64,000 nt of DNA from positions 1-64,000 of the IMG/VR virus record IMGVR_UViG_3300050821_005343; one strand, given 5' to 3'. A model generated the notes under the pieces. It saw only the letters and a program-made list of their open reading frames with translations. It was not told the DNA's origin and did no database searches. The position numbers were made by a program, and so were the translations under genes. The stretch is from a virus. The first letter of the stretch is position 1. Each line of letters starts with the position of its first letter. Positions 1 through 64,000 of this stretch are shown piece by piece.

Positions 1-137
1 GCTGCATCGATGCGAATGCGCTGCTCGTCGTGGTGGCAGTCGCCATAAGCGCCAATATCAGCGCCCGGAACAAGAACGATCGAGAAATCTAGATGCCCGA
101 CCTTGATGCTGGCAGGTAGCTTGGGCGCTGCCGGCAT
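1..137 (-). CDS. N-terminal part of a small phage protein, possibly metallopeptidase-like (partial)
   Basis: The frame starts at ATG 137, with GAGG six bases upstream, and runs off the left end after 45 codons. The visible N-terminus carries the pattern GDCHHDEQRIRID. This resembles the start of small phage proteins whose later part holds a HExxH zinc-peptidase motif, but that part is outside the window, so the family call is inference. It is the last gene visible in the leftward direction and lies 185 bases beyond the tRNA gene. Confidence 0.5.
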   Translation of the reverse strand, partial: MPAAPKLPASIKVGHLDFSIVLVPGADIGAYGDCHHDEQRIRIDA

Positions 138-322
138 GGTGGGCCTCGTGAAATTGGCGCCGCTATCCGGTGTGAGCGGAAGGTCGCGGCCGGCTGTGAA
201 GCTGGGCACTCATGCGACTTTGTTGCAGCAAATCCGAAGGCCGTGGCCAACGGAACCTGAATAAGCAAACTGGGGTTGTCTCCCCCGCTGAGCCGCCGGC
301 ACGCCGGTCGGTGGGTTGGTAA
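138..322. other. intergenic region, no convincing gene
   Basis: 185 bases between the tRNA and the partial gene. Short open frames exist on the minus strand (about 30 and 16 codons, overlapping at GCATGA), but they have no good ribosome binding site and no recognisable sequence. A small CCGG-loop-CCGG hairpin near position 300 lacks a U-run. I see nothing further. Confidence 0.4.
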
Positions 323-399
323 TGGTTGCAGGGGAGGGACTTGAACCCCCGACCTCTTGGTTATGAGCCAAGCGAGCTACCGAGCTGCTCCACCCTGCT
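323..399 (-). tRNA. tRNA-Met (CAT), initiator-like
   Basis: A complete 77-base cloverleaf with encoded CCA. The acceptor stem pairs at positions 2-7 but has an A1-A72 mismatch. The D-stem is GAGC/GCTC with the A11-U24 pair. The anticodon loop is CTCATAA on a CTTGG/CCAAG stem, and the T-arm is GGGGG-TTCAAGT-CCCTC. An unpaired 1-72 position and A11-U24 are hallmarks of bacterial initiator tRNA (formylation by Fmt, recognition by IF2). E. coli tRNA-fMet has three G-C pairs next to the anticodon loop; this one has two, similar to what I recall of alphaproteobacterial initiators. It could supplement host initiation during late expression. An elongator tRNA-Met is less likely because of the open 1-72 position. 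Confidence 0.93.
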
Positions 400-430
400 A
401 TAATTGGCCGCCTAAGGGCGTCGCTGAACT

Positions 431-679
431 TTAGTAGTCTAAGTCGTCGTCTTCGTTGCTGTTATTTGCTAGCCACAGCTGGTATCCGTACAGGCGTTCG
501 CCAGTCTCTTCGTCGTACAGGCCGTGGCCGTCCTGATAATTCCCGCGCTCCGCCACGGGAATATTGTCGTCGCATTCTTCGCAGATTAAAGAATATCCGA
601 CTTCATTGTCGGTATCTGCATCGAAAGATCGTCCACAAAACCCACATATCAAAGAATCTACTATTTCAATGCTGCGCAT
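431..679 (-). CDS. small zinc-ribbon protein
   Basis: 82 residues. Two CxxC knuckles (CGFC at residues 12-15, CEEC at 33-36) indicate one structural zinc site. The C-terminus is strongly acidic (NEDDDLDY). The start at 679 overlaps the end of the upstream gene by 14 bases, which supports co-translation. No specific function recognised; such proteins are common among early phage genes. Confidence 0.75.
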   Translation of the reverse strand: MRSIEIVDSLICGFCGRSFDADTDNEVGYSLICEECDDNIPVAERGNYQDGHGLYDEETGERLYGYQLWLANNSNEDDDLDY

Positions 680-965
680 CTAAATATAACTTTTCAGGGT
701 CGTCTAAAACGCCGTATATTTTCTCGACTACAAGCTGATGGTTGCCAGAGTTTGGAAATGCGTCTTCGCTTACGCCATTATTGTTGAGAGAGAACGGTTC
801 ATTATCGTTCAGGTATTGGTACGGGTCGCGCCTAATCGTTACGCTGCCGCCCACGCCCTTACGGACAAACGTTACCTGACGACCAGAGGCAATGAATTCG
901 CTGTAAAGACGATCGCACTCCTCGTGCTCCCTCATTTTGCTCGAGGGGACGCCAAGAATGCTCAT
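666..965 (-). CDS. hypothetical protein, 99 residues
   Basis: The open frame ends inside the next gene downstream. No clear Shine-Dalgarno precedes ATG 965; ATG 935 (MREHEEC) is an alternative start. The product is soluble and mixed in charge, with no domain I recognise. It lies after a terminator (993-1018), so it probably has its own promoter: TTGACG and AT-rich sequence lie near 1055-1085 on this strand. Confidence 0.6.
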   Translation of the reverse strand: MSILGVPSSKMREHEECDRLYSEFIASGRQVTFVRKGVGGSVTIRRDPYQYLNDNEPFSLNNNGVSEDAFPNSGNHQLVVEKIYGVLDDPEKLYLDAQH

Positions 966-987
966 TCAATACAGCCAATCAAAAACA

Positions 988-1018
988 GAAAAACCCGCTC
1001 GCTTGTTATGCGGCGGGT
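988..1018 (-). terminator. rho-independent terminator
   Basis: Read on the minus strand: stem ACCCGC/GCGGGT with a 14-base loop, followed by TTTTT. It would end the operon that starts near 2991. Confidence 0.6.
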
Positions 1019-1082
1019 CCAAAATCAAGGCGCAATTCAAGCGCCTCCATATTCGTAGGCTAGCACGTTATATAGGTATTCG

Positions 1083-1616
1083 TCAACACCTTTTTTTGCG
1101 TCCCACGCTATAAAGTGCATTCAAAGCAACCAGGCCGTCGAGCAAATGATTGTAATCATTGATGGAATGCTCAATCTCAAGAACACAAAGATTTTTCATT
1201 AAAGACGGCAAGCATAGAGCAATTCTCTTCAAAACATCATTTGATTCGTTCTCTTTGGCGCGCGTATCCCTAGCTCGCTCGGCGGCCTTCTCGTCGTCCA
1301 TCTCCTCTCCGTAGCTATCCCTACCGCCTGACCATCCGGAGTTTGTCATCCCCATCGCCTGGCGGGCCTCGAGCACGATCTCCCGATAGCGGCATCCGGC
1401 CCGGTATAGATCGCCGTGGAGGCCCCGTGACGCGCAAAACCTGCCTAGAGGGCTCTCCAGCCGTGGATCATCGCTACCCTGCCTGTGGGGCTGCGCTAGG
1501 GCCACGGACAGGGCATCGGTGCGCGCCTGGTCTTCGCGGCGTATAGGCTTGGCTTCGGCTCTGTGGCGCGCCGTGATGTCGTGCATCCACTTCTGGGCTG
1601 CCAGGGTGATTTTCAT
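1083..1616 (-). CDS. conserved-looking phage protein, unknown function
   Basis: 177 residues. The start at ATG 1616 is chosen because it overlaps the stop of the upstream microprotein (ATGA); the longer frame would begin at TTG and read through that gene. The middle holds an LGRFCASR...YRAGCRYREI pattern, reminiscent of phage proteins with a 'PLGRL...AG..Y' signature that I cannot name. The C-terminal third is helical. The last codons contain a copy (1096-1110) of the 15-bp repeat found across the window. Confidence 0.7.
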   Translation of the reverse strand: MKITLAAQKWMHDITARHRAEAKPIRREDQARTDALSVALAQPHRQGSDDPRLESPLGRFCASRGLHGDLYRAGCRYREIVLEARQAMGMTNSGWSGGRDSYGEEMDDEKAAERARDTRAKENESNDVLKRIALCLPSLMKNLCVLEIEHSINDYNHLLDGLVALNALYSVGRKKRC

Positions 1617-1786
1617 GACCGAAATGAAAATTCTGGTGGATTTAGTGATATGGCAAGAAGGACTCCCCACCAGCCGCCGATCTGATATCCGGCAACCACT
1701 GACATCACGGCCCAAAATATTTTCTGAAAAGAAAGCGTAAACTTGGCTGTCCTTCCATCTTCAATTTTACGTGTTACAGTAATCAC
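1613..1786 (-). CDS. 57-residue single-helix membrane protein
   Basis: GTG 1786 overlaps the stop of the nuclease gene (GTGA), and its own stop overlaps the next ATG (ATGA). A G-rich stretch (GGGGGG) lies upstream. The N-terminal half is polar and basic; residues about 24-47 (FWAVMSVVAG...WWGVLLAISL) form one membrane segment. Function unknown. The tight overlaps on both sides are the main evidence that it is real. Confidence 0.7.
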   Translation of the reverse strand: MITVTRKIEDGRTAKFTLSFQKIFWAVMSVVAGYQIGGWWGVLLAISLNPPEFSFRS

Positions 1787-2295
1787 AACAACCCCCCAGC
1801 CGGATCACAAAACTTGGTTGCTATTTCTCGCGCTATGCTGCGCGCGTGGGCTTCATCTCGCGGCGCTACCACGAGCACCGTGTGGCCAAGCGCTGCTAGC
1901 CGATCGTGGCGGGCGTCCTGGGCGTCGGACTTCTTGCCCTTGGTGGTCTTGACCTCGAGGAACAAGATGCGGGCCGGATAGCCATATAGGCGGACGTCCG
2001 GCTCTCCAGCCTTCATGCCCATAGCCTTGCACTGCATGGCCGTCTGCGGGCTTCTGCGGGCCGCGTTCATGTCGCCCACGGCGGAGAACGCCCATCCTTC
2101 AGACTCAAGCTTGTTCCACTCAGCCATCATGTGGGCTTGCAGCAGCCACTCGGGGAGCGCTGCCGCGGCAGCCTTGCGCTTGGGCTTGGGGGCGGGGCGG
2201 GCTACCCACGGCACGTTGCTAACCGCGTTACCGGGCGAAGGCTCCCACAGCTTCACGTCTTTACGCGGCCACCCGGCAGGCTTGGACTGCCTCAC
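1783..2295 (-). CDS. VRR-NUC domain nuclease
   Basis: 170 residues from GTG 2295, which overlaps the stop of the upstream microprotein. The C-terminal half has the PD-(D/E)XK core of VRR-NUC proteins: GEPDVRLY, then FLEVKTTKGKKSDAQ, then RHDRLAALGH. The D, E-x-K and Q residues are the expected metal and catalytic set. Stand-alone phage VRR-NUC proteins cut branched DNA and are thought to act in recombination or replication. The N-terminus is rich in Pro, Lys and Ala and probably disordered. Confidence 0.9.
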   Translation of the reverse strand: MRQSKPAGWPRKDVKLWEPSPGNAVSNVPWVARPAPKPKRKAAAAALPEWLLQAHMMAEWNKLESEGWAFSAVGDMNAARRSPQTAMQCKAMGMKAGEPDVRLYGYPARILFLEVKTTKGKKSDAQDARHDRLAALGHTVLVVAPRDEAHARSIAREIATKFCDPAGGLL

Positions 2296-2429
2296 GACCG
2301 CAACGCCAGGATGATGTACAGAACTGCGAGATAGATAAGCACCGCTCCCACCAGCGTGTCTGCGATGTACGGTTTGGCGATGGATAAGCACGAGGCAGCC
2401 ATCGCCATCAGCGTCCAAATCACGCTCAC
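2292..2429 (-). CDS. 45-residue membrane microprotein
   Basis: GTG 2429 has AGGAG six bases upstream and overlaps the previous stop (GTGA); its stop overlaps GTG 2295. It has two hydrophobic stretches (residues 3-17, and 27-43 with LVGAVLIYLAVLYIILAL), so one or two membrane helices. No homologue recognised. Confidence 0.75.
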   Translation of the reverse strand: MSVIWTLMAMAASCLSIAKPYIADTLVGAVLIYLAVLYIILALRS

Positions 2430-2635
2430 GACCAACTCCTAAATTCCGCGCCCTCGCGCATTGCGGTCAGCGTTTCGTTGGCGCTCTTCAACTCCTGCTC
2501 GGCGAACTTCGCCTTGCAGCGGTAATAGTTCAGGGCGTCGAGGACGTTTTGGACCCGCGGCCCGTACCTCCCCAGCGGCACGACTGACCGCACCAACTCC
2601 TCGTCTTCCGGCAGCCGCTTTAGGTCGACGCTCAT
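2426..2635 (-). CDS. hypothetical protein, 69 residues, coiled coil
   Basis: Charged and helical, with heptad-like spacing in AKFAEQELKSANETLTAM near the C-terminus. Start and stop overlap both neighbours by four bases. Function unknown. Confidence 0.75.
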   Translation of the reverse strand: MSVDLKRLPEDEELVRSVVPLGRYGPRVQNVLDALNYYRCKAKFAEQELKSANETLTAMREGAEFRSWS

Positions 2636-2991
2636 AGGAACCGCTCCACAGGCTCGACGATGATCCCAAGCGCCCTACCGACCGCAGCCTCGGCCGACGC
2701 GCCCTTGCTGGCCTCCCAGCCGGGGAGAAGGGCCACAGCCTCCGACCACAGGCAGATCTGGGTCAGGTCGATGTGAAACACCGTGCGGCCGATGGTCATC
2801 TTCTCGCCGCCCATGCGCCCCTCATCGCCGTCGGCGTTGCTACGCACGTGGTCGCCGAACAGCTTGATGCTGTGCTCGGTAGGGACGAAAACCTCGTGCC
2901 ACTTGGAGCGCAGCTTGAACGCGGCGTCTGCGAACGCGGCCCGGTTGAATTCTGGATATCCGCGCATTGGACCTGCCAGGTAGATACGCAT
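2632..2991 (-). CDS. DUF4406-like protein (nucleoside deoxyribosyltransferase fold)
   Basis: 119 residues from ATG 2991, with AGGAGG six bases upstream. It starts YLAGPMRG...FN..AF and later shows VFVPTEH, ...IDLTQIC..., and LLPGWEASKGASAEAA. These are the conserved blocks of the DUF4406 family, which is related to nucleoside 2-deoxyribosyltransferases. The exact reaction in phages is unknown; nucleotide or base handling is the usual guess. It is the first gene of a six-gene chain ending at 1083. The longer frame to 3126 is rejected because it starts without an RBS inside a low-complexity region. Confidence 0.85.
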   Translation of the reverse strand: MRIYLAGPMRGYPEFNRAAFADAAFKLRSKWHEVFVPTEHSIKLFGDHVRSNADGDEGRMGGEKMTIGRTVFHIDLTQICLWSEAVALLPGWEASKGASAEAAVGRALGIIVEPVERFL

Positions 2992-3037
2992 GCCACCCTC
3001 CTGCGCGATTCGCGCCTGTGGCTTAGTAAGCATTTTT

Positions 3038-3052
3038 TGGCGTGGAGTGCAA
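3038..3052 (-). promoter_or_regulatory. dispersed 15-bp operator-like motif and putative promoter of the DUF4406 operon
   Basis: TGGCGTGGAGTGCAA matches the consensus TTGCGTGGTATGCAA at 12 of 15 positions. On the minus strand it supplies a possible -35 (TTGCAC) followed after 17 bases by TTACTA. It lies 47 bases upstream of ATG 2991. Confidence 0.55.
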
Positions 3053-3395
3053 CACTGTTTTTCGGGGCGGGCGGGTTGCTGCTGCGGTTGTGGTTGCGTG
3101 TGGGTTTGAAGCGAAATTCCCCACACACATATATATTCCTATATTTGTCCTTTCTTTTTCGTCCTCCTCCTTCGTTCTTACTTTATTGATTCTATAATAA
3201 TATATATACATATATAGGATATAATATATAGATATATCAAACACTTAGCTGGAAAAACCATTGAAGCGAAAAACCTGCTTCAGTTTTGCTTCAATGCTTC
3301 TATGGAAACGGCCGGCGAGGCTGTGAGGCATTGAATCCGAAATGAAGGACGCCGCTTCCTTTATCGAAAAGTCGCCTCGGACACCGGTTTACGAC

Positions 3396-3420
3396 AAAAA
3401 AAATCCCGCCGGAGCGGGAT
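3396..3420 (-). terminator. rho-independent terminator
   Basis: Perfect 7-bp stem ATCCCGC/GCGGGAT with a four-base loop and seven T residues after it on the minus strand. It ends the operon whose last gene is 3449-3637. Confidence 0.9.
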
Positions 3421-3448
3421 GGAAGCGGTTTGTGGGGCGGGCTAGCGG

Positions 3449-3637
3449 CTAAGAGAAGCGGCCACCCATGCCGTTGTCAGACAGTATCTTGAGGGCCTTC
3501 CCCAGGCTCTCATATGGCTCCAACTCCTTGATCCGCTCTCCCCTCTTGCGCCAGTCGGCGATGAGGGCGCGCAGGCCGGCTGGGGAGGGAAGTGTTGCCC
3601 AGCGCTCAATATCCGCCACTATCTCCTCAACGGTCAC
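3449..3637 (-). CDS. hypothetical protein, 62 residues
   Basis: Helical and charged (MTVEEIVADIERW...). ATG 3637 overlaps the upstream stop. Last gene before the terminator. No family recognised. Confidence 0.7.
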   Translation of the reverse strand: MTVEEIVADIERWATLPSPAGLRALIADWRKRGERIKELEPYESLGKALKILSDNGMGGRFS

Positions 3638-4152
3638 TTCCCCTCTCCATTGCCCTTGAGGGCGGCGATGCGTGTGCGAACTGTCCGCAGGGCATAGTAA
3701 GCCGCTGATGCTGCCGCATACACGTCGCCGTCATCGGGGTGCGCGGCTTCAGCGGAATCAACCAATTCCGCCTCTACAATCTCTTCGCACTTGGCGCGCA
3801 TGGCCTCGGCGGGGTCGGGCGTGGTTGGTGGCCATTCGATGCGCGGCATCTTCATGTCCCAATCCTTGTCGATCTCGGCGGCCGCTGGAGAGCCGTTGAG
3901 GACGGCGTCGATGCGGTCAAGGACATCCTGCCCCCTGTGCCTATGATCAGCGTCAACGTCGTCCTGCACCCAGCCGCGGGCTTCCGCCAGCGCCTCCCGC
4001 AGCGCTGCGATCTCGCGAGCCTGCCTTGCGCTAAGTCTCATGCCCTCCTCCCGGATGGCGCACAGCCGCGCGATCTCGCGGTCTTTGGCGGCGAGTTCTG
4101 CGGTTAGCCTACGCTCGCGTGAGCCGCCGCTGTTAATGTGCATCTCGCTCAT
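3634..4152 (-). CDS. hypothetical coiled-coil protein, 172 residues
   Basis: ATG 4152 has AAGGAG eight bases upstream and overlaps the upstream stop. Residues about 12-60 form a coiled coil (RLTAELAAKDREIARL...REIAALREALAEA). The C-terminal part is acidic and ends with TRIAALKGNGEGK. Domain unknown; small proteins of this type are common in phage early operons. Confidence 0.75.
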   Translation of the reverse strand: MSEMHINSGGSRERRLTAELAAKDREIARLCAIREEGMRLSARQAREIAALREALAEARGWVQDDVDADHRHRGQDVLDRIDAVLNGSPAAAEIDKDWDMKMPRIEWPPTTPDPAEAMRAKCEEIVEAELVDSAEAAHPDDGDVYAAASAAYYALRTVRTRIAALKGNGEGK

Positions 4153-4418
4153 TCTCCAAGCTCCTTGGTGATGCGGTCGCGGAGGTCGGCGTTGCAAATA
4201 CGAAGCTCTGGCACACACTCCCGCAGCAGCGCGCGGGCGGAGTCGCGCTGGGCAAAGGCACCTTCCTGCTTGTGCATTAAATCCAATCTCAAATCGGCAA
4301 GATTTCTCGCCTCGTCCCGCTCTCCCCGCGCCTTCTCCAACTCGGCGCGAAGCCGCCTAATCTCAGCCTTGTCATAGTCTGATTGAGGCGTGTCGCCTGG
4401 GTTTGTGTAATCGCTCAC
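4149..4418 (-). CDS. hypothetical coiled-coil protein, 89 residues
   Basis: Long helix rich in Arg, Glu and Ala (RRLRAELEKARGERDEARNL). Four-base overlaps with both neighbours. Function unknown. Confidence 0.75.
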   Translation of the reverse strand: MSDYTNPGDTPQSDYDKAEIRRLRAELEKARGERDEARNLADLRLDLMHKQEGAFAQRDSARALLRECVPELRICNADLRDRITKELGE

Positions 4419-4639
4419 TTGCTTTCCTCCGCCAAGTCGGCCTCACGCTGCGCCAGCCCGACGCTGCGCCCGAACCTATAGACATCGCGCAGCAGGATAG
4501 CGTCTTCGGCGCCGTACACCGGGCCGATTATTAGTTTGGCAAGGGCCGACCTCATGACCAACGGCTGCTGGTCATACTCGTCGCGATAGCCCTTCTTGAA
4601 GGCCAGCTCGAGCCATTCCAGACCTTGGGCGCGGGTCAC
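4415..4639 (-). CDS. hypothetical protein, 74 residues
   Basis: Starts at GTG 4639, overlapping the upstream stop (GTGA); the longer frame to 4714 would read antisense-like sequence. Contains GLEWLELAFKKGYRDEYDQQP and ends in an acidic helix. Not recognised. Confidence 0.7.
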   Translation of the reverse strand: MTRAQGLEWLELAFKKGYRDEYDQQPLVMRSALAKLIIGPVYGAEDAILLRDVYRFGRSVGLAQREADLAEESK

Positions 4640-4857
4640 TTGGCCGGCTCCAGCGGCGAGGCGCGGAGCATGGCTGAGTAGACCTCCCGCACGTAGCCGT
4701 TCTCGAACGCACAATCTCCAGCCTCGCTCATCTCCGCCGTCACCGTCTCAAGCGTGCGGCGGACTTCGGCGAGGATGTCCTCTACGTATTCCCGACGGCT
4801 TGCGTATAGCTTGCCGTTGCTCAGGATGCGTTCCACCAACTCCTCATATGCGCTCAT
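4636..4857 (-). CDS. hypothetical protein, 73 residues, paralogue of 5180-5380
   Basis: ATG 4857 overlaps the stop of the upstream gene. The N-terminus AYEELVER and the later LAEVRRTLE recur in the protein of 5180-5380, two genes upstream, so the two are duplicates. No family recognised. Confidence 0.75.
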   Translation of the reverse strand: MSAYEELVERILSNGKLYASRREYVEDILAEVRRTLETVTAEMSEAGDCAFENGYVREVYSAMLRASPLEPAK

Positions 4858-5183
4858 CCCACCACCTCCGGTTGCTGAAACACCGACGAAATGCGAAGCG
4901 TGCAAGTCGGCGTCGTGCGGTAGTACGGCTCGAGGGCATCCTTGCCGAGCAGTTCGCACAGCGCCTTGGTGTCCAGCGTCTTGCGCTCGCCTGTGTCCAC
5001 GCTGATCCGGTAGTGACTGCCCTGCGCGATCTCGATGCCGCGGCGCTTGGCCTCCTCCTTGAGCGCGTTCAAGCGAGCCGTGGCTGCCTTGGCTATGGCG
5101 TCCTGTTGGCCGATCTCGTCGGCCAGGTAGTCGTTGGTGAAGTTGTGCATGTTGGGCGCCGCTGGGCGCGTGTGGGCATTCAT
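4854..5183 (-). CDS. hypothetical protein, 109 residues
   Basis: Begins MNAHTRPAAP at ATG 5183, overlapping the upstream stop. It has a helical segment (IAKAATARLNALKEEAKRRG) followed by a beta-rich part (HYRISVDTGERKTLD). It sits between the two paralogues at 4636 and 5180. The first helix resembles helices of single-strand-annealing and SSB-accessory phage proteins, but that is too weak to name it. Confidence 0.7.
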   Translation of the reverse strand: MNAHTRPAAPNMHNFTNDYLADEIGQQDAIAKAATARLNALKEEAKRRGIEIAQGSHYRISVDTGERKTLDTKALCELLGKDALEPYYRTTPTCTLRISSVFQQPEVVG

Positions 5184-5380
5184 GACTGCACCGTGGGGTT
5201 GAGGGGGCAACTATCCAGCCAATCAAGAATGGTGCGTGCTAAGGGCGTTTGCTCTCGTTCGGCGGCGTCCTCAAGCGTGCGTCGGACTTCGGCGAGGACG
5301 ACCCTAACCCATGTGTCCAGATCCCAAGCGCTAGGAGCGGCAATCATGCACCGCTCCACCAATTCCTCATATGCATTCAT
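5180..5380 (-). CDS. hypothetical protein, 66 residues, paralogue of 4636-4857
   Basis: Shares AYEELVER and VLAEVRRTLED with its neighbour. The C-terminus (LARTILDWLDSCPLNP) differs. ATG 5380 overlaps the upstream stop. Confidence 0.75.
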   Translation of the reverse strand: MNAYEELVERCMIAAPSAWDLDTWVRVVLAEVRRTLEDAAEREQTPLARTILDWLDSCPLNPTVQS

Positions 5381-5742
5381 GACCTTGCCTCCAAAGCCGC
5401 TAGAGCGGCAGCAACAATTGGTCCCATTTCTATGCGCCGCGGCGTGCGGTAAACATGCGGCTCGGTTGTTTCGGCATCATCTCGCCTGCTTTTCTCGTAT
5501 CGTCTGCGCCGTAGTTCTGCCTTGGTCTTCCTCGGCTTGAGGGGCGGCCTAGCTTGCGGACGCATACAGCCGCAGTGCCAAATAGCGCCGGTACGCAGAT
5601 GATCTCCGAGTACCGAATGCAATTGTCCGCAGTCGCATTCGCAAAACCAATATGCACGGTTAGTTACTGGTCGCTGGTGGCGGTTTACTACGAACAGCAT
5701 CCCGTAGCGTTTGCCAGTCTCGTCAATTAGCAGTTTGTTCAC
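5377..5742 (-). CDS. zinc-binding protein of the phage CxCDCG...CGC type
   Basis: 121 residues. Residues 32-59 read WFCECDCGQ...LRTGAIWHCGC, a Cys-rich pattern seen in phage DNA-binding and homing-endonuclease-associated proteins. The remainder is a basic region (KPRKTKAELRRRR) and a hydrophobic C-terminal helix. There is no AP2 or HNH catalytic part, so it may be a degraded endonuclease or a stand-alone DNA-binding protein. Confidence 0.7.
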   Translation of the reverse strand: MNKLLIDETGKRYGMLFVVNRHQRPVTNRAYWFCECDCGQLHSVLGDHLRTGAIWHCGCMRPQARPPLKPRKTKAELRRRRYEKSRRDDAETTEPHVYRTPRRIEMGPIVAAALAALEARS

Positions 5743-5923
5743 TACGCCCTCCTCGTAGCCATCGCGCGTGTCGTTCGCGCCACGACATCACCACGCTTCC
5801 ACCCTGCGGGATGGTGCGGTAGATGTGCAGATTGACAAACGGCTCGTCGCGGTCGAGGCGGTGGCCTTGAAAGTTGATTCGAGGCTCTTTTAGATAGGTT
5901 TCTGCGTAGGTGCGTCGGGTCAC
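5723..5923 (-). CDS. hypothetical protein, 66 residues
   Basis: Basic protein; the end overlaps the next gene by 20 bases and the start overlaps the upstream stop. Contains LHIYRTIPQGGSVVMSWRER. Not recognised. Confidence 0.65.
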   Translation of the reverse strand: MTRRTYAETYLKEPRINFQGHRLDRDEPFVNLHIYRTIPQGGSVVMSWRERHARWLRGGRSEQTAN

Positions 5924-6276
5924 GCCGCAACTCCCGCATACCCCGGCTCGCCGTACATCGGCTGCAGGCGGCGTAACGTTTGCTGGTGGTACGCAACCCA
6001 GTCGATTAGCGCTGTGCGCTGCCAGTAGAGCAGACGACCGCCGAATGAATTGAAGGCTTCGGTTAGCGTTACTTGAATGTCGCTTATGAAGACCTGGACG
6101 GTGGCTTCTAGCAGCAGGCGCGAACCGTCGCTGAGTGTCCAGCTGTCGGCGGAGTAGGTGACTTCAGCGCTGTGCTGTGTTGGGACGCGGTCGCGCGCAA
6201 CAAAGCCACTATCGGTCTGCTCGATCACCCTGTTGGTGGGCTTGAAATCCCACTTGTCGCATTTGTCGGAGGTCAT
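5920..6276 (-). CDS. hypothetical protein, 118 residues
   Basis: Mixed alpha/beta composition with an aromatic C-terminal half (LLYWQRTALIDWVAYHQQ). Four-base overlaps with both neighbours. Function unknown. Confidence 0.65.
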   Translation of the reverse strand: MTSDKCDKWDFKPTNRVIEQTDSGFVARDRVPTQHSAEVTYSADSWTLSDGSRLLLEATVQVFISDIQVTLTEAFNSFGGRLLYWQRTALIDWVAYHQQTLRRLQPMYGEPGYAGVAA

Positions 6277-6461
6277 CGGCTCGTCCTCTTCTCAAAATCC
6301 TGAAGCGGCCATGCGTGCTGGAGCGCCCTGTCGAAGCGGTCGCGTACTTCCTGCAGGCGAAGGGCGTGCAACGTGGGGAATTCTGACTCTGAGATGAAGT
6401 CATCCTTCTTCTCAAGAAGTTGAGTGGCTAGGACAGCCATGTCCGGCCGGAAGGCGTTCAT
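6273..6461 (-). CDS. hypothetical protein, 62 residues
   Basis: Helical, charged; begins MNAFRPDMAVLATQLL. Coupled to both neighbours by ATGA overlaps. Not recognised. Confidence 0.65.
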   Translation of the reverse strand: MNAFRPDMAVLATQLLEKKDDFISESEFPTLHALRLQEVRDRFDRALQHAWPLQDFEKRTSR

Positions 6462-6685
6462 GACTCGGACTCCACTTTGGCGAGGATGGCGTTGATGCGG
6501 GTGCGCACTACCGGAGTGGACCCGGTTGGCCAGCGCTCGTCGATATATTCAAGTTGGCGGTCAGCCTCCTTCACCGCCGCGACCAGCTCCGCGATCTGAT
6601 CCTGAAGATCGTCAACCGTCTTCATCCACGGCCAGAATATTAAATCATCATGTTGCTTCTTTAGGTCTCTCCAACGGTCGGTCAT
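6458..6685 (-). CDS. hypothetical protein, 75 residues
   Basis: Start MTDRWRDLKK at ATG 6685, chosen because it overlaps the upstream stop. It has a central coiled coil (DDLQDQIAELVAAVKEADRQ) and a C-terminal VVRTRINAILAKVE helix of a kind seen in other small proteins of this operon. Confidence 0.7.
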   Translation of the reverse strand: MTDRWRDLKKQHDDLIFWPWMKTVDDLQDQIAELVAAVKEADRQLEYIDERWPTGSTPVVRTRINAILAKVESES

Positions 6686-6906
6686 TGGACCCACCACAAG
6701 ATGATAGATGTGATAAAGAAGCCGATAATAAATGCCGAGATCACCGCCACCGAGCCGATGATGCGGTATTTACAGCGCTCGCTCATTTGCCAACGATGCA
6801 CAGTCTTGATGGCGTGCTCTGTCGTTTCCTCAAGTAGCCCTTCAGCCTCAAGTAAATCTTCAAGGCTAGAACCGAAGTGAGGATTTCGGTCTGCGTGCTC
6901 GTTCAT
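6682..6906 (-). CDS. 74-residue tail-anchored membrane protein
   Basis: Acidic N-terminal half (SLEDLLEAEGLLEETTEHA) and a C-terminal membrane segment (residues about 50-72, IIGSVAVISAFIIGFFITSIIL). ATG 6906 overlaps the stop of the upstream zinc-finger gene. The layout fits a cytoplasmic domain anchored by one helix or a hairpin. Confidence 0.75.
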   Translation of the reverse strand: MNEHADRNPHFGSSLEDLLEAEGLLEETTEHAIKTVHRWQMSERCKYRIIGSVAVISAFIIGFFITSIILWWVQ

Positions 6907-7052
6907 TGTCCCGCTCCCTGATGGTATTCGTGGCAGCCGCGATCGGCGGCTTCGTCAACTTCCTGTCCCAAGCACTTCGCGCAGCAGCGGTCGTAGCTAG
7001 CTGACCAATCCCAGTCTTGGGTGGCTTCCCCGCAGTCGTCGCACTTAATCAC
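6903..7052 (-). CDS. 49-residue zinc-finger protein
   Basis: GTG 7052 has GGAG eight bases upstream; the stop overlaps ATG 6906. Cysteines at CDDC (residues 4-7) and CCAKC (23-27) make a four-Cys zinc ribbon. First gene of the leftward operon running to 3449, directly behind the promoter at 7084-7111. Confidence 0.75.
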   Translation of the reverse strand: MIKCDDCGEATQDWDWSASYDRCCAKCLGQEVDEAADRGCHEYHQGAGQ

Positions 7053-7083
7053 CCGTCTTGCTCCATTTCTCGTTTACAGTACG

Positions 7084-7111
7084 AATTTAGCACGACCAAA
7101 AATGGAGTCAA
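7084..7111 (-). promoter_or_regulatory. leftward sigma70-like promoter
   Basis: TTGACT, 16-base spacer, TAAATT, about 32 bases upstream of GTG 7052. A second TTGACA lies at 7127-7132. It is back to back with the rightward promoter at 7146. Confidence 0.6.
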
Positions 7112-7145
7112 GATAGAAAATTAGCCTGTCAATACTTTTTTTCGC

Positions 7146-7173
7146 TTGACATGCCATTTCCGGAGCGTAAGGT
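7146..7173 (+). promoter_or_regulatory. rightward sigma70-like promoter
   Basis: TTGACA, 16-base spacer, TAAGGT, followed by a leader of about 110 bases before the first gene. It begins the only rightward cluster in the left 21 kb. Confidence 0.55.
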
Positions 7174-7282
7174 GGGCGCGTGGGGAAAAGCTAGCCCTAA
7201 AGGCCCACGGCCCTACCCCGCTAGACGGCCGACGCTTCCCTCTCCCGGCGGCGTCGGCCGCGACCTAAAAGGAGGACAGGGG

Positions 7283-7453
7283 ATGGAAAAGCCCAAGTTC
7301 GTTGTCGGGCAGACTGTGACGCGCGGCGGTAAGACCTACATCATTACTTACGTTCTCGATGACAGAACTTCCACTGGCGTCGTTCGCTACCTCGCAACTC
7401 TTCAGGGGCGTAGCGTTATAATCATCGAAACAGGCTTGAGGGCAGTAGAATGA
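7283..7453 (+). CDS. hypothetical protein, 56 residues
   Basis: ATG 7283 preceded by AGGAGG (7-base spacing). Small beta-rich protein (FVVGQTVTRGGKTYIITYVL), probably an SH3-like barrel. First gene of the rightward island. The frame extends upstream, but that part reads through the leader and lacks an RBS. Confidence 0.75.
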   Translation: MEKPKFVVGQTVTRGGKTYIITYVLDDRTSTGVVRYLATLQGRSVIIIETGLRAVE

Positions 7454-7674
7454 CCGACGAGGAGCGGGCGGCAATGCTGTCCGGAGGCATCGCCGAGCTT
7501 GAGCCGGCCATAGAACGAGCCCTCGCCGCCGTCCGCGCAGAGGAGAGAGAGGCGTGCGCGAAGGTGGCGGCTGATCATCTTATTTTTGAAGAGCAATACG
7601 GAGACGATGCCGGGGCGGGTGCTGACGCCTCGCGCAGCATCGCCGACGCCATCCGCGCTAGGTCCGCGCAATGA
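7450..7674 (+). CDS. hypothetical protein, 74 residues
   Basis: ATG overlaps the previous stop. Helical, with EEREACAKVAADH and a C-terminal SIADAIRAR. This AC-x-VA ... A-x-AIRAR pattern recurs in many small phage proteins of unknown function. Confidence 0.75.
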   Translation: MTDEERAAMLSGGIAELEPAIERALAAVRAEEREACAKVAADHLIFEEQYGDDAGAGADASRSIADAIRARSAQ

Positions 7675-7796
7675 CCCGCCACTTTCTAGTTTCTATCGAC
7701 GGCGCCGCGTGTGTCCATTTGACTCTGGCGCAATATGTTGTGGCGTGCGAGCGCGCCATAGCAGAAGGCAAGCCGGCGCCGCGAATATGCGCCTAG
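7671..7796 (+). CDS. hypothetical protein, 41 residues
   Basis: MTRHFLVSIDGAACVHLTLA..., with an ATGA overlap with the previous gene. It overlaps the start of the PEP-CTERM gene by ten bases, which suggests coupled translation of that gene. No family recognised. Confidence 0.6.
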   Translation: MTRHFLVSIDGAACVHLTLAQYVVACERAIAEGKPAPRICA

Positions 7797-8299
7797 CCGC
7801 CGCCCTAGCCGCCTGCTTGGCCGCGACTCCCGCCTCTGCCTATTGGGTTTGCTATCCAGTCGCTAGGCCGCCTTTTCATTTGCGCCATTCGTTGCATACT
7901 ATGCATCCAACGCTGCGCCACCACCCACATCACCATAGGAGATGTCATGTTCATGTACATTGTGTTTGGATTGATGACGTTGGTGGGGGTGGTGGAGGCG
8001 GCGGTCCTGGCGGTAGTGATTACGCTAACGGTGAGGGATATTATAGCGGCGCGGCGGCGGGAGAAGGCGGCTCAGAAGCGTGGTTTCCCACGGGCGTGGG
8101 ACAAGTAGGAGGCGATGTACAGCCCGTCGAAGACATTGAAATTTATTTTAATTATAGCCAGCCACCGGCATGGTATCCGCCTAGATCTCCGCCAATCCCT
8201 CAAGTTCCCGAGCCGTCAACATGGGTCATGTTAATGCTGGGATTTGCGATTTTATTCGGCCTCAGACGCAAACATGCCAGTCAAAACATCGTTACTTGA
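7787..8299 (+). CDS. secreted His- and Gly-rich protein with PEP-CTERM sorting signal
   Basis: 170 residues. The start at ATG 7787 gives a clean Sec signal peptide (MRLAAALAACLAATPASA-Y). Next come a His-rich segment (residues about 30-60, more than ten His), a Gly-rich stretch, and a Pro/aromatic region. The C-terminus is VPEPSTWVMLMLGFAILFGLRRKH: the VPEP motif, a membrane helix and a basic end, the canonical tripartite PEP-CTERM signal processed by host exosortase EpsH. In bacteria such proteins are exported with exopolysaccharide. A phage copy would need a host exosortase. No strong SD; translation may be coupled to the preceding gene. A second frame (7947-8108) lies inside. Confidence 0.78.
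   Translation: MRLAAALAACLAATPASAYWVCYPVARPPFHLRHSLHTMHPTLRHHPHHHRRCHVHVHCVWIDDVGGGGGGGGPGGSDYANGEGYYSGAAAGEGGSEAWFPTGVGQVGGDVQPVEDIEIYFNYSQPPAWYPPRSPPIPQVPEPSTWVMLMLGFAILFGLRRKHASQNIVT
7947..8108 (+). CDS. possible overlapping 53-residue membrane protein
   Basis: Read in the +1 frame inside the PEP-CTERM gene. ATG 7947 has a strong RBS (TAGGAG, five-base spacing). The first 34 residues are very hydrophobic (MFMYIVFGLMTLVGVV...VLAVVITLTV), followed by a basic tail (AARRREKAAQKR). This positive-inside membrane protein coincides with the Gly-rich part of the host frame, so one frame may have shaped the other. It could be chance, but the RBS is better than that of the outer gene. Confidence 0.45.
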   Translation: MFMYIVFGLMTLVGVVEAAVLAVVITLTVRDIIAARRREKAAQKRGFPRAWDK

Positions 8300-8507
8300 C
8301 GTTTTGTGCCGGGTAGCACATTCATCGGGGCATGTGGTGGCCAAGGTTCGTTTTCTATAGCTGGACGATGCGCCATGCGTTCATTCAGCGCGTATCGTGC
8401 TGGTATCCAACAGCAGATGGGACCGGACCACCAAGCTTCCATTTCAACTCAGTCTCGCCGTTCTTCCGACGCGTCTGCAGGTTAAACGCAAACGCGGTGG
8501 AATTGTT
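8300..8507 (+). other. 208-bp region without a firm gene
   Basis: The frame of the next gene is open upstream to 8397 and includes RTTKLPFQLSLAVLP; a start at 8397 (GTG, one base after another GTG context) is possible but has no RBS. A 28-codon frame starts at 8274. I see no promoter or terminator of note. Confidence 0.3.
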
Positions 8508-8759
8508 ATGTCAGATGACCTTGAACGACGATCTAGACTTGTTACTTTAGCCTATGCGATAATTGGCGATATGCCTCCTCCGCCAGACGGGTTGTCCGAC
8601 AAGGAGGTATTTCTTGCTCTTGCGAGCGCTGCTTTGAAAAAGGCGGCAGAGGCAGTAATGGACACGCCGCCCATGCTTCCTCCTCCGGAACGAGAGGGCG
8701 TGCCGGATTTTATGATGTATCGCAAACGGCCAAAGAAGGATCAGGAGTCCGAAGACTGA
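8508..8759 (+). CDS. hypothetical protein, 83 residues
   Basis: MSDDLERRSR... with GGTGGAA upstream of ATG 8508. It has a helical middle (EVFLALASAALKKAAEAVM) and a Pro-rich, basic C-terminus. It converges on, and overlaps by 19 bases, the leftward gene at 8741-8959. Not recognised. Confidence 0.6.
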   Translation: MSDDLERRSRLVTLAYAIIGDMPPPPDGLSDKEVFLALASAALKKAAEAVMDTPPMLPPPEREGVPDFMMYRKRPKKDQESED

Positions 8760-8959
8760 GGCGGCTCGGGGAGAGGCATCCAGTGGGTGACAAGGGCTGG
8801 ATTAAACGACGGCTCAATTTGGTCGCGCTCGGCCCAGTGCCAGATTCTGGCTCCCTTAATCGGCTCGACCCAGCTAACGACTCTATGTTCTCCGTCGAAT
8901 AGGATCATGATGTAGCTGCCATCCTTCGGCGCGGTCTCTATCGGCTGCCATTTGCTCAT
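8741..8959 (-). CDS. DUF551-like protein
   Basis: 72 residues. Starts MSKWQPIETAPKDGSYIMI and ends VTHWMPLPEPPQ, the two signature blocks of the DUF551 family found widely in phages. Function unknown. Last gene of the leftward replication operon; ATG overlaps the stop of the primase gene. Confidence 0.85.
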   Translation of the reverse strand: MSKWQPIETAPKDGSYIMILFDGEHRVVSWVEPIKGARIWHWAERDQIEPSFNPALVTHWMPLPEPPQSSDS

Positions 8960-11235
8960 TCCTCGTCGTCCTCTTCCACAGCCTCAAGGCCGTTCAACGA
9001 CATGTAGCGGAAGCCTCGCTTCTTTTTTATGGGCCTCCACCGGCCGTGGTCTGTTAGCCATTCGATCGCGTCGTTCAACTTGCGCTTGTCCATCTTGCTT
9101 ACACCTGCACGGCGAGTAAGTTCCGTCTTGGTCAAGCCTTTGGGGAAGCCTTCCACGGCCCTGAGCAGGGTCTTGCAATTGTCCTCGAACTCCGAGCCGG
9201 ACATGTAGCGGCGCATGCCGTCCTGGAGCATGGTGACGCTTTTGAAGACGATCGCCTCGCCGAACAGCACGTCGTCTACCGTTATCGCCGGAGCCGCGAA
9301 GTCTCGCGATACGGCGCGAATCATGGCCAGCTTGATCGTCTGCTCCGCGGTGCGCTTGACGAGTCCGGCAGTGTACGTCGCCTCCTCGATCATGCGCTCC
9401 TGCCAGTCCCAAACGGCGTCCCATCGCCCTTCCGCGGCCTCGTCGGCCCACGGCACCGGATATAGGAACGGATCCGCCAGCGGGTTCCTGTAGGCCGCCT
9501 TATGCGTCTGCGGAGCTGGCCACGCCTCGAAGGCAGCGTCGTAGGCTTCTTTTAGCGCGCTTGGTATACCGGCTTTGGTAGACAGCTTACGGTTGCGCAC
9601 GCTGCAGGGTTGAATGGATATGACGGTCAATCTATTAAGGAAGCCGTCTACGGTGTTCTCTTCGGTCAGTCCTTTGAAGAACAGGTCTGGCGTTGACACA
9701 CCAGCAATTGAAAAACACGGGCTGAAGATCGGCTCGCTCGAGGACAGCGTTTCGCTGCCGGCCTTGTCCTTGCCGAGGTAAATTCCTCCGACCTTGGAGT
9801 TTCCGTATAGCTCGAGCAGCGTCTTGCGACGGTTTTTGGCATATTGCGGCGAGTTGCGGCCGGAGCCCTCCTGCAGCCATGCGCCGATTTCATCCATTGG
9901 AGAAACGGAGCCGGGCTTGAAGCGGACGATTCGCTCAATCGCCGCGTCGCTACTGAGGTCGCCCGCACCGAGCATATGATCCATTCCGCCGCCGCGCAGT
10001 AAGATGTTTTTGACAGCAAATGGAACCACGTCCTTTCCATAGCCAGTCCCGGCCAGGCCGACCAAGTAGAGGTTCGGCGCCAGCCCGGACGGGCCGACGT
10101 AGCGGCGCCCCATGAACGCCGACATGATGCCGATAGCGGCCAGGAGCGACAACTCAAGCGAAGGCACGAAGCTGTTCTCAAAGATCCACTGAGCTGTAGT
10201 TTCTAGCAAGCCGCCGGCAACCTTGAAGTCGAACGGATCGAGCTTTGCTTCCGGCGCGCCGAGCGGGACTTCGACGTCGGCGGGCGGCGGGTCTGCCTTA
10301 ACCGGCTTGCGGAACACGAACTTGACCGGCTCCGGATCTTTGAAGCCCAGCCGTTCGCGCAACCACTTTTCGGCGGTGGGGAAGTCCACGGAGTGGCTTT
10401 CCATCACGACGTCTAGGGCGGTCATCCCGCGGTCGTCGCCCCAGTCCTTGATGCCCTGCGGAGAAAACCCGACGTTGGCGTTCTCGGCGCCCTTCCAGAT
10501 CGCCTTGCCGCGCCATGTGCCGTTGTGTGCGCGCTTGGCGTCGATGCCCAACTCGGGCACCCAGTCGGAAAAGCGCGTCAGGGCGACTTCGTTGATCTCT
10601 CGCCATAGGCCGCCGCCTTCTGACGCCGCCGGCCGTTCGACCGGTGCGTAGTAGCCATGGGGGGCCAAAGCTGCGCCCAGCCGTGCTGCGATGTCGTCAG
10701 GCAATAGCGGCAGGCGGTCGGTTGTGATGTGCTCTAGCGTGCTGGCCGTGAGCCATTCATATGGGCGCCCGGTGTCGGGATGGACGGTCGGAGGAAGAAT
10801 CGTTTGCTTGCCGTGGCACAGGAGATCAAGGACGCGCTCGCCGTGGACATTGTAGGCGGTGCTGACGACTGCCGGTCGCGCGCGATAGAAAAGCGTCCGG
10901 CCCTTCCGGCCCATTTTCTGTACTGGGCTTTCCTCCGGTATGGCGCCTTCGATGGCCTTGACGATCTCTGAGTTATCCGTATCGATATCCACGCCCACGA
11001 GGCCGCCGCTGGCCTTACCGAGGGCTACGCATACTTGAGCGTCTGGCCACTTCTCCCAGATCTCAGTCTCGAGCGTTGTAGGCAGGCGGTCGCAGAAGCG
11101 ATTCCACTCGATATCACCCCACCAGCGACCTTTGGAGAACGATCCGGGGCGCTTGGTGCCGGGCAAGACGGGAATAGCGCTGAAGCCTTGGTCGACGAGT
11201 CGGGCGCCGACGCGGGCATAAGGGCTATCAGACAT
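8956..11235 (-). CDS. bifunctional primase-polymerase with C-terminal helicase-like ATPase
   Basis: 759 residues. The N-terminal archaeo-eukaryotic-type Prim-Pol domain has the catalytic acidic pair in VGVDIDTDNSE (D83, D85) and the later GKQTILPPTVHPDTG block with the conserved His. The C-terminal half is a DUF3987-like ATPase: a P-loop variant GLAGTGYGKDV (about residues 393-403), Walker B MDEIG near 447, and an arginine-rich end. It would make primers and probably load or act as the replicative helicase. The Lys of the P-loop is followed by D rather than S/T, a deviation to note. The largest early gene; overlaps the upstream gene by eight bases. Confidence 0.9.
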   Translation of the reverse strand: MSDSPYARVGARLVDQGFSAIPVLPGTKRPGSFSKGRWWGDIEWNRFCDRLPTTLETEIWEKWPDAQVCVALGKASGGLVGVDIDTDNSEIVKAIEGAIPEESPVQKMGRKGRTLFYRARPAVVSTAYNVHGERVLDLLCHGKQTILPPTVHPDTGRPYEWLTASTLEHITTDRLPLLPDDIAARLGAALAPHGYYAPVERPAASEGGGLWREINEVALTRFSDWVPELGIDAKRAHNGTWRGKAIWKGAENANVGFSPQGIKDWGDDRGMTALDVVMESHSVDFPTAEKWLRERLGFKDPEPVKFVFRKPVKADPPPADVEVPLGAPEAKLDPFDFKVAGGLLETTAQWIFENSFVPSLELSLLAAIGIMSAFMGRRYVGPSGLAPNLYLVGLAGTGYGKDVVPFAVKNILLRGGGMDHMLGAGDLSSDAAIERIVRFKPGSVSPMDEIGAWLQEGSGRNSPQYAKNRRKTLLELYGNSKVGGIYLGKDKAGSETLSSSEPIFSPCFSIAGVSTPDLFFKGLTEENTVDGFLNRLTVISIQPCSVRNRKLSTKAGIPSALKEAYDAAFEAWPAPQTHKAAYRNPLADPFLYPVPWADEAAEGRWDAVWDWQERMIEEATYTAGLVKRTAEQTIKLAMIRAVSRDFAAPAITVDDVLFGEAIVFKSVTMLQDGMRRYMSGSEFEDNCKTLLRAVEGFPKGLTKTELTRRAGVSKMDKRKLNDAIEWLTDHGRWRPIKKKRGFRYMSLNGLEAVEEDDEE

Positions 11236-11443
11236 CCGCGTCCTCCACCGTCCACACTTCGTCGCCGTCCAGAACGATGTCGCGGCACAAGCGGCCGGGG
11301 TGGTGCTGGAACTCGCAGTAGTGGAGCGACCAGCGGTCCCAGTACGTGACCTTCGAAAAGCGCAACGCTTCGGCCGCCCGTAGCACCGTCAGCCAGTCCG
11401 CTACGGCAGCGGCTGGTTGCGTGGTATGCAACTTGCTGGACAC
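11228..11443 (-). CDS. hypothetical protein, 71 residues
   Basis: GTG 11443 overlaps the upstream stop (TAGTG). Contains VTYWDRWSLHYCEF and DIVLDGDEVWTVED. The longer frame to 11701 is the shadow of the upstream gene. Its first codons (KLHTTQ) coincide with a perfect copy of the 15-bp repeat (11417-11431). Confidence 0.65.
   Translation of the reverse strand: MSSKLHTTQPAAAVADWLTVLRAAEALRFSKVTYWDRWSLHYCEFQHHPGRLCRDIVLDGDEVWTVEDADV
11417..11431. promoter_or_regulatory. perfect copy of the dispersed 15-bp motif, intragenic
   Basis: TTGCGTGGTATGCAA, identical to the copy at 28941. It lies inside the start of the 11228-11443 gene rather than upstream of a promoter, as expected for a stoperator-like site that blocks elongation. 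Confidence 0.6.
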
Positions 11444-11712
11444 TAAAACGGCGCCGTACCTAGATCCATTTGGCGGCGGATAGAATCCCCGACGCCCAGA
11501 AAGACAAAACGAACGAACTCGAACCCCTCCTCTTCGCTCATCCCCAAGTGCTCCCTCACCGTAGCGGCCATTTCGGAGATTGCCGTCTTTTCCCATTCGT
11601 CTAGATTCTTCGTAGTCATGGGCAAACACTCCTCGCAGACATCTTTGTTTCTGGATTTGAACATTGCGGTTCGGCGGCAGATGACACAGGCTGTGGGACA
11701 CCAGGTGGTCAC
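11443..11712 (-). CDS. zinc-ribbon protein, 89 residues
   Basis: GTG 11712 overlaps the upstream stop (GTGA), and the N-terminus then includes a C-x2-C (ACVICRR) and a second C-x2-C (VCEECL), so the start must lie before these. The C-terminal half is helical and acidic. Function unknown; sits between methyltransferase and primase. Confidence 0.65.
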   Translation of the reverse strand: MTTWCPTACVICRRTAMFKSRNKDVCEECLPMTTKNLDEWEKTAISEMAATVREHLGMSEEEGFEFVRFVFLGVGDSIRRQMDLGTAPF

Positions 11713-11837
11713 AGGTGCAACCAGACGGCCACGCGCTGCCCGTCGACCCAAAAGCGGACGATTGTCTCGCGGGGATTGGCCAACCCCGGCCAGATCGAGC
11801 CGCCGGTGACGATGCGGAGGAAGTCGGCGTCGGTCAT
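11709..11837 (-). CDS. hypothetical protein, 42 residues
   Basis: ATG 11837 overlaps the stop of the methyltransferase gene and its stop overlaps GTG 11712. Contains IWPGLANPRETIVRFWVDGQ. Not recognised. Confidence 0.65.
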   Translation of the reverse strand: MTDADFLRIVTGGSIWPGLANPRETIVRFWVDGQRVAVWLHL

Positions 11838-12520
11838 AACAGCGACTCCTGCCTCGGCTTAACCGGCTCGTCGAACGGCAGGCGCGGGCGAGACAGCGCC
11901 TCGGTTATGCGTCGGCGAGCGATGTCGAAATATTTAGGCTCGCGCTCTATGCCGATAAATGAGCGGCCAAGATTTACGCAGGCTACGCCAGTAGTGCCCG
12001 AGCCCATGAAGGGGTCGAGGATGGTTTCCATTCCTGGCGGCAATTGATCAACGCACCACTCCATCAGACCTAGCGGCTTTTGGGTGGGGTGAAACTTTGG
12101 ATCGCCGCCGTTTATGGACTGAGATTTCCAGCGATAGATTTTCGCTGGTTTTCTCATATTGGTCCACGCAAGCTCGGCCATTGCCAGCGTGAATTGTTCA
12201 GGCTGGATCTTGTCCCAAATCAAAAAGCATGGTGACGGAGGGAGGCGAAAATAGTTCCCGCCGAATATAATTGCATACTGGCAGGCATCTAATATCGAGG
12301 CAAAAGTGTCCTCGTCAGGAGGGGCGGAATCCCACTGCGACTCCCCTCTGAAATCGCTGCCCTCCTTCGTAACCTTGCCGATGCCAGTACCAGCATTGAT
12401 CCCATACGGCGGGTCAGTCACCACCGCATCCACGCGTCCGATCAGCGGCAGCACCTCGCGGCAATCGCCAAGCCAAATCTCGACACCGTCGGCTAGCGTC
12501 TCTTTGCGAGGGGCGGTCAT
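11834..12520 (-). CDS. DNA methyltransferase (N4-C or N6-A, beta-type motif order)
   Basis: 228 residues. Catalytic motif IV DPPY at residues 36-39; SAM-binding motif I DPFMGSGTTG near 170; HPTQKP and FIGIERE near the C-terminus. The order IV then I marks the permuted beta group. It would methylate exocyclic amines in DNA, probably to protect phage DNA from host restriction; no cognate endonuclease is adjacent. ATG overlaps the stop of the upstream methyltransferase fragment. Confidence 0.92.
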   Translation of the reverse strand: MTAPRKETLADGVEIWLGDCREVLPLIGRVDAVVTDPPYGINAGTGIGKVTKEGSDFRGESQWDSAPPDEDTFASILDACQYAIIFGGNYFRLPPSPCFLIWDKIQPEQFTLAMAELAWTNMRKPAKIYRWKSQSINGGDPKFHPTQKPLGLMEWCVDQLPPGMETILDPFMGSGTTGVACVNLGRSFIGIEREPKYFDIARRRITEALSRPRLPFDEPVKPRQESLL

Positions 12521-13092
12521 TCTGCGGCCAATGTTGTTTGGTATGCAACTTCGGAGTCAAGCGGAAGCGGCAGCGTTTCCGGTTCTTGCGTTGCCTTGCT
12601 GGGCTTTTCCTTAGCCTTCGCGAACAGCATGCGCCGCTCAATGTCGGCTTGGTATTCTTCCTCGCGCTCAATCAGCACGGCGCTGAAGCCTTCGCGCCAA
12701 GCGGCTTCGCCTGTCGTGCCGGTCCCGGCAAAACAATCCAAAACGGTTCCGTTGGGAGGCGTGATCAACCGCACCAGCCATTGCATGAGCTTGACGGGCT
12801 TGACGGTCGGATGCTTGCTGAGCGCGCGGTCGGCTTTTGAAGCCTTTGCGGAATAAAAAAAGCGAGCGACGGAGCCGGAGTCCATGTAGCCGCCACGATA
12901 GGTGTCGTCGGCATACTCTCCGTAAACATCAGCAGCCTTGGTGTACTTTTCCCCGGCGCAGTTTGGGCGGCCGTTTACGCCAGTGCTCGGAAACGCCGCC
13001 AGCACTTCGTCCTTGGCTGGGTTTGCGCGCTTGCGGAATAGGCTCCGCAGATGCTCTGGCAGATGTTCGAATTCTCTCTCGCTCAGAATCAT
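12517..13092 (-). CDS. C-terminal half of a split DNA methyltransferase
   Basis: 191 residues starting MILSEREF at ATG 13092, overlapping the stop of the HNH gene. It has HPTVKP (residues 94-99), SAM-binding motif I DCFAGTGTTG (119-128) and a VLIEREEEY end, but no DPPY catalytic motif. That motif is in the 13675-14709 product. Together the two add up to one beta-type methyltransferase, so the gene has been cut by the endonuclease. The two chains may assemble into an active enzyme. A 13/15 copy of the dispersed motif (12534-12548) lies in its last codons. Confidence 0.88.
   Translation of the reverse strand: MILSEREFEHLPEHLRSLFRKRANPAKDEVLAAFPSTGVNGRPNCAGEKYTKAADVYGEYADDTYRGGYMDSGSVARFFYSAKASKADRALSKHPTVKPVKLMQWLVRLITPPNGTVLDCFAGTGTTGEAAWREGFSAVLIEREEEYQADIERRMLFAKAKEKPSKATQEPETLPLPLDSEVAYQTTLAAE
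12534..12548. promoter_or_regulatory. copy of the dispersed 15-bp motif, intragenic
   Basis: TTGTTTGGTATGCAA, 13 of 15 to consensus, in the 3' end of the methyltransferase fragment and just upstream of ATG 12520 of the next methyltransferase. Confidence 0.5.
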
Positions 13093-13709
13093 GCCGCAAG
13101 TTTCCTTCCGTGTTCGGCGTAGTGACAAGGCTCGCAAAGAGTCTCGCCGTTGTTGATGTCGAAGATGATCGCCGCATGACGACGCGCGTCATCGCGGTTC
13201 TTAACGCCAAGACGTTCAATCAACTCGGACATCGGGATCTGGTGGTGGCTCTCAAGCCTATCCATTGAGCCGCAACGAACGCAGCATCCGTCGCGCTCTT
13301 TAACGGCATCAGCCCAGCGGCGATTCTCGAACATTTGACGGATAGACGTATTTAGCCGCGACGACCCACCATTCCAATTCACATTCAGTTCCCCACGCGT
13401 CTTAACGCCGCGCATAATCGCTATGGATGGGTCTTCAGCGTGGACGCGCTTGAGCGTTATCGCGCGCTTCTCTCTTGTCTCGGGCGTGTCTTTTCTGCCG
13501 TTGCGATAATTGAATCCCTTCTTACGCGCCGTCGCCAAAGCGCGATGCTGCGCGTCGGTGATTCCAGCTACCTTCTGAGCCTCGCTGCGGTGCGCCATGC
13601 ACGCCGCGTAACGCGCCCTTGCTTGGTCGGACGCGCGCCTATAGAGCGGCTTCGCGCAAATCAAGCAGGACGTGTTAGGCGTTCTCACGGAACCACCCAG
13701 ACAGTTCAT
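13089..13709 (-). CDS. HNH homing endonuclease
   Basis: 206 residues. N-terminal CLICAKPLYRR and C-terminal HNH core: CVRCGSMDRLESHHQIP, then FDINNGETLCEPCHYAEHG. The two CxxC pairs and the His-His and Asn residues match the HNH nuclease fold. It lies between the two halves of a methyltransferase, overlapping the 5' half by 35 bases and the 3' half by four. This is the expected footprint of a free-standing homing endonuclease gene inserted into a conserved host gene. Confidence 0.92.
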   Translation of the reverse strand: MNCLGGSVRTPNTSCLICAKPLYRRASDQARARYAACMAHRSEAQKVAGITDAQHRALATARKKGFNYRNGRKDTPETREKRAITLKRVHAEDPSIAIMRGVKTRGELNVNWNGGSSRLNTSIRQMFENRRWADAVKERDGCCVRCGSMDRLESHHQIPMSELIERLGVKNRDDARRHAAIIFDINNGETLCEPCHYAEHGRKLAA

Positions 13710-14709
13710 GCAGTTGCGACTTAGTGATGTCTGGCCTTATTTCGTACTCGTCTTCAGGCCAAGAAAGGCAGAGATTGGCGGGCCATCTCCCGAGGGGCGA
13801 GCCGGATAGCGGGACGTCCAAGTTGCTGCCAAGACCGTCGCGACCTTGCCAGCCCTCGCCTCCTCGACCGTTTGGATACGAATACGGCTTGTCGCCACTC
13901 TCCACCCTACACCCATCCACATTGATCGCGCCCGTTCCCCAGCGCAGGACGTTCGCAGCGACTGTCTTTTCCGACAGAGGCTTGCGGGCGAGGCAGATTG
14001 GCTCCCATGCGGGCTTTAGAGCAGTGCCGAAGCCATCGTAATGTTTTGCTTGCTCAGAACTCGGGAGATAGATGCGGCCGACGTTTGCGACAGCCTCAGG
14101 ATCGTCCATCCAAGGACGTCTCCAACCCTCGTTGGTCTCCTCTTCGCTGTTAAATTTACCCTTGTCGATAAAGTGTTGATGCGCTGGCGACTTGGCGCTG
14201 CCAAACGATCCAGAAACGCCGAGTTCCTTATCGATAAATCTCGCTACGTTCTGGCTCTTTGGAAAACCCGAACCATAGGTCCAAGCCAATTGATCCCTAA
14301 TCTCAAACCCCGCGTCCTCGATCGCGCACGCCAGCCGGTGGTAGGAGCGCGTACCGCCGAACGCTGCGACATGCGCTCCTGGCTTCAAGACGCGCAGGAC
14401 TTCGGCCCAGAATTCCACGGAGAAGGCTGTCTCGCCGGTGTCCCAAGTTTTTCCCATGAAGCCGCGCGATAGGCGCTTGTACTGCGCGCCTCTGTTCGGC
14501 GGCTGCGCGTCGGCGTTGGATTCCATGTTAGAGCGCGCCGAATAGTCCGCATCAGCACCAAACCGCTTCGTGATGCTAACCAACGCATACGGCGGATCTG
14601 TACACACCGAGTCCACGCTGTTGTCCGCCAGCCCGCGCACGACATCCATTGCGTCGCCACCATGCAAGGAAACGCGCCCGTCGAGAAAGGTTTTCAAGAT
14701 TCGCTCCAT
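13675..14709 (-). CDS. N-terminal half of a split DNA methyltransferase
   Basis: 344 residues from ATG 14709; GTG 14766 and ATG 14730 are alternative starts and none has a clear RBS. Motif IV DPPY is at residues 38-41, followed by VLRVLKPGAHVAAFGG and a target-recognition region with GTGAINVDGCRV and GRWPANLCLSW. It stops after GWFRENA, before motif I, which is on the 12517-13092 product. GRWPAN is normally followed shortly by the HPTVKP and motif I blocks in intact relatives. Confidence 0.88.
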   Translation of the reverse strand: MERILKTFLDGRVSLHGGDAMDVVRGLADNSVDSVCTDPPYALVSITKRFGADADYSARSNMESNADAQPPNRGAQYKRLSRGFMGKTWDTGETAFSVEFWAEVLRVLKPGAHVAAFGGTRSYHRLACAIEDAGFEIRDQLAWTYGSGFPKSQNVARFIDKELGVSGSFGSAKSPAHQHFIDKGKFNSEEETNEGWRRPWMDDPEAVANVGRIYLPSSEQAKHYDGFGTALKPAWEPICLARKPLSEKTVAANVLRWGTGAINVDGCRVESGDKPYSYPNGRGGEGWQGRDGLGSNLDVPLSGSPLGRWPANLCLSWPEDEYEIRPDITKSQLHELSGWFRENA

Positions 14710-14780
14710 ATGCAAGAAGTCGCGTACCATGCCACAAGCGGCGCGCAAAGCAATACTTGTTTTCACGCCAAGTCGCGCAC

Positions 14781-14813
14781 GTTACGATTTTTCACGTCCA
14801 GTTACGATTTTTC
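14781..14813. repeat. 13-bp direct repeat
   Basis: GTTACGATTTTTC occurs at 14781-14793 and 14801-14813, two helical turns apart, in the gap between helicase and methyltransferase genes. Could be a regulator binding site for the methyltransferase operon. Confidence 0.45.
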
Positions 14814-14817
14814 GCGG

Positions 14818-16422
14818 CTATTCCGCCGCAACGGCCAGCGCTGCAGGACGCGCGTCGACCACGTTGATCCACTTGTCCTTCGGCTTGACGGCGATCTCAG
14901 TCGTTGGCCTAAGTTCCGCAGCCCGCGACATCCACGAAACAGCCGTTCGCGGCAGCGGCATCTGCCCGCCGTGCGCAAGCCAGAACTTGTCTGCGATCTT
15001 GCCGCGGAAGTCTGTATGCTCTGGAGAATACCAAGCTTTGTGCGTCACGATGCCGCATCGGAATTTCGCCAGCACGCTTGTCGGCCTCTCCGGCTTGTAG
15101 TGCATCGCGAACGTCCGCTCGCTAACCCGCACCCACTCGGCCGGCGCGTTGCCCATGATCGCCATGGCGCTCGCTTTGGCGGTCAGCTTGCTTACGGCGC
15201 TGGGCGTGAACACATGGCCGCAGTCTGGGCATTCCATTATGCTGGCGTGTATTAGCGAGTGGCACGTCGGGCATTCCTTGACCGGCGCGACTCCGCCGCC
15301 TGTTTTCTCTCCGGGGGGCTTCACGCAATCGACCGGGCCGTGGGTGCGGATGAGGCCGGCGAAGTCCAGCACCAAGCAGTTGTCCTTCCCCGGCGCATTG
15401 CGCGTGCCGCGGCCCATCATCTGGACGTACAGGCTGGCCGATGCGGTCGGCCGGAGGGCCATGATCATGTCCACTCCAGGCGCGTTGAAGCCGGTGGTCA
15501 GGACGTTCGCATTAGTCACGCATCGGATATGACCTGCCTTGAAGTCTTCGAGAATACGACGCCGTTCCTCCGAAGGGGTCGCTCCCGTAATGGTCTCCGC
15601 CACAAATTGTCGTAGTCGAATCTCGTCTCGAACGTGATAGGCGTGCTCGACACCAGAACAAAAGGCGAGCCATGACTTGCGGTCCCGCCCATACGCGACC
15701 GCTTCGTCAATCGCACGACGCGTTGTTTCGGTTTTGTCAACCGCAGCTTGAAGTTGTTTCTCAATGTATTCGCCTCCTGATTTGCCAACGCCTGTTAGGT
15801 CAAAGCCCGTCTCGGTTGCTTTGGTGACGAGCCGTGCTAGATAGCCGTCTCTAACTCCGTCGCTGATGCCGTAGGTGTAGACTATGCGGTCGAACATCGC
15901 GCCGTCGCCTTTGTCTAACCGGCCGGAGCCGAGGCGGTACGGAGTCGCGGTCAAACCAGCGACGCGCATGTCAGGATTAGCCAAGCGCAGCTCGGCTATA
16001 AAGCGTCCGTACATCGTGGACGCCTTACGCGGCACAAGGTGCGCTTCGTCGATCAGCAGCAAGTCAACAGAGCCGAACGCCGCGGCGTTGCGATGCGCGG
16101 TTTGAATGCCGGCGAAGATGATTTGCTGACGTGTCGCGCGTGCTGTCTTGCCAAAGCCTGCGCTGTGGATACCGGCATAGTCAGCGCCCCGCCACCAATT
16201 GGCTAGGAATTCCTTGTAATTCTGTTCGATGAGTTCCTTAACGTGCGTTACTACGACAATTTTCTTGTCGTAACTTCTAACTACCGCTTTACAAAGCTCG
16301 GCCAGAACAAGCGACTTTCCTGTCCCGGTAGCCATGTCGACTAGCGGCGAACCGCTGTCCGTCTCTAAAAAATCTAAGACGGCGTCGACGGCGGCTCGCT
16401 GATATGGTCTAAGCGTGTGCAC
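14818..16422 (-). CDS. SF2 DNA helicase with C-terminal zinc ribbon
   Basis: 534 residues. Q-motif-like LRPYQ at the start, Walker A MATGTGKS (about residues 30-37), LLIDEAH near 127, GLTATPYR near 155, and motif VI QMMGRGTRNAPGK. Similar to UvsW/RecG-type and type-I-restriction-like helicases found in phage replication modules. Near residue 390 it has a CPTC...CPDCGHVF zinc ribbon. Probably remodels forks or recombination intermediates. Start overlaps the upstream gene by 14 bases. Confidence 0.93.
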   Translation of the reverse strand: MHTLRPYQRAAVDAVLDFLETDSGSPLVDMATGTGKSLVLAELCKAVVRSYDKKIVVVTHVKELIEQNYKEFLANWWRGADYAGIHSAGFGKTARATRQQIIFAGIQTAHRNAAAFGSVDLLLIDEAHLVPRKASTMYGRFIAELRLANPDMRVAGLTATPYRLGSGRLDKGDGAMFDRIVYTYGISDGVRDGYLARLVTKATETGFDLTGVGKSGGEYIEKQLQAAVDKTETTRRAIDEAVAYGRDRKSWLAFCSGVEHAYHVRDEIRLRQFVAETITGATPSEERRRILEDFKAGHIRCVTNANVLTTGFNAPGVDMIMALRPTASASLYVQMMGRGTRNAPGKDNCLVLDFAGLIRTHGPVDCVKPPGEKTGGGVAPVKECPTCHSLIHASIMECPDCGHVFTPSAVSKLTAKASAMAIMGNAPAEWVRVSERTFAMHYKPERPTSVLAKFRCGIVTHKAWYSPEHTDFRGKIADKFWLAHGGQMPLPRTAVSWMSRAAELRPTTEIAVKPKDKWINVVDARPAALAVAAE

Positions 16423-17242
16423 GGGCGCGCCATTCTTGGCTTACACGAGCAGCCGCCGGATCTCCAACAAGACACGGCTTTACCTTAGTCTTATTGCCAT
16501 CAGGCAATCTCCTGACGTGGCCACGGCGCCAATGAAGTCTTGGGGATGCGTGCGTGCCACTGCGATCAGACATCTCAACGACAGCAGAACTTGTATCTAT
16601 GGTAACTATTTTATGACCAGAAATAGGACAGGCTCCGCGTTTTTCTCTTGCTTTGTTGAGGTTTTCCGGAGCGGCTTCGTCCGTTATTCTGACATGCTTT
16701 GTTTCCAAGCACACTAACGATTGCAGAACTCTTTGGGCAGAATGGGTTGCCTGACCTAAGTTAGCATCAACCAACTTGTGTTCAGATGCGAACTCTAGTT
16801 TGTTAATTACAACTCCTCCCTTATCAAGATTTTTCCCAGTATATATACAAGTAGCCCAAGGCATAATCAACCATGCGTTATCCACTCTAATGATCTGCTG
16901 AATGGTAAACCCATGATAACTCTTAACAACCAAATCACATACTGCTATGCTTTTGTCCTTGACGATGCCGCCAAAATTAAAAAGAACTATATCAAATGGC
17001 AACGGCAACATATCTTCGTGGAACGCTTCAATTGCCGTTCCCAACAGTGCGTCGCAGAACGTCGTAGTAATGGTGGATATGTCGAATCCGTGCGCCATAG
17101 ACAGACCACTGCGTAGCTTAGACATCTCTAGGTCTACTATAGGTCCGGTGAACGATCCTGGCGGCTTTGGAAATGGATATCTAGTCTCTCCAGTCGCCAT
17201 GCCGTCGATTATTTTGTGTCGATAATCCAGCGGTGCCTCCAT
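16409..17242 (-). CDS. conserved phage protein, unknown function
   Basis: 277 residues. The C-terminus carries HASPRLHWRRGHVRRLPDG followed by VKPCLVG, a block I recognise from many phage and plasmid hypothetical proteins, where it is highly conserved and rich in His and Arg. The N-terminal 150 residues are alpha/beta without obvious motifs. It is the first gene behind the operator-containing promoter at 17261-17289 and is followed by the helicase. Confidence 0.75.
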   Translation of the reverse strand: MEAPLDYRHKIIDGMATGETRYPFPKPPGSFTGPIVDLEMSKLRSGLSMAHGFDISTITTTFCDALLGTAIEAFHEDMLPLPFDIVLFNFGGIVKDKSIAVCDLVVKSYHGFTIQQIIRVDNAWLIMPWATCIYTGKNLDKGGVVINKLEFASEHKLVDANLGQATHSAQRVLQSLVCLETKHVRITDEAAPENLNKAREKRGACPISGHKIVTIDTSSAVVEMSDRSGTHASPRLHWRRGHVRRLPDGNKTKVKPCLVGDPAAARVSQEWRARAHA

Positions 17243-17260
17243 TGTCGATTAGCACGCAAA

Positions 17261-17289
17261 CTTATGGCATACTACGCAACAACCGTCAA
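17261..17289 (-). promoter_or_regulatory. promoter with the dispersed operator between -35 and -10
   Basis: Minus strand: TTGACG (17289-17284), 17-base spacer, CATAAG (17266-17261). The 15-bp motif TTGCGTAGTATGCCA (17279-17265, 13 of 15) fills the spacer and touches the -10. A bound regulator would exclude RNA polymerase, so this promoter is probably repressed in the lysogen. Confidence 0.65.
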
Positions 17290-17615
17290 ATAGAAACCCC
17301 GTCGTCGAGAACATTTTCTAGCAGCACTGAGTCGGCCAGAGCCGTTGCCACGTCCGCCATCATCGCCCCCACGCTTTTGCCCCTGGCTGACGCCGATGCG
17401 TGTAGGCTGCGCCACGCCTCGTCATCGACAGTAAAGACGACAGGCTTGCCGGGGGAGCGCTTGTCTTCGGTCATTCCCTCAAGAAGCAGCCTGTCTCTAA
17501 CGGCGTATTCCGAGCAGCCAATGGCTCTAGCGATGTTTGACCGATGCTCGCCGGCCCTGAACATCTCCAAGGCCAGCGCTACCAACTCAGGAGTCCATTT
17601 GGTACGCTTTCTCAC
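17286..17615 (-). CDS. helix-turn-helix DNA-binding protein
   Basis: 109 residues. Residues 8-48 form an HTH (ALEMFRAGEHRSNIARAIGC then SEYAVRDRLLLEGM). The CSExxVRxxLxxEGM core is shared with the protein of 21652-21918. The remaining part is helical. It may regulate replication genes downstream or bind the origin. Confidence 0.8.
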   Translation of the reverse strand: MRKRTKWTPELVALALEMFRAGEHRSNIARAIGCSEYAVRDRLLLEGMTEDKRSPGKPVVFTVDDEAWRSLHASASARGKSVGAMMADVATALADSVLLENVLDDGVSI

Positions 17616-18088
17616 GCGACGGCCATAAGCTCACGAACCTCGCTCTCGTTCATGACCTCGCCGACAGTCTTCGCTCCAGCTCGCTTGGCTATTTTAGCGT
17701 AGCCTTTGCCGAATTTCGCCATTTCCAGGCCGGTGCAGTGGCGCATTTCTTTTCCGTTCAGCATGGGGTGGGACAGGAACTGATTCACGACCTGCGCAGT
17801 GGCTGCCCTGACCATCTCCTGCCGTTCGGCCCGACGCTCTACGGTTACGGCCCTTTGACCTTGGCTCTGCGCGTAGGTGAGCATATTGACGAAGAAGTAC
17901 CAATCAATCGCGCTGCGGTGATCCTCGTCTCCTTCGATTAGCTCACGGAACCTATCGAATAGATCTTCCTTGCTAGCGCGCGGGTTACTCTGCACAAGGT
18001 CGACCAAAAGAGCGCGCGTGGTCATGGGCGAGTTCTTCGCGAGGAAGGTAGCGCCGCGCCTAGAAGTGTCAGTGTTAGCGTGTAACAT
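17612..18088 (-). CDS. conserved phage hypothetical protein
   Basis: 158 residues, helical and basic. Contains a stretch of the type SAIDWYFFVNMLTYA and a LNGKEMRHCTGLEMAKFG block. The overlap with the upstream gene is 14 bases; ATG 18025 (MTTRALL) is an alternative start. No enzyme motif recognised. Confidence 0.7.
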   Translation of the reverse strand: MLHANTDTSRRGATFLAKNSPMTTRALLVDLVQSNPRASKEDLFDRFRELIEGDEDHRSAIDWYFFVNMLTYAQSQGQRAVTVERRAERQEMVRAATAQVVNQFLSHPMLNGKEMRHCTGLEMAKFGKGYAKIAKRAGAKTVGEVMNESEVRELMAVA

Positions 18089-18584
18089 TGCTCATCTCCG
18101 GTATAGTTATGCCAAGTTCTTTAAGGGCCTTTAGCGCAATGATAAGCTTTAGGTCTCTGGCCCTACTATATTCCTGAATTTTTTCCCGATTAGCCTCGCG
18201 ATAGCAGCGCTTTCTTTCCCGATACTTATCTCGATTGCCCTCGCGGTAGAGGCGGTCTTTTTCCCGCCGCTTATCCTGATTGGCCGCGCGGTAGAGGCGG
18301 TCGTACTCCATCCTCTTCTCCCGATTATCTGCATAGTAGCGTCGAGCCCGTTCCCGTAACTTCTCCTGGTTGTTTGCGTAATTGCGGCGCGCGCATTCCC
18401 GGCTCCGCTCCCTCTCCTTCTCCGGATCGTCTGCTCGCCGGAGGCGCATCGCCTCTTTTGAGCATGCGAGGCACCCGCCATTTACAGAGCGCTCAGCCAC
18501 ATGGCCATGGCAACACGGATTGCCAGTGAAATACCTCTTCAGTCCCATTGCGCGGGCTGTCTTGCAGTCAATGATCTCAGGCAT
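18075..18584 (-). CDS. zinc-binding protein with five 15-residue charged repeats
   Basis: The N-terminus has FTGNPCCHGHVAERS...GGCLACS, a Cys/His knuckle seen at the front of endonuclease VII- and HNH-type phage proteins. It is followed by five tandem repeats of pattern YRxxNxxKxREKxRx (roughly residues 70-145) and a helical end. The nuclease domain usually found after such a front is missing, so it may be a truncated endonuclease or a DNA-binding protein. ATG 18590 is two codons further upstream. Confidence 0.7.
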   Translation of the reverse strand: MPEIIDCKTARAMGLKRYFTGNPCCHGHVAERSVNGGCLACSKEAMRLRRADDPEKERERSRECARRNYANNQEKLRERARRYYADNREKRMEYDRLYRAANQDKRREKDRLYREGNRDKYRERKRCYREANREKIQEYSRARDLKLIIALKALKELGITIPEMSNVTR

Positions 18585-19503
18585 TGCCATTCACCCACGT
18601 TTCGCCGTTCGCCAGACGGTATGTGACGGTCTCGGCCTCTGGATCTGAATCAACCTGCTTGCCAGGAACCAGAGACGGGATGTAAAGATGACTGGGACAA
18701 CCGGCAGCCTGCTCATCCAGAGTCAGCGGCCGATTCCACCGGCTACAATCCCAGCAGGCGTTCTCGCTCGTTGTGATCGGCGTACTGTGCAGACACGTCC
18801 GACAATTACGCCGCGCTAACTCGCCCTCGTGGCACACCGCCTTGTGCTTGCACCAGATACATGGAGGCACGCGGGGGTTTTCGCTTATCTTACTTGGCGG
18901 ATCGTCCGCCTTGATGATGCGCTCGGCCTTTGCCAGGAGTTGTAAGCAAAAAGTGGCATCATACTCAACGCGCCGCTCAAAGATATCATCATCGTTCTTG
19001 TTTACGCATATGTACAAGCATCGTGTCAGGCCGCGCCCGTGCATGTACATCTGGCATTGCGCGTAATGCATCGGCTTGCCTTTCTGCAAGCCCTTCGTCA
19101 AAAGCTCCTTGAATCCCTTGTCGTTCGATGACTTACACTCGACAAGGTGGACCGTCTTCGGCGCCTCCGGAACGCCCCTCGCTTCGGCGTCAATCTTGCC
19201 CCGGACATGGCCGCCGACAAACTTAACGCGCTCCTGCTCTTCGCTGATATAGCAGCCTATTGAGCGCAGGTCGTCGAGGATGCGCTTTTCCTCGATATCG
19301 CCCGTGTCGAAGATGCGGAGCTTGCGGCCTTCTATGACTTCGGGCGGCGAGACGCGGCGGAAGTTCATCCACAAAAATCTATCGCACTCGTGTCCCAAAT
19401 CACCAACATTTATTCCGACAGGCTCGTAGCTGGAGCGCGCGGCTTCATAGGCCTTGAAGATCAGCGCGCGCACGGTGTTGGGCGGCGTGAGGTCGAATCC
19501 CAT
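18577..19503 (-). CDS. PD-(D/E)XK nuclease, Cas4/RecB-like
   Basis: 308 residues from ATG 19503, overlapping the upstream stop (TAATG). GKIDAEA and HLVECKSSNDKGF give the D...E-x-K core of the fold. A later C-rich region (CIWCKHKAVCHEG, then CRTC and CWDC) resembles the Fe-S or zinc cluster of Cas4/AddB-type nucleases. It lies with the Sak4-like ATPase and DUF669 genes, so it probably provides the recombination exonuclease. Confidence 0.82.
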   Translation of the reverse strand: MGFDLTPPNTVRALIFKAYEAARSSYEPVGINVGDLGHECDRFLWMNFRRVSPPEVIEGRKLRIFDTGDIEEKRILDDLRSIGCYISEEQERVKFVGGHVRGKIDAEARGVPEAPKTVHLVECKSSNDKGFKELLTKGLQKGKPMHYAQCQMYMHGRGLTRCLYICVNKNDDDIFERRVEYDATFCLQLLAKAERIIKADDPPSKISENPRVPPCIWCKHKAVCHEGELARRNCRTCLHSTPITTSENACWDCSRWNRPLTLDEQAAGCPSHLYIPSLVPGKQVDSDPEAETVTYRLANGETWVNGNA

Positions 19504-19679
19504 TATCCAACCGCCTTCTCGATGGCGTGTACAATACATCCCAGAGCAGTGCTTACCAATATTATAGCTATGCACCACATGCCAAAAGTTTCTATCGGAG
19601 GATGAAATAATTGATAGGACAGGCAGAAAAAACCCACGGCTCCGCCCAAATCAACCACTATAGAGACTATCCTGCCCAT
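19503..19679 (-). CDS. 58-residue two-helix membrane protein
   Basis: ATG 19679 with AAGGA eight bases upstream. Two hydrophobic segments (IVSIVVDLGGAVGFFCLSYQL and FGMWCIAIILVSTALGCIV). Stop and next start share TAATG. Function unknown; unusual within a replication module. Confidence 0.7.
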   Translation of the reverse strand: MGRIVSIVVDLGGAVGFFCLSYQLFHPPIETFGMWCIAIILVSTALGCIVHAIEKAVG

Positions 19680-19729
19680 CTTAGTCATCCTTTAGAGGTT
19701 TGGGGCGGCGCTAGGCCGCCCCATTAACG

Positions 19730-20248
19730 TTACGCGCGCTTGGCCCACGGGCGGGCGCCAGTAGCCGCAACAGCGGCTGGACGTACGACCGCGGCGGGTA
19801 CCGGCCTAGCGGCAGCGGGCGCAGGAGGAGGAGCCGGCGTCTCGTTCTGCCGGTAGTATTTCAGGATCTTGTTCTTGTCCTTATACTGCGGGTCTTTGCT
19901 TTTCTCGATGCCCACCCGTGCAAGAAATGGCTTATAAAGCAACGCATCAGAGTCGCCTGTGAGCACTCCGACCGCGTGACCCCATGCCGAAAGATCACGC
20001 CACGCAATCTCGACGGCCTTCGGGTTCTTGTTCTCGATGTTGAAGTTGACGTAGAACGAGGAGCCCTCAAGTTCGCCCTCGATCACGGTGAACTTGGCGG
20101 TGACATACTTTCCGGTGCCGTCCTTGGTGACGTTTTCGTCGCTGATTTCGTCGGCCTGCAGCCGGTAGTCGTCGATCGGTAGTAGTTCTCCTCCACCACC
20201 GCCTGTAGACGGCTCGATGGTGCTCAAGTCTTGTAGTTGAAAACCCAT
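19730..20248 (-). CDS. DUF669-like single-strand-binding protein
   Basis: 172 residues. PIDDYRLQADEISDE, VIEGELEGSSFYVNFNIENKN and ARVGIEKSKDPQYKDKNKI are the conserved blocks of the DUF669 family, an OB-fold-like protein that usually sits next to Sak4-type ATPases. The C-terminal 40 residues are Pro/Ala-rich and likely disordered. GGAG eight bases before ATG 20248. Probable phage SSB for recombination or replication. Confidence 0.85.
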   Translation of the reverse strand: MGFQLQDLSTIEPSTGGGGGELLPIDDYRLQADEISDENVTKDGTGKYVTAKFTVIEGELEGSSFYVNFNIENKNPKAVEIAWRDLSAWGHAVGVLTGDSDALLYKPFLARVGIEKSKDPQYKDKNKILKYYRQNETPAPPPAPAAARPVPAAVVRPAAVAATGARPWAKRA

Positions 20249-20259
20249 AGTCGTTGCTC

Positions 20260-21057
20260 CTACTCTGCTGCTTGTTGAACTTGTGTACTGATGCCCGTCG
20301 GCTGCGGGAAGTATTTGGCGATGGCCTCGTAGCCTTTACCGGCGCGGTATTCGACCGATTCAGGCATCTGGTAGCGGTTCTTAGCCAAAAAACCGGCACG
20401 CTCCTCGAGATGAATTAGACGCGATCCGCCGCCTACTCCGTGCGAAACTTTCTTGTTGAAGCCTACTTCCTTCTCCTTGATGCTGATTCGATAGTTGAAG
20501 AACCCGACAATATCGGCGTGCTCTTGCACGAGGGCTCCGGCGCGCTCGTGCAGCTTGATTAGATATCTCGAGTATGGGTCGGACGTCGGCGAGTCGAAGC
20601 GTTTAACTTCGCTATGCGCGATCATAACTACGGCCATGCCGTATGCGGCCATCGCGTTCATGCGAGCAATGAATTCTAGCCATGCCGAATCCGCGATCTT
20701 AAAGCCCTTACCCCAACCAGGGGTTTCGATGTTCGCCCATTCTGGCGTCTGCTGCTTGCAGACGTAGCTCCAAACCATCGGCTCCATAGCGTCGAGAGAA
20801 TCAATGACGACGGTTTTGTATTCGTGCCGTTCGGTCAGCAGCGATTCCATTGCGCCGAGAACGTCATCGAATGTCTCAATTTCTCCAAAGCTGTCGATCT
20901 CGATGCCGCCCGGAGTTCCCTGTTCGCACTGAATGAAAACCGGGTCTGGCCACTCGGCGGCAAAGCTCGTCTTGCCGATGCCGTGTACGCCGTAGGCAAT
21001 GAACCTAGGCGGGTTTACTGCCTTGACGCGGCGCAGCGATGCGAGAGATTTTGCCAT
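20260..21057 (-). CDS. Sak4-like RecA-fold ATPase
   Basis: 265 residues. Walker A GVHGIGKTSF (about residues 23-32), Walker B VVIDSLD near 91-97, and the later MIAHSEVKRF block with sensor His. This is the layout of Sak4-type single-strand annealing ATPases (RecA-like core without the N-terminal RecA domain), which work with a DUF669 SSB. ATG overlaps the upstream stop (TGATG). Confidence 0.88.
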   Translation of the reverse strand: MAKSLASLRRVKAVNPPRFIAYGVHGIGKTSFAAEWPDPVFIQCEQGTPGGIEIDSFGEIETFDDVLGAMESLLTERHEYKTVVIDSLDAMEPMVWSYVCKQQTPEWANIETPGWGKGFKIADSAWLEFIARMNAMAAYGMAVVMIAHSEVKRFDSPTSDPYSRYLIKLHERAGALVQEHADIVGFFNYRISIKEKEVGFNKKVSHGVGGGSRLIHLEERAGFLAKNRYQMPESVEYRAGKGYEAIAKYFPQPTGISTQVQQAAE

Positions 21058-21254
21058 CAGACGTTCTCCACTATTACCGGAGGCTCTCCTAGGCTGACGC
21101 GGGCGACGAGCCGGTAGATAGCCATATTCTCTCCGTTCTCTATGGCCTCGACCTTGGCTTCGTCGATCGCTGCCTGTAAGGATAAGACGTCGCCCGATGG
21201 ATCATCCGTGCAGACAAAAAACTGTCCCTTGTCGTTATCGTTCTTTGCCATCAC
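21057..21254 (-). CDS. hypothetical protein, 65 residues
   Basis: MMAKNDNDKGQFFV..., small alpha/beta protein with LQAAIDEAKVEAIENGENMAI. Overlaps both neighbours. Not recognised. Confidence 0.7.
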   Translation of the reverse strand: MMAKNDNDKGQFFVCTDDPSGDVLSLQAAIDEAKVEAIENGENMAIYRLVARVSLGEPPVIVENV

Positions 21255-21655
21255 GCAAACCTCTCGATTTTAACTTCCGGCCTTGCTATTGCGAGGCGCT
21301 TGAAGACCGCGAACTGAGCCCCAGGATCGTCGCGCGCGAGTTCGTAAGCGTGCGCTTCGGCTTCCTCTTGCGTGTCGAAAGTCTCGTCTTCGTCCTCGAT
21401 GTAGACGACCTGGAACCTGGCGGCGGGGGAGGAGGCTGCGGTGGGAGAGGCGAGTTCTATGTTGTCCTCCCTCACCCACCAACGATTTTCCTCGAGGTCT
21501 CCCAAGTCGGCATCGTGGCCTCCGGTCCAGTCGGGGAACTCAACGGCTATGCCTGCGTCGCCATTAATGACAATCGTCCCTAAATCAGTCTGTGGGTGAT
21601 GCGTCGACACCCATGCCTTCACCCTCACCCTATCGCCAACCTTAAACTTGCTCAT
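21251..21655 (-). CDS. hypothetical protein, 134 residues, SH3-like N-terminus
   Basis: The N-terminus FKVGDRVRVKAW looks like a KOW/SH3-type barrel; the C-terminus EEAEAHAYELARDDPGAQFAVFK resembles small phage proteins with a WA/YA-type repeat. Function unknown. Confidence 0.7.
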   Translation of the reverse strand: MSKFKVGDRVRVKAWVSTHHPQTDLGTIVINGDAGIAVEFPDWTGGHDADLGDLEENRWWVREDNIELASPTAASSPAARFQVVYIEDEDETFDTQEEAEAHAYELARDDPGAQFAVFKRLAIARPEVKIERFA

Positions 21656-21918
21656 GCTCTTGCTCCTTCCGTATCGCCGTGCTCTCTATGCAAATCCTGT
21701 AAGTGCAGCAGACACCAAAGCGCCATTTCAGTTAGTGTAGGCTCTGGCCGTCCATACCGAGCCGCTGTTTTTTTCTTGACCATACCTTCGCGTTCCAGAA
21801 TCTTACGCACGCTAGTCTCGGAACAATCCAGGTGCGCTGCTATGCGAACGACCGACAACCCCGTCCGCCTTGCTTCAAGAACAACCGTCGTATCAGGGGC
21901 TGGTCGCTGTTTACCCAT
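21652..21918 (-). CDS. HTH DNA-binding protein in Cro position
   Basis: 88 residues; HTH of the form SVVRIAAHLDCSETSVRKIL at residues 22-41. First gene of the leftward early operon, divergent from the XRE repressor gene, so by position it could be the Cro or early activator equivalent. The HTH core CSExxVRxxLxxEGM also occurs in the product of 17286-17615. Confidence 0.8.
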   Translation of the reverse strand: MGKQRPAPDTTVVLEARRTGLSVVRIAAHLDCSETSVRKILEREGMVKKKTAARYGRPEPTLTEMALWCLLHLQDLHREHGDTEGARA

Positions 21919-22082
21919 TGCGTGTGACGCCCCGTTTTTGCACCCGATTCCATTTGTAGCGTAGTATGCGCTTGCATGTCAACCAAAAATATGCCAACTT
22001 CAAAAAATTGTTACGCAACCACGGGGTTGCGGTGTTAAGGAGATGGCGTCTTTTTAAGCGGGAAATATAGGGGTACGACACG
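21919..22082. promoter_or_regulatory. immunity control region between divergent genes
   Basis: Contains the leftward promoter TTGACA (21982-21977), 18-base spacer, TACAAA (21958-21953). An operator copy, TAGCGTAGTATGCGC (21957-21971), sits in the spacer and overlaps the -10. A perfect 7-bp inverted repeat CGCAACC-ACGG-GGTTGCG lies at 22014-22031, each arm holding the TTGCG half-site. A clear rightward promoter for the repressor is not visible. Confidence 0.7.
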
Positions 22083-22496
22083 ATGGCTAGACGAAAACGC
22101 CCGGAAGGCGTGGTCCTCCATCCGACCTACTTGCGCGAATGGCGAAATTATAAAAAGATGACGCTCGAGCAGGTAGGCAAATTGATCGACTTAGATAAGA
22201 GCGCTCTGGCTCGGGTCGAGAATGGGCATAGTCCATACGATCAAATTCATTTGCAGCAATTAGAGCGGGTGTACGGGGTGTCCATCATTGACCTCCTCTA
22301 CACCGACCCCAAACGGCCAATTGACGTCAACGCGCCGTGGGCGACTCATTTTACGCAGCAGGAAAAGAGAGCGCGCGTGGCGAGAGTTCCGCGCGCGACC
22401 GCTGACCTGATGAATCTGGTTCAGAAAGTCGCACCAGAGGATACCGAGACGATTAAAATGGTCGTCGAGGCGGTACTGGCGAAGGGCAAGAAGTGA
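22083..22496 (+). CDS. XRE-family repressor, candidate immunity repressor
   Basis: 137 residues. Residues 18-65 form a lambda-repressor-type HTH (MTLEQVGKLIDLDKSALARV then ENG, LERVYGVSIIDLLYTDP). The C-terminal part is short and helical, with no LexA-like protease domain, so induction would not be by RecA-stimulated self-cleavage. AGGGG eight bases before ATG. It lies across from the leftward HTH gene and is the best candidate to bind the dispersed 15-bp motif; this is inference. Confidence 0.85.
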   Translation: MARRKRPEGVVLHPTYLREWRNYKKMTLEQVGKLIDLDKSALARVENGHSPYDQIHLQQLERVYGVSIIDLLYTDPKRPIDVNAPWATHFTQQEKRARVARVPRATADLMNLVQKVAPEDTETIKMVVEAVLAKGKK

Positions 22497-22526
22497 CGGT
22501 ATGCGCTATGTCGTGCATTTTTTTGC

Positions 22527-22555
22527 TTGACATTAATGTGCAGAGCGGTTATTAG
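22527..22555 (+). promoter_or_regulatory. rightward sigma70 promoter
   Basis: TTGACA, 17-base spacer, TATTAG, 46 bases before ATG 22601. No copy of the 15-bp motif lies within it, so it may be active in the lysogen. Confidence 0.65.
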
Positions 22556-22600
22556 TGATCCGTCAGCCCAATATCGGACTGCCGAGAAGGAGACGTCAAT

Positions 22601-22807
22601 ATGGATAAGGTTAATGTTAGATTTATTCCGCGCGTAACCGATATGCGCAACGGCACATTTAGGCCAGAGGTGGTTATAGATGACGGCGCGCTGGGCGACA
22701 TCATCATCGGCGCACCCGTAGCCTCGTACGAAGAGGCGATGAGCGTCGCTAATGAACGCACCCGTAGCCTCGTACAGAGAGGCAGTTACCGTTGGGCGCG
22801 GAGCTAA
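22601..22807 (+). CDS. hypothetical protein, paralogue of 23204-23482
   Basis: 68 residues; GGAG seven bases upstream. The first half, RFIPRVTDMRNGTFRPEVV, is closely repeated in the product of 23204-23482. Probably a small beta-rich protein. Function unknown; the position behind a strong promoter next to the repressor suggests a lysogenic or early role. Confidence 0.75.
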   Translation: MDKVNVRFIPRVTDMRNGTFRPEVVIDDGALGDIIIGAPVASYEEAMSVANERTRSLVQRGSYRWARS

Positions 22808-22809
22808 AG

Positions 22810-23058
22810 GTGAGAGAAACGCACGAGGCCACGCAACCTTGGGTGGCCGAAGGAATATGTCGACGCACTTGGTATCTCCGACGGGCTAAGGCTGGAATAA
22901 GGACAGGAAAGAGACAGGATAATAAGGTCAAGTGTTTTTTCCGAGCGGAGGTTTCCACGTTAGAGGCGGTCCGGGCCAGAGCGAAGATAACAGGTAAAAC
23001 ACCCAGCGCTGTTATTCGCGATGTCGTTGAGCGGGCCGTTGCCAGTTGGGGGGATTAG
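22810..23058 (+). CDS. DNA-binding protein with HTH and ribbon-helix-helix-like parts
   Basis: 82 residues from GTG 22810 (GGAG six bases upstream, directly after the previous stop). The N-terminus has PWVAEGICRRTWYLRRAKAG, the 'W..GISRRTWYRR' helix-turn-helix motif of small phage and plasmid regulators. The C-terminus (KCFFRAEVSTLEAVRARAKI, TPSAVIRDVVERAV) looks like a ribbon-helix-helix dimer. Two DNA-binding modules in one small protein is noteworthy. Confidence 0.75.
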   Translation: MRETHEATQPWVAEGICRRTWYLRRAKAGIRTGKRQDNKVKCFFRAEVSTLEAVRARAKITGKTPSAVIRDVVERAVASWGD

Positions 23059-23203
23059 CGGCCTCCACAAATATGTTATTTTCGTTTGGTATGCCCCCCC
23101 CCAATGTGTCAACAAAAACCCTTTGCAAATCTTTGTGAACTAAGGTCAATGTACGAAACCGTACAGAAAGTTTCTTGACGGCAAGGAGGCGAACGTAAAC
23201 ACC

Positions 23204-23482
23204 GTGCAAACGATCGAAAGGGGCGGCCTGATTATAATACCGCGAGTTACGAACATGCAAAACGGCTTTTTCCGGCCGGAGGTTGTCTATAGCAACGGAA
23301 GGACCAGCGACATAATCTTTGGTGATCTGCATCTTAGCCGTGTGCGTTGCGCGTCGATCGCAGAGCACGCCGCGCTGGCTGCGGCGATGATGAGTAAGAA
23401 CATGGGTGGTGCGTGGGACGAATGCGCTCGAGGATTGGCCAATTGTAAGCGCATGGCCGAGATTCTTGTGGGTTCGATTTAG
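23204..23482 (+). CDS. hypothetical protein, paralogue of 22601-22807
   Basis: 92 residues starting at GTG 23204; AGGAGG lies thirteen bases upstream, which is long. IIPRVTNMQNGFFRPEVV and DIIFG repeat the pattern of the first paralogue; the C-terminal part (helical, ...AALAAAMMSKN...) is different. A weak copy of the 15-bp motif (23082-23096, 10 of 15) lies upstream. Confidence 0.7.
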   Translation: MQTIERGGLIIIPRVTNMQNGFFRPEVVYSNGRTSDIIFGDLHLSRVRCASIAEHAALAAAMMSKNMGGAWDECARGLANCKRMAEILVGSI

Positions 23483-23519
23483 TTTTTGCTTAATTCTTAG
23501 GACGCCTATTTCTACCCTG

Positions 23520-23544
23520 GCCCGCTTCGGCGGGCTTTTATTTT
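23520..23544 (+). terminator. rho-independent terminator
   Basis: GCCCGC-TTCG-GCGGGC followed by TTTTATTTT, 37 bases after the rightward gene. It isolates the rightward immunity transcripts from attP and the integrase. Confidence 0.92.
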
Positions 23545-23631
23545 GCTAGGTCGCCGTGTTTGGAACTTTAAGCATTTCAATGGGTCTTTCCGGCGAGCTA
23601 GGTCGTGTAAGAGGTTGATTTTATTGCTTGC

Positions 23632-23656
23632 TGGTGCGGGCGGAGGGACTCGAACC
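23632..23656 (-). other. attP core: tRNA 3' end
   Basis: Read on the minus strand these 25 bases form a tRNA T-loop (GGTTCGAGT), T-stem 3' strand (CCCTC), acceptor 3' strand (CGCCCGC), A73 and CCA. The sequence before it does not pair as a T-stem, so this is not a complete tRNA but the stretch that would restore the 3' end of a host tRNA after integration. An acceptor of GCGGGCG type is typical of tRNA-Leu. It lies 20 bases past the integrase stop, the usual attP-int layout. Confidence 0.85.
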
Positions 23657-23675
23657 GGCCATATAAATCAAAGAC

Positions 23676-24689
23676 TTAGGCATTTGTTTTCGACCGATCG
23701 GCAATAAGCCTGGCCAGCGCGGCGTCGGAAAGTTTTGGCACGCTCGCCTTGCGCGCATACAGCTTGGCCATGTCATTGCCAAGGATTGCTCCAATCTCCC
23801 GGTCAGTCGCTCCGCTCTCGGCGAGCTTGACCGCAAGTGCTTTGCGCAGCCCGTGCGCGCTGCCGGGAACGCCTGCGGCGACGCACGCTTCCTTAAACCA
23901 ATTGCCGAACGACTCCTTGACGAACGGGCGGCCGTAGTCGTTCACGACGAACGACTCACCGCCTGGTGTCGCTGCGATCGACCGCGCAAGGGGCGGCAGG
24001 ATGCGAATAGAGACCCGCTGGCCGGTCTTGGCGGTGTCTAAGATGATTGAGCCGTCCATGACGTTCTTCGGCCCTACGCGGGCAGCGTCGCCGCGTCGTA
24101 GGCCGGTCCATAGCATTAGGTCAAACGCCAGCCGTTCTCGCGTACCGACGTGCCAGTGCGACTCGAACCTCGAAAGTTCTTCGGTAGTCCATGTATGGAA
24201 ACCATCGCCACGCAATCTGGAGACTTTGATTCCGACAGTAGGGTCGACGTCTATGTGTTCTCTGGACAAAGCCCATTGAAAAATGGCGCGAAGCGTTCCG
24301 AGGAAGTTTCTGGCTTGAGCGGGTGTGCCAGATCGTGCATCAAGGCTTGCGATGATGAATTTACGGGTCCAGACTTCGAGGGGCTGGTTTCCGGCGCGCT
24401 CGAGGGCGACGCGCATGAGGTTGTCTCGCTGACGTTTAGTTGCAATGGATAGCCTAGACCAAGCCGGGCTTGCGCGGTAGAGATTCCAAAGCCACTCGAA
24501 CGAGCCTTCACCCCTTCTAGGTCGAGCAGCATTTGTTCCCGAGTCTGCAAGTCGGTATTCTCGTAAGAACTCTGCGCTTCCGTAGTCCCCGCGCAGACGA
24601 ACACGCCGCCCAGTTCCCCTCCGATAGTACCAAAACGTTTTACCACGGGATTCCTCTCGGCGTAGGTAGGGGAGTCTTGGTCTGGGCAT
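23676..24689 (-). CDS. int: tyrosine-type site-specific integrase
   Basis: 337 residues from ATG 24689, eight bases after the upstream stop. N-terminal basic DNA-binding part (YLRREESRGKTFWYYRRGTG), core-binding domain, then the catalytic domain: LMLWTGLRRGD (Arg I near 200), HGLRKA (His-x-x-Arg near 280) and LYARKA with the presumed nucleophilic Tyr near 308. The box-III His/Trp position reads GND instead of the usual GH. It would insert the phage at the tRNA site matching the attP core downstream. The frame extends upstream to 24839 but overlaps the preceding gene without an RBS. Confidence 0.93.
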   Translation of the reverse strand: MPRPRLPYLRREESRGKTFWYYRRGTGRRVRLRGDYGSAEFLREYRLADSGTNAARPRRGEGSFEWLWNLYRASPAWSRLSIATKRQRDNLMRVALERAGNQPLEVWTRKFIIASLDARSGTPAQARNFLGTLRAIFQWALSREHIDVDPTVGIKVSRLRGDGFHTWTTEELSRFESHWHVGTRERLAFDLMLWTGLRRGDAARVGPKNVMDGSIILDTAKTGQRVSIRILPPLARSIAATPGGESFVVNDYGRPFVKESFGNWFKEACVAAGVPGSAHGLRKALAVKLAESGATDREIGAILGNDMAKLYARKASVPKLSDAALARLIADRSKTNA

Positions 24690-24696
24690 GCACCCA

Positions 24697-24873
24697 TTAT
24701 GCGTGCGCAACAGGTGGAGGCAAGCGTTTTTGTTTCGGCGCCGGCCCCGCCGACTGCACAATGCAAATCGCGCCGCTCGGCAAAAGCTCGACTTGCCAGA
24801 CGCCTGGTGCTTTGGCCGCCGCGCGTAGGGCGCGTGCAAGGTCGGCTTGGCGGTGGGTGGCGCGCTGGGTCAC
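24697..24873 (-). CDS. small protein typical of integrase-linked alphaproteobacterial phage operons
   Basis: 58 residues. GTG 24873 overlaps the upstream stop (GTGA), and the stop is seven bases before the integrase ATG. Pattern TQRATHRQADLARALRAA, then VELLPSGAICIV. I recall similar 50-80 residue proteins directly upstream of phage integrases; function unknown, possibly an excisionase-like accessory. Confidence 0.7.
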   Translation of the reverse strand: MTQRATHRQADLARALRAAAKAPGVWQVELLPSGAICIVQSAGPAPKQKRLPPPVAHA

Positions 24874-25523
24874 GGCTTGCTCCCCGGAGAGATCGGCAGC
24901 CCGCGCACGCGCTCGAGCAGAACCTGAAGGTTTGCCAGCGCGCGCCAGGCGACCTTGACGTCGTGAAAAAAACCGTCATCGTCGACAGTGCCGGCTTCCG
25001 CAAGATGGCGCATGAGGCAGTCAAGCTGGTCGGTGGACTTGCCGCGCGCCCAGTGCAGCGGCTCGCCCTTGTTGTGCTTCTCGTTGCCGGCGTGTGACAG
25101 AGCGGCGACTTCCGCCAATGCGTCAGGAAAATAACGTAGCAGGCCGGAGTGCATTGGAAGCTTCTTGCGCGATTCGCTGTCAGTCAAGAGGCGGGTCGGG
25201 CAACCGGCGGCGGCTATCAGTTCCGCCATAGCGTCGACAACGGGGGGGTCAAACGCATCTTCAGGCTTTCGGTCCCGCGAACCTTCCCTCTCGCCCGCGC
25301 GAGGCGTGTTGGTGATGCCTGGCGTGTGAACGCCGGTCGCGTACCATTCAGACCCGTCCCATTTGTACTCGCCGCCGTCGACCCACTTGCGGTCGCCAGG
25401 TAGGGGACTGTTGGGGACAGTGACCCAACATGAAGAATCGTCCCGCCAGACCTGCTCTGTACCGTCGGCAAGGACTCGGCGGCCTTCGGTTTTATTTCCC
25501 ATCTCTCCACCCCATCCACTCAT
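24870..25523 (-). CDS. DUF5664-like protein (putative dATP/dGTP diphosphohydrolase)
   Basis: 217 residues from ATG 25523, overlapping the upstream stop (TGATG). The C-terminal 110 residues hold RKKLPMHSGLLRYFPDALAEV, EPLHWARGKSTDQLDCLMRH, and VKVAWRALANLQ, the conserved blocks of the DUF5664 family, which is annotated as dNTP diphosphohydrolase. It would adjust nucleotide pools. The N-terminal 100 residues are a W-rich domain (VWRDDSSCWVTVP) that appears phage specific. Confidence 0.8.
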   Translation of the reverse strand: MSGWGGEMGNKTEGRRVLADGTEQVWRDDSSCWVTVPNSPLPGDRKWVDGGEYKWDGSEWYATGVHTPGITNTPRAGEREGSRDRKPEDAFDPPVVDAMAELIAAAGCPTRLLTDSESRKKLPMHSGLLRYFPDALAEVAALSHAGNEKHNKGEPLHWARGKSTDQLDCLMRHLAEAGTVDDDGFFHDVKVAWRALANLQVLLERVRGLPISPGSKP

Positions 25524-26719
25524 CAAGCCACACTCACAATTGTCTGCCCGTACCAGCCGCTAGCGTTGTGATAGACGTTCGCCGTCATGCTGCGGCCGGA
25601 CTGATAGCCCTTGCCAGCGTGCCAGGCGTCCTTGGCGGCTATCGTCTCGTATGATCTCCAGATCATGCTCCCCGCAGTGCCGCCCTTCGCATAGTGGTGG
25701 ACGTGGCCGAAGTCAGCGTAACGCCAAATCGTGTCGCCCCACATCTTCGGCCATTCGGTTGCGGCAAACAGCGCGGCGCGCTCTGGCTTAAGCTCGTCTC
25801 CGTGCGTCTTGAACAGCATTGTCTTGCCGAACTGGTGGACGAAGAACTTGCTAGGGTTGAAGTTGAGTTCGACCCGCGGCTCGTTGCGAAACCAAGCCCA
25901 CAGCGCGAGCGCCGCAGCCATTGCGATTTCAGGGTCGTGATTGCCGCGAAGCCAGCAGACGATTACTTTTTCGTGCTTAGCAAGTAGCCGCTCGATGCAG
26001 GAAACTGCCAGTTTTAGGCCAACTTGCAAAACCTTGCCGTATCGGCCGTCAACGTCAACCAGTGTTCCCTTGGCGGTTTCGTTCTTGGAGCTGTTGGAAT
26101 GAAAGAAGTCGCCGAGGTTCGTAAAGATAGCAGTTTCGGAAGCCTGCGTGCGCCCGACTAGCTCATCCATCTTGTCGACCAGCAGCTTCTCGCCGATCTT
26201 CAGATCATAAGATGTGCCGGTCTCTGGCTTCCATGCCAGCAAGCCGAGATGGTGGTCACCGAGGATGTAGTCGGTCAGCAGCGCCGATTGCGACACCGTA
26301 GGCCGCACGATCGGCAGCCTTGGCGTTATCGAGGACAGCGCCTCTTTGATGCTGTCGATTGAGAACGCGGCGACGCTGGCATCGCGGTCTGACTTGATCC
26401 ACTTGGCGACTTCTCGTCCTTCCGCATCAACGAGCGCCGAGACGCCCTTGATGCGCTGCCCGGTAGGAAGCTCGTAGACTTCGCCGGCCGCTTTGGTTTG
26501 CTTTACCCAGACGTCTCCGTCCTTCGCGGATATCTGGCGGGTGGCCATCCCCGGCAGCCCCAGCCGGTACCCAAGCGCCCCGCGCTCGGCGCGACGCCGC
26601 TGCTTGCTGCGCCGCAAGCGCATACAGTCGTAGGAGACGTTGGCCTTGTCGGCAGCCTCTTGCAGGCCGCCGCACTCGTCGACAAAGGCCGTCCAGTTGG
26701 TTTCTTGTTCGGCCGTCAT
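25523..26719 (-). CDS. calcineurin-like metallophosphoesterase
   Basis: 398 residues. The N-terminal 60 residues look like a DNA-binding HTH (GGLQEAADKANVSYDCMRLR). The metal-binding motifs are in order: GDHHLG near 155, LGDFFHSN near 203, RGNHDPE near 258, KTHGDE near 305 and GHVHH near 341. Phage proteins of this build are thought to be nucleases or phosphodiesterases of the Mre11/SbcD fold; substrate unknown. It lies 31 bases behind the membrane operon. Confidence 0.88.
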   Translation of the reverse strand: MTAEQETNWTAFVDECGGLQEAADKANVSYDCMRLRRSKQRRRAERGALGYRLGLPGMATRQISAKDGDVWVKQTKAAGEVYELPTGQRIKGVSALVDAEGREVAKWIKSDRDASVAAFSIDSIKEALSSITPRLPIVRPTVSQSALLTDYILGDHHLGLLAWKPETGTSYDLKIGEKLLVDKMDELVGRTQASETAIFTNLGDFFHSNSSKNETAKGTLVDVDGRYGKVLQVGLKLAVSCIERLLAKHEKVIVCWLRGNHDPEIAMAAALALWAWFRNEPRVELNFNPSKFFVHQFGKTMLFKTHGDELKPERAALFAATEWPKMWGDTIWRYADFGHVHHYAKGGTAGSMIWRSYETIAAKDAWHAGKGYQSGRSMTANVYHNASGWYGQTIVSVA

Positions 26720-26750
26720 TTGTCGTCCTTAGCTGTGAGGAAAAACGAGA

Positions 26751-27254
26751 TCATTGGTCGACTTTGTTGGCGTTCAGCATGAACGATGGGTCGATGAATA
26801 TTCCACCTTCGGCAGACGATGCGTTGTGGCCCCCATATGGATTGCCAGACGACGCCGCGTCCCCTCCATTTCGGCACACATGCACAGTCCCGTTTTGGGC
26901 TAGAGAGTCGGCTATGTCGTGCAGGCTATCCTTTAGTCCTTTGGTGAGTTCTATTTCGTAAGACCTTGGTACGCCGCCCTTATAGATGGCCCATAGATCG
27001 GCTTTGCCGTCGTCGTCTCTGGCCAACATCCCCACCAGTTCAAAGCAGGTTGGCAGCCCATTCAGGGATGTCATGACGGGAAGCCCAGCGATAGAATTGG
27101 CTGCAAAGGGGCTATAGATAGCCAATAGCGCGAGCAACGCCGACGCCGATACCTTAGTCAGGGTTGGAGCCGACGAGGTTCGGAACAGCCACGCAACAAC
27201 CACACCCATAATCAGCAGCATAGCACCGATTGTAAGGGAGAACTGAGATATCAT
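26751..27254 (-). CDS. membrane protein of the ExbBD-like operon
   Basis: 167 residues. Two N-terminal membrane helices (about 5-22 and 36-57), then a soluble part with two Cys (PTCFELVG and VHVCRNGG) that could form a periplasmic disulfide. The C-terminus is Gly/Ser/Asn-rich. ATG overlaps the stop of the ExbD-like gene. Not similar to any named family I know. Confidence 0.8.
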   Translation of the reverse strand: MISQFSLTIGAMLLIMGVVVAWLFRTSSAPTLTKVSASALLALLAIYSPFAANSIAGLPVMTSLNGLPTCFELVGMLARDDDGKADLWAIYKGGVPRSYEIELTKGLKDSLHDIADSLAQNGTVHVCRNGGDAASSGNPYGGHNASSAEGGIFIDPSFMLNANKVDQ

Positions 27255-27841
27255 TTTGTGGATACCGGCTTGAGTGGAGGGTCTACGAAAGTCATATCAC
27301 CATTAGGGGAAAGATCAAAAGACGCTACATTGATCGTTTGTTTTTGATATGTGAGCGATATGTCTTTAGAGAACAGCGTCTTCACTTCAGGATTTAGTCC
27401 TGTAATCTCTACGTGCGCGGGCAGAGGGAGGCCGGGGGCACCTTCATGATTGGAAAATCCGAAGAGATTTACGGCTAAGTCGTAATGCCCAGGCTCAATG
27501 CAGCGGAGAGCTATTGTTTCCTTGACGGCGCGCACCTTCGTCGTGGACCCATCTGGTAGATGGATAATGCTGTCTCCCCACCCCTTATTGTCTTGGTCTA
27601 GGGTTGCGCATCCGACCTGCCGAGAGTTGAAAAAAACCGGCATCTTGCGAGGGGTTTGGAGCCATATGTCAACGTCGGCATCGGGCTCAGTGCTCCACTC
27701 GACAGTCAGTAGATACTCGGCTTTTTCATCAACTCCGGCATGAACCGGCTTAGGTGGATTAACGGCGACGATGACGACGCAGACCACGCACAAGAGAAGG
27801 TCTGAGATGCCGATCCAGATGGTGGAGCGGTCGCGGGTCAT
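27251..27841 (-). CDS. ExbD/TolR/MotB-like partner protein
   Basis: 196 residues. N-terminal helix ISDLLLCVVCVVIVAVNPP with Asp14 at the cytoplasmic end, the position of the proton-carrying Asp of ExbD/TolR. The remaining 165 residues are a periplasmic beta-rich domain (DADVDIWLQTP..., HYDLAVNLFGFS) that is not a peptidoglycan-binding OmpA domain. Four-base overlaps with both neighbours. Because the Asp and channel partner are both present, an energised complex is the best guess. Confidence 0.78.
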   Translation of the reverse strand: MTRDRSTIWIGISDLLLCVVCVVIVAVNPPKPVHAGVDEKAEYLLTVEWSTEPDADVDIWLQTPRKMPVFFNSRQVGCATLDQDNKGWGDSIIHLPDGSTTKVRAVKETIALRCIEPGHYDLAVNLFGFSNHEGAPGLPLPAHVEITGLNPEVKTLFSKDISLTYQKQTINVASFDLSPNGDMTFVDPPLKPVSTK

Positions 27842-27966
27842 AGATGGAAAGCCCAGCCCAGGAAAACACCAAGCGCCACTAGCGTAATCCAGAAGATCAC
27901 AAGCCCCACGGCTTGCTTAACGCCTTGGCGCTGCGCCCAGTCAGGGTCGCTATCCCACGGGCTCAC
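27838..27966 (-). CDS. 42-residue single-helix membrane protein
   Basis: GTG 27966 overlaps the channel gene stop (GTGA) and its stop overlaps the ExbD-like ATG (ATGA). Polar start (SPWDSDPDWAQRQGVKQ), then one helix (AVGLVIFWITLVALGVFLGWAF). Conserved placement between the two partners suggests a subunit of the same complex. Confidence 0.75.
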   Translation of the reverse strand: MSPWDSDPDWAQRQGVKQAVGLVIFWITLVALGVFLGWAFHL

Positions 27967-28418
27967 TTCCGCGCCCTCCGAATGCCTTGCTCAAGCGAAT
28001 AGGTCATCACGCCGATAAGAATCGCCGCCGTGCCGCCGCTCGCCGTGGTGAAGAGGGAGGTCGCCAGCGCCGTGAAGCTGGTTGAGCCACCGGCCAGAGA
28101 TTTTGCCTGAAGGGAAAGGCCGATAGCGGTGCCGACGAACCCCAGCATGACCGCCCATCGCTCGGCGTTGTGGCCGAAGTCCGTCGACGGCGGCTTCGTC
28201 ATGAAGTTGTGATTGGCGGCGTAGTTATCCACCAACCACGCCTGCCGTCCCAGATACACAGCGGTCCCGACGAACAGCACCGCAATCACGCTGGTCATCA
28301 TGCTTGCGTCGTTAGCGTAGACCGATTGAGGAACGCCGCGCGTCCACGCAAAGAATGCGAGGCCGGCGCAGGCTAGGCAGATAACGAAGTGGGATAAGAA
28401 GGTGAGGCGGCCGTTCAC
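27963..28418 (-). CDS. MotA/TolQ/ExbB-family channel protein
   Basis: 151 residues with four hydrophobic segments (about 7-26, 39-57, 86-104, 115-140). The last two match the ExbB/TolQ/MotA core: MLGFVGTAIGLSLQ at 91-104, then FTALATSLFTTASGGTAAIL at 115-134, with the Gly-x-x-Gly-Thr turn and the T-A-S-G-G-T row that lines the channel. The protein is short (E. coli TolQ has about 230 residues) and lacks the large cytoplasmic loop. With the ExbD-like product it would form a proton-driven complex. Confidence 0.82.
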   Translation of the reverse strand: MNGRLTFLSHFVICLACAGLAFFAWTRGVPQSVYANDASMMTSVIAVLFVGTAVYLGRQAWLVDNYAANHNFMTKPPSTDFGHNAERWAVMLGFVGTAIGLSLQAKSLAGGSTSFTALATSLFTTASGGTAAILIGVMTYSLEQGIRRARK

Positions 28419-28876
28419 AGCTTCAACTCATCTTTTGGGTCGTTGGCAGGCGTGGCGATTTCGTCTTTGCCGCCGACGATGTCCTTGAGGACCATCACGA
28501 TTGCGGGCGGCAAAATCATGGGCGAATACATCAGGTGAGGCTGATGATCCGACCCCTCTAGCTTTAGAGGAACGATGCAGGCTTCCTTGTCGCCCTTAGT
28601 CCAGAATAGAAGGCTAGCTGACTTTGCCTGAACCAACATCGCGCCGTCGCCGGGGGGCAAGCCTTCCGGGGTGATGGCCGACCCGATATAGACGCCCATC
28701 ATAAGGTGGTACTGACCGGCATTCAGCTTGGTGAACTTCGCGCCCTTCGCGTCAGCCTCCATCTTGGAGATGGGCTCGCACTTGGCAGTCGGCGCTTCCG
28801 CCGCCGAAACCGGCAACGCTATGAAACCCATAAGGAACGATTGTACGATTCCGTACATAAGGCATGCGCGCTTCAT
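28415..28876 (-). CDS. exported protein, first gene of the ExbBD-like operon
   Basis: 153 residues from ATG 28876 (GGAGG nine bases upstream). N-terminal Sec signal peptide ending LPVSAAEA; mature part has two Cys (AKCEP and EACIV) and a C-terminal hydrophobic stretch (YSPMILPPAIVMVLKDIVGG) that may anchor it. The longer frame to 28936 would start inside the hairpin region and is rejected. Confidence 0.78.
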   Translation of the reverse strand: MKRACLMYGIVQSFLMGFIALPVSAAEAPTAKCEPISKMEADAKGAKFTKLNAGQYHLMMGVYIGSAITPEGLPPGDGAMLVQAKSASLLFWTKGDKEACIVPLKLEGSDHQPHLMYSPMILPPAIVMVLKDIVGGKDEIATPANDPKDELKL

Positions 28877-28895
28877 TTGTTGAGACCTCCGAATC

Positions 28896-28926
28896 AAAAA
28901 GGGGCGGCGAGCCGAAGCCCGCCGCC
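28896..28926 (-). terminator. strong rho-independent terminator or attenuator in front of the membrane operon
   Basis: Minus strand: GGCGGCG/CGCCGCC stem extended by two more pairs across one mismatch, TTCG loop, then CC and TTTTT. It lies only 20 bases upstream of ATG 28876. It should end lysis-gene transcripts; any promoter upstream of it for the operon would have to pass it. Confidence 0.85.
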
Positions 28927-28940
28927 TAGCAAACATTATT

Positions 28941-28986
28941 TTGCGTGGTATGCAACACTTGTTTTGTAAATTTGCTCTCTATGCAA
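28941..28986. promoter_or_regulatory. tandem copies of the dispersed 15-bp motif
   Basis: TTGCGTGGTATGCAA at 28941-28955 and TTGCTCTCTATGCAA at 28972-28986, centres 31 bp apart (about three helical turns), upstream of the terminator and the ExbBD-like operon. The spacing fits cooperative binding of two dimers. Confidence 0.7.
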
Positions 28987-29010
28987 CTAACATATATGTG
29001 GGGGTGGAGA

Positions 29011-29298
29011 TTAACGGGTGCGGTGAGGGCGGAAAATCGAGATGAGTGAATCGATCCCGCCGTGGTGGATGGCGTGCGGATGCGCGACGTGGGGCGCGGG
29101 GCGCGCTGCGGCGACTCGACTCGGCGCGTGGCGCGGGGCGATCACGGGATGCGGGTCGCACTGGATCATCGTAGTGTAGTCGTTAGGACGAGTTACAACC
29201 CACCTGTTGCAGTCATCGTCTGCAAAAGCGCTAGTGGGGAGCGGCGCGAGTAGGGCGAAAATAATCGATGACCGCGCTAAGCTGCTGCTTAATCTCAT
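29011..29298 (-). CDS. small exported His-rich protein, possible outer spanin analogue
   Basis: 95 residues with a Sec signal peptide (MRLSSSLARSSIIFALLAPL...SAFA-DDDC). The mature part has two Cys and many His and Pro. It overlaps the preceding gene by 68 bases in another frame, the arrangement of Rz/Rz1 spanin genes, but no lipobox is visible (the Cys comes four residues after the cleavage site), so the spanin idea is tentative. Confidence 0.6.
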   Translation of the reverse strand: MRLSSSLARSSIIFALLAPLPTSAFADDDCNRWVVTRPNDYTTMIQCDPHPVIAPRHAPSRVAAARPAPHVAHPHAIHHGGIDSLISIFRPHRTR

Positions 29299-29623
29299 TC
29301 ATCTGCTCCTTTCTTGCCTCGTCGGAGTCCTTTAATATTTGCAGAGTCGCCGCATTCGCATTTTGCGACGCCAGAATCGCAGCTATTGAGGATTCTGTCC
29401 CCTTAACCTCCACGCCTAACGCCGTCACCGTGATCTTCAACGCATCAATGGCGATATCGTCTGCGTGTAACCTTTCCTCCACGGATTTGTCATACTCCTG
29501 GCTATTGTGGCCTTGAGTAAAATAAGTCTGAGAAAGAAATACCAGCGCCGCCCCGACGACCGCCCCCATCGTCCCATTCCACAAGTTTGATCCTGCTCTT
29601 TCACTTAAAACCGGCATATTCAT
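29231..29623 (-). CDS. membrane-anchored coiled-coil protein, possible inner spanin
   Basis: 130 residues from ATG 29623 (AGGA upstream). One N-terminal membrane helix (WNGTMGAVVGAALVFLSQTY), then a periplasmic coiled coil (RLHADDIAIDALKITVTALG ... LQILKDSDEARKEQMNEIKQ). N-in anchor plus coiled coil next to holin and endolysin genes is the inner-spanin layout. A start at 29662 is possible but has no RBS. Confidence 0.65.
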   Translation of the reverse strand: MNMPVLSERAGSNLWNGTMGAVVGAALVFLSQTYFTQGHNSQEYDKSVEERLHADDIAIDALKITVTALGVEVKGTESSIAAILASQNANAATLQILKDSDEARKEQMNEIKQQLSAVIDYFRPTRAAPH

Positions 29624-29668
29624 AATATTGACAATCCTGCTAGCGCTGGCAGTGACAAACATGATAAC

Positions 29669-29740
29669 GCACGGCCAGCCGTGCGCACGGTCAGGCCGTC
29701 GCCCATGCCCTGCTAGCTGGGCGACGGCCGTCTGGTTTTT
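29669..29740 (+). terminator. hairpins downstream of the holin gene; T-run on the plus strand
   Basis: GCACGG-CCAG-CCGTGC (29669-29684) and a perfect 12-bp stem at 29694-29705 / 29718-29729. TTTTT at 29736-29740 follows on the plus strand, so it would stop rightward rather than leftward transcription. Confidence 0.45.
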
Positions 29741-29746
29741 AGTTGG

Positions 29747-30118
29747 TTAGCGGGGGATATCCTCGATAGCGCCGGTTTTGGTAAGGCCAACGGCTGGACT
29801 CGCCGATGTTATGGCGACAACCTTGACGAAGGGAACGCTGGGGCTATTCACAACGTCGACAACGGCCGAGGCAACGGCTGGATTGCTGCCCACGGCGGCG
29901 GCCACACCGGCGGGTGAATGCGTCATCACGCCCCATCTGGTTAGCAGAGCGCCGCCGCCCAGGGTTATGGCAGCAGTCAGGGGAACAATAAGTTGCTGTG
30001 CCAGATCGGCAGGAAGGATTCCTTTCAGGACAAAATAAGATCCGGGAGCGAGCGCTACTTGAACCGTACCTCTAACGATGGACGTCCACTGTTCCTGGTT
30101 CAGGATTTGATGGTTCAT
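29747..30118 (-). CDS. holin-like membrane protein
   Basis: 123 residues. One or two hydrophobic segments (about 14-32 and 42-64, LIVPLTAAITLGGGALLTRW), then an AGVAAAVGSNPAVASAVVD region and a polar tail. ATG overlaps the endolysin stop. The position fits a holin; similar 'PAGVAAAVGANP' sequences occur in phage holin-like proteins. No direct functional motif exists for holins. Confidence 0.6.
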   Translation of the reverse strand: MNHQILNQEQWTSIVRGTVQVALAPGSYFVLKGILPADLAQQLIVPLTAAITLGGGALLTRWGVMTHSPAGVAAAVGSNPAVASAVVDVVNSPSVPFVKVVAITSASPAVGLTKTGAIEDIPR

Positions 30119-30990
30119 GGCTTTACCGCCGGAGCCGGGGGGACAAGCTTCGCCACTTCCGCGGCGATCAATCCGGGGAGAGATGTGCTCAGTTGCGACG
30201 TGAGCAACGGCACGAGCGTCGTCACTAGCGAGCCGAGATCGAGCGACGGTGCAGGAGTAAGGGTCGCTCCGGCTGCGGGGGTAGCACCCGAAGTCTGGGC
30301 GGAAAGTTGCGTGATAAGCGCCCGGAATAGGCCGGCCGCGAGGGATTCAACGATCGGCGCAAGCGCCGCAATCAATGCTGGGTCCATAAGTGTTACTCCA
30401 AGGGGTGCGGGTGTGGGCGTGGGGGTTGGCGCTGTAGTTGGCGCGGGGGCTGCAGCGACGGGCGGAAGGGGAACTGAGGCCGGAACGGCCGGCGATAGTA
30501 CAGTAGACGGAGGCGTCCAAACTTTTGCAAATTCCTGTGCGAAACCAATACGAATGTCGAGTACACGACCAGCTGCTGAAGGGTGTTCATACTGGTCACA
30601 AATGTTGGCGGTTAAGGTTTCGAGGCTCTTCGTGCCCGCTACCAAATCGTTCCAGAGGCTTTTATACCAGCCTTTAAGTTCGTAGAGGTAAAACGCTGCT
30701 TGTGCCTCAATCGACTGCCAAGCGCCAAACCACTTTACACCAAACGCCTGCATGTTCGACAAGCGCGCCGCTTGCCCCGTACCGCTATCACGCCATTGGA
30801 AGAGACCGTTGGAACCGTGATCTAGGGCACCAACCGTCACACTTTTGTCTTGGTTCTCTCGAGTCGCATTGCCAACTGAGGCTTGAGCTGATCTCGCGGC
30901 AATCCCAGGAATTGCGAGGTTCGGAAATCCTTGGACAAGGTAATTTGCTAGCTGCGTCTGTCGATCGATGAGATTTACCGGATCTGTCAT
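30115..30990 (-). CDS. endolysin, phage lysozyme-like domain with Pro/Ala linker
   Basis: 291 residues. Residues 1-155 resemble the phage tail-lysozyme type fold: QASVGNATRENQDKS with a candidate catalytic Glu, GSNGLFQWRDSG, and an aromatic helix EAQAAFYLYELKGWYKSLWN. A linker of Pro, Ala and Thr follows (about 160-200), then an amphipathic C-terminal half that could aid membrane or envelope contact. It is coupled to the holin-like gene. The precise bond cut is unknown. Confidence 0.78.
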   Translation of the reverse strand: MTDPVNLIDRQTQLANYLVQGFPNLAIPGIAARSAQASVGNATRENQDKSVTVGALDHGSNGLFQWRDSGTGQAARLSNMQAFGVKWFGAWQSIEAQAAFYLYELKGWYKSLWNDLVAGTKSLETLTANICDQYEHPSAAGRVLDIRIGFAQEFAKVWTPPSTVLSPAVPASVPLPPVAAAPAPTTAPTPTPTPAPLGVTLMDPALIAALAPIVESLAAGLFRALITQLSAQTSGATPAAGATLTPAPSLDLGSLVTTLVPLLTSQLSTSLPGLIAAEVAKLVPPAPAVKP

Positions 30991-31000
30991 ACCCTGACCC

Positions 31001-31240
31001 TCACGAAATGGGATGTTGTTTTGTCTGGGTGCCGCGCAAGGTGGCGACTAGCTCTTCAAATCCGAACTCTTTCTCGTATATTTTGGCTGAGAAAAATAAC
31101 TTGCCAGCTAACGATGCCTTGGCCAGGGCCAGAGTCCCGGAAAAATTGTATCGCCGCTTTTGCAGCGTGACCCTGCGGCGGCCCTCGACCCATATTGATT
31201 CGACGATGGCGAACTCTGTAAGCGGCGAAGGATTGATCAC
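31001..31240 (-). CDS. hypothetical protein, 79 residues
   Basis: GTG 31240 overlaps the glycosyltransferase stop (GTGA). Basic protein with RRRVTLQKRRYNFSGTLALA. The start at 31273 is less likely. Not recognised. Confidence 0.65.
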   Translation of the reverse strand: MINPSPLTEFAIVESIWVEGRRRVTLQKRRYNFSGTLALAKASLAGKLFFSAKIYEKEFGFEELVATLRGTQTKQHPIS

Positions 31241-32280
31241 GCGCGTATCTCCATTTCGACAAACGACAGCCAAGCCCTCTCGCTTGCCTCGACGTATTTT
31301 GTCAGGTCATATTGATTGATCTTGGCGTTTCGGATTGGCTGTTCGTAAATGTTAAGCAGATGGTCTCGGATGTCTTTCGCATCGTTCATGGACACCGGCC
31401 CTTGGGTAAACCAAGGGATCTCATCGCATCCCAAGAAAGGAATTCCCTGAACGACCTGATCGGCGCCAACTATGTTGAAGGTTTCGGAGAAGCTGATCTG
31501 CATCGCAATGTCCATATCCGAAGATAGAGACATGAAATCTTCGTGACTGGTCCACGTATGAAGGATCAATTCGTAGCGGCTTGGGTCTAGCTGCCCGAAC
31601 AAGCCGCGCAGATTCTGATCAACGGGCATGCCGTTGGCCTCAACCCGGCCGGTGTTCATGTGGAACTTAAGTCGCTTCTTGCCGACCTTCTGGACGAAAT
31701 CTACTGCGGCAACGGCTTGAATCAGTTGGTTCTTGAGCGGCCTGATGGCGCCGAAGCAGCTTACATCTACCCACGGCTTGTCGTAATCGATCGGCTTGGG
31801 GGCCGTCATAGACGTCGGATAGTAGTTTGGAAGATAGGTGATGTCTTTGTTAAGGACGCCGTGCTTGCCTACGCAGATCGTCTCGATGTCGTATAGCATC
31901 TTGGGCGAATTTGGCGATACCTTAACGTTGGCAAAGCTGACGTAGTCAAGAATCCAATCCATCGCCATGCCTTCGCAGGACATGAAAGGCATGTCGGAAT
32001 GGATTCTAATTACCCATTTAACCTTTGGGTGTAGCTTTTGTAGGATGTGGAATTTTTCTGGAACTACCCATACGGCCTCGATGATGACGATATCCGGCCG
32101 GAACTTAGTTACTTCGCGGTCGATGCTGTTGTTGTCAATGACCACGACCATCTTTGAGTTGATGCCGTTCTTAACCAGCATCTCATTGACGAAGTTTGCC
32201 GAGTTGTACAGACCTGTAGATATCGGAAGGTCGCCTATCTGGCTCTCTCGCCGCTTAAGAACGAAGAGGATCTTTGTCAT
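31237..32280 (-). CDS. glycosyltransferase, family 4-like
   Basis: 347 residues. The N-terminal Rossmann part (ILFVLKRRESQIG..., PDIVIIEAVWVVP) and C-terminal part with GAIRPLKNQL, HMNTGRVEANG and SFSETFNIVGADQVVQGIPF match the two-domain GT-B build; the SFSETF..VGAD..QGIPF stretch is the nucleotide-sugar site. It could glycosylate virion, host surface polysaccharide or the exported proteins encoded next to it. Starts behind the promoter at 32308-32336. Confidence 0.82.
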   Translation of the reverse strand: MTKILFVLKRRESQIGDLPISTGLYNSANFVNEMLVKNGINSKMVVVIDNNSIDREVTKFRPDIVIIEAVWVVPEKFHILQKLHPKVKWVIRIHSDMPFMSCEGMAMDWILDYVSFANVKVSPNSPKMLYDIETICVGKHGVLNKDITYLPNYYPTSMTAPKPIDYDKPWVDVSCFGAIRPLKNQLIQAVAAVDFVQKVGKKRLKFHMNTGRVEANGMPVDQNLRGLFGQLDPSRYELILHTWTSHEDFMSLSSDMDIAMQISFSETFNIVGADQVVQGIPFLGCDEIPWFTQGPVSMNDAKDIRDHLLNIYEQPIRNAKINQYDLTKYVEASERAWLSFVEMEIRA

Positions 32281-32307
32281 CGCACGACACTCCTTCAGGT
32301 TATGGAC

Positions 32308-32336
32308 CTATAAACCATAAGTGGCGTGGTATGCAA
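32308..32336 (-). promoter_or_regulatory. promoter with the dispersed motif supplying the -35
   Basis: Minus strand: TTGCAT (32336-32331), 17-base spacer, TTATAG (32313-32308). The -35 is part of a 14/15 copy of the 15-bp motif (32322-32336). It drives the glycosyltransferase and the lysis genes beyond it. Confidence 0.65.
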
Positions 32337-32350
32337 CACTTTGTTTATAA

Positions 32351-35293
32351 TTAATTGGCCTCATAAGCCCCGATGGAAGGCGGATTAGCCCATGCCTTGC
32401 CGGCGTGGTCAGCGATTGGCTGTTGCGGTCCCAAATTGGTCCCCGCCCCTATGATGCCTGGGGTGAAAGTGGCTGTGACGAATATCCAGTTTGGCGTGTC
32501 TGGCACGGCGCCCGCACATCCAGCAGTGCAAGACTTCCACACACCCGCGGGATGATGACCCTGGCCTGTGGGAAGATCTGAGGTAACGACCCCATACGTC
32601 CCGTCGGGTTGTCCTGTCGGAAGGTTGAAGGCTGTCTTGACGGTTGCGACGATAGGAACCGAAGTCCCGGCGAAGGTCGGGTTGGGCCGCAAGTTGATGA
32701 CGCCGCTTGCCCCTACTGAACAAGCGCCCAGATCGGGGAACGAGTTCTCATTGCAGGGGTTGGCGAGCGGCACGGTGTAGCCCTGACCGCCACCGGGAGA
32801 CGAGTTAGTCGCGGGCTGGAGCAGCGGGTTATAGGCGACGAATAGGGAGGAAACCCCTGGCATGCCTGACCGGAAGTCCGTCTGCGTCCATGTGCTTAGG
32901 CCGATGTATTTCCCCAGAGTCGCACCAAAAGAACTGGCCCCACCGCCAATCGGGCAGTAAACCTGAGAGTTCGAGCCGACTCCTGGCGGCAGGAAGGGGA
33001 TGCTTAGATTAGTCTCGACCGTGCTTAAGTCGCCGGCAACAGGATCGCATAGGTTCGGGATTTCTGCTCTCGCGTCGCGCGAAACACCGTCGCCGATGTT
33101 GTTGGCTAGCAGAGCGTGGAGTGGGCCTTTGCCGCCGCCTTTCGGCTGGTTTCCAACCTCGACATCTTTGCCGAGTATGTCGTTATGAACTACAACATTG
33201 TATTGGCCGCTAATTCCTAGGCCGTTTGTTGACGCGACAACGATATTGTCAGCAACATAATCCCCCCAATGGTTATGTTCCGTGGTGTTGATACCTTGCA
33301 TGGTACGGGGGAAGTAGTTAGTCAGATCGGAGAATTGATAGAACTCATTCTCGATTGCCGCGTTGTTGAAGAAGGTATCGGTTGTCGCGGCTGATTCTCC
33401 ACGCCCGTTAGTGTCTCCGTATTGTATACCGTCTTGGTGCGCCCATATCTCAGTTGGGTCAGAATAGTAGTTGTGAACGACCCAATTTCGATGAGTTGAG
33501 TATTCATCGATTCCGTCGCCCGACGCCCATTTTATTTTGTTGTTATATAGGACGGTGTTGGTTGTGTTGCCCATGCCGAGGCCGTCATATACATCGCGGA
33601 TGATACTATCCTTCACGGACATGCATGTTGCCCCGACAAGAAGATTTGGGTGCGTCGGGTCAAAGCTGTGGGCAGTGTCTAACGCGCCGTGGAAAGATAT
33701 CCCAGATACTGAGCCGCCGTCCCAATCGACACTGTTCCAAGCACCGGCAGGTGTTATCTTCATTTGATCGGTGAAGGTGACTTTCTCGCCGGTCAGCGCG
33801 CGGGTCGTTCCGCTCCACGTGGGCGACGTTCCAACAGGGCATCCGCCTGTTTTGGTGGAGCTTCTCACTGCAAGGAATACCGGATCGCAGCCGGGGACGT
33901 TTGACGATAGGCCGGGGTAGTTCGTAGTCGGACAACCAGTGGCCGCGTCGGCGACTGGATCGCACGGCGCGATTGTCGCGACCAAGCCGTTTACGGCTAT
34001 GACCTTAGACCCGCTTGGGATACCTGTGGAGGGAGCAATCGTTACCGACCCATTATGAAAGTACCCAGGAGACCACACGTAATAGCCTAATGGGGCGGGG
34101 GAAGACGTTGTGATGGTAGTTGAGTTAGCGGGCGCAGTCACAGTCAAGATCGGGGGGTCTTGCGCGGCGCGGGCCGAGATCACTGGCGATGCGGTTACGA
34201 CCGTGCCGTCTGACAGCCCCCCGCTATTCGGATAACTGGAAGAAAACCACGGGTCTTCAGAATGGCCAAGCCATCCTGAGACGTGGATATCCTCAAAAAC
34301 GATATCTTTTCCGCTGGCGGAAACCGGGGGGTTGGCGCGATACTGCTCGACGTTGAAGCTCTTGAATAGATAGCCAGCAGCGCCGTTTTGGAGCAGGACT
34401 CTATGAAGGACCGGCCGCGTTGCTGCTGCCGGATCGCCCATGATCCACGTCCAAGCTACAGTCCCGTTCGCCGTCCCGTCGATTGTGCTATAGATGCCAT
34501 TAGTTTCCGTTATGTCACCGATGGGGTGGGTAGCATCTCCCGGTTCGATGTAGATCGTATCGCCGGGTTTAATGATCTTACCAATACCAAAGAGCGCGCC
34601 TCCGGTGTAGCCTGTGCCGCCGTTGAAGATCGCCGAAACGTCCTTGAAAGGAGAGCCGGCGTGTCCGGTCGCGCCGGCGTCCTTGGTCGTCCCTTTGATC
34701 GGGTCAAAGTACCAGACGTGAGCCTGGTCGAGGTTTGGCGAGACAGGCGGAATGTCACAGCCGGGGTAGATCGCGTGGCCCTGCTGTAGGAAGTGCGCGG
34801 GCGAAACAGGGAGGACTGCGGCGGCGGGATTAGTAGTCCAATTGCTCGTCTCAAACGCCGGAGGAGCAACTGGCGCGGACGGCTCAATCGGGCCGAACCA
34901 ATGGCTTGTCTGTGTGGTCGATCCGGTCAAACCATTAACCGTTTCGTCCAGCTCAATCGCTTGCCCGACGACAGCCGGCGTGGCCGAGACATCTACGGTG
35001 AGCGTCGAGCCGGAGCCAAGCGAGACTGTGGGCGCGTTGACCGTGTGCCAGTTGTAGGCCCGAGTAATGACTGAGCCCGTCCACTGCCCTGCCCCTGCCG
35101 TGAGCGTCAGCGTCGTTCCTTGGGCTACGGTGGACGTGCCATTGTTTGGATAATCAAGCCCGACGATCTCCGGGATGGCTGTATTGGCAGGAGCTAGATC
35201 TGCGCTGAGCGTAAACGCGGGAATGGAGGTAGGCGCAGCATGCGCCGCTGCACTTGCCGCAAACACGCACACCAATGCGATTAGCGCCCTCAC
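32351..35293 (-). CDS. exported 980-residue protein, right-handed beta-helix-like
   Basis: A clear Sec signal peptide (MRALIALVCVFAASAAAHA) comes first, then an Ig-like N-terminal part with SIPAFTLS, then a long region with DTIYIEPGD, GKDIVFEDIHVSGW, SVKDSIIRDVYDGLG, NWVVHNYYSD and similar turns that look like parallel beta-helix coils of polysaccharide lyases or adhesins. A signal peptide is not expected for a virion tailspike; the product is more likely exported by the host. It shares the IPxFTLS motif with the gene just upstream and is coupled to it (ATG/TGA overlap). Confidence 0.75.
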   Translation of the reverse strand: MRALIALVCVFAASAAAHAAPTSIPAFTLSADLAPANTAIPEIVGLDYPNNGTSTVAQGTTLTLTAGAGQWTGSVITRAYNWHTVNAPTVSLGSGSTLTVDVSATPAVVGQAIELDETVNGLTGSTTQTSHWFGPIEPSAPVAPPAFETSNWTTNPAAAVLPVSPAHFLQQGHAIYPGCDIPPVSPNLDQAHVWYFDPIKGTTKDAGATGHAGSPFKDVSAIFNGGTGYTGGALFGIGKIIKPGDTIYIEPGDATHPIGDITETNGIYSTIDGTANGTVAWTWIMGDPAAATRPVLHRVLLQNGAAGYLFKSFNVEQYRANPPVSASGKDIVFEDIHVSGWLGHSEDPWFSSSYPNSGGLSDGTVVTASPVISARAAQDPPILTVTAPANSTTITTSSPAPLGYYVWSPGYFHNGSVTIAPSTGIPSGSKVIAVNGLVATIAPCDPVADAATGCPTTNYPGLSSNVPGCDPVFLAVRSSTKTGGCPVGTSPTWSGTTRALTGEKVTFTDQMKITPAGAWNSVDWDGGSVSGISFHGALDTAHSFDPTHPNLLVGATCMSVKDSIIRDVYDGLGMGNTTNTVLYNNKIKWASGDGIDEYSTHRNWVVHNYYSDPTEIWAHQDGIQYGDTNGRGESAATTDTFFNNAAIENEFYQFSDLTNYFPRTMQGINTTEHNHWGDYVADNIVVASTNGLGISGQYNVVVHNDILGKDVEVGNQPKGGGKGPLHALLANNIGDGVSRDARAEIPNLCDPVAGDLSTVETNLSIPFLPPGVGSNSQVYCPIGGGASSFGATLGKYIGLSTWTQTDFRSGMPGVSSLFVAYNPLLQPATNSSPGGGQGYTVPLANPCNENSFPDLGACSVGASGVINLRPNPTFAGTSVPIVATVKTAFNLPTGQPDGTYGVVTSDLPTGQGHHPAGVWKSCTAGCAGAVPDTPNWIFVTATFTPGIIGAGTNLGPQQPIADHAGKAWANPPSIGAYEAN

Positions 35294-35667
35294 GGTGCTG
35301 TTGCTCCAGTTCCGGCCGGGTAGGTCTGTGCGACGCCAGCCGCAACAAGCGCGAGGCTAAATGTTGGCGCGCTAGCCGTACTTGGCACCGAAATATTGAC
35401 CACCCGAAGTGCTGGGTCATTAATTGTTATACCGCTCGGCGTGGTTACCCAACCGACTGGAGACACGACACAGTTGAATATGATGGTTCCAGCAGGCGCG
35501 GCAGAGGCCAGACCAGATGCAGCCGCTGTGGGTGTACAAACCGTACCTGTCGAAGGCGGCCCGCTAAGAGTGAAGCTAGGGATATTGATTGAAGATACTT
35601 GCGCAGACGCGCTGCTAGCGCCGATGATAGATGCGGCGGCTATTGCTCGGATAACGCTTGCGGTCAT
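35290..35667 (-). CDS. small exported protein with IPxFTLS motif
   Basis: 125 residues from ATG 35667 (GGAG nine bases upstream). Signal peptide MTASVIRAIAAASIIGASSASA; the mature protein is beta-rich with two Cys and starts SSINIPSFTLSG, matching SIPAFTLS in the next gene. A companion of the 980-residue protein. Confidence 0.75.
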   Translation of the reverse strand: MTASVIRAIAAASIIGASSASAQVSSINIPSFTLSGPPSTGTVCTPTAAASGLASAAPAGTIIFNCVVSPVGWVTTPSGITINDPALRVVNISVPSTASAPTFSLALVAAGVAQTYPAGTGATAP

Positions 35668-35695
35668 TTTGAAATTCTCCAATGTTTGGGCGGAC

Positions 35696-37150
35696 CTACT
35701 TGGCGGTCATCAGAAGGGCGAGTGCGCGGCCGAACGGCTCGCGCTCTTTGTGGATGTTGAATCTCTTGAGTATTTCAGCCATGAATTCTTCCCGCGGAAA
35801 GCCGGGGTGGCCGACGAACGGCGGGTAAAAATCAGTCGCAATGGCGAACCGCGCTCCCGGTCGCCCGTATGCCAGCATGTTGTCTAGGATTGAGCGCCAG
35901 CCGATTGCGTGGTCAATGGCGTTCCAGCAGATGACGGTATCGGCCCGCAGATTGGGAATGAGCTGCTCGGCTGGCTGGGAGTAAACCGTCACGCCTTCCC
36001 AATATTCCGTAGGGACGATTCCCTGATAGGCTAAGGCTAGCGGCTCGATAACCGCGCACGGGGCAAAGGGTGGACGCGGGCCGCAACCGATATCTAGGAT
36101 GTCGCCAGTCGGCTCAATGAACTCCTTGACTTCGTTCCACTGGATGGTGAACCCAGGATCAGCAAGGTGTCCCGTAGGAACGTGCTCTTTCCACCAATCT
36201 AGTTCGAACGGCTGATGGATTTGATGCCACGCATCCATCGTGCGGAGATTGTCGGTCATGGTAGCCTTGTCGTCGACCCAGGTTTGGTGATTTCCCGGCG
36301 CCAGCGAATAGCGCGTGGCGCGGGTGCATGATTTACAGATACTCGTGCCAGCGTTGCCGCATTTACGGTTCTCTGCTTGAAGCGACCGCATGACGTGGGA
36401 GTCGAACAGGCTCCAGTAGTCGCCCGTTAGCAGGTTGCCGATTACGTGCTTCATGGAATAGTCCATGCAGCACAGCACAACGTCGCCAGATGGGAGGACT
36501 ACGTTCTGGTCGTAGAATGGCGTATAACTGCAGGATACAGGCGTGTCGTATTGGGGCGTAGCCTCGATGGGCTGCTCGCCAATTTGTGCGGTGTCAAGGC
36601 TACCGGCCCGCGTTAGGCCGACCCACCCGGCTAGTTCTCCGACAGCCGCCTTCAAGCGGTCGTGGACCTCTCCGCCCTTGTCCATCGTCATGGCTTGGAA
36701 ATAGACGCGCTCGGTTTCTCCGAATTGCAGGAACTTCTTGAGGACTTTCCCGTATTCAGCTTTGTACCGCCAGCCGCGCATATTCCCCTTACTGTCGGGG
36801 AGGTGGAGGCAAAGAACCTCGACCTGATGCGCGTGCTTGTCTAAGAGCGCGATTATGCGCTCGGCGTCAGGGACCGTGATTCCGTAGAGGGTCGTATAGA
36901 CCGCAACGCGATAACCGCTTTCCAGGGCGTGCTGGAGCATGTCCGTGCAGTCGTCGTTGCTCCACGGTTCGGCCATGCCGCTAAAGTCGATGCGGACGTA
37001 GGTAGGAACTTTGGATAGGATGACCTTGAAATTATCCAGACTCATATATTTGTCTGGGTCTTTACCGTAGGTGGTTCGTAGCGCGTCCTGTGGGCAGAAG
37101 GTGCATTTTAATGGACAGCCGACCATCGTGGTAATTTCGAGGGATGGCAA
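35696..37150 (-). CDS. radical SAM enzyme fused to a SAM-dependent methyltransferase
   Basis: 484 residues. Radical SAM cluster motif C12-x3-C16-x2-C19 (GCPLKCTFC), GMAEPW in the expected GGE-like position, and a SPASM-type C-terminal Cys region (DVVLCCMDY, then CGNAGTSICKSC). From about residue 345 there is a class I methyltransferase domain (DILDIGCGPRPP). SPASM radical SAM enzymes modify peptides or sugars; the fusion to a methyltransferase is unusual. It lies upstream of the two exported proteins. Confidence 0.85.
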   Translation of the reverse strand: MPSLEITTMVGCPLKCTFCPQDALRTTYGKDPDKYMSLDNFKVILSKVPTYVRIDFSGMAEPWSNDDCTDMLQHALESGYRVAVYTTLYGITVPDAERIIALLDKHAHQVEVLCLHLPDSKGNMRGWRYKAEYGKVLKKFLQFGETERVYFQAMTMDKGGEVHDRLKAAVGELAGWVGLTRAGSLDTAQIGEQPIEATPQYDTPVSCSYTPFYDQNVVLPSGDVVLCCMDYSMKHVIGNLLTGDYWSLFDSHVMRSLQAENRKCGNAGTSICKSCTRATRYSLAPGNHQTWVDDKATMTDNLRTMDAWHQIHQPFELDWWKEHVPTGHLADPGFTIQWNEVKEFIEPTGDILDIGCGPRPPFAPCAVIEPLALAYQGIVPTEYWEGVTVYSQPAEQLIPNLRADTVICWNAIDHAIGWRSILDNMLAYGRPGARFAIATDFYPPFVGHPGFPREEFMAEILKRFNIHKEREPFGRALALLMTAK

Positions 37151-37170
37151 ATTATGGCTCCAGGCGCAAC

Positions 37171-37230
37171 TTTTAGCTTGACATGAATCGCATTAGTGCT
37201 ATTGTGGGGGTGTTGAAACGGAGCAAGCAG
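37171..37230 (+). promoter_or_regulatory. rightward promoter and leader cassette (copy 1)
   Basis: TTGACA (37180-37185), 16-base spacer, TATTGT (37202-37207), then GTTGAAACGGAG leading to ATG 37231. A near-identical cassette is at 43856-43911. A dyad-like TCGCATTAGTGCTA lies in the spacer. Confidence 0.75.
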
Positions 37231-37401
37231 ATGAAAACAGGCTGGAGACTACAGGCTAAGGACGGCGTACCGCACTTTCGCCTTATGACTAACGGCTGGC
37301 TATTGCGGCCGCTCGTAAGGGCTAATTGCGAAAGCTACGCCTATGTCGCGCGCATAGATCGAGGTACGGTGTTGCCGCTCCGGCGGCCAGTGTTTTTTTG
37401 A
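37231..37401 (+). CDS. moron protein, 56 residues
   Basis: MKTGWRLQAKDG..., GGAG eight bases upstream. Basic, beta-rich. First gene of a three-gene rightward island inserted between leftward operons. Not recognised. Confidence 0.65.
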   Translation: MKTGWRLQAKDGVPHFRLMTNGWLLRPLVRANCESYAYVARIDRGTVLPLRRPVFF

Positions 37402-37448
37402 TGACCCCCGCCGAACTCATCTCATGGCGCAACGATAGGAGTAAGCAT

Positions 37449-37994
37449 ATGACCCTCTACACAGTCACAGCGGGCAACGCCTACTTCTGGCAGAACTTAG
37501 CCGTCAGAGCCCATTCGAAATACCAAGCTGCGGCGGCGTTCCGCGCCTATCTAGCCGCGCCTGAGCAGCGGGCCGAGGAGGAGTACGAGCAGAAGCAAGG
37601 CAAGATGCTCGTTGGCGATGACGAGCCGACAGACCGCAACCTGTACGTCTACAAGTTCGACGACGAAGACGTAGAAGAGACCGACCTGATTTCCCGTTAC
37701 ACGGGGAAGGTTGGAACTACTGTTTACGATGACCGACAGCGGCGGGAACGGTTGATGACTCCCCAACAACTAATAGACTGGCGCAAGCGCCTTGGCCTAA
37801 CCGCCAAGGCAGCCGCCGAGCAGTTAGGGCTTAGCATAAACGGCTATGCCGCTTATGAGCGGGGGTATGTAGGACGAGGATCGGCTATGAAAAAGCGCAT
37901 ACCTCGCCCCATCCCAAGGCACGTCGCGCTGGCGTGCGAACGGCTAGAACAGTTGAAGGCAACAGGAGAGATAGATGCCAATGTATCATGCTGA
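37449..37994 (+). CDS. fusion of an unknown N-terminal domain with an XRE HTH domain
   Basis: 181 residues from ATG 37449 (AGGAG eight bases upstream). The N-terminal 100 residues (MTLYTVTAGNAYFWQNLAVR...) are acidic and unknown. Residues about 103-170 form an XRE helix-turn-helix: LMTPQQLIDWRKRLGLTAKA, AAEQLGLSINGYAAYERG. The stretch before this start (37401-37448) encodes MTPAELISWRNDR, a second copy of the XRE beginning, with TTTTGATGACC/GTTGATGACT junctions. It may regulate the moron promoter. Confidence 0.75.
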   Translation: MTLYTVTAGNAYFWQNLAVRAHSKYQAAAAFRAYLAAPEQRAEEEYEQKQGKMLVGDDEPTDRNLYVYKFDDEDVEETDLISRYTGKVGTTVYDDRQRRERLMTPQQLIDWRKRLGLTAKAAAEQLGLSINGYAAYERGYVGRGSAMKKRIPRPIPRHVALACERLEQLKATGEIDANVSC

Positions 37995-38184
37995 ACCAAA
38001 CCGCAGCGAACCAAACCGTTGGATGTGGTTTTCGGTAGAAACGCCGTCCGTATTCAAGGAACACAAGCTTCCAGCCTCTAGCGCTGATTGGTCAACTGCC
38101 GATCAGCGCAAGTTCCGAGAACTTGAAACCCTAGCCGAAAACTATAGCACGCACATCCATCGATCAGGATATCGGCGTGGCTAA
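37975..38184 (+). CDS. moron protein, 69 residues
   Basis: ATG 37975 with GGAGAG five bases upstream; overlaps the previous gene by 20 bases and converges on the leftward 38164-41256 gene. Rich in Trp, Asn and Ser (PNRSEPNRWMWFSVETP). Not recognised. Confidence 0.6.
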   Translation: MPMYHAEPNRSEPNRWMWFSVETPSVFKEHKLPASSADWSTADQRKFRELETLAENYSTHIHRSGYRRG

Positions 38185-41100
38185 CTCCGCAGCCGCCGGC
38201 CGCCCAAACATCTCCGCCGTCCAGCCCGACATAGACCGTACAAACGGCGCTATCTCGCCCTTATATTTCTCCCAGCCGCGCCGGAACGTAACCCCGGCCG
38301 GCCACGGCTGGGCGCGGACGACGTGCTTGGCCGACGGCTCCATTGGCACCCCGCATAGGATGATGCGCTCAAAGCCAAGCTTGCGGGCGATTTTGACCGA
38401 AAACAGGCCGCTTGAGCCGGCCCAGTCCTCGACGTGGTGCGTGACGTTCGGCCCGCTGCGGTGTGCCCAGACCTGAGATGGCGCCGGATGACCGTTGGCC
38501 TCACGGCGTTTAAGCCAGTCAGCTAGTTTGGTTGGGTGTAGGCTGACGGCGATGCAAGGGCCGGCCGCTTGTGGAATCATGTCGTTGATGACGAATCGGG
38601 TTACTTCGCAGCCGACGCAAAGCGCCTCGGCTTCGGCCAGCTCCTCTTTGACTCTCTCGGAGCCGCCGACCACGAGGGCGATCTTGCGGGTGGTGGGCGC
38701 GACCGGCGCGGCAACACGCCCCGGCTTTGTCGCCTCGAAGCACATGGACTCGATGCGGTTGAACTTGTCGCCAATGACGCGCCCATGGCCCTCCACGCCG
38801 CGCAGGGCGGAATGGCGGCTGATGCCCACCTGACACTGCTCAATCGCCTCAAAGCCAGCGTAGCGCAGCAGGTTGGACATTACGCTGGCGGTCCACGCCA
38901 TCTGGTGCCCGTGAGAGAACAGGATAGCCTTAAGCGCGCCCTTTAGCGTTCCGTCACCTCCGAATTTCTTGGCAAAGTCGAAATAGGCTTGGTCCGCCAT
39001 GTTGGCGATCTGCTCAACCGATGGCACGACCACTCGCAAAACGCCACCCGGAGCCAATACGCGGAACGCCTCTTCAAAGAATCCTATGGCTTGGTGGCAT
39101 GAGACGTGCTCTATGCAGTGCTCAATGAAAATGTAATAGGCGCTATTTTCTGCCCACGGCAGCGGCTGGGTTACGTCTACGTCCGCGTCGTGATTTAGCC
39201 AGCCGGATAGCTTGTTTGTGCCGCAACCGAGATTGAGGAGGAGACCGGCTTCGACCGCCGGTAAGACCCCCTTCCCTTCTTCGGACGGACCACACGCGGT
39301 CGATACTTGGGGGACCGCAGATCCTTGGCTACCGGGTTCCTTTTTCGCTGACATCGCATCTTCAAAGAACCTATCCGTAGCCCACACGTCATTGTGGCAG
39401 TGGGTGATCCAGTCCAAGCCTAAACTCAAAACATTGTCGTGCGTAATCTGATGCTTGTCGCCCCTCACGGCTTTAATCGGCAACAGAAACACATCTGATT
39501 TGATCAAGTTCGCTATTACAATTTCAGGCGTCGGAGCGACCCGCCTAGCCTTCCAGTTGTAATTCTGAATGAATCCTGAATCCCGGACATAAGCGGTCTT
39601 GAAAACCATTAGGCCGGTTTCAATCCAACCGGCTATGTCCTTCTTCATGCCGGATACTTTGGTCGTGCAGCACTCCCGCTGCGCCTGAAGCATTTGGTCG
39701 ATGAGGCCGTCCACCGGAAGGCGCAGCAGGGAGTCGCCCTCGACGTGCGCGACGTAGGTAAATCCCTCCTCGACGGCAATCTCCAGCCCCTTGCAGAAGG
39801 CGCGGCCCCAGCCGTCTTTGCCCCCGCGGCTGAGATGTCCGACATTGTCACCAAAGTCGAAAACTCGATATTGGACCGAAGGATGCTGCTTCTTCCATGC
39901 CTCGCTGACGAGGGGCAGCGGCGAGGCGCTGTCGACCAGCAAGAGCGGAGCGCCGGGGTTAAGCGCGCTGGTTAGCTCCAGCCATTGCTCAGTGAGCGTC
40001 TGGCGAGCATCGCTGTCGACGTAGGTTGTGGCGAAGATTAGGAGCGGGGAGGTCTGGGATCGTCGCTCCCCGCCCGCACAAGAAGCAATCACAGCGCCAA
40101 GATCCCCTTGGGTGTTCGCTGCGTATCCTGTGGCACCGTGTATATGCGCGAACTCGCGCACTTTGTCAAGTGCCGATGGCATATCAATCCGCTTGTCGCA
40201 AGGATGCCGTTCTGTGTGACAGTCGCACGGATTGACTGGATCAATACCCAGCGTCGGCGTTAGGTGGGCGCCGGCCGCTTGTGTCGTGCGGAAGCTTTCC
40301 CTCCCGCCGTAGACGACAACCGAAGGCAGTCCGACCGCTTGCGCCAGGACCGGAGCAAACCCGGCATTGAAGAAACCAATGTCGGCAATCGAGAACAAAG
40401 CCGCCATCGTCTCGAAATCAAGCTCACCGCTGTGTAACTTAACGTCGGCTGGCTGTTCTTCGCCGACTATCCACTCCAGCTTCGGCTCAAGGTCAGCAAT
40501 CGAGACAACGAAATACCCAGATCTAGCCGCTGCATAGAGCGCCGCATAGGCAGCCGAATCGGGGTTTCTGCTTTCACCGTTCCACTCCCGTCGACGAACA
40601 ACCGGCCGGTAGAGCATAAGCGGCTTGCCGCCCGTGTCCCACCCGGCCCGCAGCGCCTCGGCCTTCGCGCGCCATTCGGCCGGGATCGGCAACGAGAAGT
40701 CGCCCCGCTTACCCGCTAAGCCGCACTCGGCCATCATCGTCTCGAGGATAGAGCCGTAAATATCTATTTGCTCTTTTTTGTACCAAAGCTTGACGCGCCG
40801 AGCGTCCCCCGGTTCACGCGATGGTACTTTGAATAAATGCTGCTCGCGCTCGATCGTCTTGGATTGCGCGCGTAGTCTCGTCGACTTGAATGTTAGGTGA
40901 AGTCCCTCGGCGACGAGATCATGGTAGAGCTGCCAGTGGCACGTCGATAGCCAAACCTCGTGGGTTTGCATCAGCTCGCGCACGACGGCGCGCTGGTGCA
41001 AATTGTCGCCGATTCCCCACATGCCGTCGATGACAATGGCGGGCTTGGGCGTTCCTGGCGCGACCGCAGGCAGGACGAAGGGCGGCTGGGTGTCAACCGC

Positions 41101-41256
41101 CGTCACAACCATGCCGGAAGAGCGAAGCCGGTCGGCCTCCTTATCGACTAGCTCTACACCCTCAAGGGTCTTATGCGGCTGGAGATAGCGCTGTATGCTG
41201 CTCGCGTCATAGAATATGCGCAGGCTAGGGCTGGGGTTGCGGATGTTGTAGATCAT
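38164..41256 (-). CDS. 1030-residue multidomain glycan enzyme: GT9-like, GT2-like and methyltransferase domains
   Basis: At least four parts. Residues about 75-385: heptosyltransferase/GT9-like (IDGMWGIGDNLHQRAVVREL; SIADIGFFNAGFAPVLAQAV, GLPSVVVYGG). About 405-600: GT2/GT-A-like (LLIFATTYVDSDARQT, FTYVAHVEGDSLLRLP). About 690-830: SAM methyltransferase (LLLNLGCGTNKLSGWLNHD, EHCIEHVSCHQA, LAPGGVLRVVVPS). About 875-1020: a nucleotide-sugar-like or DUF115-like domain (KIALVVGGSERVK, IILCGVPME). Such a chain would build or modify a glycan. ATG overlaps the upstream stop. Confidence 0.8.
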   Translation of the reverse strand: MIYNIRNPSPSLRIFYDASSIQRYLQPHKTLEGVELVDKEADRLRSSGMVVTAVDTQPPFVLPAVAPGTPKPAIVIDGMWGIGDNLHQRAVVRELMQTHEVWLSTCHWQLYHDLVAEGLHLTFKSTRLRAQSKTIEREQHLFKVPSREPGDARRVKLWYKKEQIDIYGSILETMMAECGLAGKRGDFSLPIPAEWRAKAEALRAGWDTGGKPLMLYRPVVRRREWNGESRNPDSAAYAALYAAARSGYFVVSIADLEPKLEWIVGEEQPADVKLHSGELDFETMAALFSIADIGFFNAGFAPVLAQAVGLPSVVVYGGRESFRTTQAAGAHLTPTLGIDPVNPCDCHTERHPCDKRIDMPSALDKVREFAHIHGATGYAANTQGDLGAVIASCAGGERRSQTSPLLIFATTYVDSDARQTLTEQWLELTSALNPGAPLLLVDSASPLPLVSEAWKKQHPSVQYRVFDFGDNVGHLSRGGKDGWGRAFCKGLEIAVEEGFTYVAHVEGDSLLRLPVDGLIDQMLQAQRECCTTKVSGMKKDIAGWIETGLMVFKTAYVRDSGFIQNYNWKARRVAPTPEIVIANLIKSDVFLLPIKAVRGDKHQITHDNVLSLGLDWITHCHNDVWATDRFFEDAMSAKKEPGSQGSAVPQVSTACGPSEEGKGVLPAVEAGLLLNLGCGTNKLSGWLNHDADVDVTQPLPWAENSAYYIFIEHCIEHVSCHQAIGFFEEAFRVLAPGGVLRVVVPSVEQIANMADQAYFDFAKKFGGDGTLKGALKAILFSHGHQMAWTASVMSNLLRYAGFEAIEQCQVGISRHSALRGVEGHGRVIGDKFNRIESMCFEATKPGRVAAPVAPTTRKIALVVGGSERVKEELAEAEALCVGCEVTRFVINDMIPQAAGPCIAVSLHPTKLADWLKRREANGHPAPSQVWAHRSGPNVTHHVEDWAGSSGLFSVKIARKLGFERIILCGVPMEPSAKHVVRAQPWPAGVTFRRGWEKYKGEIAPFVRSMSGWTAEMFGRPAAAELATPIS

Positions 41257-42218
41257 GGCGTCGGGTAGGTTCCAGTGTATGCATTGGAAGCAACAGGCGG
41301 GCCGCCAAACTTGTAGAATCCCGTACCTGGGGACACTGAATAGATGCCGAAATTGTAGTCCGGCGGAGGATTTGGAACAAAATAGCCAGCAGCATCAAAA
41401 GATCCGCCGGGGAACCGCGCTCCCCCTACATAGCTCACCTGAAACATTGATGGCGTAGACGGCCAGACAACAGGTGTCGAGCCCGCTGTAGATTTATCAA
41501 CATTTAGGGTTAAGGAACCACCGCGGAATAAGCCAACCCGAGAATACGTCCCGCCCTCTATTACAGCAGGATGAAAGCCAATAAAAGAATACAGTGCGTC
41601 ATCTGTGGAGGGGGTCGTATCAAGGACGGTTGCGACAAAGTGCGTCGTGGATGTTGGCCCTGGATCGTTGAGCGGGTTTTTGGGCTTGATGGGGAACCGT
41701 GGGTCATTCTCGTCAAAAAAATAAATAGACTTGGAGTATAGACTAATGCCGACAGGAGAGGGCCACGGGCCGGTGGCTGTTTGAGGTTGGCTGCGGTCCT
41801 GAGATATGCCAGTACCCACAACAAGCTGCGTATATCCATCAGGCAGCTCTGGCGCCCCCGTTCCCCACACATAATCGGTCGTATCATCAGCCTGATCAGT
41901 TAGCGAAAACTGGACCGAGGATTGCAGGGAGCTAACGTCAAAAATAAATGTTCGGATATATTCGTTTTGGGTAAGATCGTCTACCGGGACGGGGATTGTT
42001 TGCAAGTTATTCAGAAGCTCAGCCCCCGAAGGGGCGTTATTGGTTATCGTAACACTTACCGGCTTAACGGTATTGAAGAGGGCTGGGTGAGCCACTGAAT
42101 TATTATTGATGATCAAATCAGACCACTCGAATATGACCAAAAGCAGATATGCCCCCCAATTGACGTTGACGATCATCTGAAGCGGGTCAAGCCTATACGG
42201 CGGATTGATCTTCGCCAT
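41253..42218 (-). CDS. virion-associated hypothetical protein, 321 residues
   Basis: Beta-rich protein with many Pro, Asn and Thr (QMIVNVNWGAYLLLVIFEWS near the N-terminus, then SVQFSLTDQADDTTDYVWGT). No signal peptide. Located between fibre-like proteins and the glycan enzyme, so probably a tail-tip or fibre-associated protein. Coupled to both neighbours. Confidence 0.65.
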   Translation of the reverse strand: MAKINPPYRLDPLQMIVNVNWGAYLLLVIFEWSDLIINNNSVAHPALFNTVKPVSVTITNNAPSGAELLNNLQTIPVPVDDLTQNEYIRTFIFDVSSLQSSVQFSLTDQADDTTDYVWGTGAPELPDGYTQLVVGTGISQDRSQPQTATGPWPSPVGISLYSKSIYFFDENDPRFPIKPKNPLNDPGPTSTTHFVATVLDTTPSTDDALYSFIGFHPAVIEGGTYSRVGLFRGGSLTLNVDKSTAGSTPVVWPSTPSMFQVSYVGGARFPGGSFDAAGYFVPNPPPDYNFGIYSVSPGTGFYKFGGPPVASNAYTGTYPTP

Positions 42219-43012
42219 CAGAGATGCACCGGCGTTAAATCGTTAGTGAGGCCGCCAGTCGTGACGGTGAACGACCCGCTCCCTCCGAGCGTGTTCAGGC
42301 GGAACGTCGAAGCATTGCCTGACAGCATGACGGCCGGGTGCCCTAATGCGGCGATGGCTGTCGATGGATTGACTGGTGCACCGCTTGCGTCGATGAACAG
42401 CCTGCGTGTTTCGAGCGGGATGTCTCCGCCGCTCTCAAGAAAGGAAATCCCCGGCCAGAATGAAAAGTCCGCCATTGAACCGAAATACGGATCGCTCTGT
42501 CCATCGTTGCCAACCCAAAATGGCAATCCGTTTGCCAATGGAATGACGTCCGTGTTCGTATCTGTTGTAAAAAGATCAATGACTTGCGCGTTATTAACGT
42601 AGAGCTGAAAGAAATGGGGCGGAGCACCAGTACCTTCCACGCTCCCAATCACATGGCACCACGCTCCAGCAATAAGAGTTGGGTTGCCACCAGTGTTGTA
42701 TCCCACCTGTATCGATCCGCTCGTCTCTGCTGCGATGAAATTAAGTTGTTCTGGTGTCCCCTGAATAGCGAAGTTAGTCCTTACATGAAAATAGTTACCG
42801 CCATTGGCGGTCGGGTCAACCACGAAAGGAACGGAAAAGCTTAAATCAGATGATGTTGGCCTAAACCATCCGGCAAAGCTGACGAAGTTGTTGTCGGTGC
42901 TTGTGAGCGAAGAATTGACCAACGTCGTTGTGCCGCCGAAGGTGACGGCGTTAGCCTGATAAGTGACGCCAGAGTGTCTGCGGCGTTCGCTGGCGGTAAT
43001 GCCGGGGATCAT
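42218..43012 (-). CDS. LamG/concanavalin A-like tail protein
   Basis: 264 residues. Jelly-roll pattern FVSFAGWFRPT, then LIAGAWCHVIGSVEGTGAPP, FQLYVNNAQVID, GSMADFSFWPG and a FIDASGAPVNPS end, as in phage LamG-domain proteins. Likely binds receptor glycans at the tail tip or decorates the fibre. Confidence 0.8.
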   Translation of the reverse strand: MIPGITASERRRHSGVTYQANAVTFGGTTTLVNSSLTSTDNNFVSFAGWFRPTSSDLSFSVPFVVDPTANGGNYFHVRTNFAIQGTPEQLNFIAAETSGSIQVGYNTGGNPTLIAGAWCHVIGSVEGTGAPPHFFQLYVNNAQVIDLFTTDTNTDVIPLANGLPFWVGNDGQSDPYFGSMADFSFWPGISFLESGGDIPLETRRLFIDASGAPVNPSTAIAALGHPAVMLSGNASTFRLNTLGGSGSFTVTTGGLTNDLTPVHL

Positions 43013-43013
43013 G

Positions 43014-43835
43014 CTATGCTCCGGATGTTGGCTCTAGGAGGCCGAACAGATCCCATTCGTCGGCGGCTACTTTCTTGATCGTGCAGGTCGCGCCCTCGGC
43101 CGCCGTCTCGTCAAGGAATCCGGTTACTCCGTTCAAGACTACGGGCGATGATCCAACAAAACTGATTCCGGCTGCATTCGCCTGCCGAAAATGGATTTCA
43201 GTTCCGATTGAAAAATTGACAGACGTATCAGCAGGGATGTGTACCGTGCAGCCGCTGGAGTTGGTCAGTCGATTGTAGGTGCCCGCGTCGGTGAGTGCGG
43301 GTGTGAATGACGTCCCGGTTTTAGTCTGGACCGGAGAGCCTGCAGCGCCGGGGGGCTCCCACGCCACGTCAAAGTCAGTTCCCGAAACCTTGGTCAGCAC
43401 TTCGCCGGTAGAGCCGCCTGTCGGCAGCGCCTCGCTTGGGTTACTCAGCAACAGTCCGTAAAAGTCAGAGCCGCTGCCGTTGTTGGCTCCAGGATCGAAG
43501 GTTCCATCGCTGGTATGGCCGATGAGTACAAGGTAGGTTGATCCACCTTCAGTGATAATGTCATTGGCGCTATAGACGGTGTCGGGCGCCCAAGCGCCGC
43601 GGAACGTGAAGGTCGCAGTCGGCAGGGTGACTGCCGGAAGAAAGGTGCCGTCGGTGAGTCGGGTCTGAAGTTGGTTGTTCGAGACCACCGCCATACTGGC
43701 GACGCCAGCGCCGGTCGCTGCTTTGGCGTTGATCAGCCCAACGAGAGTGAAGAAGTTCTCGTCGATCTGCGCAGCCGCAAGGTCGCTGCCCTGGCCGCCG
43801 CCCCATGCGCCGGGGGTTCTGTAGATGACCGTCAT
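43014..43835 (-). CDS. tail fibre-like protein
   Basis: 273 residues. FRGAWAPDTVYSANDIITEG, STYLVLIGHTS is the carbohydrate-binding (chitin-binding type 5/12-like) module common in phage fibres; later GEVLTKVSGTDFDVAWEPPG is the fibre 'GQVLTK..GTD.D..W' repeat. The N-terminus (TPGAWGGGQGSDLAAAQIDE) is typical of tail-attached fibre bases. Confidence 0.85.
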   Translation of the reverse strand: MTVIYRTPGAWGGGQGSDLAAAQIDENFFTLVGLINAKAATGAGVASMAVVSNNQLQTRLTDGTFLPAVTLPTATFTFRGAWAPDTVYSANDIITEGGSTYLVLIGHTSDGTFDPGANNGSGSDFYGLLLSNPSEALPTGGSTGEVLTKVSGTDFDVAWEPPGAAGSPVQTKTGTSFTPALTDAGTYNRLTNSSGCTVHIPADTSVNFSIGTEIHFRQANAAGISFVGSSPVVLNGVTGFLDETAAEGATCTIKKVAADEWDLFGLLEPTSGA

Positions 43836-43855
43836 TTAGTTTCCCGTTAATGCTA

Positions 43856-43911
43856 TTTTTAGCTTGACATGCAATCGCATTTGTGCGAGTGTGGCTTTGT
43901 TGAAACGGAGT
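43856..43911 (+). promoter_or_regulatory. rightward promoter and leader cassette (copy 2, decayed)
   Basis: Repeats the 37171 cassette: TTTTTAGCTTGACATG, a TCGCATTTGTGCGA palindrome in the spacer and GTTGAAACGGAG. The -10 is lost (AGTGTG in place of TATTGT). Confidence 0.65.
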
Positions 43912-43929
43912 TGATGACGCGGGTCTAGG

Positions 43930-44133
43930 GTGAAGGAAGCTAAAGCAAGAGCTGAATTATACCGCCGCTAACGCAAAGACTTCGTTTCAACATTGACCCA
44001 GACCGAGCAGGCAGACCAAATGCGCAAGCGCGCGAAACACAATCCTGATCACAACTGGCACGTATTCGCATATTACGACCACTTATTGGCGCTTAGAGCC
44101 TCCGCCAAGGTAGTCAAATCCAAAATGACCTAG
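43930..44133 (+). pseudogene. decayed moron gene behind cassette copy 2
   Basis: A 68-codon frame from GTG 43930 is interrupted by an in-frame TAA (43969-43971) and ends at 44131-44133. The part after the stop, from ATG 44020, reads MRKRAKHNPDHNWHVFAYYD and could still be made as 37 residues. The leader RBS now precedes only ATG ACG CGG GTC TAG. No homologue recognised. Confidence 0.5.
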
Positions 44134-44762
44134 GTCTGTTCTATGGCGTTCACTACGTCCTCGTTCTTCGGGACGTAATCGGACAATTGCCCGTTGACGG
44201 TCGGCGGGCTTGGAGGCGGTTCTGTCGCCATAGACGCATCGAAGGTCGGCACGGCTGCCCACAGCAGCTTGAAGTGGGTCGGAATCTCTGCCTGAAGAGA
44301 CTGGCTTGTGTCCTGCTGACCCGCGATCAGGACCGGATAATATTCGTCCCAATCAACCGGCTTGCTCATGTCTAGCGAGGAAACGTCAGTATTGTGGACC
44401 GTCACGACGTCGGCCTTCCGAAGGTCATTCGTGGCGCCGTTCTTAAAGGCGTAGTTGGTAGCCTGCCCGTTAACTGAACTCGTCAACTTCATCTTCTCAA
44501 TGATGTCGATATCAATGCTCTGCGTGCTGTCGTCGGGATTGGTGACGGTTAGCTTCGATGTTTTGCGTTGGGTGTTCGGGCCGTTGTCGCCTTTCCAACC
44601 ATCGGCCCATTTAAGGACGTGGTTGGTGTCTTGGCCGCCTGTACGGAAGTCTAAATCTGCATTGTCGATGCGCAGCACGTCCACCCAGACATCGCTGGTC
44701 GGGTCGTTGTTCTGGTAGATTCTGATTACGTGCGCCTTGCGGATTTGGTTGAGGAGGGGCAT
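44130..44762 (-). CDS. virion-associated hypothetical protein, 210 residues
   Basis: ATG 44762 with AAGG upstream. Soluble, mixed alpha/beta (LKWADGWKGDNGPNTQRKTS, DIDIIEKMKLTSSVNGQA). No domain recognised; position between tail hub genes and fibres suggests a tail-tip component or fibre chaperone. Confidence 0.65.
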   Translation of the reverse strand: MPLLNQIRKAHVIRIYQNNDPTSDVWVDVLRIDNADLDFRTGGQDTNHVLKWADGWKGDNGPNTQRKTSKLTVTNPDDSTQSIDIDIIEKMKLTSSVNGQATNYAFKNGATNDLRKADVVTVHNTDVSSLDMSKPVDWDEYYPVLIAGQQDTSQSLQAEIPTHFKLLWAAVPTFDASMATEPPPSPPTVNGQLSDYVPKNEDVVNAIEQT

Positions 44763-44805
44763 AATCCGCCTTGACATTGATCTAAAAGTTGCGTACCAAG
44801 CCTCG

Positions 44806-44887
44806 GCGCGCTACGCACGGGTCCAACGCCTCATCCGCAGTGGTGAGCGTGAGCCCTGAGTGATCAGGGCTTGCCAGCGTAGCGCGC
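44806..44887. repeat. long inverted repeat with nested hairpin
   Basis: GCGCGCTACGC (44806-44816) and its exact complement GCGTAGCGCGC (44877-44887) flank 60 bases that contain a second perfect hairpin, AGCCCTGA-GTGA-TCAGGGCT (44852-44871). No U-run follows on either strand, so a standard terminator is unlikely. It lies in the gap directly after the stop at 44889. A weak copy of the 15-bp motif (44789-44803) is next to it. Confidence 0.75.
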
Positions 44888-44888
44888 G

Positions 44889-45110
44889 CTAACCCGCCTG
44901 CTCAACCTCCACCGCCGCCTGATCACAGTAGAGCGATATGGTGCAGGAGAACGACGTGTTGAACGTCCGGACTGAGCCCACGGACGCCCCCTGCCCTGCC
45001 TTTACGATGATCGGCACTTGCGAGGACTGACCAGTCTGCGGCAGATAGAGGTCCGCAGGGGCGTTATTCGGAAGCTGGAAGAAGCGGACAAAGTCTTCTA
45101 TTGCGGCCAT
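44889..45110 (-). CDS. tail-associated hypothetical protein, 73 residues
   Basis: MAAIEDFVRFFQLPNNAPAD...; beta-rich with two Cys. ATG shares TAATG with the stop of the hub gene. Possibly a small tail-tip protein. Confidence 0.65.
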   Translation of the reverse strand: MAAIEDFVRFFQLPNNAPADLYLPQTGQSSQVPIIVKAGQGASVGSVRTFNTSFSCTISLYCDQAAVEVEQAG

Positions 45111-47758
45111 TACGGAGACCCCGCCGCTTCAAGATTAATGGTCTGCGGCAACACCAGCTTCGTCGTCTGAAGCGTGTAAGCGGCCGAGAACGGGCCGTTG
45201 GTCAGTGGTCTCATGGCTAGTTCATACCAAGGTCCGGTTCCCTGCGCAGCGGCGTCGTCAATTGCAGCTTGCACGGCGGGGAAGTTGGCCTCGGTATTGC
45301 TAATTGTGACTGAATTCTGTCCCGCCACGGTGATAGAAAAAGGAAATCCGTTGATCCCATCAAAGACTGCTTGCTGAAAGGCTTCCTCAATTACCAATGC
45401 TTCGGCGTCTAACGAGCCGTGGAATGTGCTGGTTAAGATCGCCTGATCAGCCGTGAGAGGAAACACCAGCCCATCGTCGGTTACCTGCGGGACTGGAGGC
45501 GTGTAGCCGACATCATCGGCCGCTGTAGCCAAAACCGCCCCAGTATAAGCCTGATATCCAGGCTGCGCGTAGCCAGTGCCCGCCGTGTATTGCGGCGTTC
45601 CGGCGGTGAACGAAAGATGGTCTCCGAGACCAATCGAGCAGCCGATTGTCACCTGCCCCTTGAAGACGGAGGTATCGCCATTGCCCAGGATCTTGTAGGC
45701 GATGACCTTGCCGCCGGCGACCCCACCTGGAATACGCGGGTCTGTTATCGTTGCGTTCACCCGGCATGACATAGTGACCATTTGCGACATGGGCGTTTCC
45801 CACGACGCCGTCACCGCACGCGCGCGCTTGCGCAACTTCGCCCTAGCGCGGCAGATCAGATTTTCTCTGCTGATCTTTCCCCGATCAGTCGTAAAATAAG
45901 CGCTCGCCCCCGTGAACCCCGGCCAACCGCCGATGGGAAGATTTACCCGGCCTATGTTTGTCCATTTAACAGTGCCGTCGGTTGTCACCGACCCAGGCGT
46001 CTCATCGAAGGTTGTATGAAATTCCCCGGTCTGCCCCGCCTGGGTGGCGATATACATGAACGCGCCGGTGGGGTTGGTGAAGGACTGGAAGGTCGCGGTG
46101 GCAGGATTGCCAGGACTGTCAACAGGGCCGCCGGCCATGCCGCCCTGAGTGCAGTCGAACATCAGTCCGCCAGGAACCGAAAGCCCATGAGAGAAGAGGT
46201 CGAACTCCGAAACCAGCACGCCGACCGGAGGCCAACTGAGTAGGCCTGGAGCTATCAAGCTATCCAGATCCTTGCCGATCATGGGCAACGGAACCAACAA
46301 AGTTCCAAGTCCAACATTGACTAGCCGGTTCCAATCTCCTGCCGACTCCGTTGGAGGAGTGCTTCCCAAGCTCGCCCAGATGACGCTGCCGTCGTTGGTC
46401 GTAGCCCCCGCGATATTTGAGAAGATGGGCTCAATGAGGCCCGCAGTACCCGCCTGAACCGCAATCTGTGTCGACGTCTGCCCTGGCACAAGCGGATTAT
46501 CGGGAAAGACCATCTCGCCGAGCGAGACCGGCTGTCCAGCAACGCTCGACCAGTTTAGCAAAGTCAATTCAGGCAGCGAAAGATTGCTGCTCGAAAGCGT
46601 TATTTGCTCTGTGTCCTCCGTCACCAGCGGGTCGGTGATGATCGGCTGTACGTCAGATTGTAACGTAAGGAACATCCACTCAGCGCGCTTACGCTTGGCC
46701 TTATAGATGATGCTTAAGTGATAGCTGACATTCCAACTCGCCGCCGTCATCTCGACCCAGTGAACTTTCGCTGGGATGTTGATCGGCGCCGGATCACCAT
46801 TGGCATCTACGGCATTGGGGTCGATGATGCCAACGACGTCTTGAAGGAATACGGTCTTGGTGATGCCGGGGATCTTAACGGCCGGATGGGAGTAGGAGAG
46901 CGACTGCGACATCACGTCGCCGTTATGATGGTGCTTCGCTAGATTCTGATAAGAAAATGTATAGGCAACATTACCCAGCGTGCTCGCCAACCGGAGCAGG
47001 GAATCCGCGTTGGCAGCCCAGCCGACGCCGACCGTGTATCCGCCGCCCAGTCCAGACCCCGTCTTGGGCCAATCCGAAATAAAGCCCTCACCCGTGTATG
47101 TCGTCATAGCGCCGGAAGTAACGGGGAAATTACCCTCGTATTCCTGGTCCCAGGTGACATTGGCTGCGACATTGACCGCAATCAGGGGCGGCTGGTCGAG
47201 ATGGACCTTGACGCTATCGTAGAACGCCGTTCCGCCGCCGAAGTTTATCGTCCCATCCTCGCCTATGAGGATGTCAGAGGCGGTTACATCCAGGCTAATG
47301 CGGTCGATGTGGTAGAGGGACGACCAACCTTCGAGGATGGTGTCAGGATCATCGCGCTTGGCTAGGGGAATCCATATGGGGTCGTAGTAAGGTGCGACTT
47401 TGAGTGTCTCGGCGACGAGTTGCTTGGCTTTAATGTAGTTGGTCGGCCGGGCGATGAATTTCATTTGCACGGTTTGATTGACTAGATCAGTTGGAACGCC
47501 AACTAGCCGGCCGAAGAATAGCGGCCAGACGTGCGACGTGGTCGGGTCTTCCCAGGCGAACCATGCCCAAAAGAGTCGACCCGGATTAAGGAATCCCTCG
47601 AATGGATTGGGAACCGTGATCGTCAGAGTGGGAAAGTTGCCTTCTGTGTGCTCGATGACGAAATCAAAAATGTTCTCGTCCCACACCTCAAACTCTGATG
47701 ACCAAATATTCTCAGTGGGTTCGACCCAGTGGAAGAAGAATGGACCAGCCACGGTCAC
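45110..47758 (-). CDS. large tail tip / hub protein, 882 residues
   Basis: Follows the tape measure and one small gene, the position of the tail hub in siphoviruses. N-terminal half has the DIFDF-type beta domains (FEVWDENIFDFVIEHTEGNF, PTLTITVPNPFEG). The middle holds two copies of a small module ending TTNDGSVIWASLG and TTDGTVKWTNIG, a carbohydrate-binding-like repeat. The C-terminus has a long beta region. It probably forms the central tip to which fibres attach. Confidence 0.75.
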   Translation of the reverse strand: MTVAGPFFFHWVEPTENIWSSEFEVWDENIFDFVIEHTEGNFPTLTITVPNPFEGFLNPGRLFWAWFAWEDPTTSHVWPLFFGRLVGVPTDLVNQTVQMKFIARPTNYIKAKQLVAETLKVAPYYDPIWIPLAKRDDPDTILEGWSSLYHIDRISLDVTASDILIGEDGTINFGGGTAFYDSVKVHLDQPPLIAVNVAANVTWDQEYEGNFPVTSGAMTTYTGEGFISDWPKTGSGLGGGYTVGVGWAANADSLLRLASTLGNVAYTFSYQNLAKHHHNGDVMSQSLSYSHPAVKIPGITKTVFLQDVVGIIDPNAVDANGDPAPINIPAKVHWVEMTAASWNVSYHLSIIYKAKRKRAEWMFLTLQSDVQPIITDPLVTEDTEQITLSSSNLSLPELTLLNWSSVAGQPVSLGEMVFPDNPLVPGQTSTQIAVQAGTAGLIEPIFSNIAGATTNDGSVIWASLGSTPPTESAGDWNRLVNVGLGTLLVPLPMIGKDLDSLIAPGLLSWPPVGVLVSEFDLFSHGLSVPGGLMFDCTQGGMAGGPVDSPGNPATATFQSFTNPTGAFMYIATQAGQTGEFHTTFDETPGSVTTDGTVKWTNIGRVNLPIGGWPGFTGASAYFTTDRGKISRENLICRARAKLRKRARAVTASWETPMSQMVTMSCRVNATITDPRIPGGVAGGKVIAYKILGNGDTSVFKGQVTIGCSIGLGDHLSFTAGTPQYTAGTGYAQPGYQAYTGAVLATAADDVGYTPPVPQVTDDGLVFPLTADQAILTSTFHGSLDAEALVIEEAFQQAVFDGINGFPFSITVAGQNSVTISNTEANFPAVQAAIDDAAAQGTGPWYELAMRPLTNGPFSAAYTLQTTKLVLPQTINLEAAGSP

Positions 47759-48249
47759 ACTTCCTGCAAAACGACTTCCCAGCTATAGGTTGCTGGGTAC
47801 TCCGCAAAGCTGTTCTTGATGTCCATTACCATCATGGTCAGGAGCGGACGATAGAAGGTGAAAGCCCCCTCGACATAGCTCGAGCCGGAGACTTCCGGGC
47901 GGGCGGGAGTTCCGCCTGTCAGGTAGTTCAACTCTGCAGCGCATGCGACGGAGATAATTTGCCCTAGCCATGCATCGTCCAGGGCTGGCGTCTCTACATC
48001 GCGGCATGTGACGACGCTTTGGTACTTGCGAAGCTGAACGGGAAACATGTTGATGAGGAACCCGTTAATATCGCGTCGGATAAAGGTTCCTGCAGCCCGG
48101 CCGTCCCCGTTAACTGTGGCGATCGGCTCTAGGGTCTGCGTCACTCCTCGAGCGGCAAATGGCGTAAGAGTTAGTGCGTGGCCGCTTTCCGGCGCGAAAC
48201 TAAGCAGCGTGACGGGAGGTAGGATACCAGGCGGCATCAGGAGCCCCAA
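47755..48249 (-). CDS. tail protein between tape measure and hub, distal-tail-like
   Basis: 164 residues; position and size fit a distal tail protein. Sequence GTFIRRDINGFLINMFPVQL and YLTGGTPARPEVSGSSYVEG. No direct motif recognised. Overlaps both neighbours. Confidence 0.65.
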   Translation of the reverse strand: MGLLMPPGILPPVTLLSFAPESGHALTLTPFAARGVTQTLEPIATVNGDGRAAGTFIRRDINGFLINMFPVQLRKYQSVVTCRDVETPALDDAWLGQIISVACAAELNYLTGGTPARPEVSGSSYVEGAFTFYRPLLTMMVMDIKNSFAEYPATYSWEVVLQEV

Positions 48250-51200
48250 CTCGGGGTTATGCCGGTCCTAGTCAGCTTGCTCGCTAGCGATGACTGACTC
48301 AGGCTAGACATCATGTCCTCGGTCATCATGGCTGGAACGATTCCCTTGTCAGTAGTGACGTCGAGCGCGTAATGACCGGCGAAGCTGGGGCTGTTGGATG
48401 ACGAGCCGACTAGATTGCTTGCTAATAGCGGTGAATTGTCGCCCAGCATCATGCCGGAAGAGAAAGCGGACCTTTCTTGGCCTATTTGGCCTACTGCCTG
48501 CATCATGACCCCCCCAGACGGCGGAGGCGGGGAACTCCACGGAGAAACCATCATACCGCTCGCAGCAGCGGCGTTCTCTCCCATGATCTGTCCACCAGAT
48601 AGGTAGGACGGGATCGACACCGACCCACCCGCAGCGAAGCCAGCCTCTTCTGTTGTCCTGCCAAGGTGATGGTTTAGACCAGCTGCGGTGCCTGCCTCCT
48701 CGGTAGTCTCGCCGAAGTAGCTAACCATTCCTCCGCCAGCAAAGCCGAGTCTCCCTTCATTGAAGGCGTGCATATTGTCGACGCCGACCTGGGCAACTCT
48801 ATCGGCTTTGATCACGTATTCGCCGTTGGAGACCCACGGAGCGCTGATGCTATCGCTAGTTCCGGTTCCGGGGCCTTGGATGAGGCCGCCTTCTGCAAAA
48901 CTAGGGGGGGGAGTCGGAGGGGGAGTCGGCGGAAGGAGTTCTAGATGTGAATAGAAATCATGTTGTGGTTGCCTTTGCCCAGGTTCCCCGGAGGGTTCAC
49001 CCATCCCCGGTACCTTACTCAACCATTTACCTTCGAAAGAGACCGGAGACGTAAGCTTTCCTACCTCCGGCAAAGTACCTTCATGCCATTTGCCTTCAAA
49101 AAAGACCGGAGATGCTTTTTTCCATGTCAATGGTGCAAAGTTTTGCCCTTCATCCCCCTTATAAGCCTTGGCAAATTGTGCCTGCTCTTTTGGACTAAAG
49201 GGCAAGCTTTTATTATGGTGCGCGTATTCTGCTGAATCGAACCAGGGCGCTTCTAGATTGTTTTTGGAATACCACGTATTTTTACGGTCATCGCTCCAAT
49301 AATCAAAACCTTGTGGCAAAATCGAATCGCGACTGCCTAGTCGGACATTTGGGTGGCTATCTATGCCGTGGGACGCCTTGCCTTGATCAGTTGAGGCTCC
49401 ACTACCACCCCTTCCTGTCGCATCATCCCACCAAGAGCGCACGCCTGGTGCGAGGGCTATCCTGTCTTCCCAGCCCTCTGGAACACGGCCGGCGTTGGTT
49501 GCAAAATTTATCTTACCTTCCGGGAACTTCGCCGATGGCGGCTCACCACCATTAGACGCCCAATTTATGAATCCGTCTGAAGTATGGGGATTGGGAGACT
49601 TGTCCCACCAAGACTTAACACCTGGGGCTAGGGCAATCTTCTTTTCCCAGCCCTCTGGAACACGGCGGTCGTTAGATGCCCAGTTTATTGGGCCCTTTGG
49701 TCCTGGATGTTGATCAACAGTTGAATCCCACCAAGACTTGACGCCAGGTGCTAGAGCAATTTTGTGCTCCCAGCCTTCTGGAACGCGGCCGAAGTTAGAG
49801 GCCCAATTGATTCCGCCTACCCCAGTACCGTTCCCGATGCTCGACGGATGACTCGGCTGCGTTACGGTCGGCGGAGTTGCCGCCACTGATGGCGGCGCTG
49901 CGGGCGCGGATGCTTCGGACGACGTTCCAATCGGCTGCCCCTCTGCTAGGGGTGCTGGAACTGAGGCGTGGATTCCACCAGTAGAGCCACCAGCCGACGC
50001 GGGATGCATGGGCATTAAGGCATGCACTTCGGCGGCGGCTTTAGGCGATAGAATTGTTAGGAGCGCCTCGTCGGCATTCTCGGGAACTTTGCCGGCATCA
50101 GAAGATAAGCTAAACTTTCTCGCCTCGGCTATTTTAGCAATGAACTCATCTGGCGATTTAACAATCTCAGCCGCCAACTCGCCCAAATCAACGACGCCGC
50201 CTTCAGCGAAACCCTTGCGCTGGACATAGCCGCCATCAGCAAAGCTATCGGTCTTGTGGTGAGGATGATCCCACAAGTTAACGGCGTCTTGCGGGACCAT
50301 GGTTGATGGGGCAGCGGGAGGATGTTCAAAAATCTTGGCGTCTGGTAAAATGCCACTGCTCGGCTGCACATCTCCTTCTGCGTAGGACGGACGGCCCTTG
50401 ATATAGGCCATGGTTCTAGGCGACATTTCAGGGTCGGGGCAGTCCCCGTGTCCAGCGTCAACCAAGCCGCCGTCGGCAAAGCCAACGCGACCAGCATTGA
50501 GGTCATCGAGCTTGTCTTTGCCGACTTGGGCTACGCGGGCTGCCTTGACGACATATTCGCCATTGGACAACCACGGCGCGCGAATCGAGTCGCTGGTGCC
50601 GGTGCCCGGTCCGGTGATGTAGCCGCCGGAGGAATGACGTTCCCCAGTAGCGCTTCCGCCCGCGCTCTTAAGCGCCTGAGCCGCCTCTTTAAGTTGGCCC
50701 GCGGCATCCTTCAGGTAGCTTCCGTCCTCGCTTCCCTTGATGGCGGCATTCTTTAGGTCTTCAGCCGCACCCTTAAGTTCCGGTCCTGATTGCTGATTAA
50801 AAAGATCTCCGCCTTGCTGCTTGACGTCGCGCTCCTCAAGCGGCTTGGCAGATTGATTTATCTCCCTTATCTGCCCAACAACAGCGTCAAGCCGGGACTG
50901 TAAAACGTCCGCCTGCTTCTGTTGCGGTTCTGTTAAAACAGCGCCGGGGGTCAGCCCCTTAGCGCGCATTTCCCCCGTGATATCTTCTCTTTGCTGCTGT
51001 AGCGCTGGGAGCTTGGCGTATAAGTCCTGAAGTGGTTTATCCTCACTAATGGCTTGGCGCACACCTGGGGAGAATGCCTTGTCTACTGATATTGCTGCCG
51101 TATTAAGGGCTGTAGATAATGCGTCAGCCGATGCTGCAGCGCCGTCAAACGCCGCTTTGGCTTTATCTGGTATACTAGAGATAACAGCGCCCATCCCCTC

Positions 51201-53237
51201 GGCGCTTTTAACGGCAAACGTATCCAAATGGGAATTTTTTACGGTCTCAATTACCGAACTGCGGATATCCTGTCCCATTTTTACTAGGGAGTCTCGGATT
51301 CCTTCTGCTGATTTTAGATTCTCCTCGCCCATATCTTTGGAGGTTTTTTCAGTCTCCGGCGTTAATTTATTAAATTCCCCCTTCGTAAGGGCGTCCAGAA
51401 TCGGGCCGATGCCTCCCCTCAGACCAAATTGCTGCGCGACGGCGCCTGCCACTCCCTGATTGGCTTCGGTTTGCCCCTGCATAGCGGGCATGGTTACGAA
51501 CTGATGGGCCGCCGAAAGCGTCCCCATCATCGTTCCGCCGCCCATGAATGCCAGCGACCGGAAAATATCCGGAGCGGCAATTTCTCTCCAGTTTACTCCG
51601 CCGCCGCCGCCGCGAATGGCTTCCGCCAATCTGGCTGGGTCTTTCTGCATGGCGTCGGTCTGCGCCCGCTGAGTTGCGCGCAACTCCAAAGCCGCCCGCT
51701 CTTGCGCCTCTTTCGCCTCGGGCATCGCATTGCGCTCGTTCTTCGCAGCGTCTATGCGCGCCTGTTCCTGAGCCTCGCGGGCCTCTGGTATAGCGTCTCG
51801 CGCTATCCTTGCGGCATCCAGCCGTGCCTGTTGCTGCCCTTCTAAGGCTTCTGGAATGGCGTTGCGTTCTTCCTTGCGCGCCGCTTCGCGTACCCTCTCC
51901 TGGCCCTCCTGAGCTTCCGGAACGGCGTTGCGTCGGGTCTTCTGTTCAGTCTCCTCTGCCTCATCTCGGTGCATCTTGGCACGTTCAATGTTGCGGCCGT
52001 CCTCCTTTTCTTGGGCCTTCAGTGCCTCGATGTGGGAGGCATCTGCCTGCCGTTGTAATAGCTGAAGTCGCTGATTATCTTCCGGCGTGATCGGCTCGCC
52101 AAGATACTTCGCCCTAAACTGCAATTGAGCTTTAGTTAAATCAAATTCCGTCTGCTGCTTGGTACGCTCTGCCCCAGGCACCGCATCTTCTGCGCTTCTA
52201 GCGCCAAGCTCCGCGCTTTCAATTTTTCTCTCTGCCTGCTTAGGTAGAGTGACGGCGTCGACTTCTTCTCGCTCCGCCCTGGCGATCCTCATTTCCGCCT
52301 GAGTAGTCAGGTCAGACGAATCGGCCACATCGCGGCGCGACTTGGCAATCTTCATTTCCGCTTCGACGGACTTATCCGCCGAATCGACCACTTCCCGCCG
52401 AGACTTCGCAATTTTCATTTCTGCTTCAACGGGGAGATCCGCTGAATCAGTCAACTTGCGATGCGACTCGTTTATTTTAATGGTGCCTTCTGCGTAATGA
52501 TCAGCAGAATCCCGCACCGTGCGGACAATGTCGCCCCATTCCCCCTGCAGTCGGTTGGTGGTTACGCGGACGACCTGATGCAGTTGCTCCAGGCCCACGC
52601 CGGAGCGGGCGAAAGCTCCTTCAAGATTGGCAAATTGTTGATTATCTAGACCGGCCGCCTTGCCTAGTTCGTTGAATTCAAGGACGTTCTCGCTCATGCG
52701 AGAGGCTAGTTCGTTAAAGAGAACAGCCAAGCCGCCTATGGAACCCGCCACCGCCGACCCTACCGCGCCGACGAGTCCTAGCTTACCGAGGAAGCCGCCA
52801 ACAACAGAACCAGCTTCCTCAACGCTGGAAGAAAACCTTTGGAATCCAACGATGCTGGCTTGTAGAGAGCCAGATATCATGGCTTGGCCGACGCCCTCTA
52901 CGCCGCGCTTAAGAACCTCAAATGACTTATTTGCAATCTCGGCGCCCTTGCCGAGTTCCTCAATCTCCTTATGGCCGCTGGCGGACGCCTCGACATGGAC
53001 GTGTCGTTCTTCGGTGGTCGCCTCGTGACTGACCGCAGCGTGAGCAGGCGATAGAGACGGTGGCCGCCACGGCTCGCTTGCGCCTCCTGGGGAGACGTTC
53101 GCGATGTTAAACGGCTGCGCTTGTTGCGCCTGCTGACCTTGCTTTATCCGCTCATTGATGGCGTCAACGGCCGACAGGACTCCCGACTGCCCTTCGGTCT
53201 GGAACTGGAAAGTAATGATAACGTTGTTGTCGGCCAA
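48237..53237 (-). CDS. tail tape measure protein
   Basis: 1666 residues. N-terminus of the FQFQTEGQSGVLSAVDAINE type followed by a hydrophobic membrane-like stretch (residues about 160-190) and a very long coiled coil with tandem repeats (about 240-530: DSADxxVEAEMKIAKSRRxV and xxAIPEAxEGQQQARxDAA types). Two copies of the GPGTGTSDSI...SNGEYVxKA block (near 880 and 1455) are typical of tape measure C-termini. Three W-rich repeats (INWASN..RVPEGWE.KIALAPGVKSWW) lie at about 1135-1280. By the usual 0.15 nm per residue rule the tail would be roughly 250 nm. Confidence 0.93.
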   Translation of the reverse strand: MADNNVIITFQFQTEGQSGVLSAVDAINERIKQGQQAQQAQPFNIANVSPGGASEPWRPPSLSPAHAAVSHEATTEERHVHVEASASGHKEIEELGKGAEIANKSFEVLKRGVEGVGQAMISGSLQASIVGFQRFSSSVEEAGSVVGGFLGKLGLVGAVGSAVAGSIGGLAVLFNELASRMSENVLEFNELGKAAGLDNQQFANLEGAFARSGVGLEQLHQVVRVTTNRLQGEWGDIVRTVRDSADHYAEGTIKINESHRKLTDSADLPVEAEMKIAKSRREVVDSADKSVEAEMKIAKSRRDVADSSDLTTQAEMRIARAEREEVDAVTLPKQAERKIESAELGARSAEDAVPGAERTKQQTEFDLTKAQLQFRAKYLGEPITPEDNQRLQLLQRQADASHIEALKAQEKEDGRNIERAKMHRDEAEETEQKTRRNAVPEAQEGQERVREAARKEERNAIPEALEGQQQARLDAARIARDAIPEAREAQEQARIDAAKNERNAMPEAKEAQERAALELRATQRAQTDAMQKDPARLAEAIRGGGGGVNWREIAAPDIFRSLAFMGGGTMMGTLSAAHQFVTMPAMQGQTEANQGVAGAVAQQFGLRGGIGPILDALTKGEFNKLTPETEKTSKDMGEENLKSAEGIRDSLVKMGQDIRSSVIETVKNSHLDTFAVKSAEGMGAVISSIPDKAKAAFDGAAASADALSTALNTAAISVDKAFSPGVRQAISEDKPLQDLYAKLPALQQQREDITGEMRAKGLTPGAVLTEPQQKQADVLQSRLDAVVGQIREINQSAKPLEERDVKQQGGDLFNQQSGPELKGAAEDLKNAAIKGSEDGSYLKDAAGQLKEAAQALKSAGGSATGERHSSGGYITGPGTGTSDSIRAPWLSNGEYVVKAARVAQVGKDKLDDLNAGRVGFADGGLVDAGHGDCPDPEMSPRTMAYIKGRPSYAEGDVQPSSGILPDAKIFEHPPAAPSTMVPQDAVNLWDHPHHKTDSFADGGYVQRKGFAEGGVVDLGELAAEIVKSPDEFIAKIAEARKFSLSSDAGKVPENADEALLTILSPKAAAEVHALMPMHPASAGGSTGGIHASVPAPLAEGQPIGTSSEASAPAAPPSVAATPPTVTQPSHPSSIGNGTGVGGINWASNFGRVPEGWEHKIALAPGVKSWWDSTVDQHPGPKGPINWASNDRRVPEGWEKKIALAPGVKSWWDKSPNPHTSDGFINWASNGGEPPSAKFPEGKINFATNAGRVPEGWEDRIALAPGVRSWWDDATGRGGSGASTDQGKASHGIDSHPNVRLGSRDSILPQGFDYWSDDRKNTWYSKNNLEAPWFDSAEYAHHNKSLPFSPKEQAQFAKAYKGDEGQNFAPLTWKKASPVFFEGKWHEGTLPEVGKLTSPVSFEGKWLSKVPGMGEPSGEPGQRQPQHDFYSHLELLPPTPPPTPPPSFAEGGLIQGPGTGTSDSISAPWVSNGEYVIKADRVAQVGVDNMHAFNEGRLGFAGGGMVSYFGETTEEAGTAAGLNHHLGRTTEEAGFAAGGSVSIPSYLSGGQIMGENAAAASGMMVSPWSSPPPPSGGVMMQAVGQIGQERSAFSSGMMLGDNSPLLASNLVGSSSNSPSFAGHYALDVTTDKGIVPAMMTEDMMSSLSQSSLASKLTRTGITPSWGS

Positions 53238-53801
53238 CTATTTCACCTTTCCAAGTCTAGTTTTGAAGAACTCGCCCGCCCGCGCCGCAACAGCGCGAGC
53301 GATTTCAAACGTATGGAATTTCTGCGGAATCGTGACCGAAGACTTGCCGAAATACTTAGGTTCTGCGGGCTTCTGGCCAAAGGAGAACAGAAGCGGCGCT
53401 TTCCCACCCCTGCGGTCAACCCGGAATAGTGGGCCATAATCACGCGCCCGCTTGCCGATCGCGTCGGCGGCAAAGGACAAGGGAATCCAAAGCATCGGCT
53501 TGCCTTGGATGGTGGTGGTTTTGGTGAACGTGCTGAAATACGGAACTTGATGGTCGATATCGAGCCGGATGTTGCCGCCGCCTTGGGTGACGTTGGCGGT
53601 GAAGCCGTCTGTCCAGCGGGAACCGAACTTACCGGCCCCCTTGATGTCCTCGCCAGCAGCTTTGATGAAAGCTGTGGCGATATCGTTCGCAGTCGCTCGC
53701 ATGATGTCGCGGGTGACGTCGCCGCCTCGCGCGGTTCCGCGCGAAAACAGCGGCCCGGTGCGCTGTTCCTTGAAGTATGTCCTTACAACGTTATCGGGCA
53801 T
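53238..53801 (-). CDS. tail protein, DUF6441-like
   Basis: 187 residues upstream of the tape measure. Basic and beta-rich (GSRWTDGFTANVTQGG, VPYFSTFTKTTTIQGKPMLW). Resembles minor tail or neck proteins of the DUF6441 type; this is by recollection only. Product ends FFKTRLGKVK. Confidence 0.6.
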   Translation of the reverse strand: MPDNVVRTYFKEQRTGPLFSRGTARGGDVTRDIMRATANDIATAFIKAAGEDIKGAGKFGSRWTDGFTANVTQGGGNIRLDIDHQVPYFSTFTKTTTIQGKPMLWIPLSFAADAIGKRARDYGPLFRVDRRGGKAPLLFSFGQKPAEPKYFGKSSVTIPQKFHTFEIARAVAARAGEFFKTRLGKVK

Positions 53802-53812
53802 TGTGTTATATG
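53783..53812 (+). promoter_or_regulatory. rightward promoter of the tail-region moron
   Basis: TTACAA, 18-base spacer, TATATG, about 30 bases before ATG 53842. Confidence 0.5.
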
Positions 53813-53841
53813 GTGTTTCTCATGCAAGATGTGGAGGTGGC

Positions 53842-54357
53842 ATGAAGCCCAAAAAGCGCATGGACCGGCGCAAGGCGTTAAGCCACATACTCTCGATTTC
53901 CAGCGATCCGGATTTCATCACAGGAGCCAAAGAAGTGCTTGCACGCAAGCCGTTCGACTACGGACTACGCAGCGATAAATCTCAGGTGAGATACGAAAAC
54001 GGAAGGCTGATAGCTATCCGGGTACTTCAATCTAGCTTGTGTTTCTTAGTTATGCTTGCGCTGTGGGCCATCCCGGCACTGGCGCAGCAAAAGTGGTGGG
54101 CATTGGTGCGGGGCGAAGGCGACGTTTTTAGCACCTGCACCGACCATCCACCGGTCGAATCCCCGGCCAAATGGCACGAGGGAGCCTTGGCGAATGGATG
54201 GCCTGCGCAAATAGTTGATCAGGGTGATGAGGTTAATGTTTATACTATCAGCGACGGAAAACAAATTAAGGTGTCTTATTTCCGCACGCAGGATGCCTGC
54301 CATAAGGCTGCTCAAGCCAATATCGACGAGAATGCGAAAATGGACAAGTACCGCTAA
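53842..54357 (+). CDS. moron: protein with an internal membrane or signal segment
   Basis: 171 residues from ATG 53842 (GGAGG upstream). The first 60 residues are basic and soluble (MKPKKRMDRRKALSHILSIS). Residues about 63-85 (VLQSSLCFLVMLALWAIPAL) look like an internal signal or anchor. The rest would be periplasmic, with Cys in FSTCTDHPP and DACHKAAQ. Rightward within a leftward tail operon, with its own promoter. Such genes often act on the host surface or exclude other phages; no specific function seen. Confidence 0.7.
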   Translation: MKPKKRMDRRKALSHILSISSDPDFITGAKEVLARKPFDYGLRSDKSQVRYENGRLIAIRVLQSSLCFLVMLALWAIPALAQQKWWALVRGEGDVFSTCTDHPPVESPAKWHEGALANGWPAQIVDQGDEVNVYTISDGKQIKVSYFRTQDACHKAAQANIDENAKMDKYR

Positions 54358-54994
54358 AGCTCCTTCTCCAGCTTCTTGAGTTCCTTTTCCAGTTCTTCCT
54401 TTTTAACTCTCGCCCCCATTGTCGCGGCGGTTATGCCGTCAACGAGGTCTCGGATGCGCCTTCGCTCTCCGAGGAAGGCGTGCGCGGCAAGCTGTCTGGG
54501 GGTAAGTCCGAAGACCCACTCTTCGTCTTGTCCGGCAGCGATGAGGGCTGCCGCGGCCTCTGCGAGGTCGTATCCGGGGCCTTTCCAGTTTCGCCCTTGA
54601 CTGCCAGCCCCAGAGCCCTCAGTCGGGCGTCGAAAGGGCCGAAGCCGCGGGTGAACGTCGCCTTCCCAATCGCCTCGAGCAATTCGCTTTGTTCTTCGAT
54701 GGTCAGGTCGGCGGCGGCCTCGATCTGCTCTAGGTCATCCCCCTTCTTAAATCCCATGGCGATTATGAGCGGGATTGCGTCCGGCGCAGTCTTCACTATT
54801 TCGCCGACAGTGACAGGCGCTCCCATGAAGAACTTCTGCATGGGAACGAATTTCTCCATCAGATCGCCGACGTTGCCGGTCGAGAGTCCGACTACTTCAG
54901 ACTCTCGACCGTCAGAGAATGTCACGACCTGCGCCTTGCGGCGCAGATCGAGCAACCCCAATTTATCTGGGGCTTTAATATCTTTCAGTTTCAA
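54354..54994 (-). CDS. tail assembly chaperone GT, -1 frameshift product
   Basis: The T part is read in the -1 frame from about 54587 to the stop at 54354: QGRNWKGPGYDLAEAAAALI, then DEEWVFGLTPRQLAAHAFLG and a Lys/Glu-rich end (KKEELEKELKKLEKEL). It has no usable start of its own. The heptamer TGGAAAG (54587-54581) places codons GGA AAG exactly as in the lambda G-T slip site GGGAAAG, differing only in the first base. In siphoviruses the GT fusion and G together chaperone the tape measure. Confidence 0.65.
54431..54994 (-). CDS. tail assembly chaperone G
   Basis: 187 residues in zero frame. N-terminal chaperone domain (MKLKDIKAPDKLGLLDLRRK, TIEEQSELLEAIGKATF), then a Ser/Pro-rich tail past the slip site that looks like out-of-frame readout (PLPDKTKSGSSDLPPDSLP), supporting the frameshift idea. 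Lies between tail tube and tape measure genes. Confidence 0.75.
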   Translation of the reverse strand: MKLKDIKAPDKLGLLDLRRKAQVVTFSDGRESEVVGLSTGNVGDLMEKFVPMQKFFMGAPVTVGEIVKTAPDAIPLIIAMGFKKGDDLEQIEAAADLTIEEQSELLEAIGKATFTRGFGPFDARLRALGLAVKGETGKAPDTTSQRPRQPSSLPDKTKSGSSDLPPDSLPRTPSSESEGASETSLTA

Positions 54995-55022
54995 AAAGGT
55001 TGCTCCCTTTTAATGCCACTTA

Positions 55023-55037
55023 TTTCTTACTATGCAA
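55023..55037. promoter_or_regulatory. weak copy of the dispersed 15-bp motif
   Basis: TTTCTTACTATGCAA, 11 of 15 to consensus, in the gap between tail tube gene and tail chaperone gene. Confidence 0.35.
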
Positions 55038-55038
55038 C

Positions 55039-55587
55039 TCAGAGGTCAGCGAAATTCGCGCAGGTGAAGCTGCCGAAGCCTTCGACCGAATCATGCTGCA
55101 CGTCGCAGGTGATCGACAGCTTCTGCCAATCTCCCGAGCCGGCGGCGATGAGTTCAAACGGCTGGTCAGGCGTCAGAAGAACGAGCGGGAAATGCGCATT
55201 CCACTTCGGGCCGGTGACGTTCGCATCGGTAAAGTTCAACGTCGCATAGAACAGCGGGTTGCTCATCGGAATGATGCTGGCCGAGCCGGAATCCTGAGGT
55301 AGGCCGAGGAGCGCCAAGCCCATGTTGCGGGCCGTGATTTCCTCGAGTTCGATCATCAGAGTAGCCTCGAGCCGAGTCGCGACCGAGCGGTCCTTGATCT
55401 GCACGCCTTGACGTGAGCTGTAGTGATGAAGCAACGTCGGCTTGACCTGGAATTTTGCCGAAGTAACGTTGCCCATATCGAGGGCGCCGTGACCGTCGTT
55501 CAAATCCATAGTCATGAAGCCGCGGCCGACGCGATAGTCGCCGATGTTGGGGGAAGTGGTGGTGGGTTGAATTACGCCAATGGGCAT
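55039..55587 (-). CDS. major tail (tube) protein
   Basis: 182 residues from ATG 55587 (AGGA eight bases upstream). Beta-rich with DYRVGRGFMTMDLNDGHGAL, GVQIKDRSVATRLEATLMIE and a C-terminal VQHDSVEGFGSFTCANFADL. Position two genes after the tail terminator and before the chaperones is that of the tube protein. The terminator at its 5' side suggests separate control and high expression. Confidence 0.78.
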   Translation of the reverse strand: MPIGVIQPTTTSPNIGDYRVGRGFMTMDLNDGHGALDMGNVTSAKFQVKPTLLHHYSSRQGVQIKDRSVATRLEATLMIELEEITARNMGLALLGLPQDSGSASIIPMSNPLFYATLNFTDANVTGPKWNAHFPLVLLTPDQPFELIAAGSGDWQKLSITCDVQHDSVEGFGSFTCANFADL

Positions 55588-55608
55588 TTTAGTTGTCCTT
55601 TCTGGACA

Positions 55609-55632
55609 TAAAAAAAGCGCCCACTGGGCGCT
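55609..55632 (-). terminator. rho-independent terminator upstream of the tube gene
   Basis: Stem AGCGCCC/GGGCGCT with a three-base loop and seven T residues on the minus strand. It lies only 22 bases before ATG 55587, so part of the transcription from the neck genes ends here. Confidence 0.88.
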
Positions 55633-55646
55633 TGATTGGAGGGTTG

Positions 55647-55661
55647 TTGCGTGGTAAGCCA
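55647..55661. promoter_or_regulatory. copy of the dispersed 15-bp motif
   Basis: TTGCGTGGTAAGCCA, 13 of 15 to consensus, between the terminator and the start of the small rightward gene at 55688. Confidence 0.55.
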
Positions 55662-55687
55662 CGGCGCGCAGAAGAAAGGCGACGCCT

Positions 55688-55909
55688 GTGTTAGAAGATT
55701 GGTTTGACGAGCCGTCAGACGATCCGTGGACCCAAGGATACAGAACTTGGTGTAAGGGCCACTCAGCCTGGGAAGACGGCTACGGGTTTGACGAGAAACG
55801 GTTTGGCATTGACACCAACCCGTGTCCCCCATCGAGTCCTGATCACTTGGAATGGCAAAAGGGTTGGGGAACCGCGCTTGATGACTATATTGCCGGCCTA
55901 TACGCCTAA
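55688..55909 (+). CDS. ribosome modulation factor-like small protein
   Basis: 73 residues from GTG 55688 (AAAGG eight bases upstream). Pattern A..GY..W..G..AWEDGYGFD, NPCPPSS..H..WQKGWGTA resembles the Rmf/CrpP-type 'G..A...G...NPY......W..GW' proteins common in phages and proteobacteria. Rightward, convergent with the neck gene ending at 55911. Whether it binds ribosomes is unknown. Confidence 0.7.
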   Translation: MLEDWFDEPSDDPWTQGYRTWCKGHSAWEDGYGFDEKRFGIDTNPCPPSSPDHLEWQKGWGTALDDYIAGLYA

Positions 55910-55910
55910 C

Positions 55911-56414
55911 TCAGGGCCGGATTGGTGTTAGCCAGTAGCGGAAAGAGTAACGGACGAGTAATCGGCCAAAAAGCGTCATAGACTCTGGGTCCATGTCCGT
56001 ATATGAGCCGAGATAGGTGATCTGGCCACTAGGACCAAGAATAGAGATTAGAGTCGGATCGTTCTCAATGGCGGCTCGCACGCTCATGCGCCACTGAGAT
56101 ATTTCCGGACCGATAGGGGCCGCAACCACAGTGCCGTTCGGCCCGTCTAACGTTAGGTTTGTGGCATCCGAACGCGGCTGTGGAACAACGACGATATGCG
56201 GCTTGAGGTTGATAATACCGCCAGGAAACCTTACCGACTTATTTCTGACCGCCTCGTCGGCCATGGTATTGTCTTCTTCGCCGTCGAGCAGAATGATGGC
56301 CGGAAGTTCCATCGTGCTGAAGTCTCCGCGATCACGATAAACGCCAGCAATTCCCGAGACGCCAGAAAGAAGGGTTTGTAGCTGCTCGAGGATGGCCTCG
56401 CGGGTGTCGCTCAT
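55911..56414 (-). CDS. tail terminator-like neck protein
   Basis: 167 residues from ATG 56414, overlapping the upstream stop. Alpha/beta with MSDTREAILEQLQTLLSGVS and FGRLLVRYSFRYWLTPIRP at the end, the type of layout seen in tail terminators. Position after head closure and before the tube agrees. Confidence 0.7.
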   Translation of the reverse strand: MSDTREAILEQLQTLLSGVSGIAGVYRDRGDFSTMELPAIILLDGEEDNTMADEAVRNKSVRFPGGIINLKPHIVVVPQPRSDATNLTLDGPNGTVVAAPIGPEISQWRMSVRAAIENDPTLISILGPSGQITYLGSYTDMDPESMTLFGRLLVRYSFRYWLTPIRP

Positions 56415-56815
56415 GCGCGCACCGGCAAGAACCAATAGACAGGTACGCCGCTCATATTCACCGGCACCGCCGGCTCCATAAGCTTTAGCGTCTCTTCGAC
56501 TACCGGAGGATCGGTCCACGGAAACTTGTAAACAAGCAGGGATTCACGTTCGTGGTCAGGCGGTCCCGCAGGAAGATCGAGCGCGCCAAACAACGCGCGC
56601 CTAACCAGCGGATCGTAAGCCTTGCCGAAGATGTCCTGCACGCGCCAGCCGGTTAGGACAACGCGGCACTTCCTAAGCGCGCCAGTCTTATTGGAGCGCA
56701 GCGACGCTGGCCTGCCATAGCGGGCAATCATCCGCTGGACGGTCGCCTGCGCTCTTGCGTAGTCGAACCGCGAAGCGGTGGGGTCGTCTATTGTAGGAGA
56801 ACCTAGGAGCGTCAC
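56411..56815 (-). CDS. head closure / head-tail joining protein
   Basis: 134 residues. Beta-rich C-terminus with KCRVVLTGWRVQDIF and VYKFPWTDPPVVEETLK. Called from its position between the DUF4054 connector and the tail terminator; no family motif known to me. Confidence 0.6.
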   Translation of the reverse strand: MTLLGSPTIDDPTASRFDYARAQATVQRMIARYGRPASLRSNKTGALRKCRVVLTGWRVQDIFGKAYDPLVRRALFGALDLPAGPPDHERESLLVYKFPWTDPPVVEETLKLMEPAVPVNMSGVPVYWFLPVRA

Positions 56816-56830
56816 AGGACGATGCCCATA

Positions 56831-56899
56831 TTAGCGCAACGAGATCACGTAACAGGCCAGACCATAGCAGCCCATGAAAATGAAAAATGGCATCAGCAT
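56831..56899 (-). CDS. possible 22-residue membrane peptide
   Basis: ATG 56899 overlaps the DUF4054 stop (ATGCTGA). MLMPFFIFMGCYGLACYVIS then LR: one short hydrophobic helix. Too short to be sure, but it fills the only gap in the neck operon. Confidence 0.35.
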   Translation of the reverse strand: MLMPFFIFMGCYGLACYVISLR

Positions 56900-57264
56900 A
56901 TCGCCACGGCCGGGAAGTTAATTCGCATCAAGTTGACGAATCTAATGCCGTAATCGGTTGTATTGTAATCGCTGCGGTCGCTGGGATCTGGCTGCGACGG
57001 CTGGGCATAGGTGACGGAGAAGTCGCTGCCGATCTTCTCGCTGGTAATCTGCTGATTAGTGCCGCTCTGCTCGCGCTGAATCGCCACCATCAGGTAGTGG
57101 GCAGCGAGATAAGAGAACGCCAGCACGTAATAGTCAGCCATCCACGTCGTCACGTCCATGATCAGGGACGCTTCCTCGATGGCAAACTGGACGCGCGCGT
57201 CATCCTGATGCCTGAATTCAGGAAAGCGGATTTTGACCGAGGTGGCGTCGATCGGGAAGGGCAT
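56893..57264 (-). CDS. head-tail connector, DUF4054 family
   Basis: 123 residues. FPEFRHQDDARVQFAIEEAS, then YVLAFSYLAAHYLM and SEKIGSDFSVTY are the blocks of DUF4054 adaptor proteins. A weak GGA lies six bases before ATG 57264. The longer frame to 57360 runs through the promoter/hairpin region and is rejected. Confidence 0.88.
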   Translation of the reverse strand: MPFPIDATSVKIRFPEFRHQDDARVQFAIEEASLIMDVTTWMADYYVLAFSYLAAHYLMVAIQREQSGTNQQITSEKIGSDFSVTYAQPSQPDPSDRSDYNTTDYGIRFVNLMRINFPAVAIC

Positions 57265-57278
57265 TGACAATCCAAAAA

Positions 57279-57293
57279 GTGCGTGGTAAGCAA
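57279..57293. promoter_or_regulatory. copy of the dispersed 15-bp motif upstream of the neck operon
   Basis: GTGCGTGGTAAGCAA, 13 of 15 to consensus. Minus strand it gives TTGCTT as a possible -35 with a weak -10 (TTGTCA) after 17 bases. Confidence 0.6.
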
Positions 57294-57374
57294 CACGAGT
57301 CAGGTGGCTTATGCCCAATGACTCGAAACCGGGAGGCTGAAATGAACCCGGCCGGTGCAAAGACCGGCAACCGG

Positions 57375-57400
57375 AGGGCGTCCGAAAGGGCGCCCTTTTT
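57375..57400 (+). terminator. hairpin with T-run on the plus strand
   Basis: AGGGCG (57375-57380) and CGCCCT (57391-57396) with TTTTT at 57396-57400. It faces rightward although no rightward gene is near; a second stem GCCGGT/ACCGGC lies just left of it. Confidence 0.4.
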
Positions 57401-57407
57401 GTTTCCC

Positions 57408-57650
57408 TTAAATCCCGAGCGCCGTTCCCAACGCTGGCGGCGACCAGCCTGGATCAGTCACGCCCTTGGACAGCGGCCCGTTTTCGCGGAACACCTCTGG
57501 CGAGCCGTGCCAGGCGTTGATTTCAGCTTCCGCGCGTGTTGGATCAAGACGGCCGTGTTTGGTCACGACGGTATGCCCCGCGGCGGTATTGATTTGATTG
57601 TAAAGAAGATTGAGGTCGAGGATCGACCATTGAGTGACGACGCTCGTCAT
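57408..57650 (-). CDS. virion-associated hypothetical protein, 80 residues
   Basis: MTSVVTQWSILDLNLLYNQI...; ATG overlaps the upstream stop. Soluble, no motif. In the block of decoration-like genes between neck and capsid. Confidence 0.65.
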   Translation of the reverse strand: MTSVVTQWSILDLNLLYNQINTAAGHTVVTKHGRLDPTRAEAEINAWHGSPEVFRENGPLSKGVTDPGWSPPALGTALGI

Positions 57651-58027
57651 GGGGAGCTTCCTTCAAGGTTGGCGTTGATCGGCGAGGCGGTCACCGTCAT
57701 GATTCCAGCAACCACGGTGGCGGGATTTCCCCCTGCATCGACCGTCGTCGCACTGTGATAGTAATTTCCGAGCAGGGAGATGGTGTCCTCAATTACGAGG
57801 CTGACCACGAACGTATCAGGGGGCGATGCCGCAATGACGATGTCTCCAGGACTGCCGGTCGATTTCACGATGATTGGAACTAGCGAAGTCACGCTGCCAG
57901 ATGTCTGGCTATAGGCCCGCCAATTCACCGTCGCGTTGACGAGCGAGATGCCGTCAGCGGGATCGAGATGAAAGGTTACGTTAAGATTATCGCCCGCGGC
58001 GATAGGGAAATTCTGGAGCGCTGGCAT
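57647..58027 (-). CDS. virion-associated hypothetical protein, 126 residues
   Basis: Beta-rich, Ig-like composition (GDNLNVTFHLDPADGISLVN, GIMTVTASPINANLEGS). Similar proteins in phages are head or tail decoration proteins with an Ig/BppU-like fold; this is inference from composition. Confidence 0.65.
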   Translation of the reverse strand: MPALQNFPIAAGDNLNVTFHLDPADGISLVNATVNWRAYSQTSGSVTSLVPIIVKSTGSPGDIVIAASPPDTFVVSLVIEDTISLLGNYYHSATTVDAGGNPATVVAGIMTVTASPINANLEGSSP

Positions 58028-58888
58028 TTAGTTTGACTTCCTTCCAGCACGGAGTTGCGGGCTGTCTCGGTCGGCTAGAAGAAAAGGCGAATCCCGGTCA
58101 GCGCGTAGGTTTATGTTGCGGGGTGGGACCACAATCTGGGGTCGTATTGAGAAAGCAAAGATATCGGCAGTTTCAGTTAGCGACAGTTCTGCCTGATTGT
58201 CGTTAAATCCAGCGAAAGCAAAGGAATCGGCCGCTTCCGTGAGGGCGAACGAGACGGCGTTGGCGTTAAAGGTAACTAAGGCGAAAGCGTCAGGCGGCTC
58301 AGTGAACGCAAACGATGCGCTGATGATGTCGGACGCATTAAACGAAAAGACGTCTGGCTGCTCGGTGACGGCGAACGAAGCGCTATTGACATCAGATGCG
58401 GCGAAGGCGAAAGAGTCCGCAGTCTCTGTTACTGCGAACGATGCTTGGTTGGAATCAGTAGCCGCAAAAGCAAAGGCGTCTGCGGCTTCCGTAACCGCAA
58501 ATGAAACGCTATTAAGATTGGCGGCAACGAAGGAGAATGCATCCGCCGCCTCTGCGACAGCTAAGGCTGCTTGGTTAACGTCCGTCGCGGCGAAAGCAAA
58601 GGTATCTGCGACTTCAGTGACTGCGAAGGATGCGTTATTTGCGTCAGAAGCCGCGAAAGCGAATGTGTCTGCGGCTTCAGTAACGGAGAATGATGCGCTG
58701 TTAACATCCGTCGCGGCAATGGAAAAAGTATCAGCAGGCTCCGTGACGGCAACGGACGCATTGTTGACATCTGCGCCGACGAAAGAAAAAGTATCAGACG
58801 GCTCTGTGAGCGCCAGGGTCGCCTGATTAGCGGGCGACGAGGCAAGAGAGCTTACCGGCGCTTCTGATACTGCTTCTAGCCCAAGCAT
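58028..58888 (-). CDS. protein of eleven 21-residue tandem repeats
   Basis: 286 residues. From about residue 20 to 250 the pattern NxASFAVTEAADTFAFAATDV recurs eleven times with a strict 21-residue period (63-bp repeats at DNA level). Alternating polar and aromatic/hydrophobic residues suggest a beta-solenoid or stacked beta-ribbons. A basic end (RDSPFLLADRDSPQLRAGRK) follows. Located among decoration genes; probably a fibrous head or neck appendage. DNA repeats are diverged, so selection keeps the pattern. Confidence 0.85.
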   Translation of the reverse strand: MLGLEAVSEAPVSSLASSPANQATLALTEPSDTFSFVGADVNNASVAVTEPADTFSIAATDVNSASFSVTEAADTFAFAASDANNASFAVTEVADTFAFAATDVNQAALAVAEAADAFSFVAANLNSVSFAVTEAADAFAFAATDSNQASFAVTETADSFAFAASDVNSASFAVTEQPDVFSFNASDIISASFAFTEPPDAFALVTFNANAVSFALTEAADSFAFAGFNDNQAELSLTETADIFAFSIRPQIVVPPRNINLRADRDSPFLLADRDSPQLRAGRKSN

Positions 58889-58905
58889 GGCAGCCCCTGC
58901 TTAGG

Positions 58906-59826
58906 TTAGTGTTGGTACCAAGACTTTAGGGTGGCTGCAATGGCGGCTGTTTGCGTCCCGATAGCTCCTGTATTGAAATCTATAAATATGCCTACATTTG
59001 TATAGCCAGACGTTCCTAAATAGCCAGAAGATTTTGCTACTGTAAACAACTGGATAAAACTTACCCCATCAACTGAATTGGAGAACGTTACATTAGTCCC
59101 GTCGTCGCTAACTCGGAAATAAACCTCTGATGGCGAATATTGGAAAAACACCGGCCCGTAATCAGTCGCGGTAAATGTTGTCGCGTTTGAATAATGCTCA
59201 ACTACAAGTTTGTTTACAATTGGTGCCGAATTGGTAACAAATACTTCCATCGCCTGGTATTTTGTCCCGTCTGTCCATCCCATGCCAAACGTATTATTAC
59301 CATCCGACGGCCCGTAAACACTAAGTGTAGCATCTATTGTGTACGGGGTTGATGGGGACGCAATCGTCATGCCCCTCAATATAATGCTGTTCTGACTCGC
59401 CGTTTCCTTTAGAAATGGACCTATCGGACTGTCGACAAGACTCGTAGTGCCCGCAAAATTTCGCTGCGTCCAGTTGGCTGCTAGTGGAGGGGCTACGCGA
59501 GGCGGGTGGCGCAGCGCCGAGGCCGGCTCCGTCAGAAAGACGGTGCTGGTGCCGGTAAGGCTGACAAGGACTCCGGGACCACTTGAGCCGTCCAACACAT
59601 TCGCAGCCGTTCGCGTTAGCGTTGTCCCACTCAGAGTATAGGTGCTGGCGCCCTGTATTTCCCAACCTGTGCCGTTGCCGCTAATGATGCAAATATTGCA
59701 CTGGTTGCCGTTGCCGACGACGGCAAACGATTGGAACCCCGTCGCCGCCCCAGCAAGGGTCAGCGTGCCGGTTCCTGTTGTCGCGGTCGTTTCTTTGACG
59801 CGATCCGCAATGACTAGGCCGGTCAT
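58906..59826 (-). CDS. fibre-like virion protein with lectin-like C-terminus
   Basis: 306 residues. The N-terminus DRVKETTATTGTGTLTLAGA, ATGFQSF...GNGNQCNICI, GGWEIQG-like GTGWEIQGASTYTLSG, LTRTAANVL is the widespread phage fibre 'DRV.ETT.TTGTGT' domain. From residue 115 a jelly-roll-like region (LRGMTIASPSTPYTIDATLS, EVYFRVSDDGTNVTFSNSVD) may bind glycans. Confidence 0.8.
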   Translation of the reverse strand: MTGLVIADRVKETTATTGTGTLTLAGAATGFQSFAVVGNGNQCNICIISGNGTGWEIQGASTYTLSGTTLTRTAANVLDGSSGPGVLVSLTGTSTVFLTEPASALRHPPRVAPPLAANWTQRNFAGTTSLVDSPIGPFLKETASQNSIILRGMTIASPSTPYTIDATLSVYGPSDGNNTFGMGWTDGTKYQAMEVFVTNSAPIVNKLVVEHYSNATTFTATDYGPVFFQYSPSEVYFRVSDDGTNVTFSNSVDGVSFIQLFTVAKSSGYLGTSGYTNVGIFIDFNTGAIGTQTAAIAATLKSWYQH

Positions 59827-59829
59827 TGG

Positions 59830-60204
59830 TTACGGCCCAGGCGCGGTCGGGACGATCTGCGACGTCGACACCCAATCGGCTATTACCTGGTCAAGCGCCG
59901 GAACTGGTTTAGGATTTGGGTCTGTCACAATATCGAAGAAGTAAGTAATTGATGTGATACCAATACCTGAGATGGTGACTGGGATGCTGGTCGACGCCAG
60001 CACTAATGGCGTCAGTTGGATGCGATAAGCTACACCCAAAGCCGGATTCTGTACTACCATAACAGCCCCAAGACTATTCGGCAGTCCGCTAGTTACTGCG
60101 GGATTAGAACCGGCGGGAGGAGTCGTGCTACTTACGCCATTCGTGACGAAGGTAAGCGGCGGCGAGGTCCAGACTTTGTCGTTGAATATTACAAGATTTG
60201 CCAT
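59830..60204 (-). CDS. virion-associated hypothetical protein, 124 residues
   Basis: ATG 60204 with GGAGAG upstream. MANLVIFNDKVWTSPPLTFV...; beta-rich with repeated VTISGIGITSITYFF. Likely a small decoration or fibre-accessory protein. Confidence 0.65.
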   Translation of the reverse strand: MANLVIFNDKVWTSPPLTFVTNGVSSTTPPAGSNPAVTSGLPNSLGAVMVVQNPALGVAYRIQLTPLVLASTSIPVTISGIGITSITYFFDIVTDPNPKPVPALDQVIADWVSTSQIVPTAPGP

Positions 60205-60261
60205 GAGGATCTCTCCGCTTATAGGATTGCCGGAAACCGAGGACTGAGAAGGCATTACGCG

Positions 60262-60675
60262 CTACGGGCTGGTAATAGTTCCCGAGGTGACGCTGACCGG
60301 AATGCCGGTCGAAAACGTCGTTGTGGTTACAATGATGCTCGTCGCGCTGGTGCCGACCGTGAGTCCGCTAACGACGGTATTGCCGGCGCTGTCACGCAAT
60401 TCAGCCAGAGCCGCCGTGCCGTTGGCGGCTGGAGTTGCTGAGAGCGGTGTGCCCTGCAGCGTCGCCACTTTTGAAGCAACCGTGAAGGGGGGCGTGGAAG
60501 TCAGCGTGACGGTAGCCAGCACGCCCGTAGCGCCGGAAAGCCCAGAGGTGCCGATGACGAGCAAGCCACCTCCAGCAGTCTGACCATTGACCGAGACGCC
60601 CGCCGCAGTGCCGGTGGCGTTATAGGTTTGAGTAAGCCGGGCATTGGCCGCGGCGGTAGAATAGGCGATAGCCAT
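60262..60675 (-). CDS. Ig-like head decoration protein (tentative)
   Basis: 137 residues, very rich in Thr, Ala, Val and Ser (MAIAYSTAAANARLTQTYNA). LTVGTSATSIIVTTTTFSTG at the end looks like beta-strands. Placed right after the capsid-side genes; a stabilising decoration protein is plausible. Confidence 0.65.
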   Translation of the reverse strand: MAIAYSTAAANARLTQTYNATGTAAGVSVNGQTAGGGLLVIGTSGLSGATGVLATVTLTSTPPFTVASKVATLQGTPLSATPAANGTAALAELRDSAGNTVVSGLTVGTSATSIIVTTTTFSTGIPVSVTSGTITSP

Positions 60676-60679
60676 GACC

Positions 60680-60988
60680 TTAGCCCTCTATGGGTTGTTT
60701 TGGAGGACGCCCACGACGAGGCGCTATAGTGACGGCCTCGTCTGGGTCCGCGTGAAGAACGGCCGGAATGTCAACCGGCTGGACACGCTGCGGCTTCACC
60801 ACCGGATCTCGTTCCGTAATCTTGAGATCCGGCCGGATGGCGCGCTTTAAGATGGAAACCACATGCTCTGCGAGCTTCACGCCCACGCGGGTCTCGCCGG
60901 GGTCGATGCTGATGGGCTTAAGATTGCTAATCCCATCATAGAATGTGCGCCGACTGGCGGTCGGGTTGTGAATATCGCAGAGGATCAT
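60680..60988 (-). CDS. hypothetical protein, 102 residues
   Basis: Begins MILCDIHNPTASRRTFYDGI and has GETRVGVKLAEHVVSILKRA. The C-terminus is basic and Pro-rich (APRRGRPPKQPIEG, a possible AT-hook-like RGRP). Next gene after the major capsid protein. Confidence 0.7.
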   Translation of the reverse strand: MILCDIHNPTASRRTFYDGISNLKPISIDPGETRVGVKLAEHVVSILKRAIRPDLKITERDPVVKPQRVQPVDIPAVLHADPDEAVTIAPRRGRPPKQPIEG

Positions 60989-60996
60989 GTGTTTGC

Positions 60997-61983
60997 TCAG
61001 CTAATGCCGTCGAGATACAGACAGGCATTGGGGCGACGGAACTCGACCGAACCGACGCGGAGATAGCCCGGAATATCAAAAGTCATCGGTCCGGTCTGCC
61101 AAACGGGCAGGAAGCGGAAGGGCGCCGGAACGTGCATCCTGACGATGCCGCGATCGTTGCGGTAGACAACGCCACGCCCGCCGCCGCTAGCCGAAGCGGT
61201 GTCGAGGTTAAGCGTCTGCCGAATCGTCAGCGGACGGTTGAACGTCATGGTGTAGAAGTTGTGCTTCTGCAAATATTCCAAAGCAGAGATAGGAGTATTT
61301 GGGATACGGGTATTTGCCAAAGCCTGCATCGCCGCAACCGGCAGAAGCACGGTGTCGGCATATTCAACAGTCTGCGAGTTAACCTGAATCTGGGTCAACG
61401 CATTCTGCACGTCCGCGACAATCTGGTCCGCAGTCTTGGCAGACCAAAGCGGCGAAGAGTTCGTGCCGTTTGCCGCAGCGTTCATGATCGGAACGCTGGT
61501 GTTGTTGAACAATCCGGTGACGCCCTTCTGGGTGTCGCCAACGCGCACCAGACGGTCGATGAACTCCTCAGAGGCGCGCCGAGCCGCTTCCGCGCGCTCT
61601 GCCGTGAGGTTCAGGCCGGGGATCATCATCGCCTGGCCGATTTCCTCGAGCGTGTAGCGGTAGCCAATGCCGGCCATCTCGACGCCCTGTTCGCGCTGGA
61701 AGCGATTGATATCGGCCATCGGAATGTTAGCCGACATGCCCGAAATCCAGCCGGCTTCACCAACACGGTCTAGACCATAGTAAGTGATGCTTTTCGCCCA
61801 CTCACCGGCCGAGGTGTCGATGCTAATAATCTGCGGATACATGATTTCCGGATAGAGAACCCGGAAGACTTCAGCCTCGATATACGTGACTTCGGACTGT
61901 AGGAAAGAAAGCGCTTGCTGATTGTCTTTGACATAGAAACTGTCAGACAGGGCGGTGCCGCCGCCGTCGCGGAAACTATACAT
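60997..61983 (-). CDS. major capsid protein, DUF2184 family
   Basis: 328 residues from ATG 61983 (AGGAG nine bases upstream). FLQSEVTYIEAEVFRVLYPE, then SITYYGLDRVGEAGWISGMS, QREQGVEMAGIGYRYTLEEI and AERAEAARRASEEFIDRLVR are conserved blocks of DUF2184 capsid proteins (HK97 fold). Gene order protease/scaffold, cement protein, capsid is the usual one. Upstream gap carries motif copies (62056-62111). Confidence 0.92.
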   Translation of the reverse strand: MYSFRDGGGTALSDSFYVKDNQQALSFLQSEVTYIEAEVFRVLYPEIMYPQIISIDTSAGEWAKSITYYGLDRVGEAGWISGMSANIPMADINRFQREQGVEMAGIGYRYTLEEIGQAMMIPGLNLTAERAEAARRASEEFIDRLVRVGDTQKGVTGLFNNTSVPIMNAAANGTNSSPLWSAKTADQIVADVQNALTQIQVNSQTVEYADTVLLPVAAMQALANTRIPNTPISALEYLQKHNFYTMTFNRPLTIRQTLNLDTASASGGGRGVVYRNDRGIVRMHVPAPFRFLPVWQTGPMTFDIPGYLRVGSVEFRRPNACLYLDGIS

Positions 61984-62055
61984 TTTGTATTTCTCCTGGC
62001 CCGCGGCTCTTAGGCGCAGGGCTGAAATGTGAATGGGGGTTTGTGATGCAAAAAC

Positions 62056-62111
62056 TTGCGTATGACGCAACGTCTTACGCAAGCCTGTAGGTTTAGTTGC
62101 GTGGGCGCGAG
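62056..62111. promoter_or_regulatory. cluster of motif sites upstream of the capsid gene
   Basis: A perfect palindrome TTGCGTATGACGCAA (62056-62070, 12 of 15 to consensus when read on the minus strand), followed by a half-site (CTTACGCAA, 62074-62082) and TTGCGTGG (62097-62104). Tight clustering suggests cooperative control of capsid expression. Confidence 0.6.
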
Positions 62112-62118
62112 CTTAGGT

Positions 62119-62646
62119 TCAGCTCATGATGCCGAGGCGAAGGGTGGCGAGGCCGGCGGAAGTTGTAAGTTCGCCAGCGGGGCGCGGCAGATGGGTCTCC
62201 CAACGCGAGCCTGCAATGGCGACGGCATTGGAGATGCCAGAGTTGCCAAGCGCGCCAGTGACCGAGTTGAAATAGCCCTGCGTGCCGATAGCAACGGCAG
62301 TGGCCGGAGCAACCCAGACGTCGCCGAAGGTCAGAACGGAGCAGTTGTCGCCGTCGCCGTACTTGTCCGTGAATTGGCCAGCAACGATGCCGGCAAGGTT
62401 CGGGAGGGTCGGGTCGGCCAGTGTAATGCCGACAAACACGCTGCCGGAAGTCTCGCCAACGGCAACCGACTTATCGCCATGCGTGCCGCCTTGGCACACT
62501 GCGATACCGAAGCCGATGCCTGTGCCGGCCACATCGTCAGCGATGCGGGCGTCAACGTTAAAATTGGCCATCGTGGCAACCGTGCCAAGCTGGGCGACCG
62601 GCTCGTACTGGATGTACGTGGTCTGAAGGGGAGCGGGAGTGATCAT
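62119..62646 (-). CDS. structural cement protein, Gp24-like
   Basis: 175 residues. The start VAQLGTVATMANFNVDARIA, then AVCQGGTHGDKSV and VFVGITLADPTLPN are as seen in capsid cement proteins of the Gp24/DUF2190 type. Lies between the protease/scaffold and the major capsid gene. AGGA ten bases before ATG 62646. Confidence 0.8.
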   Translation of the reverse strand: MITPAPLQTTYIQYEPVAQLGTVATMANFNVDARIADDVAGTGIGFGIAVCQGGTHGDKSVAVGETSGSVFVGITLADPTLPNLAGIVAGQFTDKYGDGDNCSVLTFGDVWVAPATAVAIGTQGYFNSVTGALGNSGISNAVAIAGSRWETHLPRPAGELTTSAGLATLRLGIMS

Positions 62647-62748
62647 TTTTGGAATTTCCTAAGAAGTTGAGCGCAATGAACCAACCCGCGCCGCGAGGCG
62701 CAGGGCTTGGCCTGCGTGAAGGTGGGAAGGGTGCGGCTGTTGGCGCCT

Positions 62749-64000
62749 TTAGGCGATCTTGCGACCGTCCGCGTCGTAGGACTTCGGGAACCGCATGCGG
62801 TCGACCATCAGGGCATGAGCCTCGTCCCGAAGGCGGACGCCTTCGCTGCGAGCATCGCCGACGACAGTGGTGCTGCGCGTATGGCTGCCAAGAGCATCGG
62901 CAAGCCGGCTTGTGCCGCCGTTGGCCGCAGCCGCCGTCAGAGCAACGAACGCGCCGGCCACAGCCGCTTCGTTCATGTCCTTGACCGTTGCATCGCCGAG
63001 CTTGGCTGCAACTGCGGCGAGCTTGATTTCGGCAACCGACTTCCCGTCAAAAGGGAACTTGGCGTCGAGCACCTTGCGGGCGGCATCCTTGACCGTCTCG
63101 CGGTCGCGCAGCATGGCGTCGAGCGCTGCAGGAGTCACAGCGGCGTCAGCGAGTTGCTTCTTGAGGACCGCGATTTCGCCGGCAGCGGCGTCGAACTTAG
63201 CCTTGGCGTCGTCGCAATCGGCCTTGTTCGCCTTATCCTTCTTGTCCATATCGTCTTCGTCGTCCTTCGCCTTTTTCTCGGCGTCCTTGAGTTTCGCCTT
63301 GATCGAGGAGAATGCGGTATTCATGTTGCTTGCCGACAGCTCGTCGGCGAACTCGACGGTCACGCCGTCAAAAGCTGCAGTGATGGGCATTTTATATTTC
63401 CTGGTTGTTGAGAGAATGACGGGCTTGCCGTCGGTTTGGGATGATTTAGAATCACCGGGAAGAACGTCTGCGAGTCCGGGAAAGACAGCGTCGACGTTTT
63501 TAAGTTCATCGCCAAAGCGCAGCTTTTCGCCGCCTCTGGCCTGCGGTACGAAAGCCAAATGGTTGGCTCGGATCTTGCGCTGAACGCCGTCGTAAGCTTC
63601 GCCCTTGGGCGTAACGCCAGCCGTCCAATCGATGTCAGTGGTATAGCCCATCGACAATTCGCAGGCATCGCCGCTATCGTAGGCGTCTATTGTTGCCTGA
63701 TCCATCAGCGTGATTGGAACGGAAACATAGTCTCCGTCGCGCACGATCGGGTCTGTGGTCTGCCCTTTGGCGTATTTCTTCCAGTTCTTACTGTCGACCA
63801 TAACGGGCGGGTGGGTCAGCGTTACTGGCCGGTGCGCCATAGAATGCATGGCGTCAACGTGAAAGACCTCTTCGGCCGGACGATAGAGCGTGACCTTAGC
63901 CTTGTCGGGCTGGCCGACCTCGCAGCCCTGGTAGACTTGGACTCCCGTGCGCGCGACTTTAGCGTGGGCCGCCAGATAGCCGCTTTCTGATCTGTGGACG
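62749..64000 (-). CDS. DUF2213 head maturation protease with scaffold-like C-terminus (partial)
   Basis: The frame is open to the right edge of the window, so the true start is outside. Visible N-terminal part: YLAAHAKVARTGVQVYQGCE, VTLYRPAEEVFHVDAMHSMA, the DUF2213 signature (putative prohead protease). The C-terminal 200 residues contain an acidic/basic coiled coil (KAKLKDAEKKAKDDEDDMDK, AAGEIAVLKKQL), typical of the scaffolding part fused to the protease in this family. ATG 63849 is an internal Met and not the start. Confidence 0.88.
   Translation of the reverse strand, partial: VHRSESGYLAAHAKVARTGVQVYQGCEVGQPDKAKVTLYRPAEEVFHVDAMHSMAHRPVTLTHPPVMVDSKNWKKYAKGQTTDPIVRDGDYVSVPITLMDQATIDAYDSGDACELSMGYTTDIDWTAGVTPKGEAYDGVQRKIRANHLAFVPQARGGEKLRFGDELKNVDAVFPGLADVLPGDSKSSQTDGKPVILSTTRKYKMPITAAFDGVTVEFADELSASNMNTAFSSIKAKLKDAEKKAKDDEDDMDKKDKANKADCDDAKAKFDAAAGEIAVLKKQLADAAVTPAALDAMLRDRETVKDAARKVLDAKFPFDGKSVAEIKLAAVAAKLGDATVKDMNEAAVAGAFVALTAAAANGGTSRLADALGSHTRSTTVVGDARSEGVRLRDEAHALMVDRMRFPKSYDADGRKIA

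Follow-up and report, generated by a model that had tools for sequence, protein, structure and literature searches.

A three-gene module of tailed phages and Alphaproteobacteria with a putative MotA/TolQ/ExbB-type subunit

Here we describe a small set of membrane-protein genes that recurs in phages and in bacteria. Its core consists of three genes, encoding a putative channel-type protein (A), a protein with one transmembrane (TM) helix and a periplasmic domain (B) and a third protein built on a TM hairpin. The complete core is present in most of at least 126 distinct viral loci, B occurs in about 15 % of the sampled Alphaproteobacteria genomes, and all of these genes are unnamed. Known members of the motor class to which A appears to belong power flagella, iron uptake, outer-membrane upkeep, gliding and Zorya defence, and we know of no member that forms a recurrent phage gene set. 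The core thus looks like an overlooked molecular machine, shared by well over a hundred other phages and many bacterial chromosomes. We tentatively propose a new family of ion-driven periplasmic machines, composed of A, a beta-domain B, a TM-hairpin third protein and an interchangeable exported effector such as a secreted protease. Such machines would be common to Alphaproteobacteria and many tailed phages and would power a phage activity in the host periplasm, for example the exclusion of competitors. Since Sinorhizobium phage 16-3, a classical laboratory phage, carries the module (p038, p040, p042), its function is directly testable.

The operon and its surroundings

The window, meaning the whole stretch of DNA analysed, comprises 64,000 nucleotides and is part of a 77,861-base IMG/VR virus record (IMGVR_UViG_3300050821_005343, positions 1 to 64,000). 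An earlier note made from these letters had described five overlapping genes chained by four-base overlaps. All five open reading frames (ORFs) are indeed present on the minus strand, and each of the four junctions is a 4-base overlap (GTGA or ATGA). The operon and its context are as follows.

28876-28415, minus strand: exported protein, 153 aa from the ATG at 28876, signal peptide ending ..PVSA-AEA
28418-27963, minus strand: A subunit, GTG start, 151 aa, putative member of the MotA/TolQ/ExbB superfamily, 4 TM helices
27966-27838, minus strand: 42-aa peptide, GTG start, one predicted TM helix
27841-27251, minus strand: B subunit, 196 aa, one TM helix (about 6-27) with Asp14, then a periplasmic domain
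27254-26751, minus strand: third core protein, 167 aa, TM hairpin (4-26, 31-56) and a domain at 70-128
28903-28926, minus strand: terminator-like stem-loop with T-run, just upstream of the first operon gene (exported protein), consensus match only
30115-30990, minus strand: phage tail lysozyme/endolysin (Pfam Phage_lysozyme2, 9.7e-12), upstream context
29747-30118, minus strand: holin-like protein (Phage_holin_10, E=0.0047, below cut-off), upstream context
29231-29662, minus strand: TM and coiled-coil-like protein with a weak Rz-like spanin match (E=0.03), upstream context
25523-26719, minus strand: phosphoesterase, 'DNA repair exonuclease' (phrog_704, 9.5e-86), downstream context
24870-25526, minus strand: protein with a dATP/dGTP diphosphohydrolase N-terminal domain (4.9e-10), downstream context
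23676-24839, minus strand: tyrosine integrase (1.5e-7), downstream context

For the exported protein, the ATG at 28876, with GGAGG upstream as read from the sequence, is preferred over the longer ORF start at 28936 because the longer version would cross the terminator-like stem (28926-28903). Such stems were called by consensus, 10 being found against 6.0 expected; a scan for sigma-70 promoters gave nothing above chance. The window phage encodes a major head protein, a head protease and a tape measure. Its tyrosine integrase supports the temperate lifestyle that had been supposed, and the lysozyme, holin-like and weakly spanin-like TM-coil genes upstream of the operon bear out the supposed lysis-gene neighbourhood.

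Elsewhere in the window, the replication end of the phage is recognisable by a primase-polymerase (8956-11235; Prim-Pol, 3e-17) together with a helicase (14818-16422). The tail region holds a 1,030-aa ORF (38164-41256) with a methyltransferase domain (E=1.5e-4) and a phrog_6804 match, and a 347-aa ORF without any family match (31237-32280) lies just upstream of the lysozyme.

The core proteins and known motor systems

Profile comparisons assign A to the MotA/TolQ/ExbB superfamily, in agreement with the earlier reading of this gene as an ExbB/TolQ/MotA-type channel protein. Taken alone, the window protein reaches only E=0.018 against Pfam MotA_ExbB and, as sole query, finds few relatives; the route to known phages led via the B subunit and distant genome matches, not via window A. 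Homologs of A lie above the Pfam cut-off (8.9e-9 and 1.6e-7), and a profile of 16 A sequences searched against the PDB matches MotA best (8gqy, 1.8e-8), ZorA second (6.5e-7), then TolQ (1.1e-4), with a marginal match to ExbB (0.1). The significant profile match covers the TM3-TM4 core with its GxxG and conserved Thr. By hydropathy, 104 of 115 homologs have 4 TM helices. Their TM2-TM3 loop has a median length of 28 aa, far shorter than that of MotA and TolQ, and almost no cytoplasmic part is left. Conserved positions comprise the TM3 glycines G93 (112/115), G96 (114/115) and G100 (113/115), Thr125 in TM4 (111/115), G128, and Asp37 in the periplasmic TM1-TM2 loop (106/115). Thr97 in TM3 is replaced by Asn in 31 of the 115.

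B had been described as ExbD/TolR-like with the key Asp in its helix, and this description stands in part. Judged by position and conservation, B appears to share with ExbD and TolR a single N-terminal TM helix with Asp: Asp14 is invariant in 15 of 15 wide homologs and kept in 122 of 127 sequences when viral homologs are included. The periplasmic part, however, is all-beta rather than alpha/beta in an AlphaFold2 model of low confidence (pLDDT 61, pTM 0.58, 4 sequences), and neither the window protein nor its homologs match an ExbD family in Pfam or NCBIfam. We therefore reject the identification of B as ExbD, low as the confidence of the model is. In a fold search of the PDB the best match was 2qng, a protein of unknown function (E=2.7e-4, TM about 0.5), while neither ExbD nor TolR was among the matches listed. 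This top Foldseek match of the beta domain may hint at a link to TerD; no TerD for comparison was found in the genomes tried. An OmpA-like peptidoglycan-binding domain, as expected of MotB or ZorB, was detected in B neither by Pfam nor in the low-confidence model nor among the PDB fold matches. Some B homologs give short matches to DUF2135 (PF09906; 0.0018 in L022/L033, 0.066 in L233), at 18.7 and 13.8 bits against a Pfam cut-off of 22 bits, which amounts to motif resemblance and not to membership. Six residues, W49, D56, D58, D84, G87 and E108, are identical in 127 of 127 sequences and might serve as a metal site.

The third protein is a new family, with no creditable match in Pfam, PHROG or NCBIfam. 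Its AlphaFold2 model (pLDDT 84, from a 65-sequence alignment) combines a TM hairpin with a beta-beta-beta-alpha-beta domain, for which the PDB offered nothing below E=0.26. The hairpin loop is K/R-rich in 71 loci against the reverse in 4, which places the domain in the periplasm. The layout of TonB and TolA, with one TM helix, a long spanning linker and a C-terminal TonB/TolA domain, is absent. A resemblance between the C-terminal part of the exported protein and the third protein, suspected by eye, was unsupported (hhalign probability 2.9% and 0.4%).

ExbB-ExbD of the Ton system and TolQ-TolR of Tol-Pal resemble the module in the superfamily to which A is assigned, in a one-TM B with a key Asp, in overlapping genes and in periplasmic work. 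ExbB and TolQ have three TM helices, whereas A has four and almost no cytoplasmic part; B has an all-beta, DUF2135-like domain according to the low-confidence model; a TM-hairpin protein stands in place of TonB or TolA, and the exported partner varies. The MotA-MotB stator shares the 4-TM A subunit and provides the best PDB match, but the phage module has neither the large cytoplasmic torque domain nor the OmpA-type peptidoglycan-binding domain. DUF2135 proteins share with B homologs the short, sub-threshold match, here joined to an ExbD-type TM helix.

ZorA-ZorB of Zorya is likewise a MotAB-like motor tied to phage biology and gives the second-best PDB match. Zorya is reported to require the ZorA tail, peptidoglycan binding and an effector (PMC11890865), and the comparison with Zorya made in the earlier note does not extend to membership, which we reject: the ZorA tail, the OmpA domain of ZorB, a ZorC/D or ZorE effector, a nuclease effector and any PADLOC match are all missing, and the module is here carried by a phage.

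The generic ion transporters (GIT) are a broadly defined class of MotA/ExbB relatives that do not belong to flagella and carry diverse additional domains whose function is unknown, and the accessible part of the survey describing them mentions neither phage-encoded members nor an A-B-third module (PMC12505986). The accessible parts of the open-access literature on the motor class likewise yielded no phage-encoded members, and in the open-access phage literature for these hosts no mention of ExbB, TolQ or a proton channel was found. The claim that no system of this composition has been described thus agrees with the open-access literature, where none was found; a description in a subscription journal or preprint may have escaped the search.

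Conservation of the gene set and its partners

Two scans of viral contigs with B gave 151 and 98 matches. Among the 160 loci analysed (80 of the 151 and 80 of the 98), independent HMMs found A upstream in 145, the third gene downstream in 154 and both in 139, with gene ends often overlapping or abutting. These loci form at least 126 clusters at 90 % identity of B and include contigs of 200-527 kb. Because they were picked by B only, the synteny is independent evidence for a three-gene unit. The conserved unit is A-B-third, loosely joined by an exported partner, and not five genes. Conservation in related phages, proposed earlier as a check, was thus found for the core and not for the five-gene composition: the 42-aa gene is missing between A and B in the nearest relatives, and in just 3 of the 18 gapped viral loci is the A stop chained to a TM micro-ORF. 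On these grounds the 42-aa peptide was rejected as a conserved subunit. Small TM ORFs occur elsewhere, such as p037 in 16-3.

Close relatives with A-B-third are the viral contigs L001, L002, L003 and L012 and a Hyphomicrobiales MAG contig (L005); terminase, head and tail genes are present on contigs of this group. Where the contig extends that far, the exported gene comes last, each time behind a large ORF, which in the four viral contigs measures about 2,300 aa. In the window it comes first, and in window-type phages it is a conserved linked partner. The module of L003 looks decayed (7932-8700, G004), with A frameshifted and B largely missing, and in L001 B is also broken up in the reading frames seen. 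L005 has a 315-aa glycosyltransferase-looking ORF (3313-4260) between the module and an amidase-like gene.

The exported protein, which has no family match in Pfam, PHROGs, NCBIfam or PADLOC, is a swappable partner, often a secreted trypsin-like protease. Using crude hydropathy rules, signal peptides were predicted for 20 of 87 genes upstream of A against 78 of 931 other genes (p=8e-5), and for 3 of 83 downstream. A cluster of trypsin-like secreted proteases occurs in 29 loci (Pfam Trypsin_2, 2.3e-20 for one member), and other loci have small exported proteins as partner, like the window. Subtilisin-like protease genes, recognised by eye, lie downstream of the third gene and face the module in several contigs of large phages (L061, L063 and L072); subtilisin-like, trypsin-like and ClpP-like proteases recur as its neighbours.

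Twenty-seven records of Rhizobium and Sinorhizobium phages, RefSeq duplicates included, contain the module, their B match being unnamed or 'hypothetical'. Besides 16-3, where it lies about 3 kb from immX, the module is found in AP-16-3, NV1.1.1, RHph_X2_25, RHph_TM3_3_14B, RHph_N3_19 and RHph_I1_18, and also in RHph_I1_9 and P10VF of the Pootjesviridae, among others. A phrog_704-type phosphoesterase follows it in 36 loci, 16-3-type phages included, and a lysozyme precedes it in 19, so the gene order of the window is common to 16-3-type phages. The place of the module nevertheless differs among phages: the window group has it next to tail and lysis genes, 16-3 types have it between the lysis and the early genes, and lytic myoviruses have it among replication genes. 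A shared role across phages is therefore not proven.

Proposed mechanism and role

We consider it probable that the operon encodes an ion-driven motor of the MotA/ExbB type that works in the periplasm, a judgement on mechanism and not on role. Homology predicts such a motor from A and B. The sequences show the protein families, their conservation, a topology signal and the gene order, and the stoichiometry, ion flow, motion and partner binding given here are inferred. A pentamer of A would surround a dimer of B, and ions, probably protons, would pass via Asp14 and the threonines of TM3 and TM4. The resulting motion would be handed on to the beta domain that B has in the periplasm; the third protein, with its domain also predicted there, would couple or gate the motor. 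The output would act on the exported partner, which is exchanged between lineages: small exported proteins in the window, a secreted trypsin-like protease in 16-3 types and a DUF3108-like lipoprotein or VWA protein on chromosomes. That A has hardly any cytoplasmic part, and that B and the third protein have their domains in the periplasm, suggests that the work is done there. As to role, the reading we favour, though only as a possibility, is that the phage has taken over an envelope motor and uses it to change the envelope of the cell it infects or lysogenises, chiefly so as to exclude other phages.

The copies in bacteria bear on a second, somewhat doubtful reading, in which the phage copy supplements or replaces an envelope-maintenance motor of the host, keeping up the outer membrane and the proton-motive force (PMF) during long infection or lysogeny and leaving other phages unaffected. 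B was found in 50 of 337 sampled genomes of the class of genome G207, taken to be Alphaproteobacteria, and in 17 of 299 sampled genomes of its phylum. Chromosomal copies keep the A-B-third order, followed by a DUF3108-like lipoprotein gene (1.4e-6, L238); others have a DUF1194/VWA protein gene before the module. This chromosomal presence favours an auxiliary motor, as do the position of cellular copies beside DUF3108-like lipoprotein or metallophosphatase/kinase genes and not in obvious prophages, and the retention of the module in large lytic phages. In a tree of B a supported clade of 31 rows is cell-only, the viral lineages are separate and the window group forms a long branch, with no fewer than 3 switches between cell and virus; among the rows counted as cellular there may be prophages, or viral contigs that were binned into MAGs. 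The cell-only clade again suits an auxiliary motor, but the phage lineages are old and separate and have exported partners of their own, a hint that their task has changed.

A role in lysis, in which the channel would collapse the PMF or, with the exported partner or protease, disrupt the outer membrane, is unlikely. In its favour, the module adjoins the lysozyme, holin-like and spanin-like genes in the window, stands directly beside the endolysin in a clear prophage (G233) and has the lysozyme cluster upstream in the 19 loci mentioned. This neighbourhood, seen in the window, in G233 and in many 16-3-type phages, is not obligate. Pootjesviridae, lytic rhizobiophages of the T4-like kind, have gyrase genes on one side of the module and late sigma, recombination, clamp and other replication genes on the other, which does not support a general link to lysis; an annotated attL separates it from the lysis genes in RHph_TM3_3_14B, and the terminator-like stem does so in the window. 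Its occurrence in bacterial chromosomes also speaks against lysis. The module is a self-contained unit rather than a fixed part of the lysis cassette, and this independence from lysis genes makes superinfection exclusion or a remodelled envelope the better fit.

It is improbable that the proteins are an ExbB-derived scaffold or sensor that has lost ion conduction; they are very small and Thr97 is not universal, but Asp14 and Thr125 are kept over very divergent sequences, as expected of an ion path. Least probable is a defence or counter-defence motor akin to Zorya, sensing phages that enter and signalling to the cytoplasm, for although ZorA ranks second among the structural matches of the A profile, the 28-aa loop leaves no ZorA-type cytoplasmic tail, the low-confidence model of B shows no OmpA/peptidoglycan-binding domain, and no nuclease or helicase effector adjoins the module, nor is there a PADLOC match.

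Some further observations concern genes next to or within the module. An exported or lipoprotein gene follows the chromosomal module in L233 (7410-8105), L235 (7252-7944), L238 (7560-8303) and L262 (7672-8385); it is DUF3108-like by Pfam in L233 and L238 and is apparently the fourth gene of the cellular operon. In L266-L268 the cellular operon is followed by genes that by eye look metallophosphatase-like and Ser/Thr-kinase-like. In three rhizobiophages, homing-endonuclease-like genes lie within the module, in either the A-B or the B-third interval (L039 6541-7083, L040 5240-5998, L041 5270-6007); they are HNH or Seg-like by annotation, that of L041 by eye.
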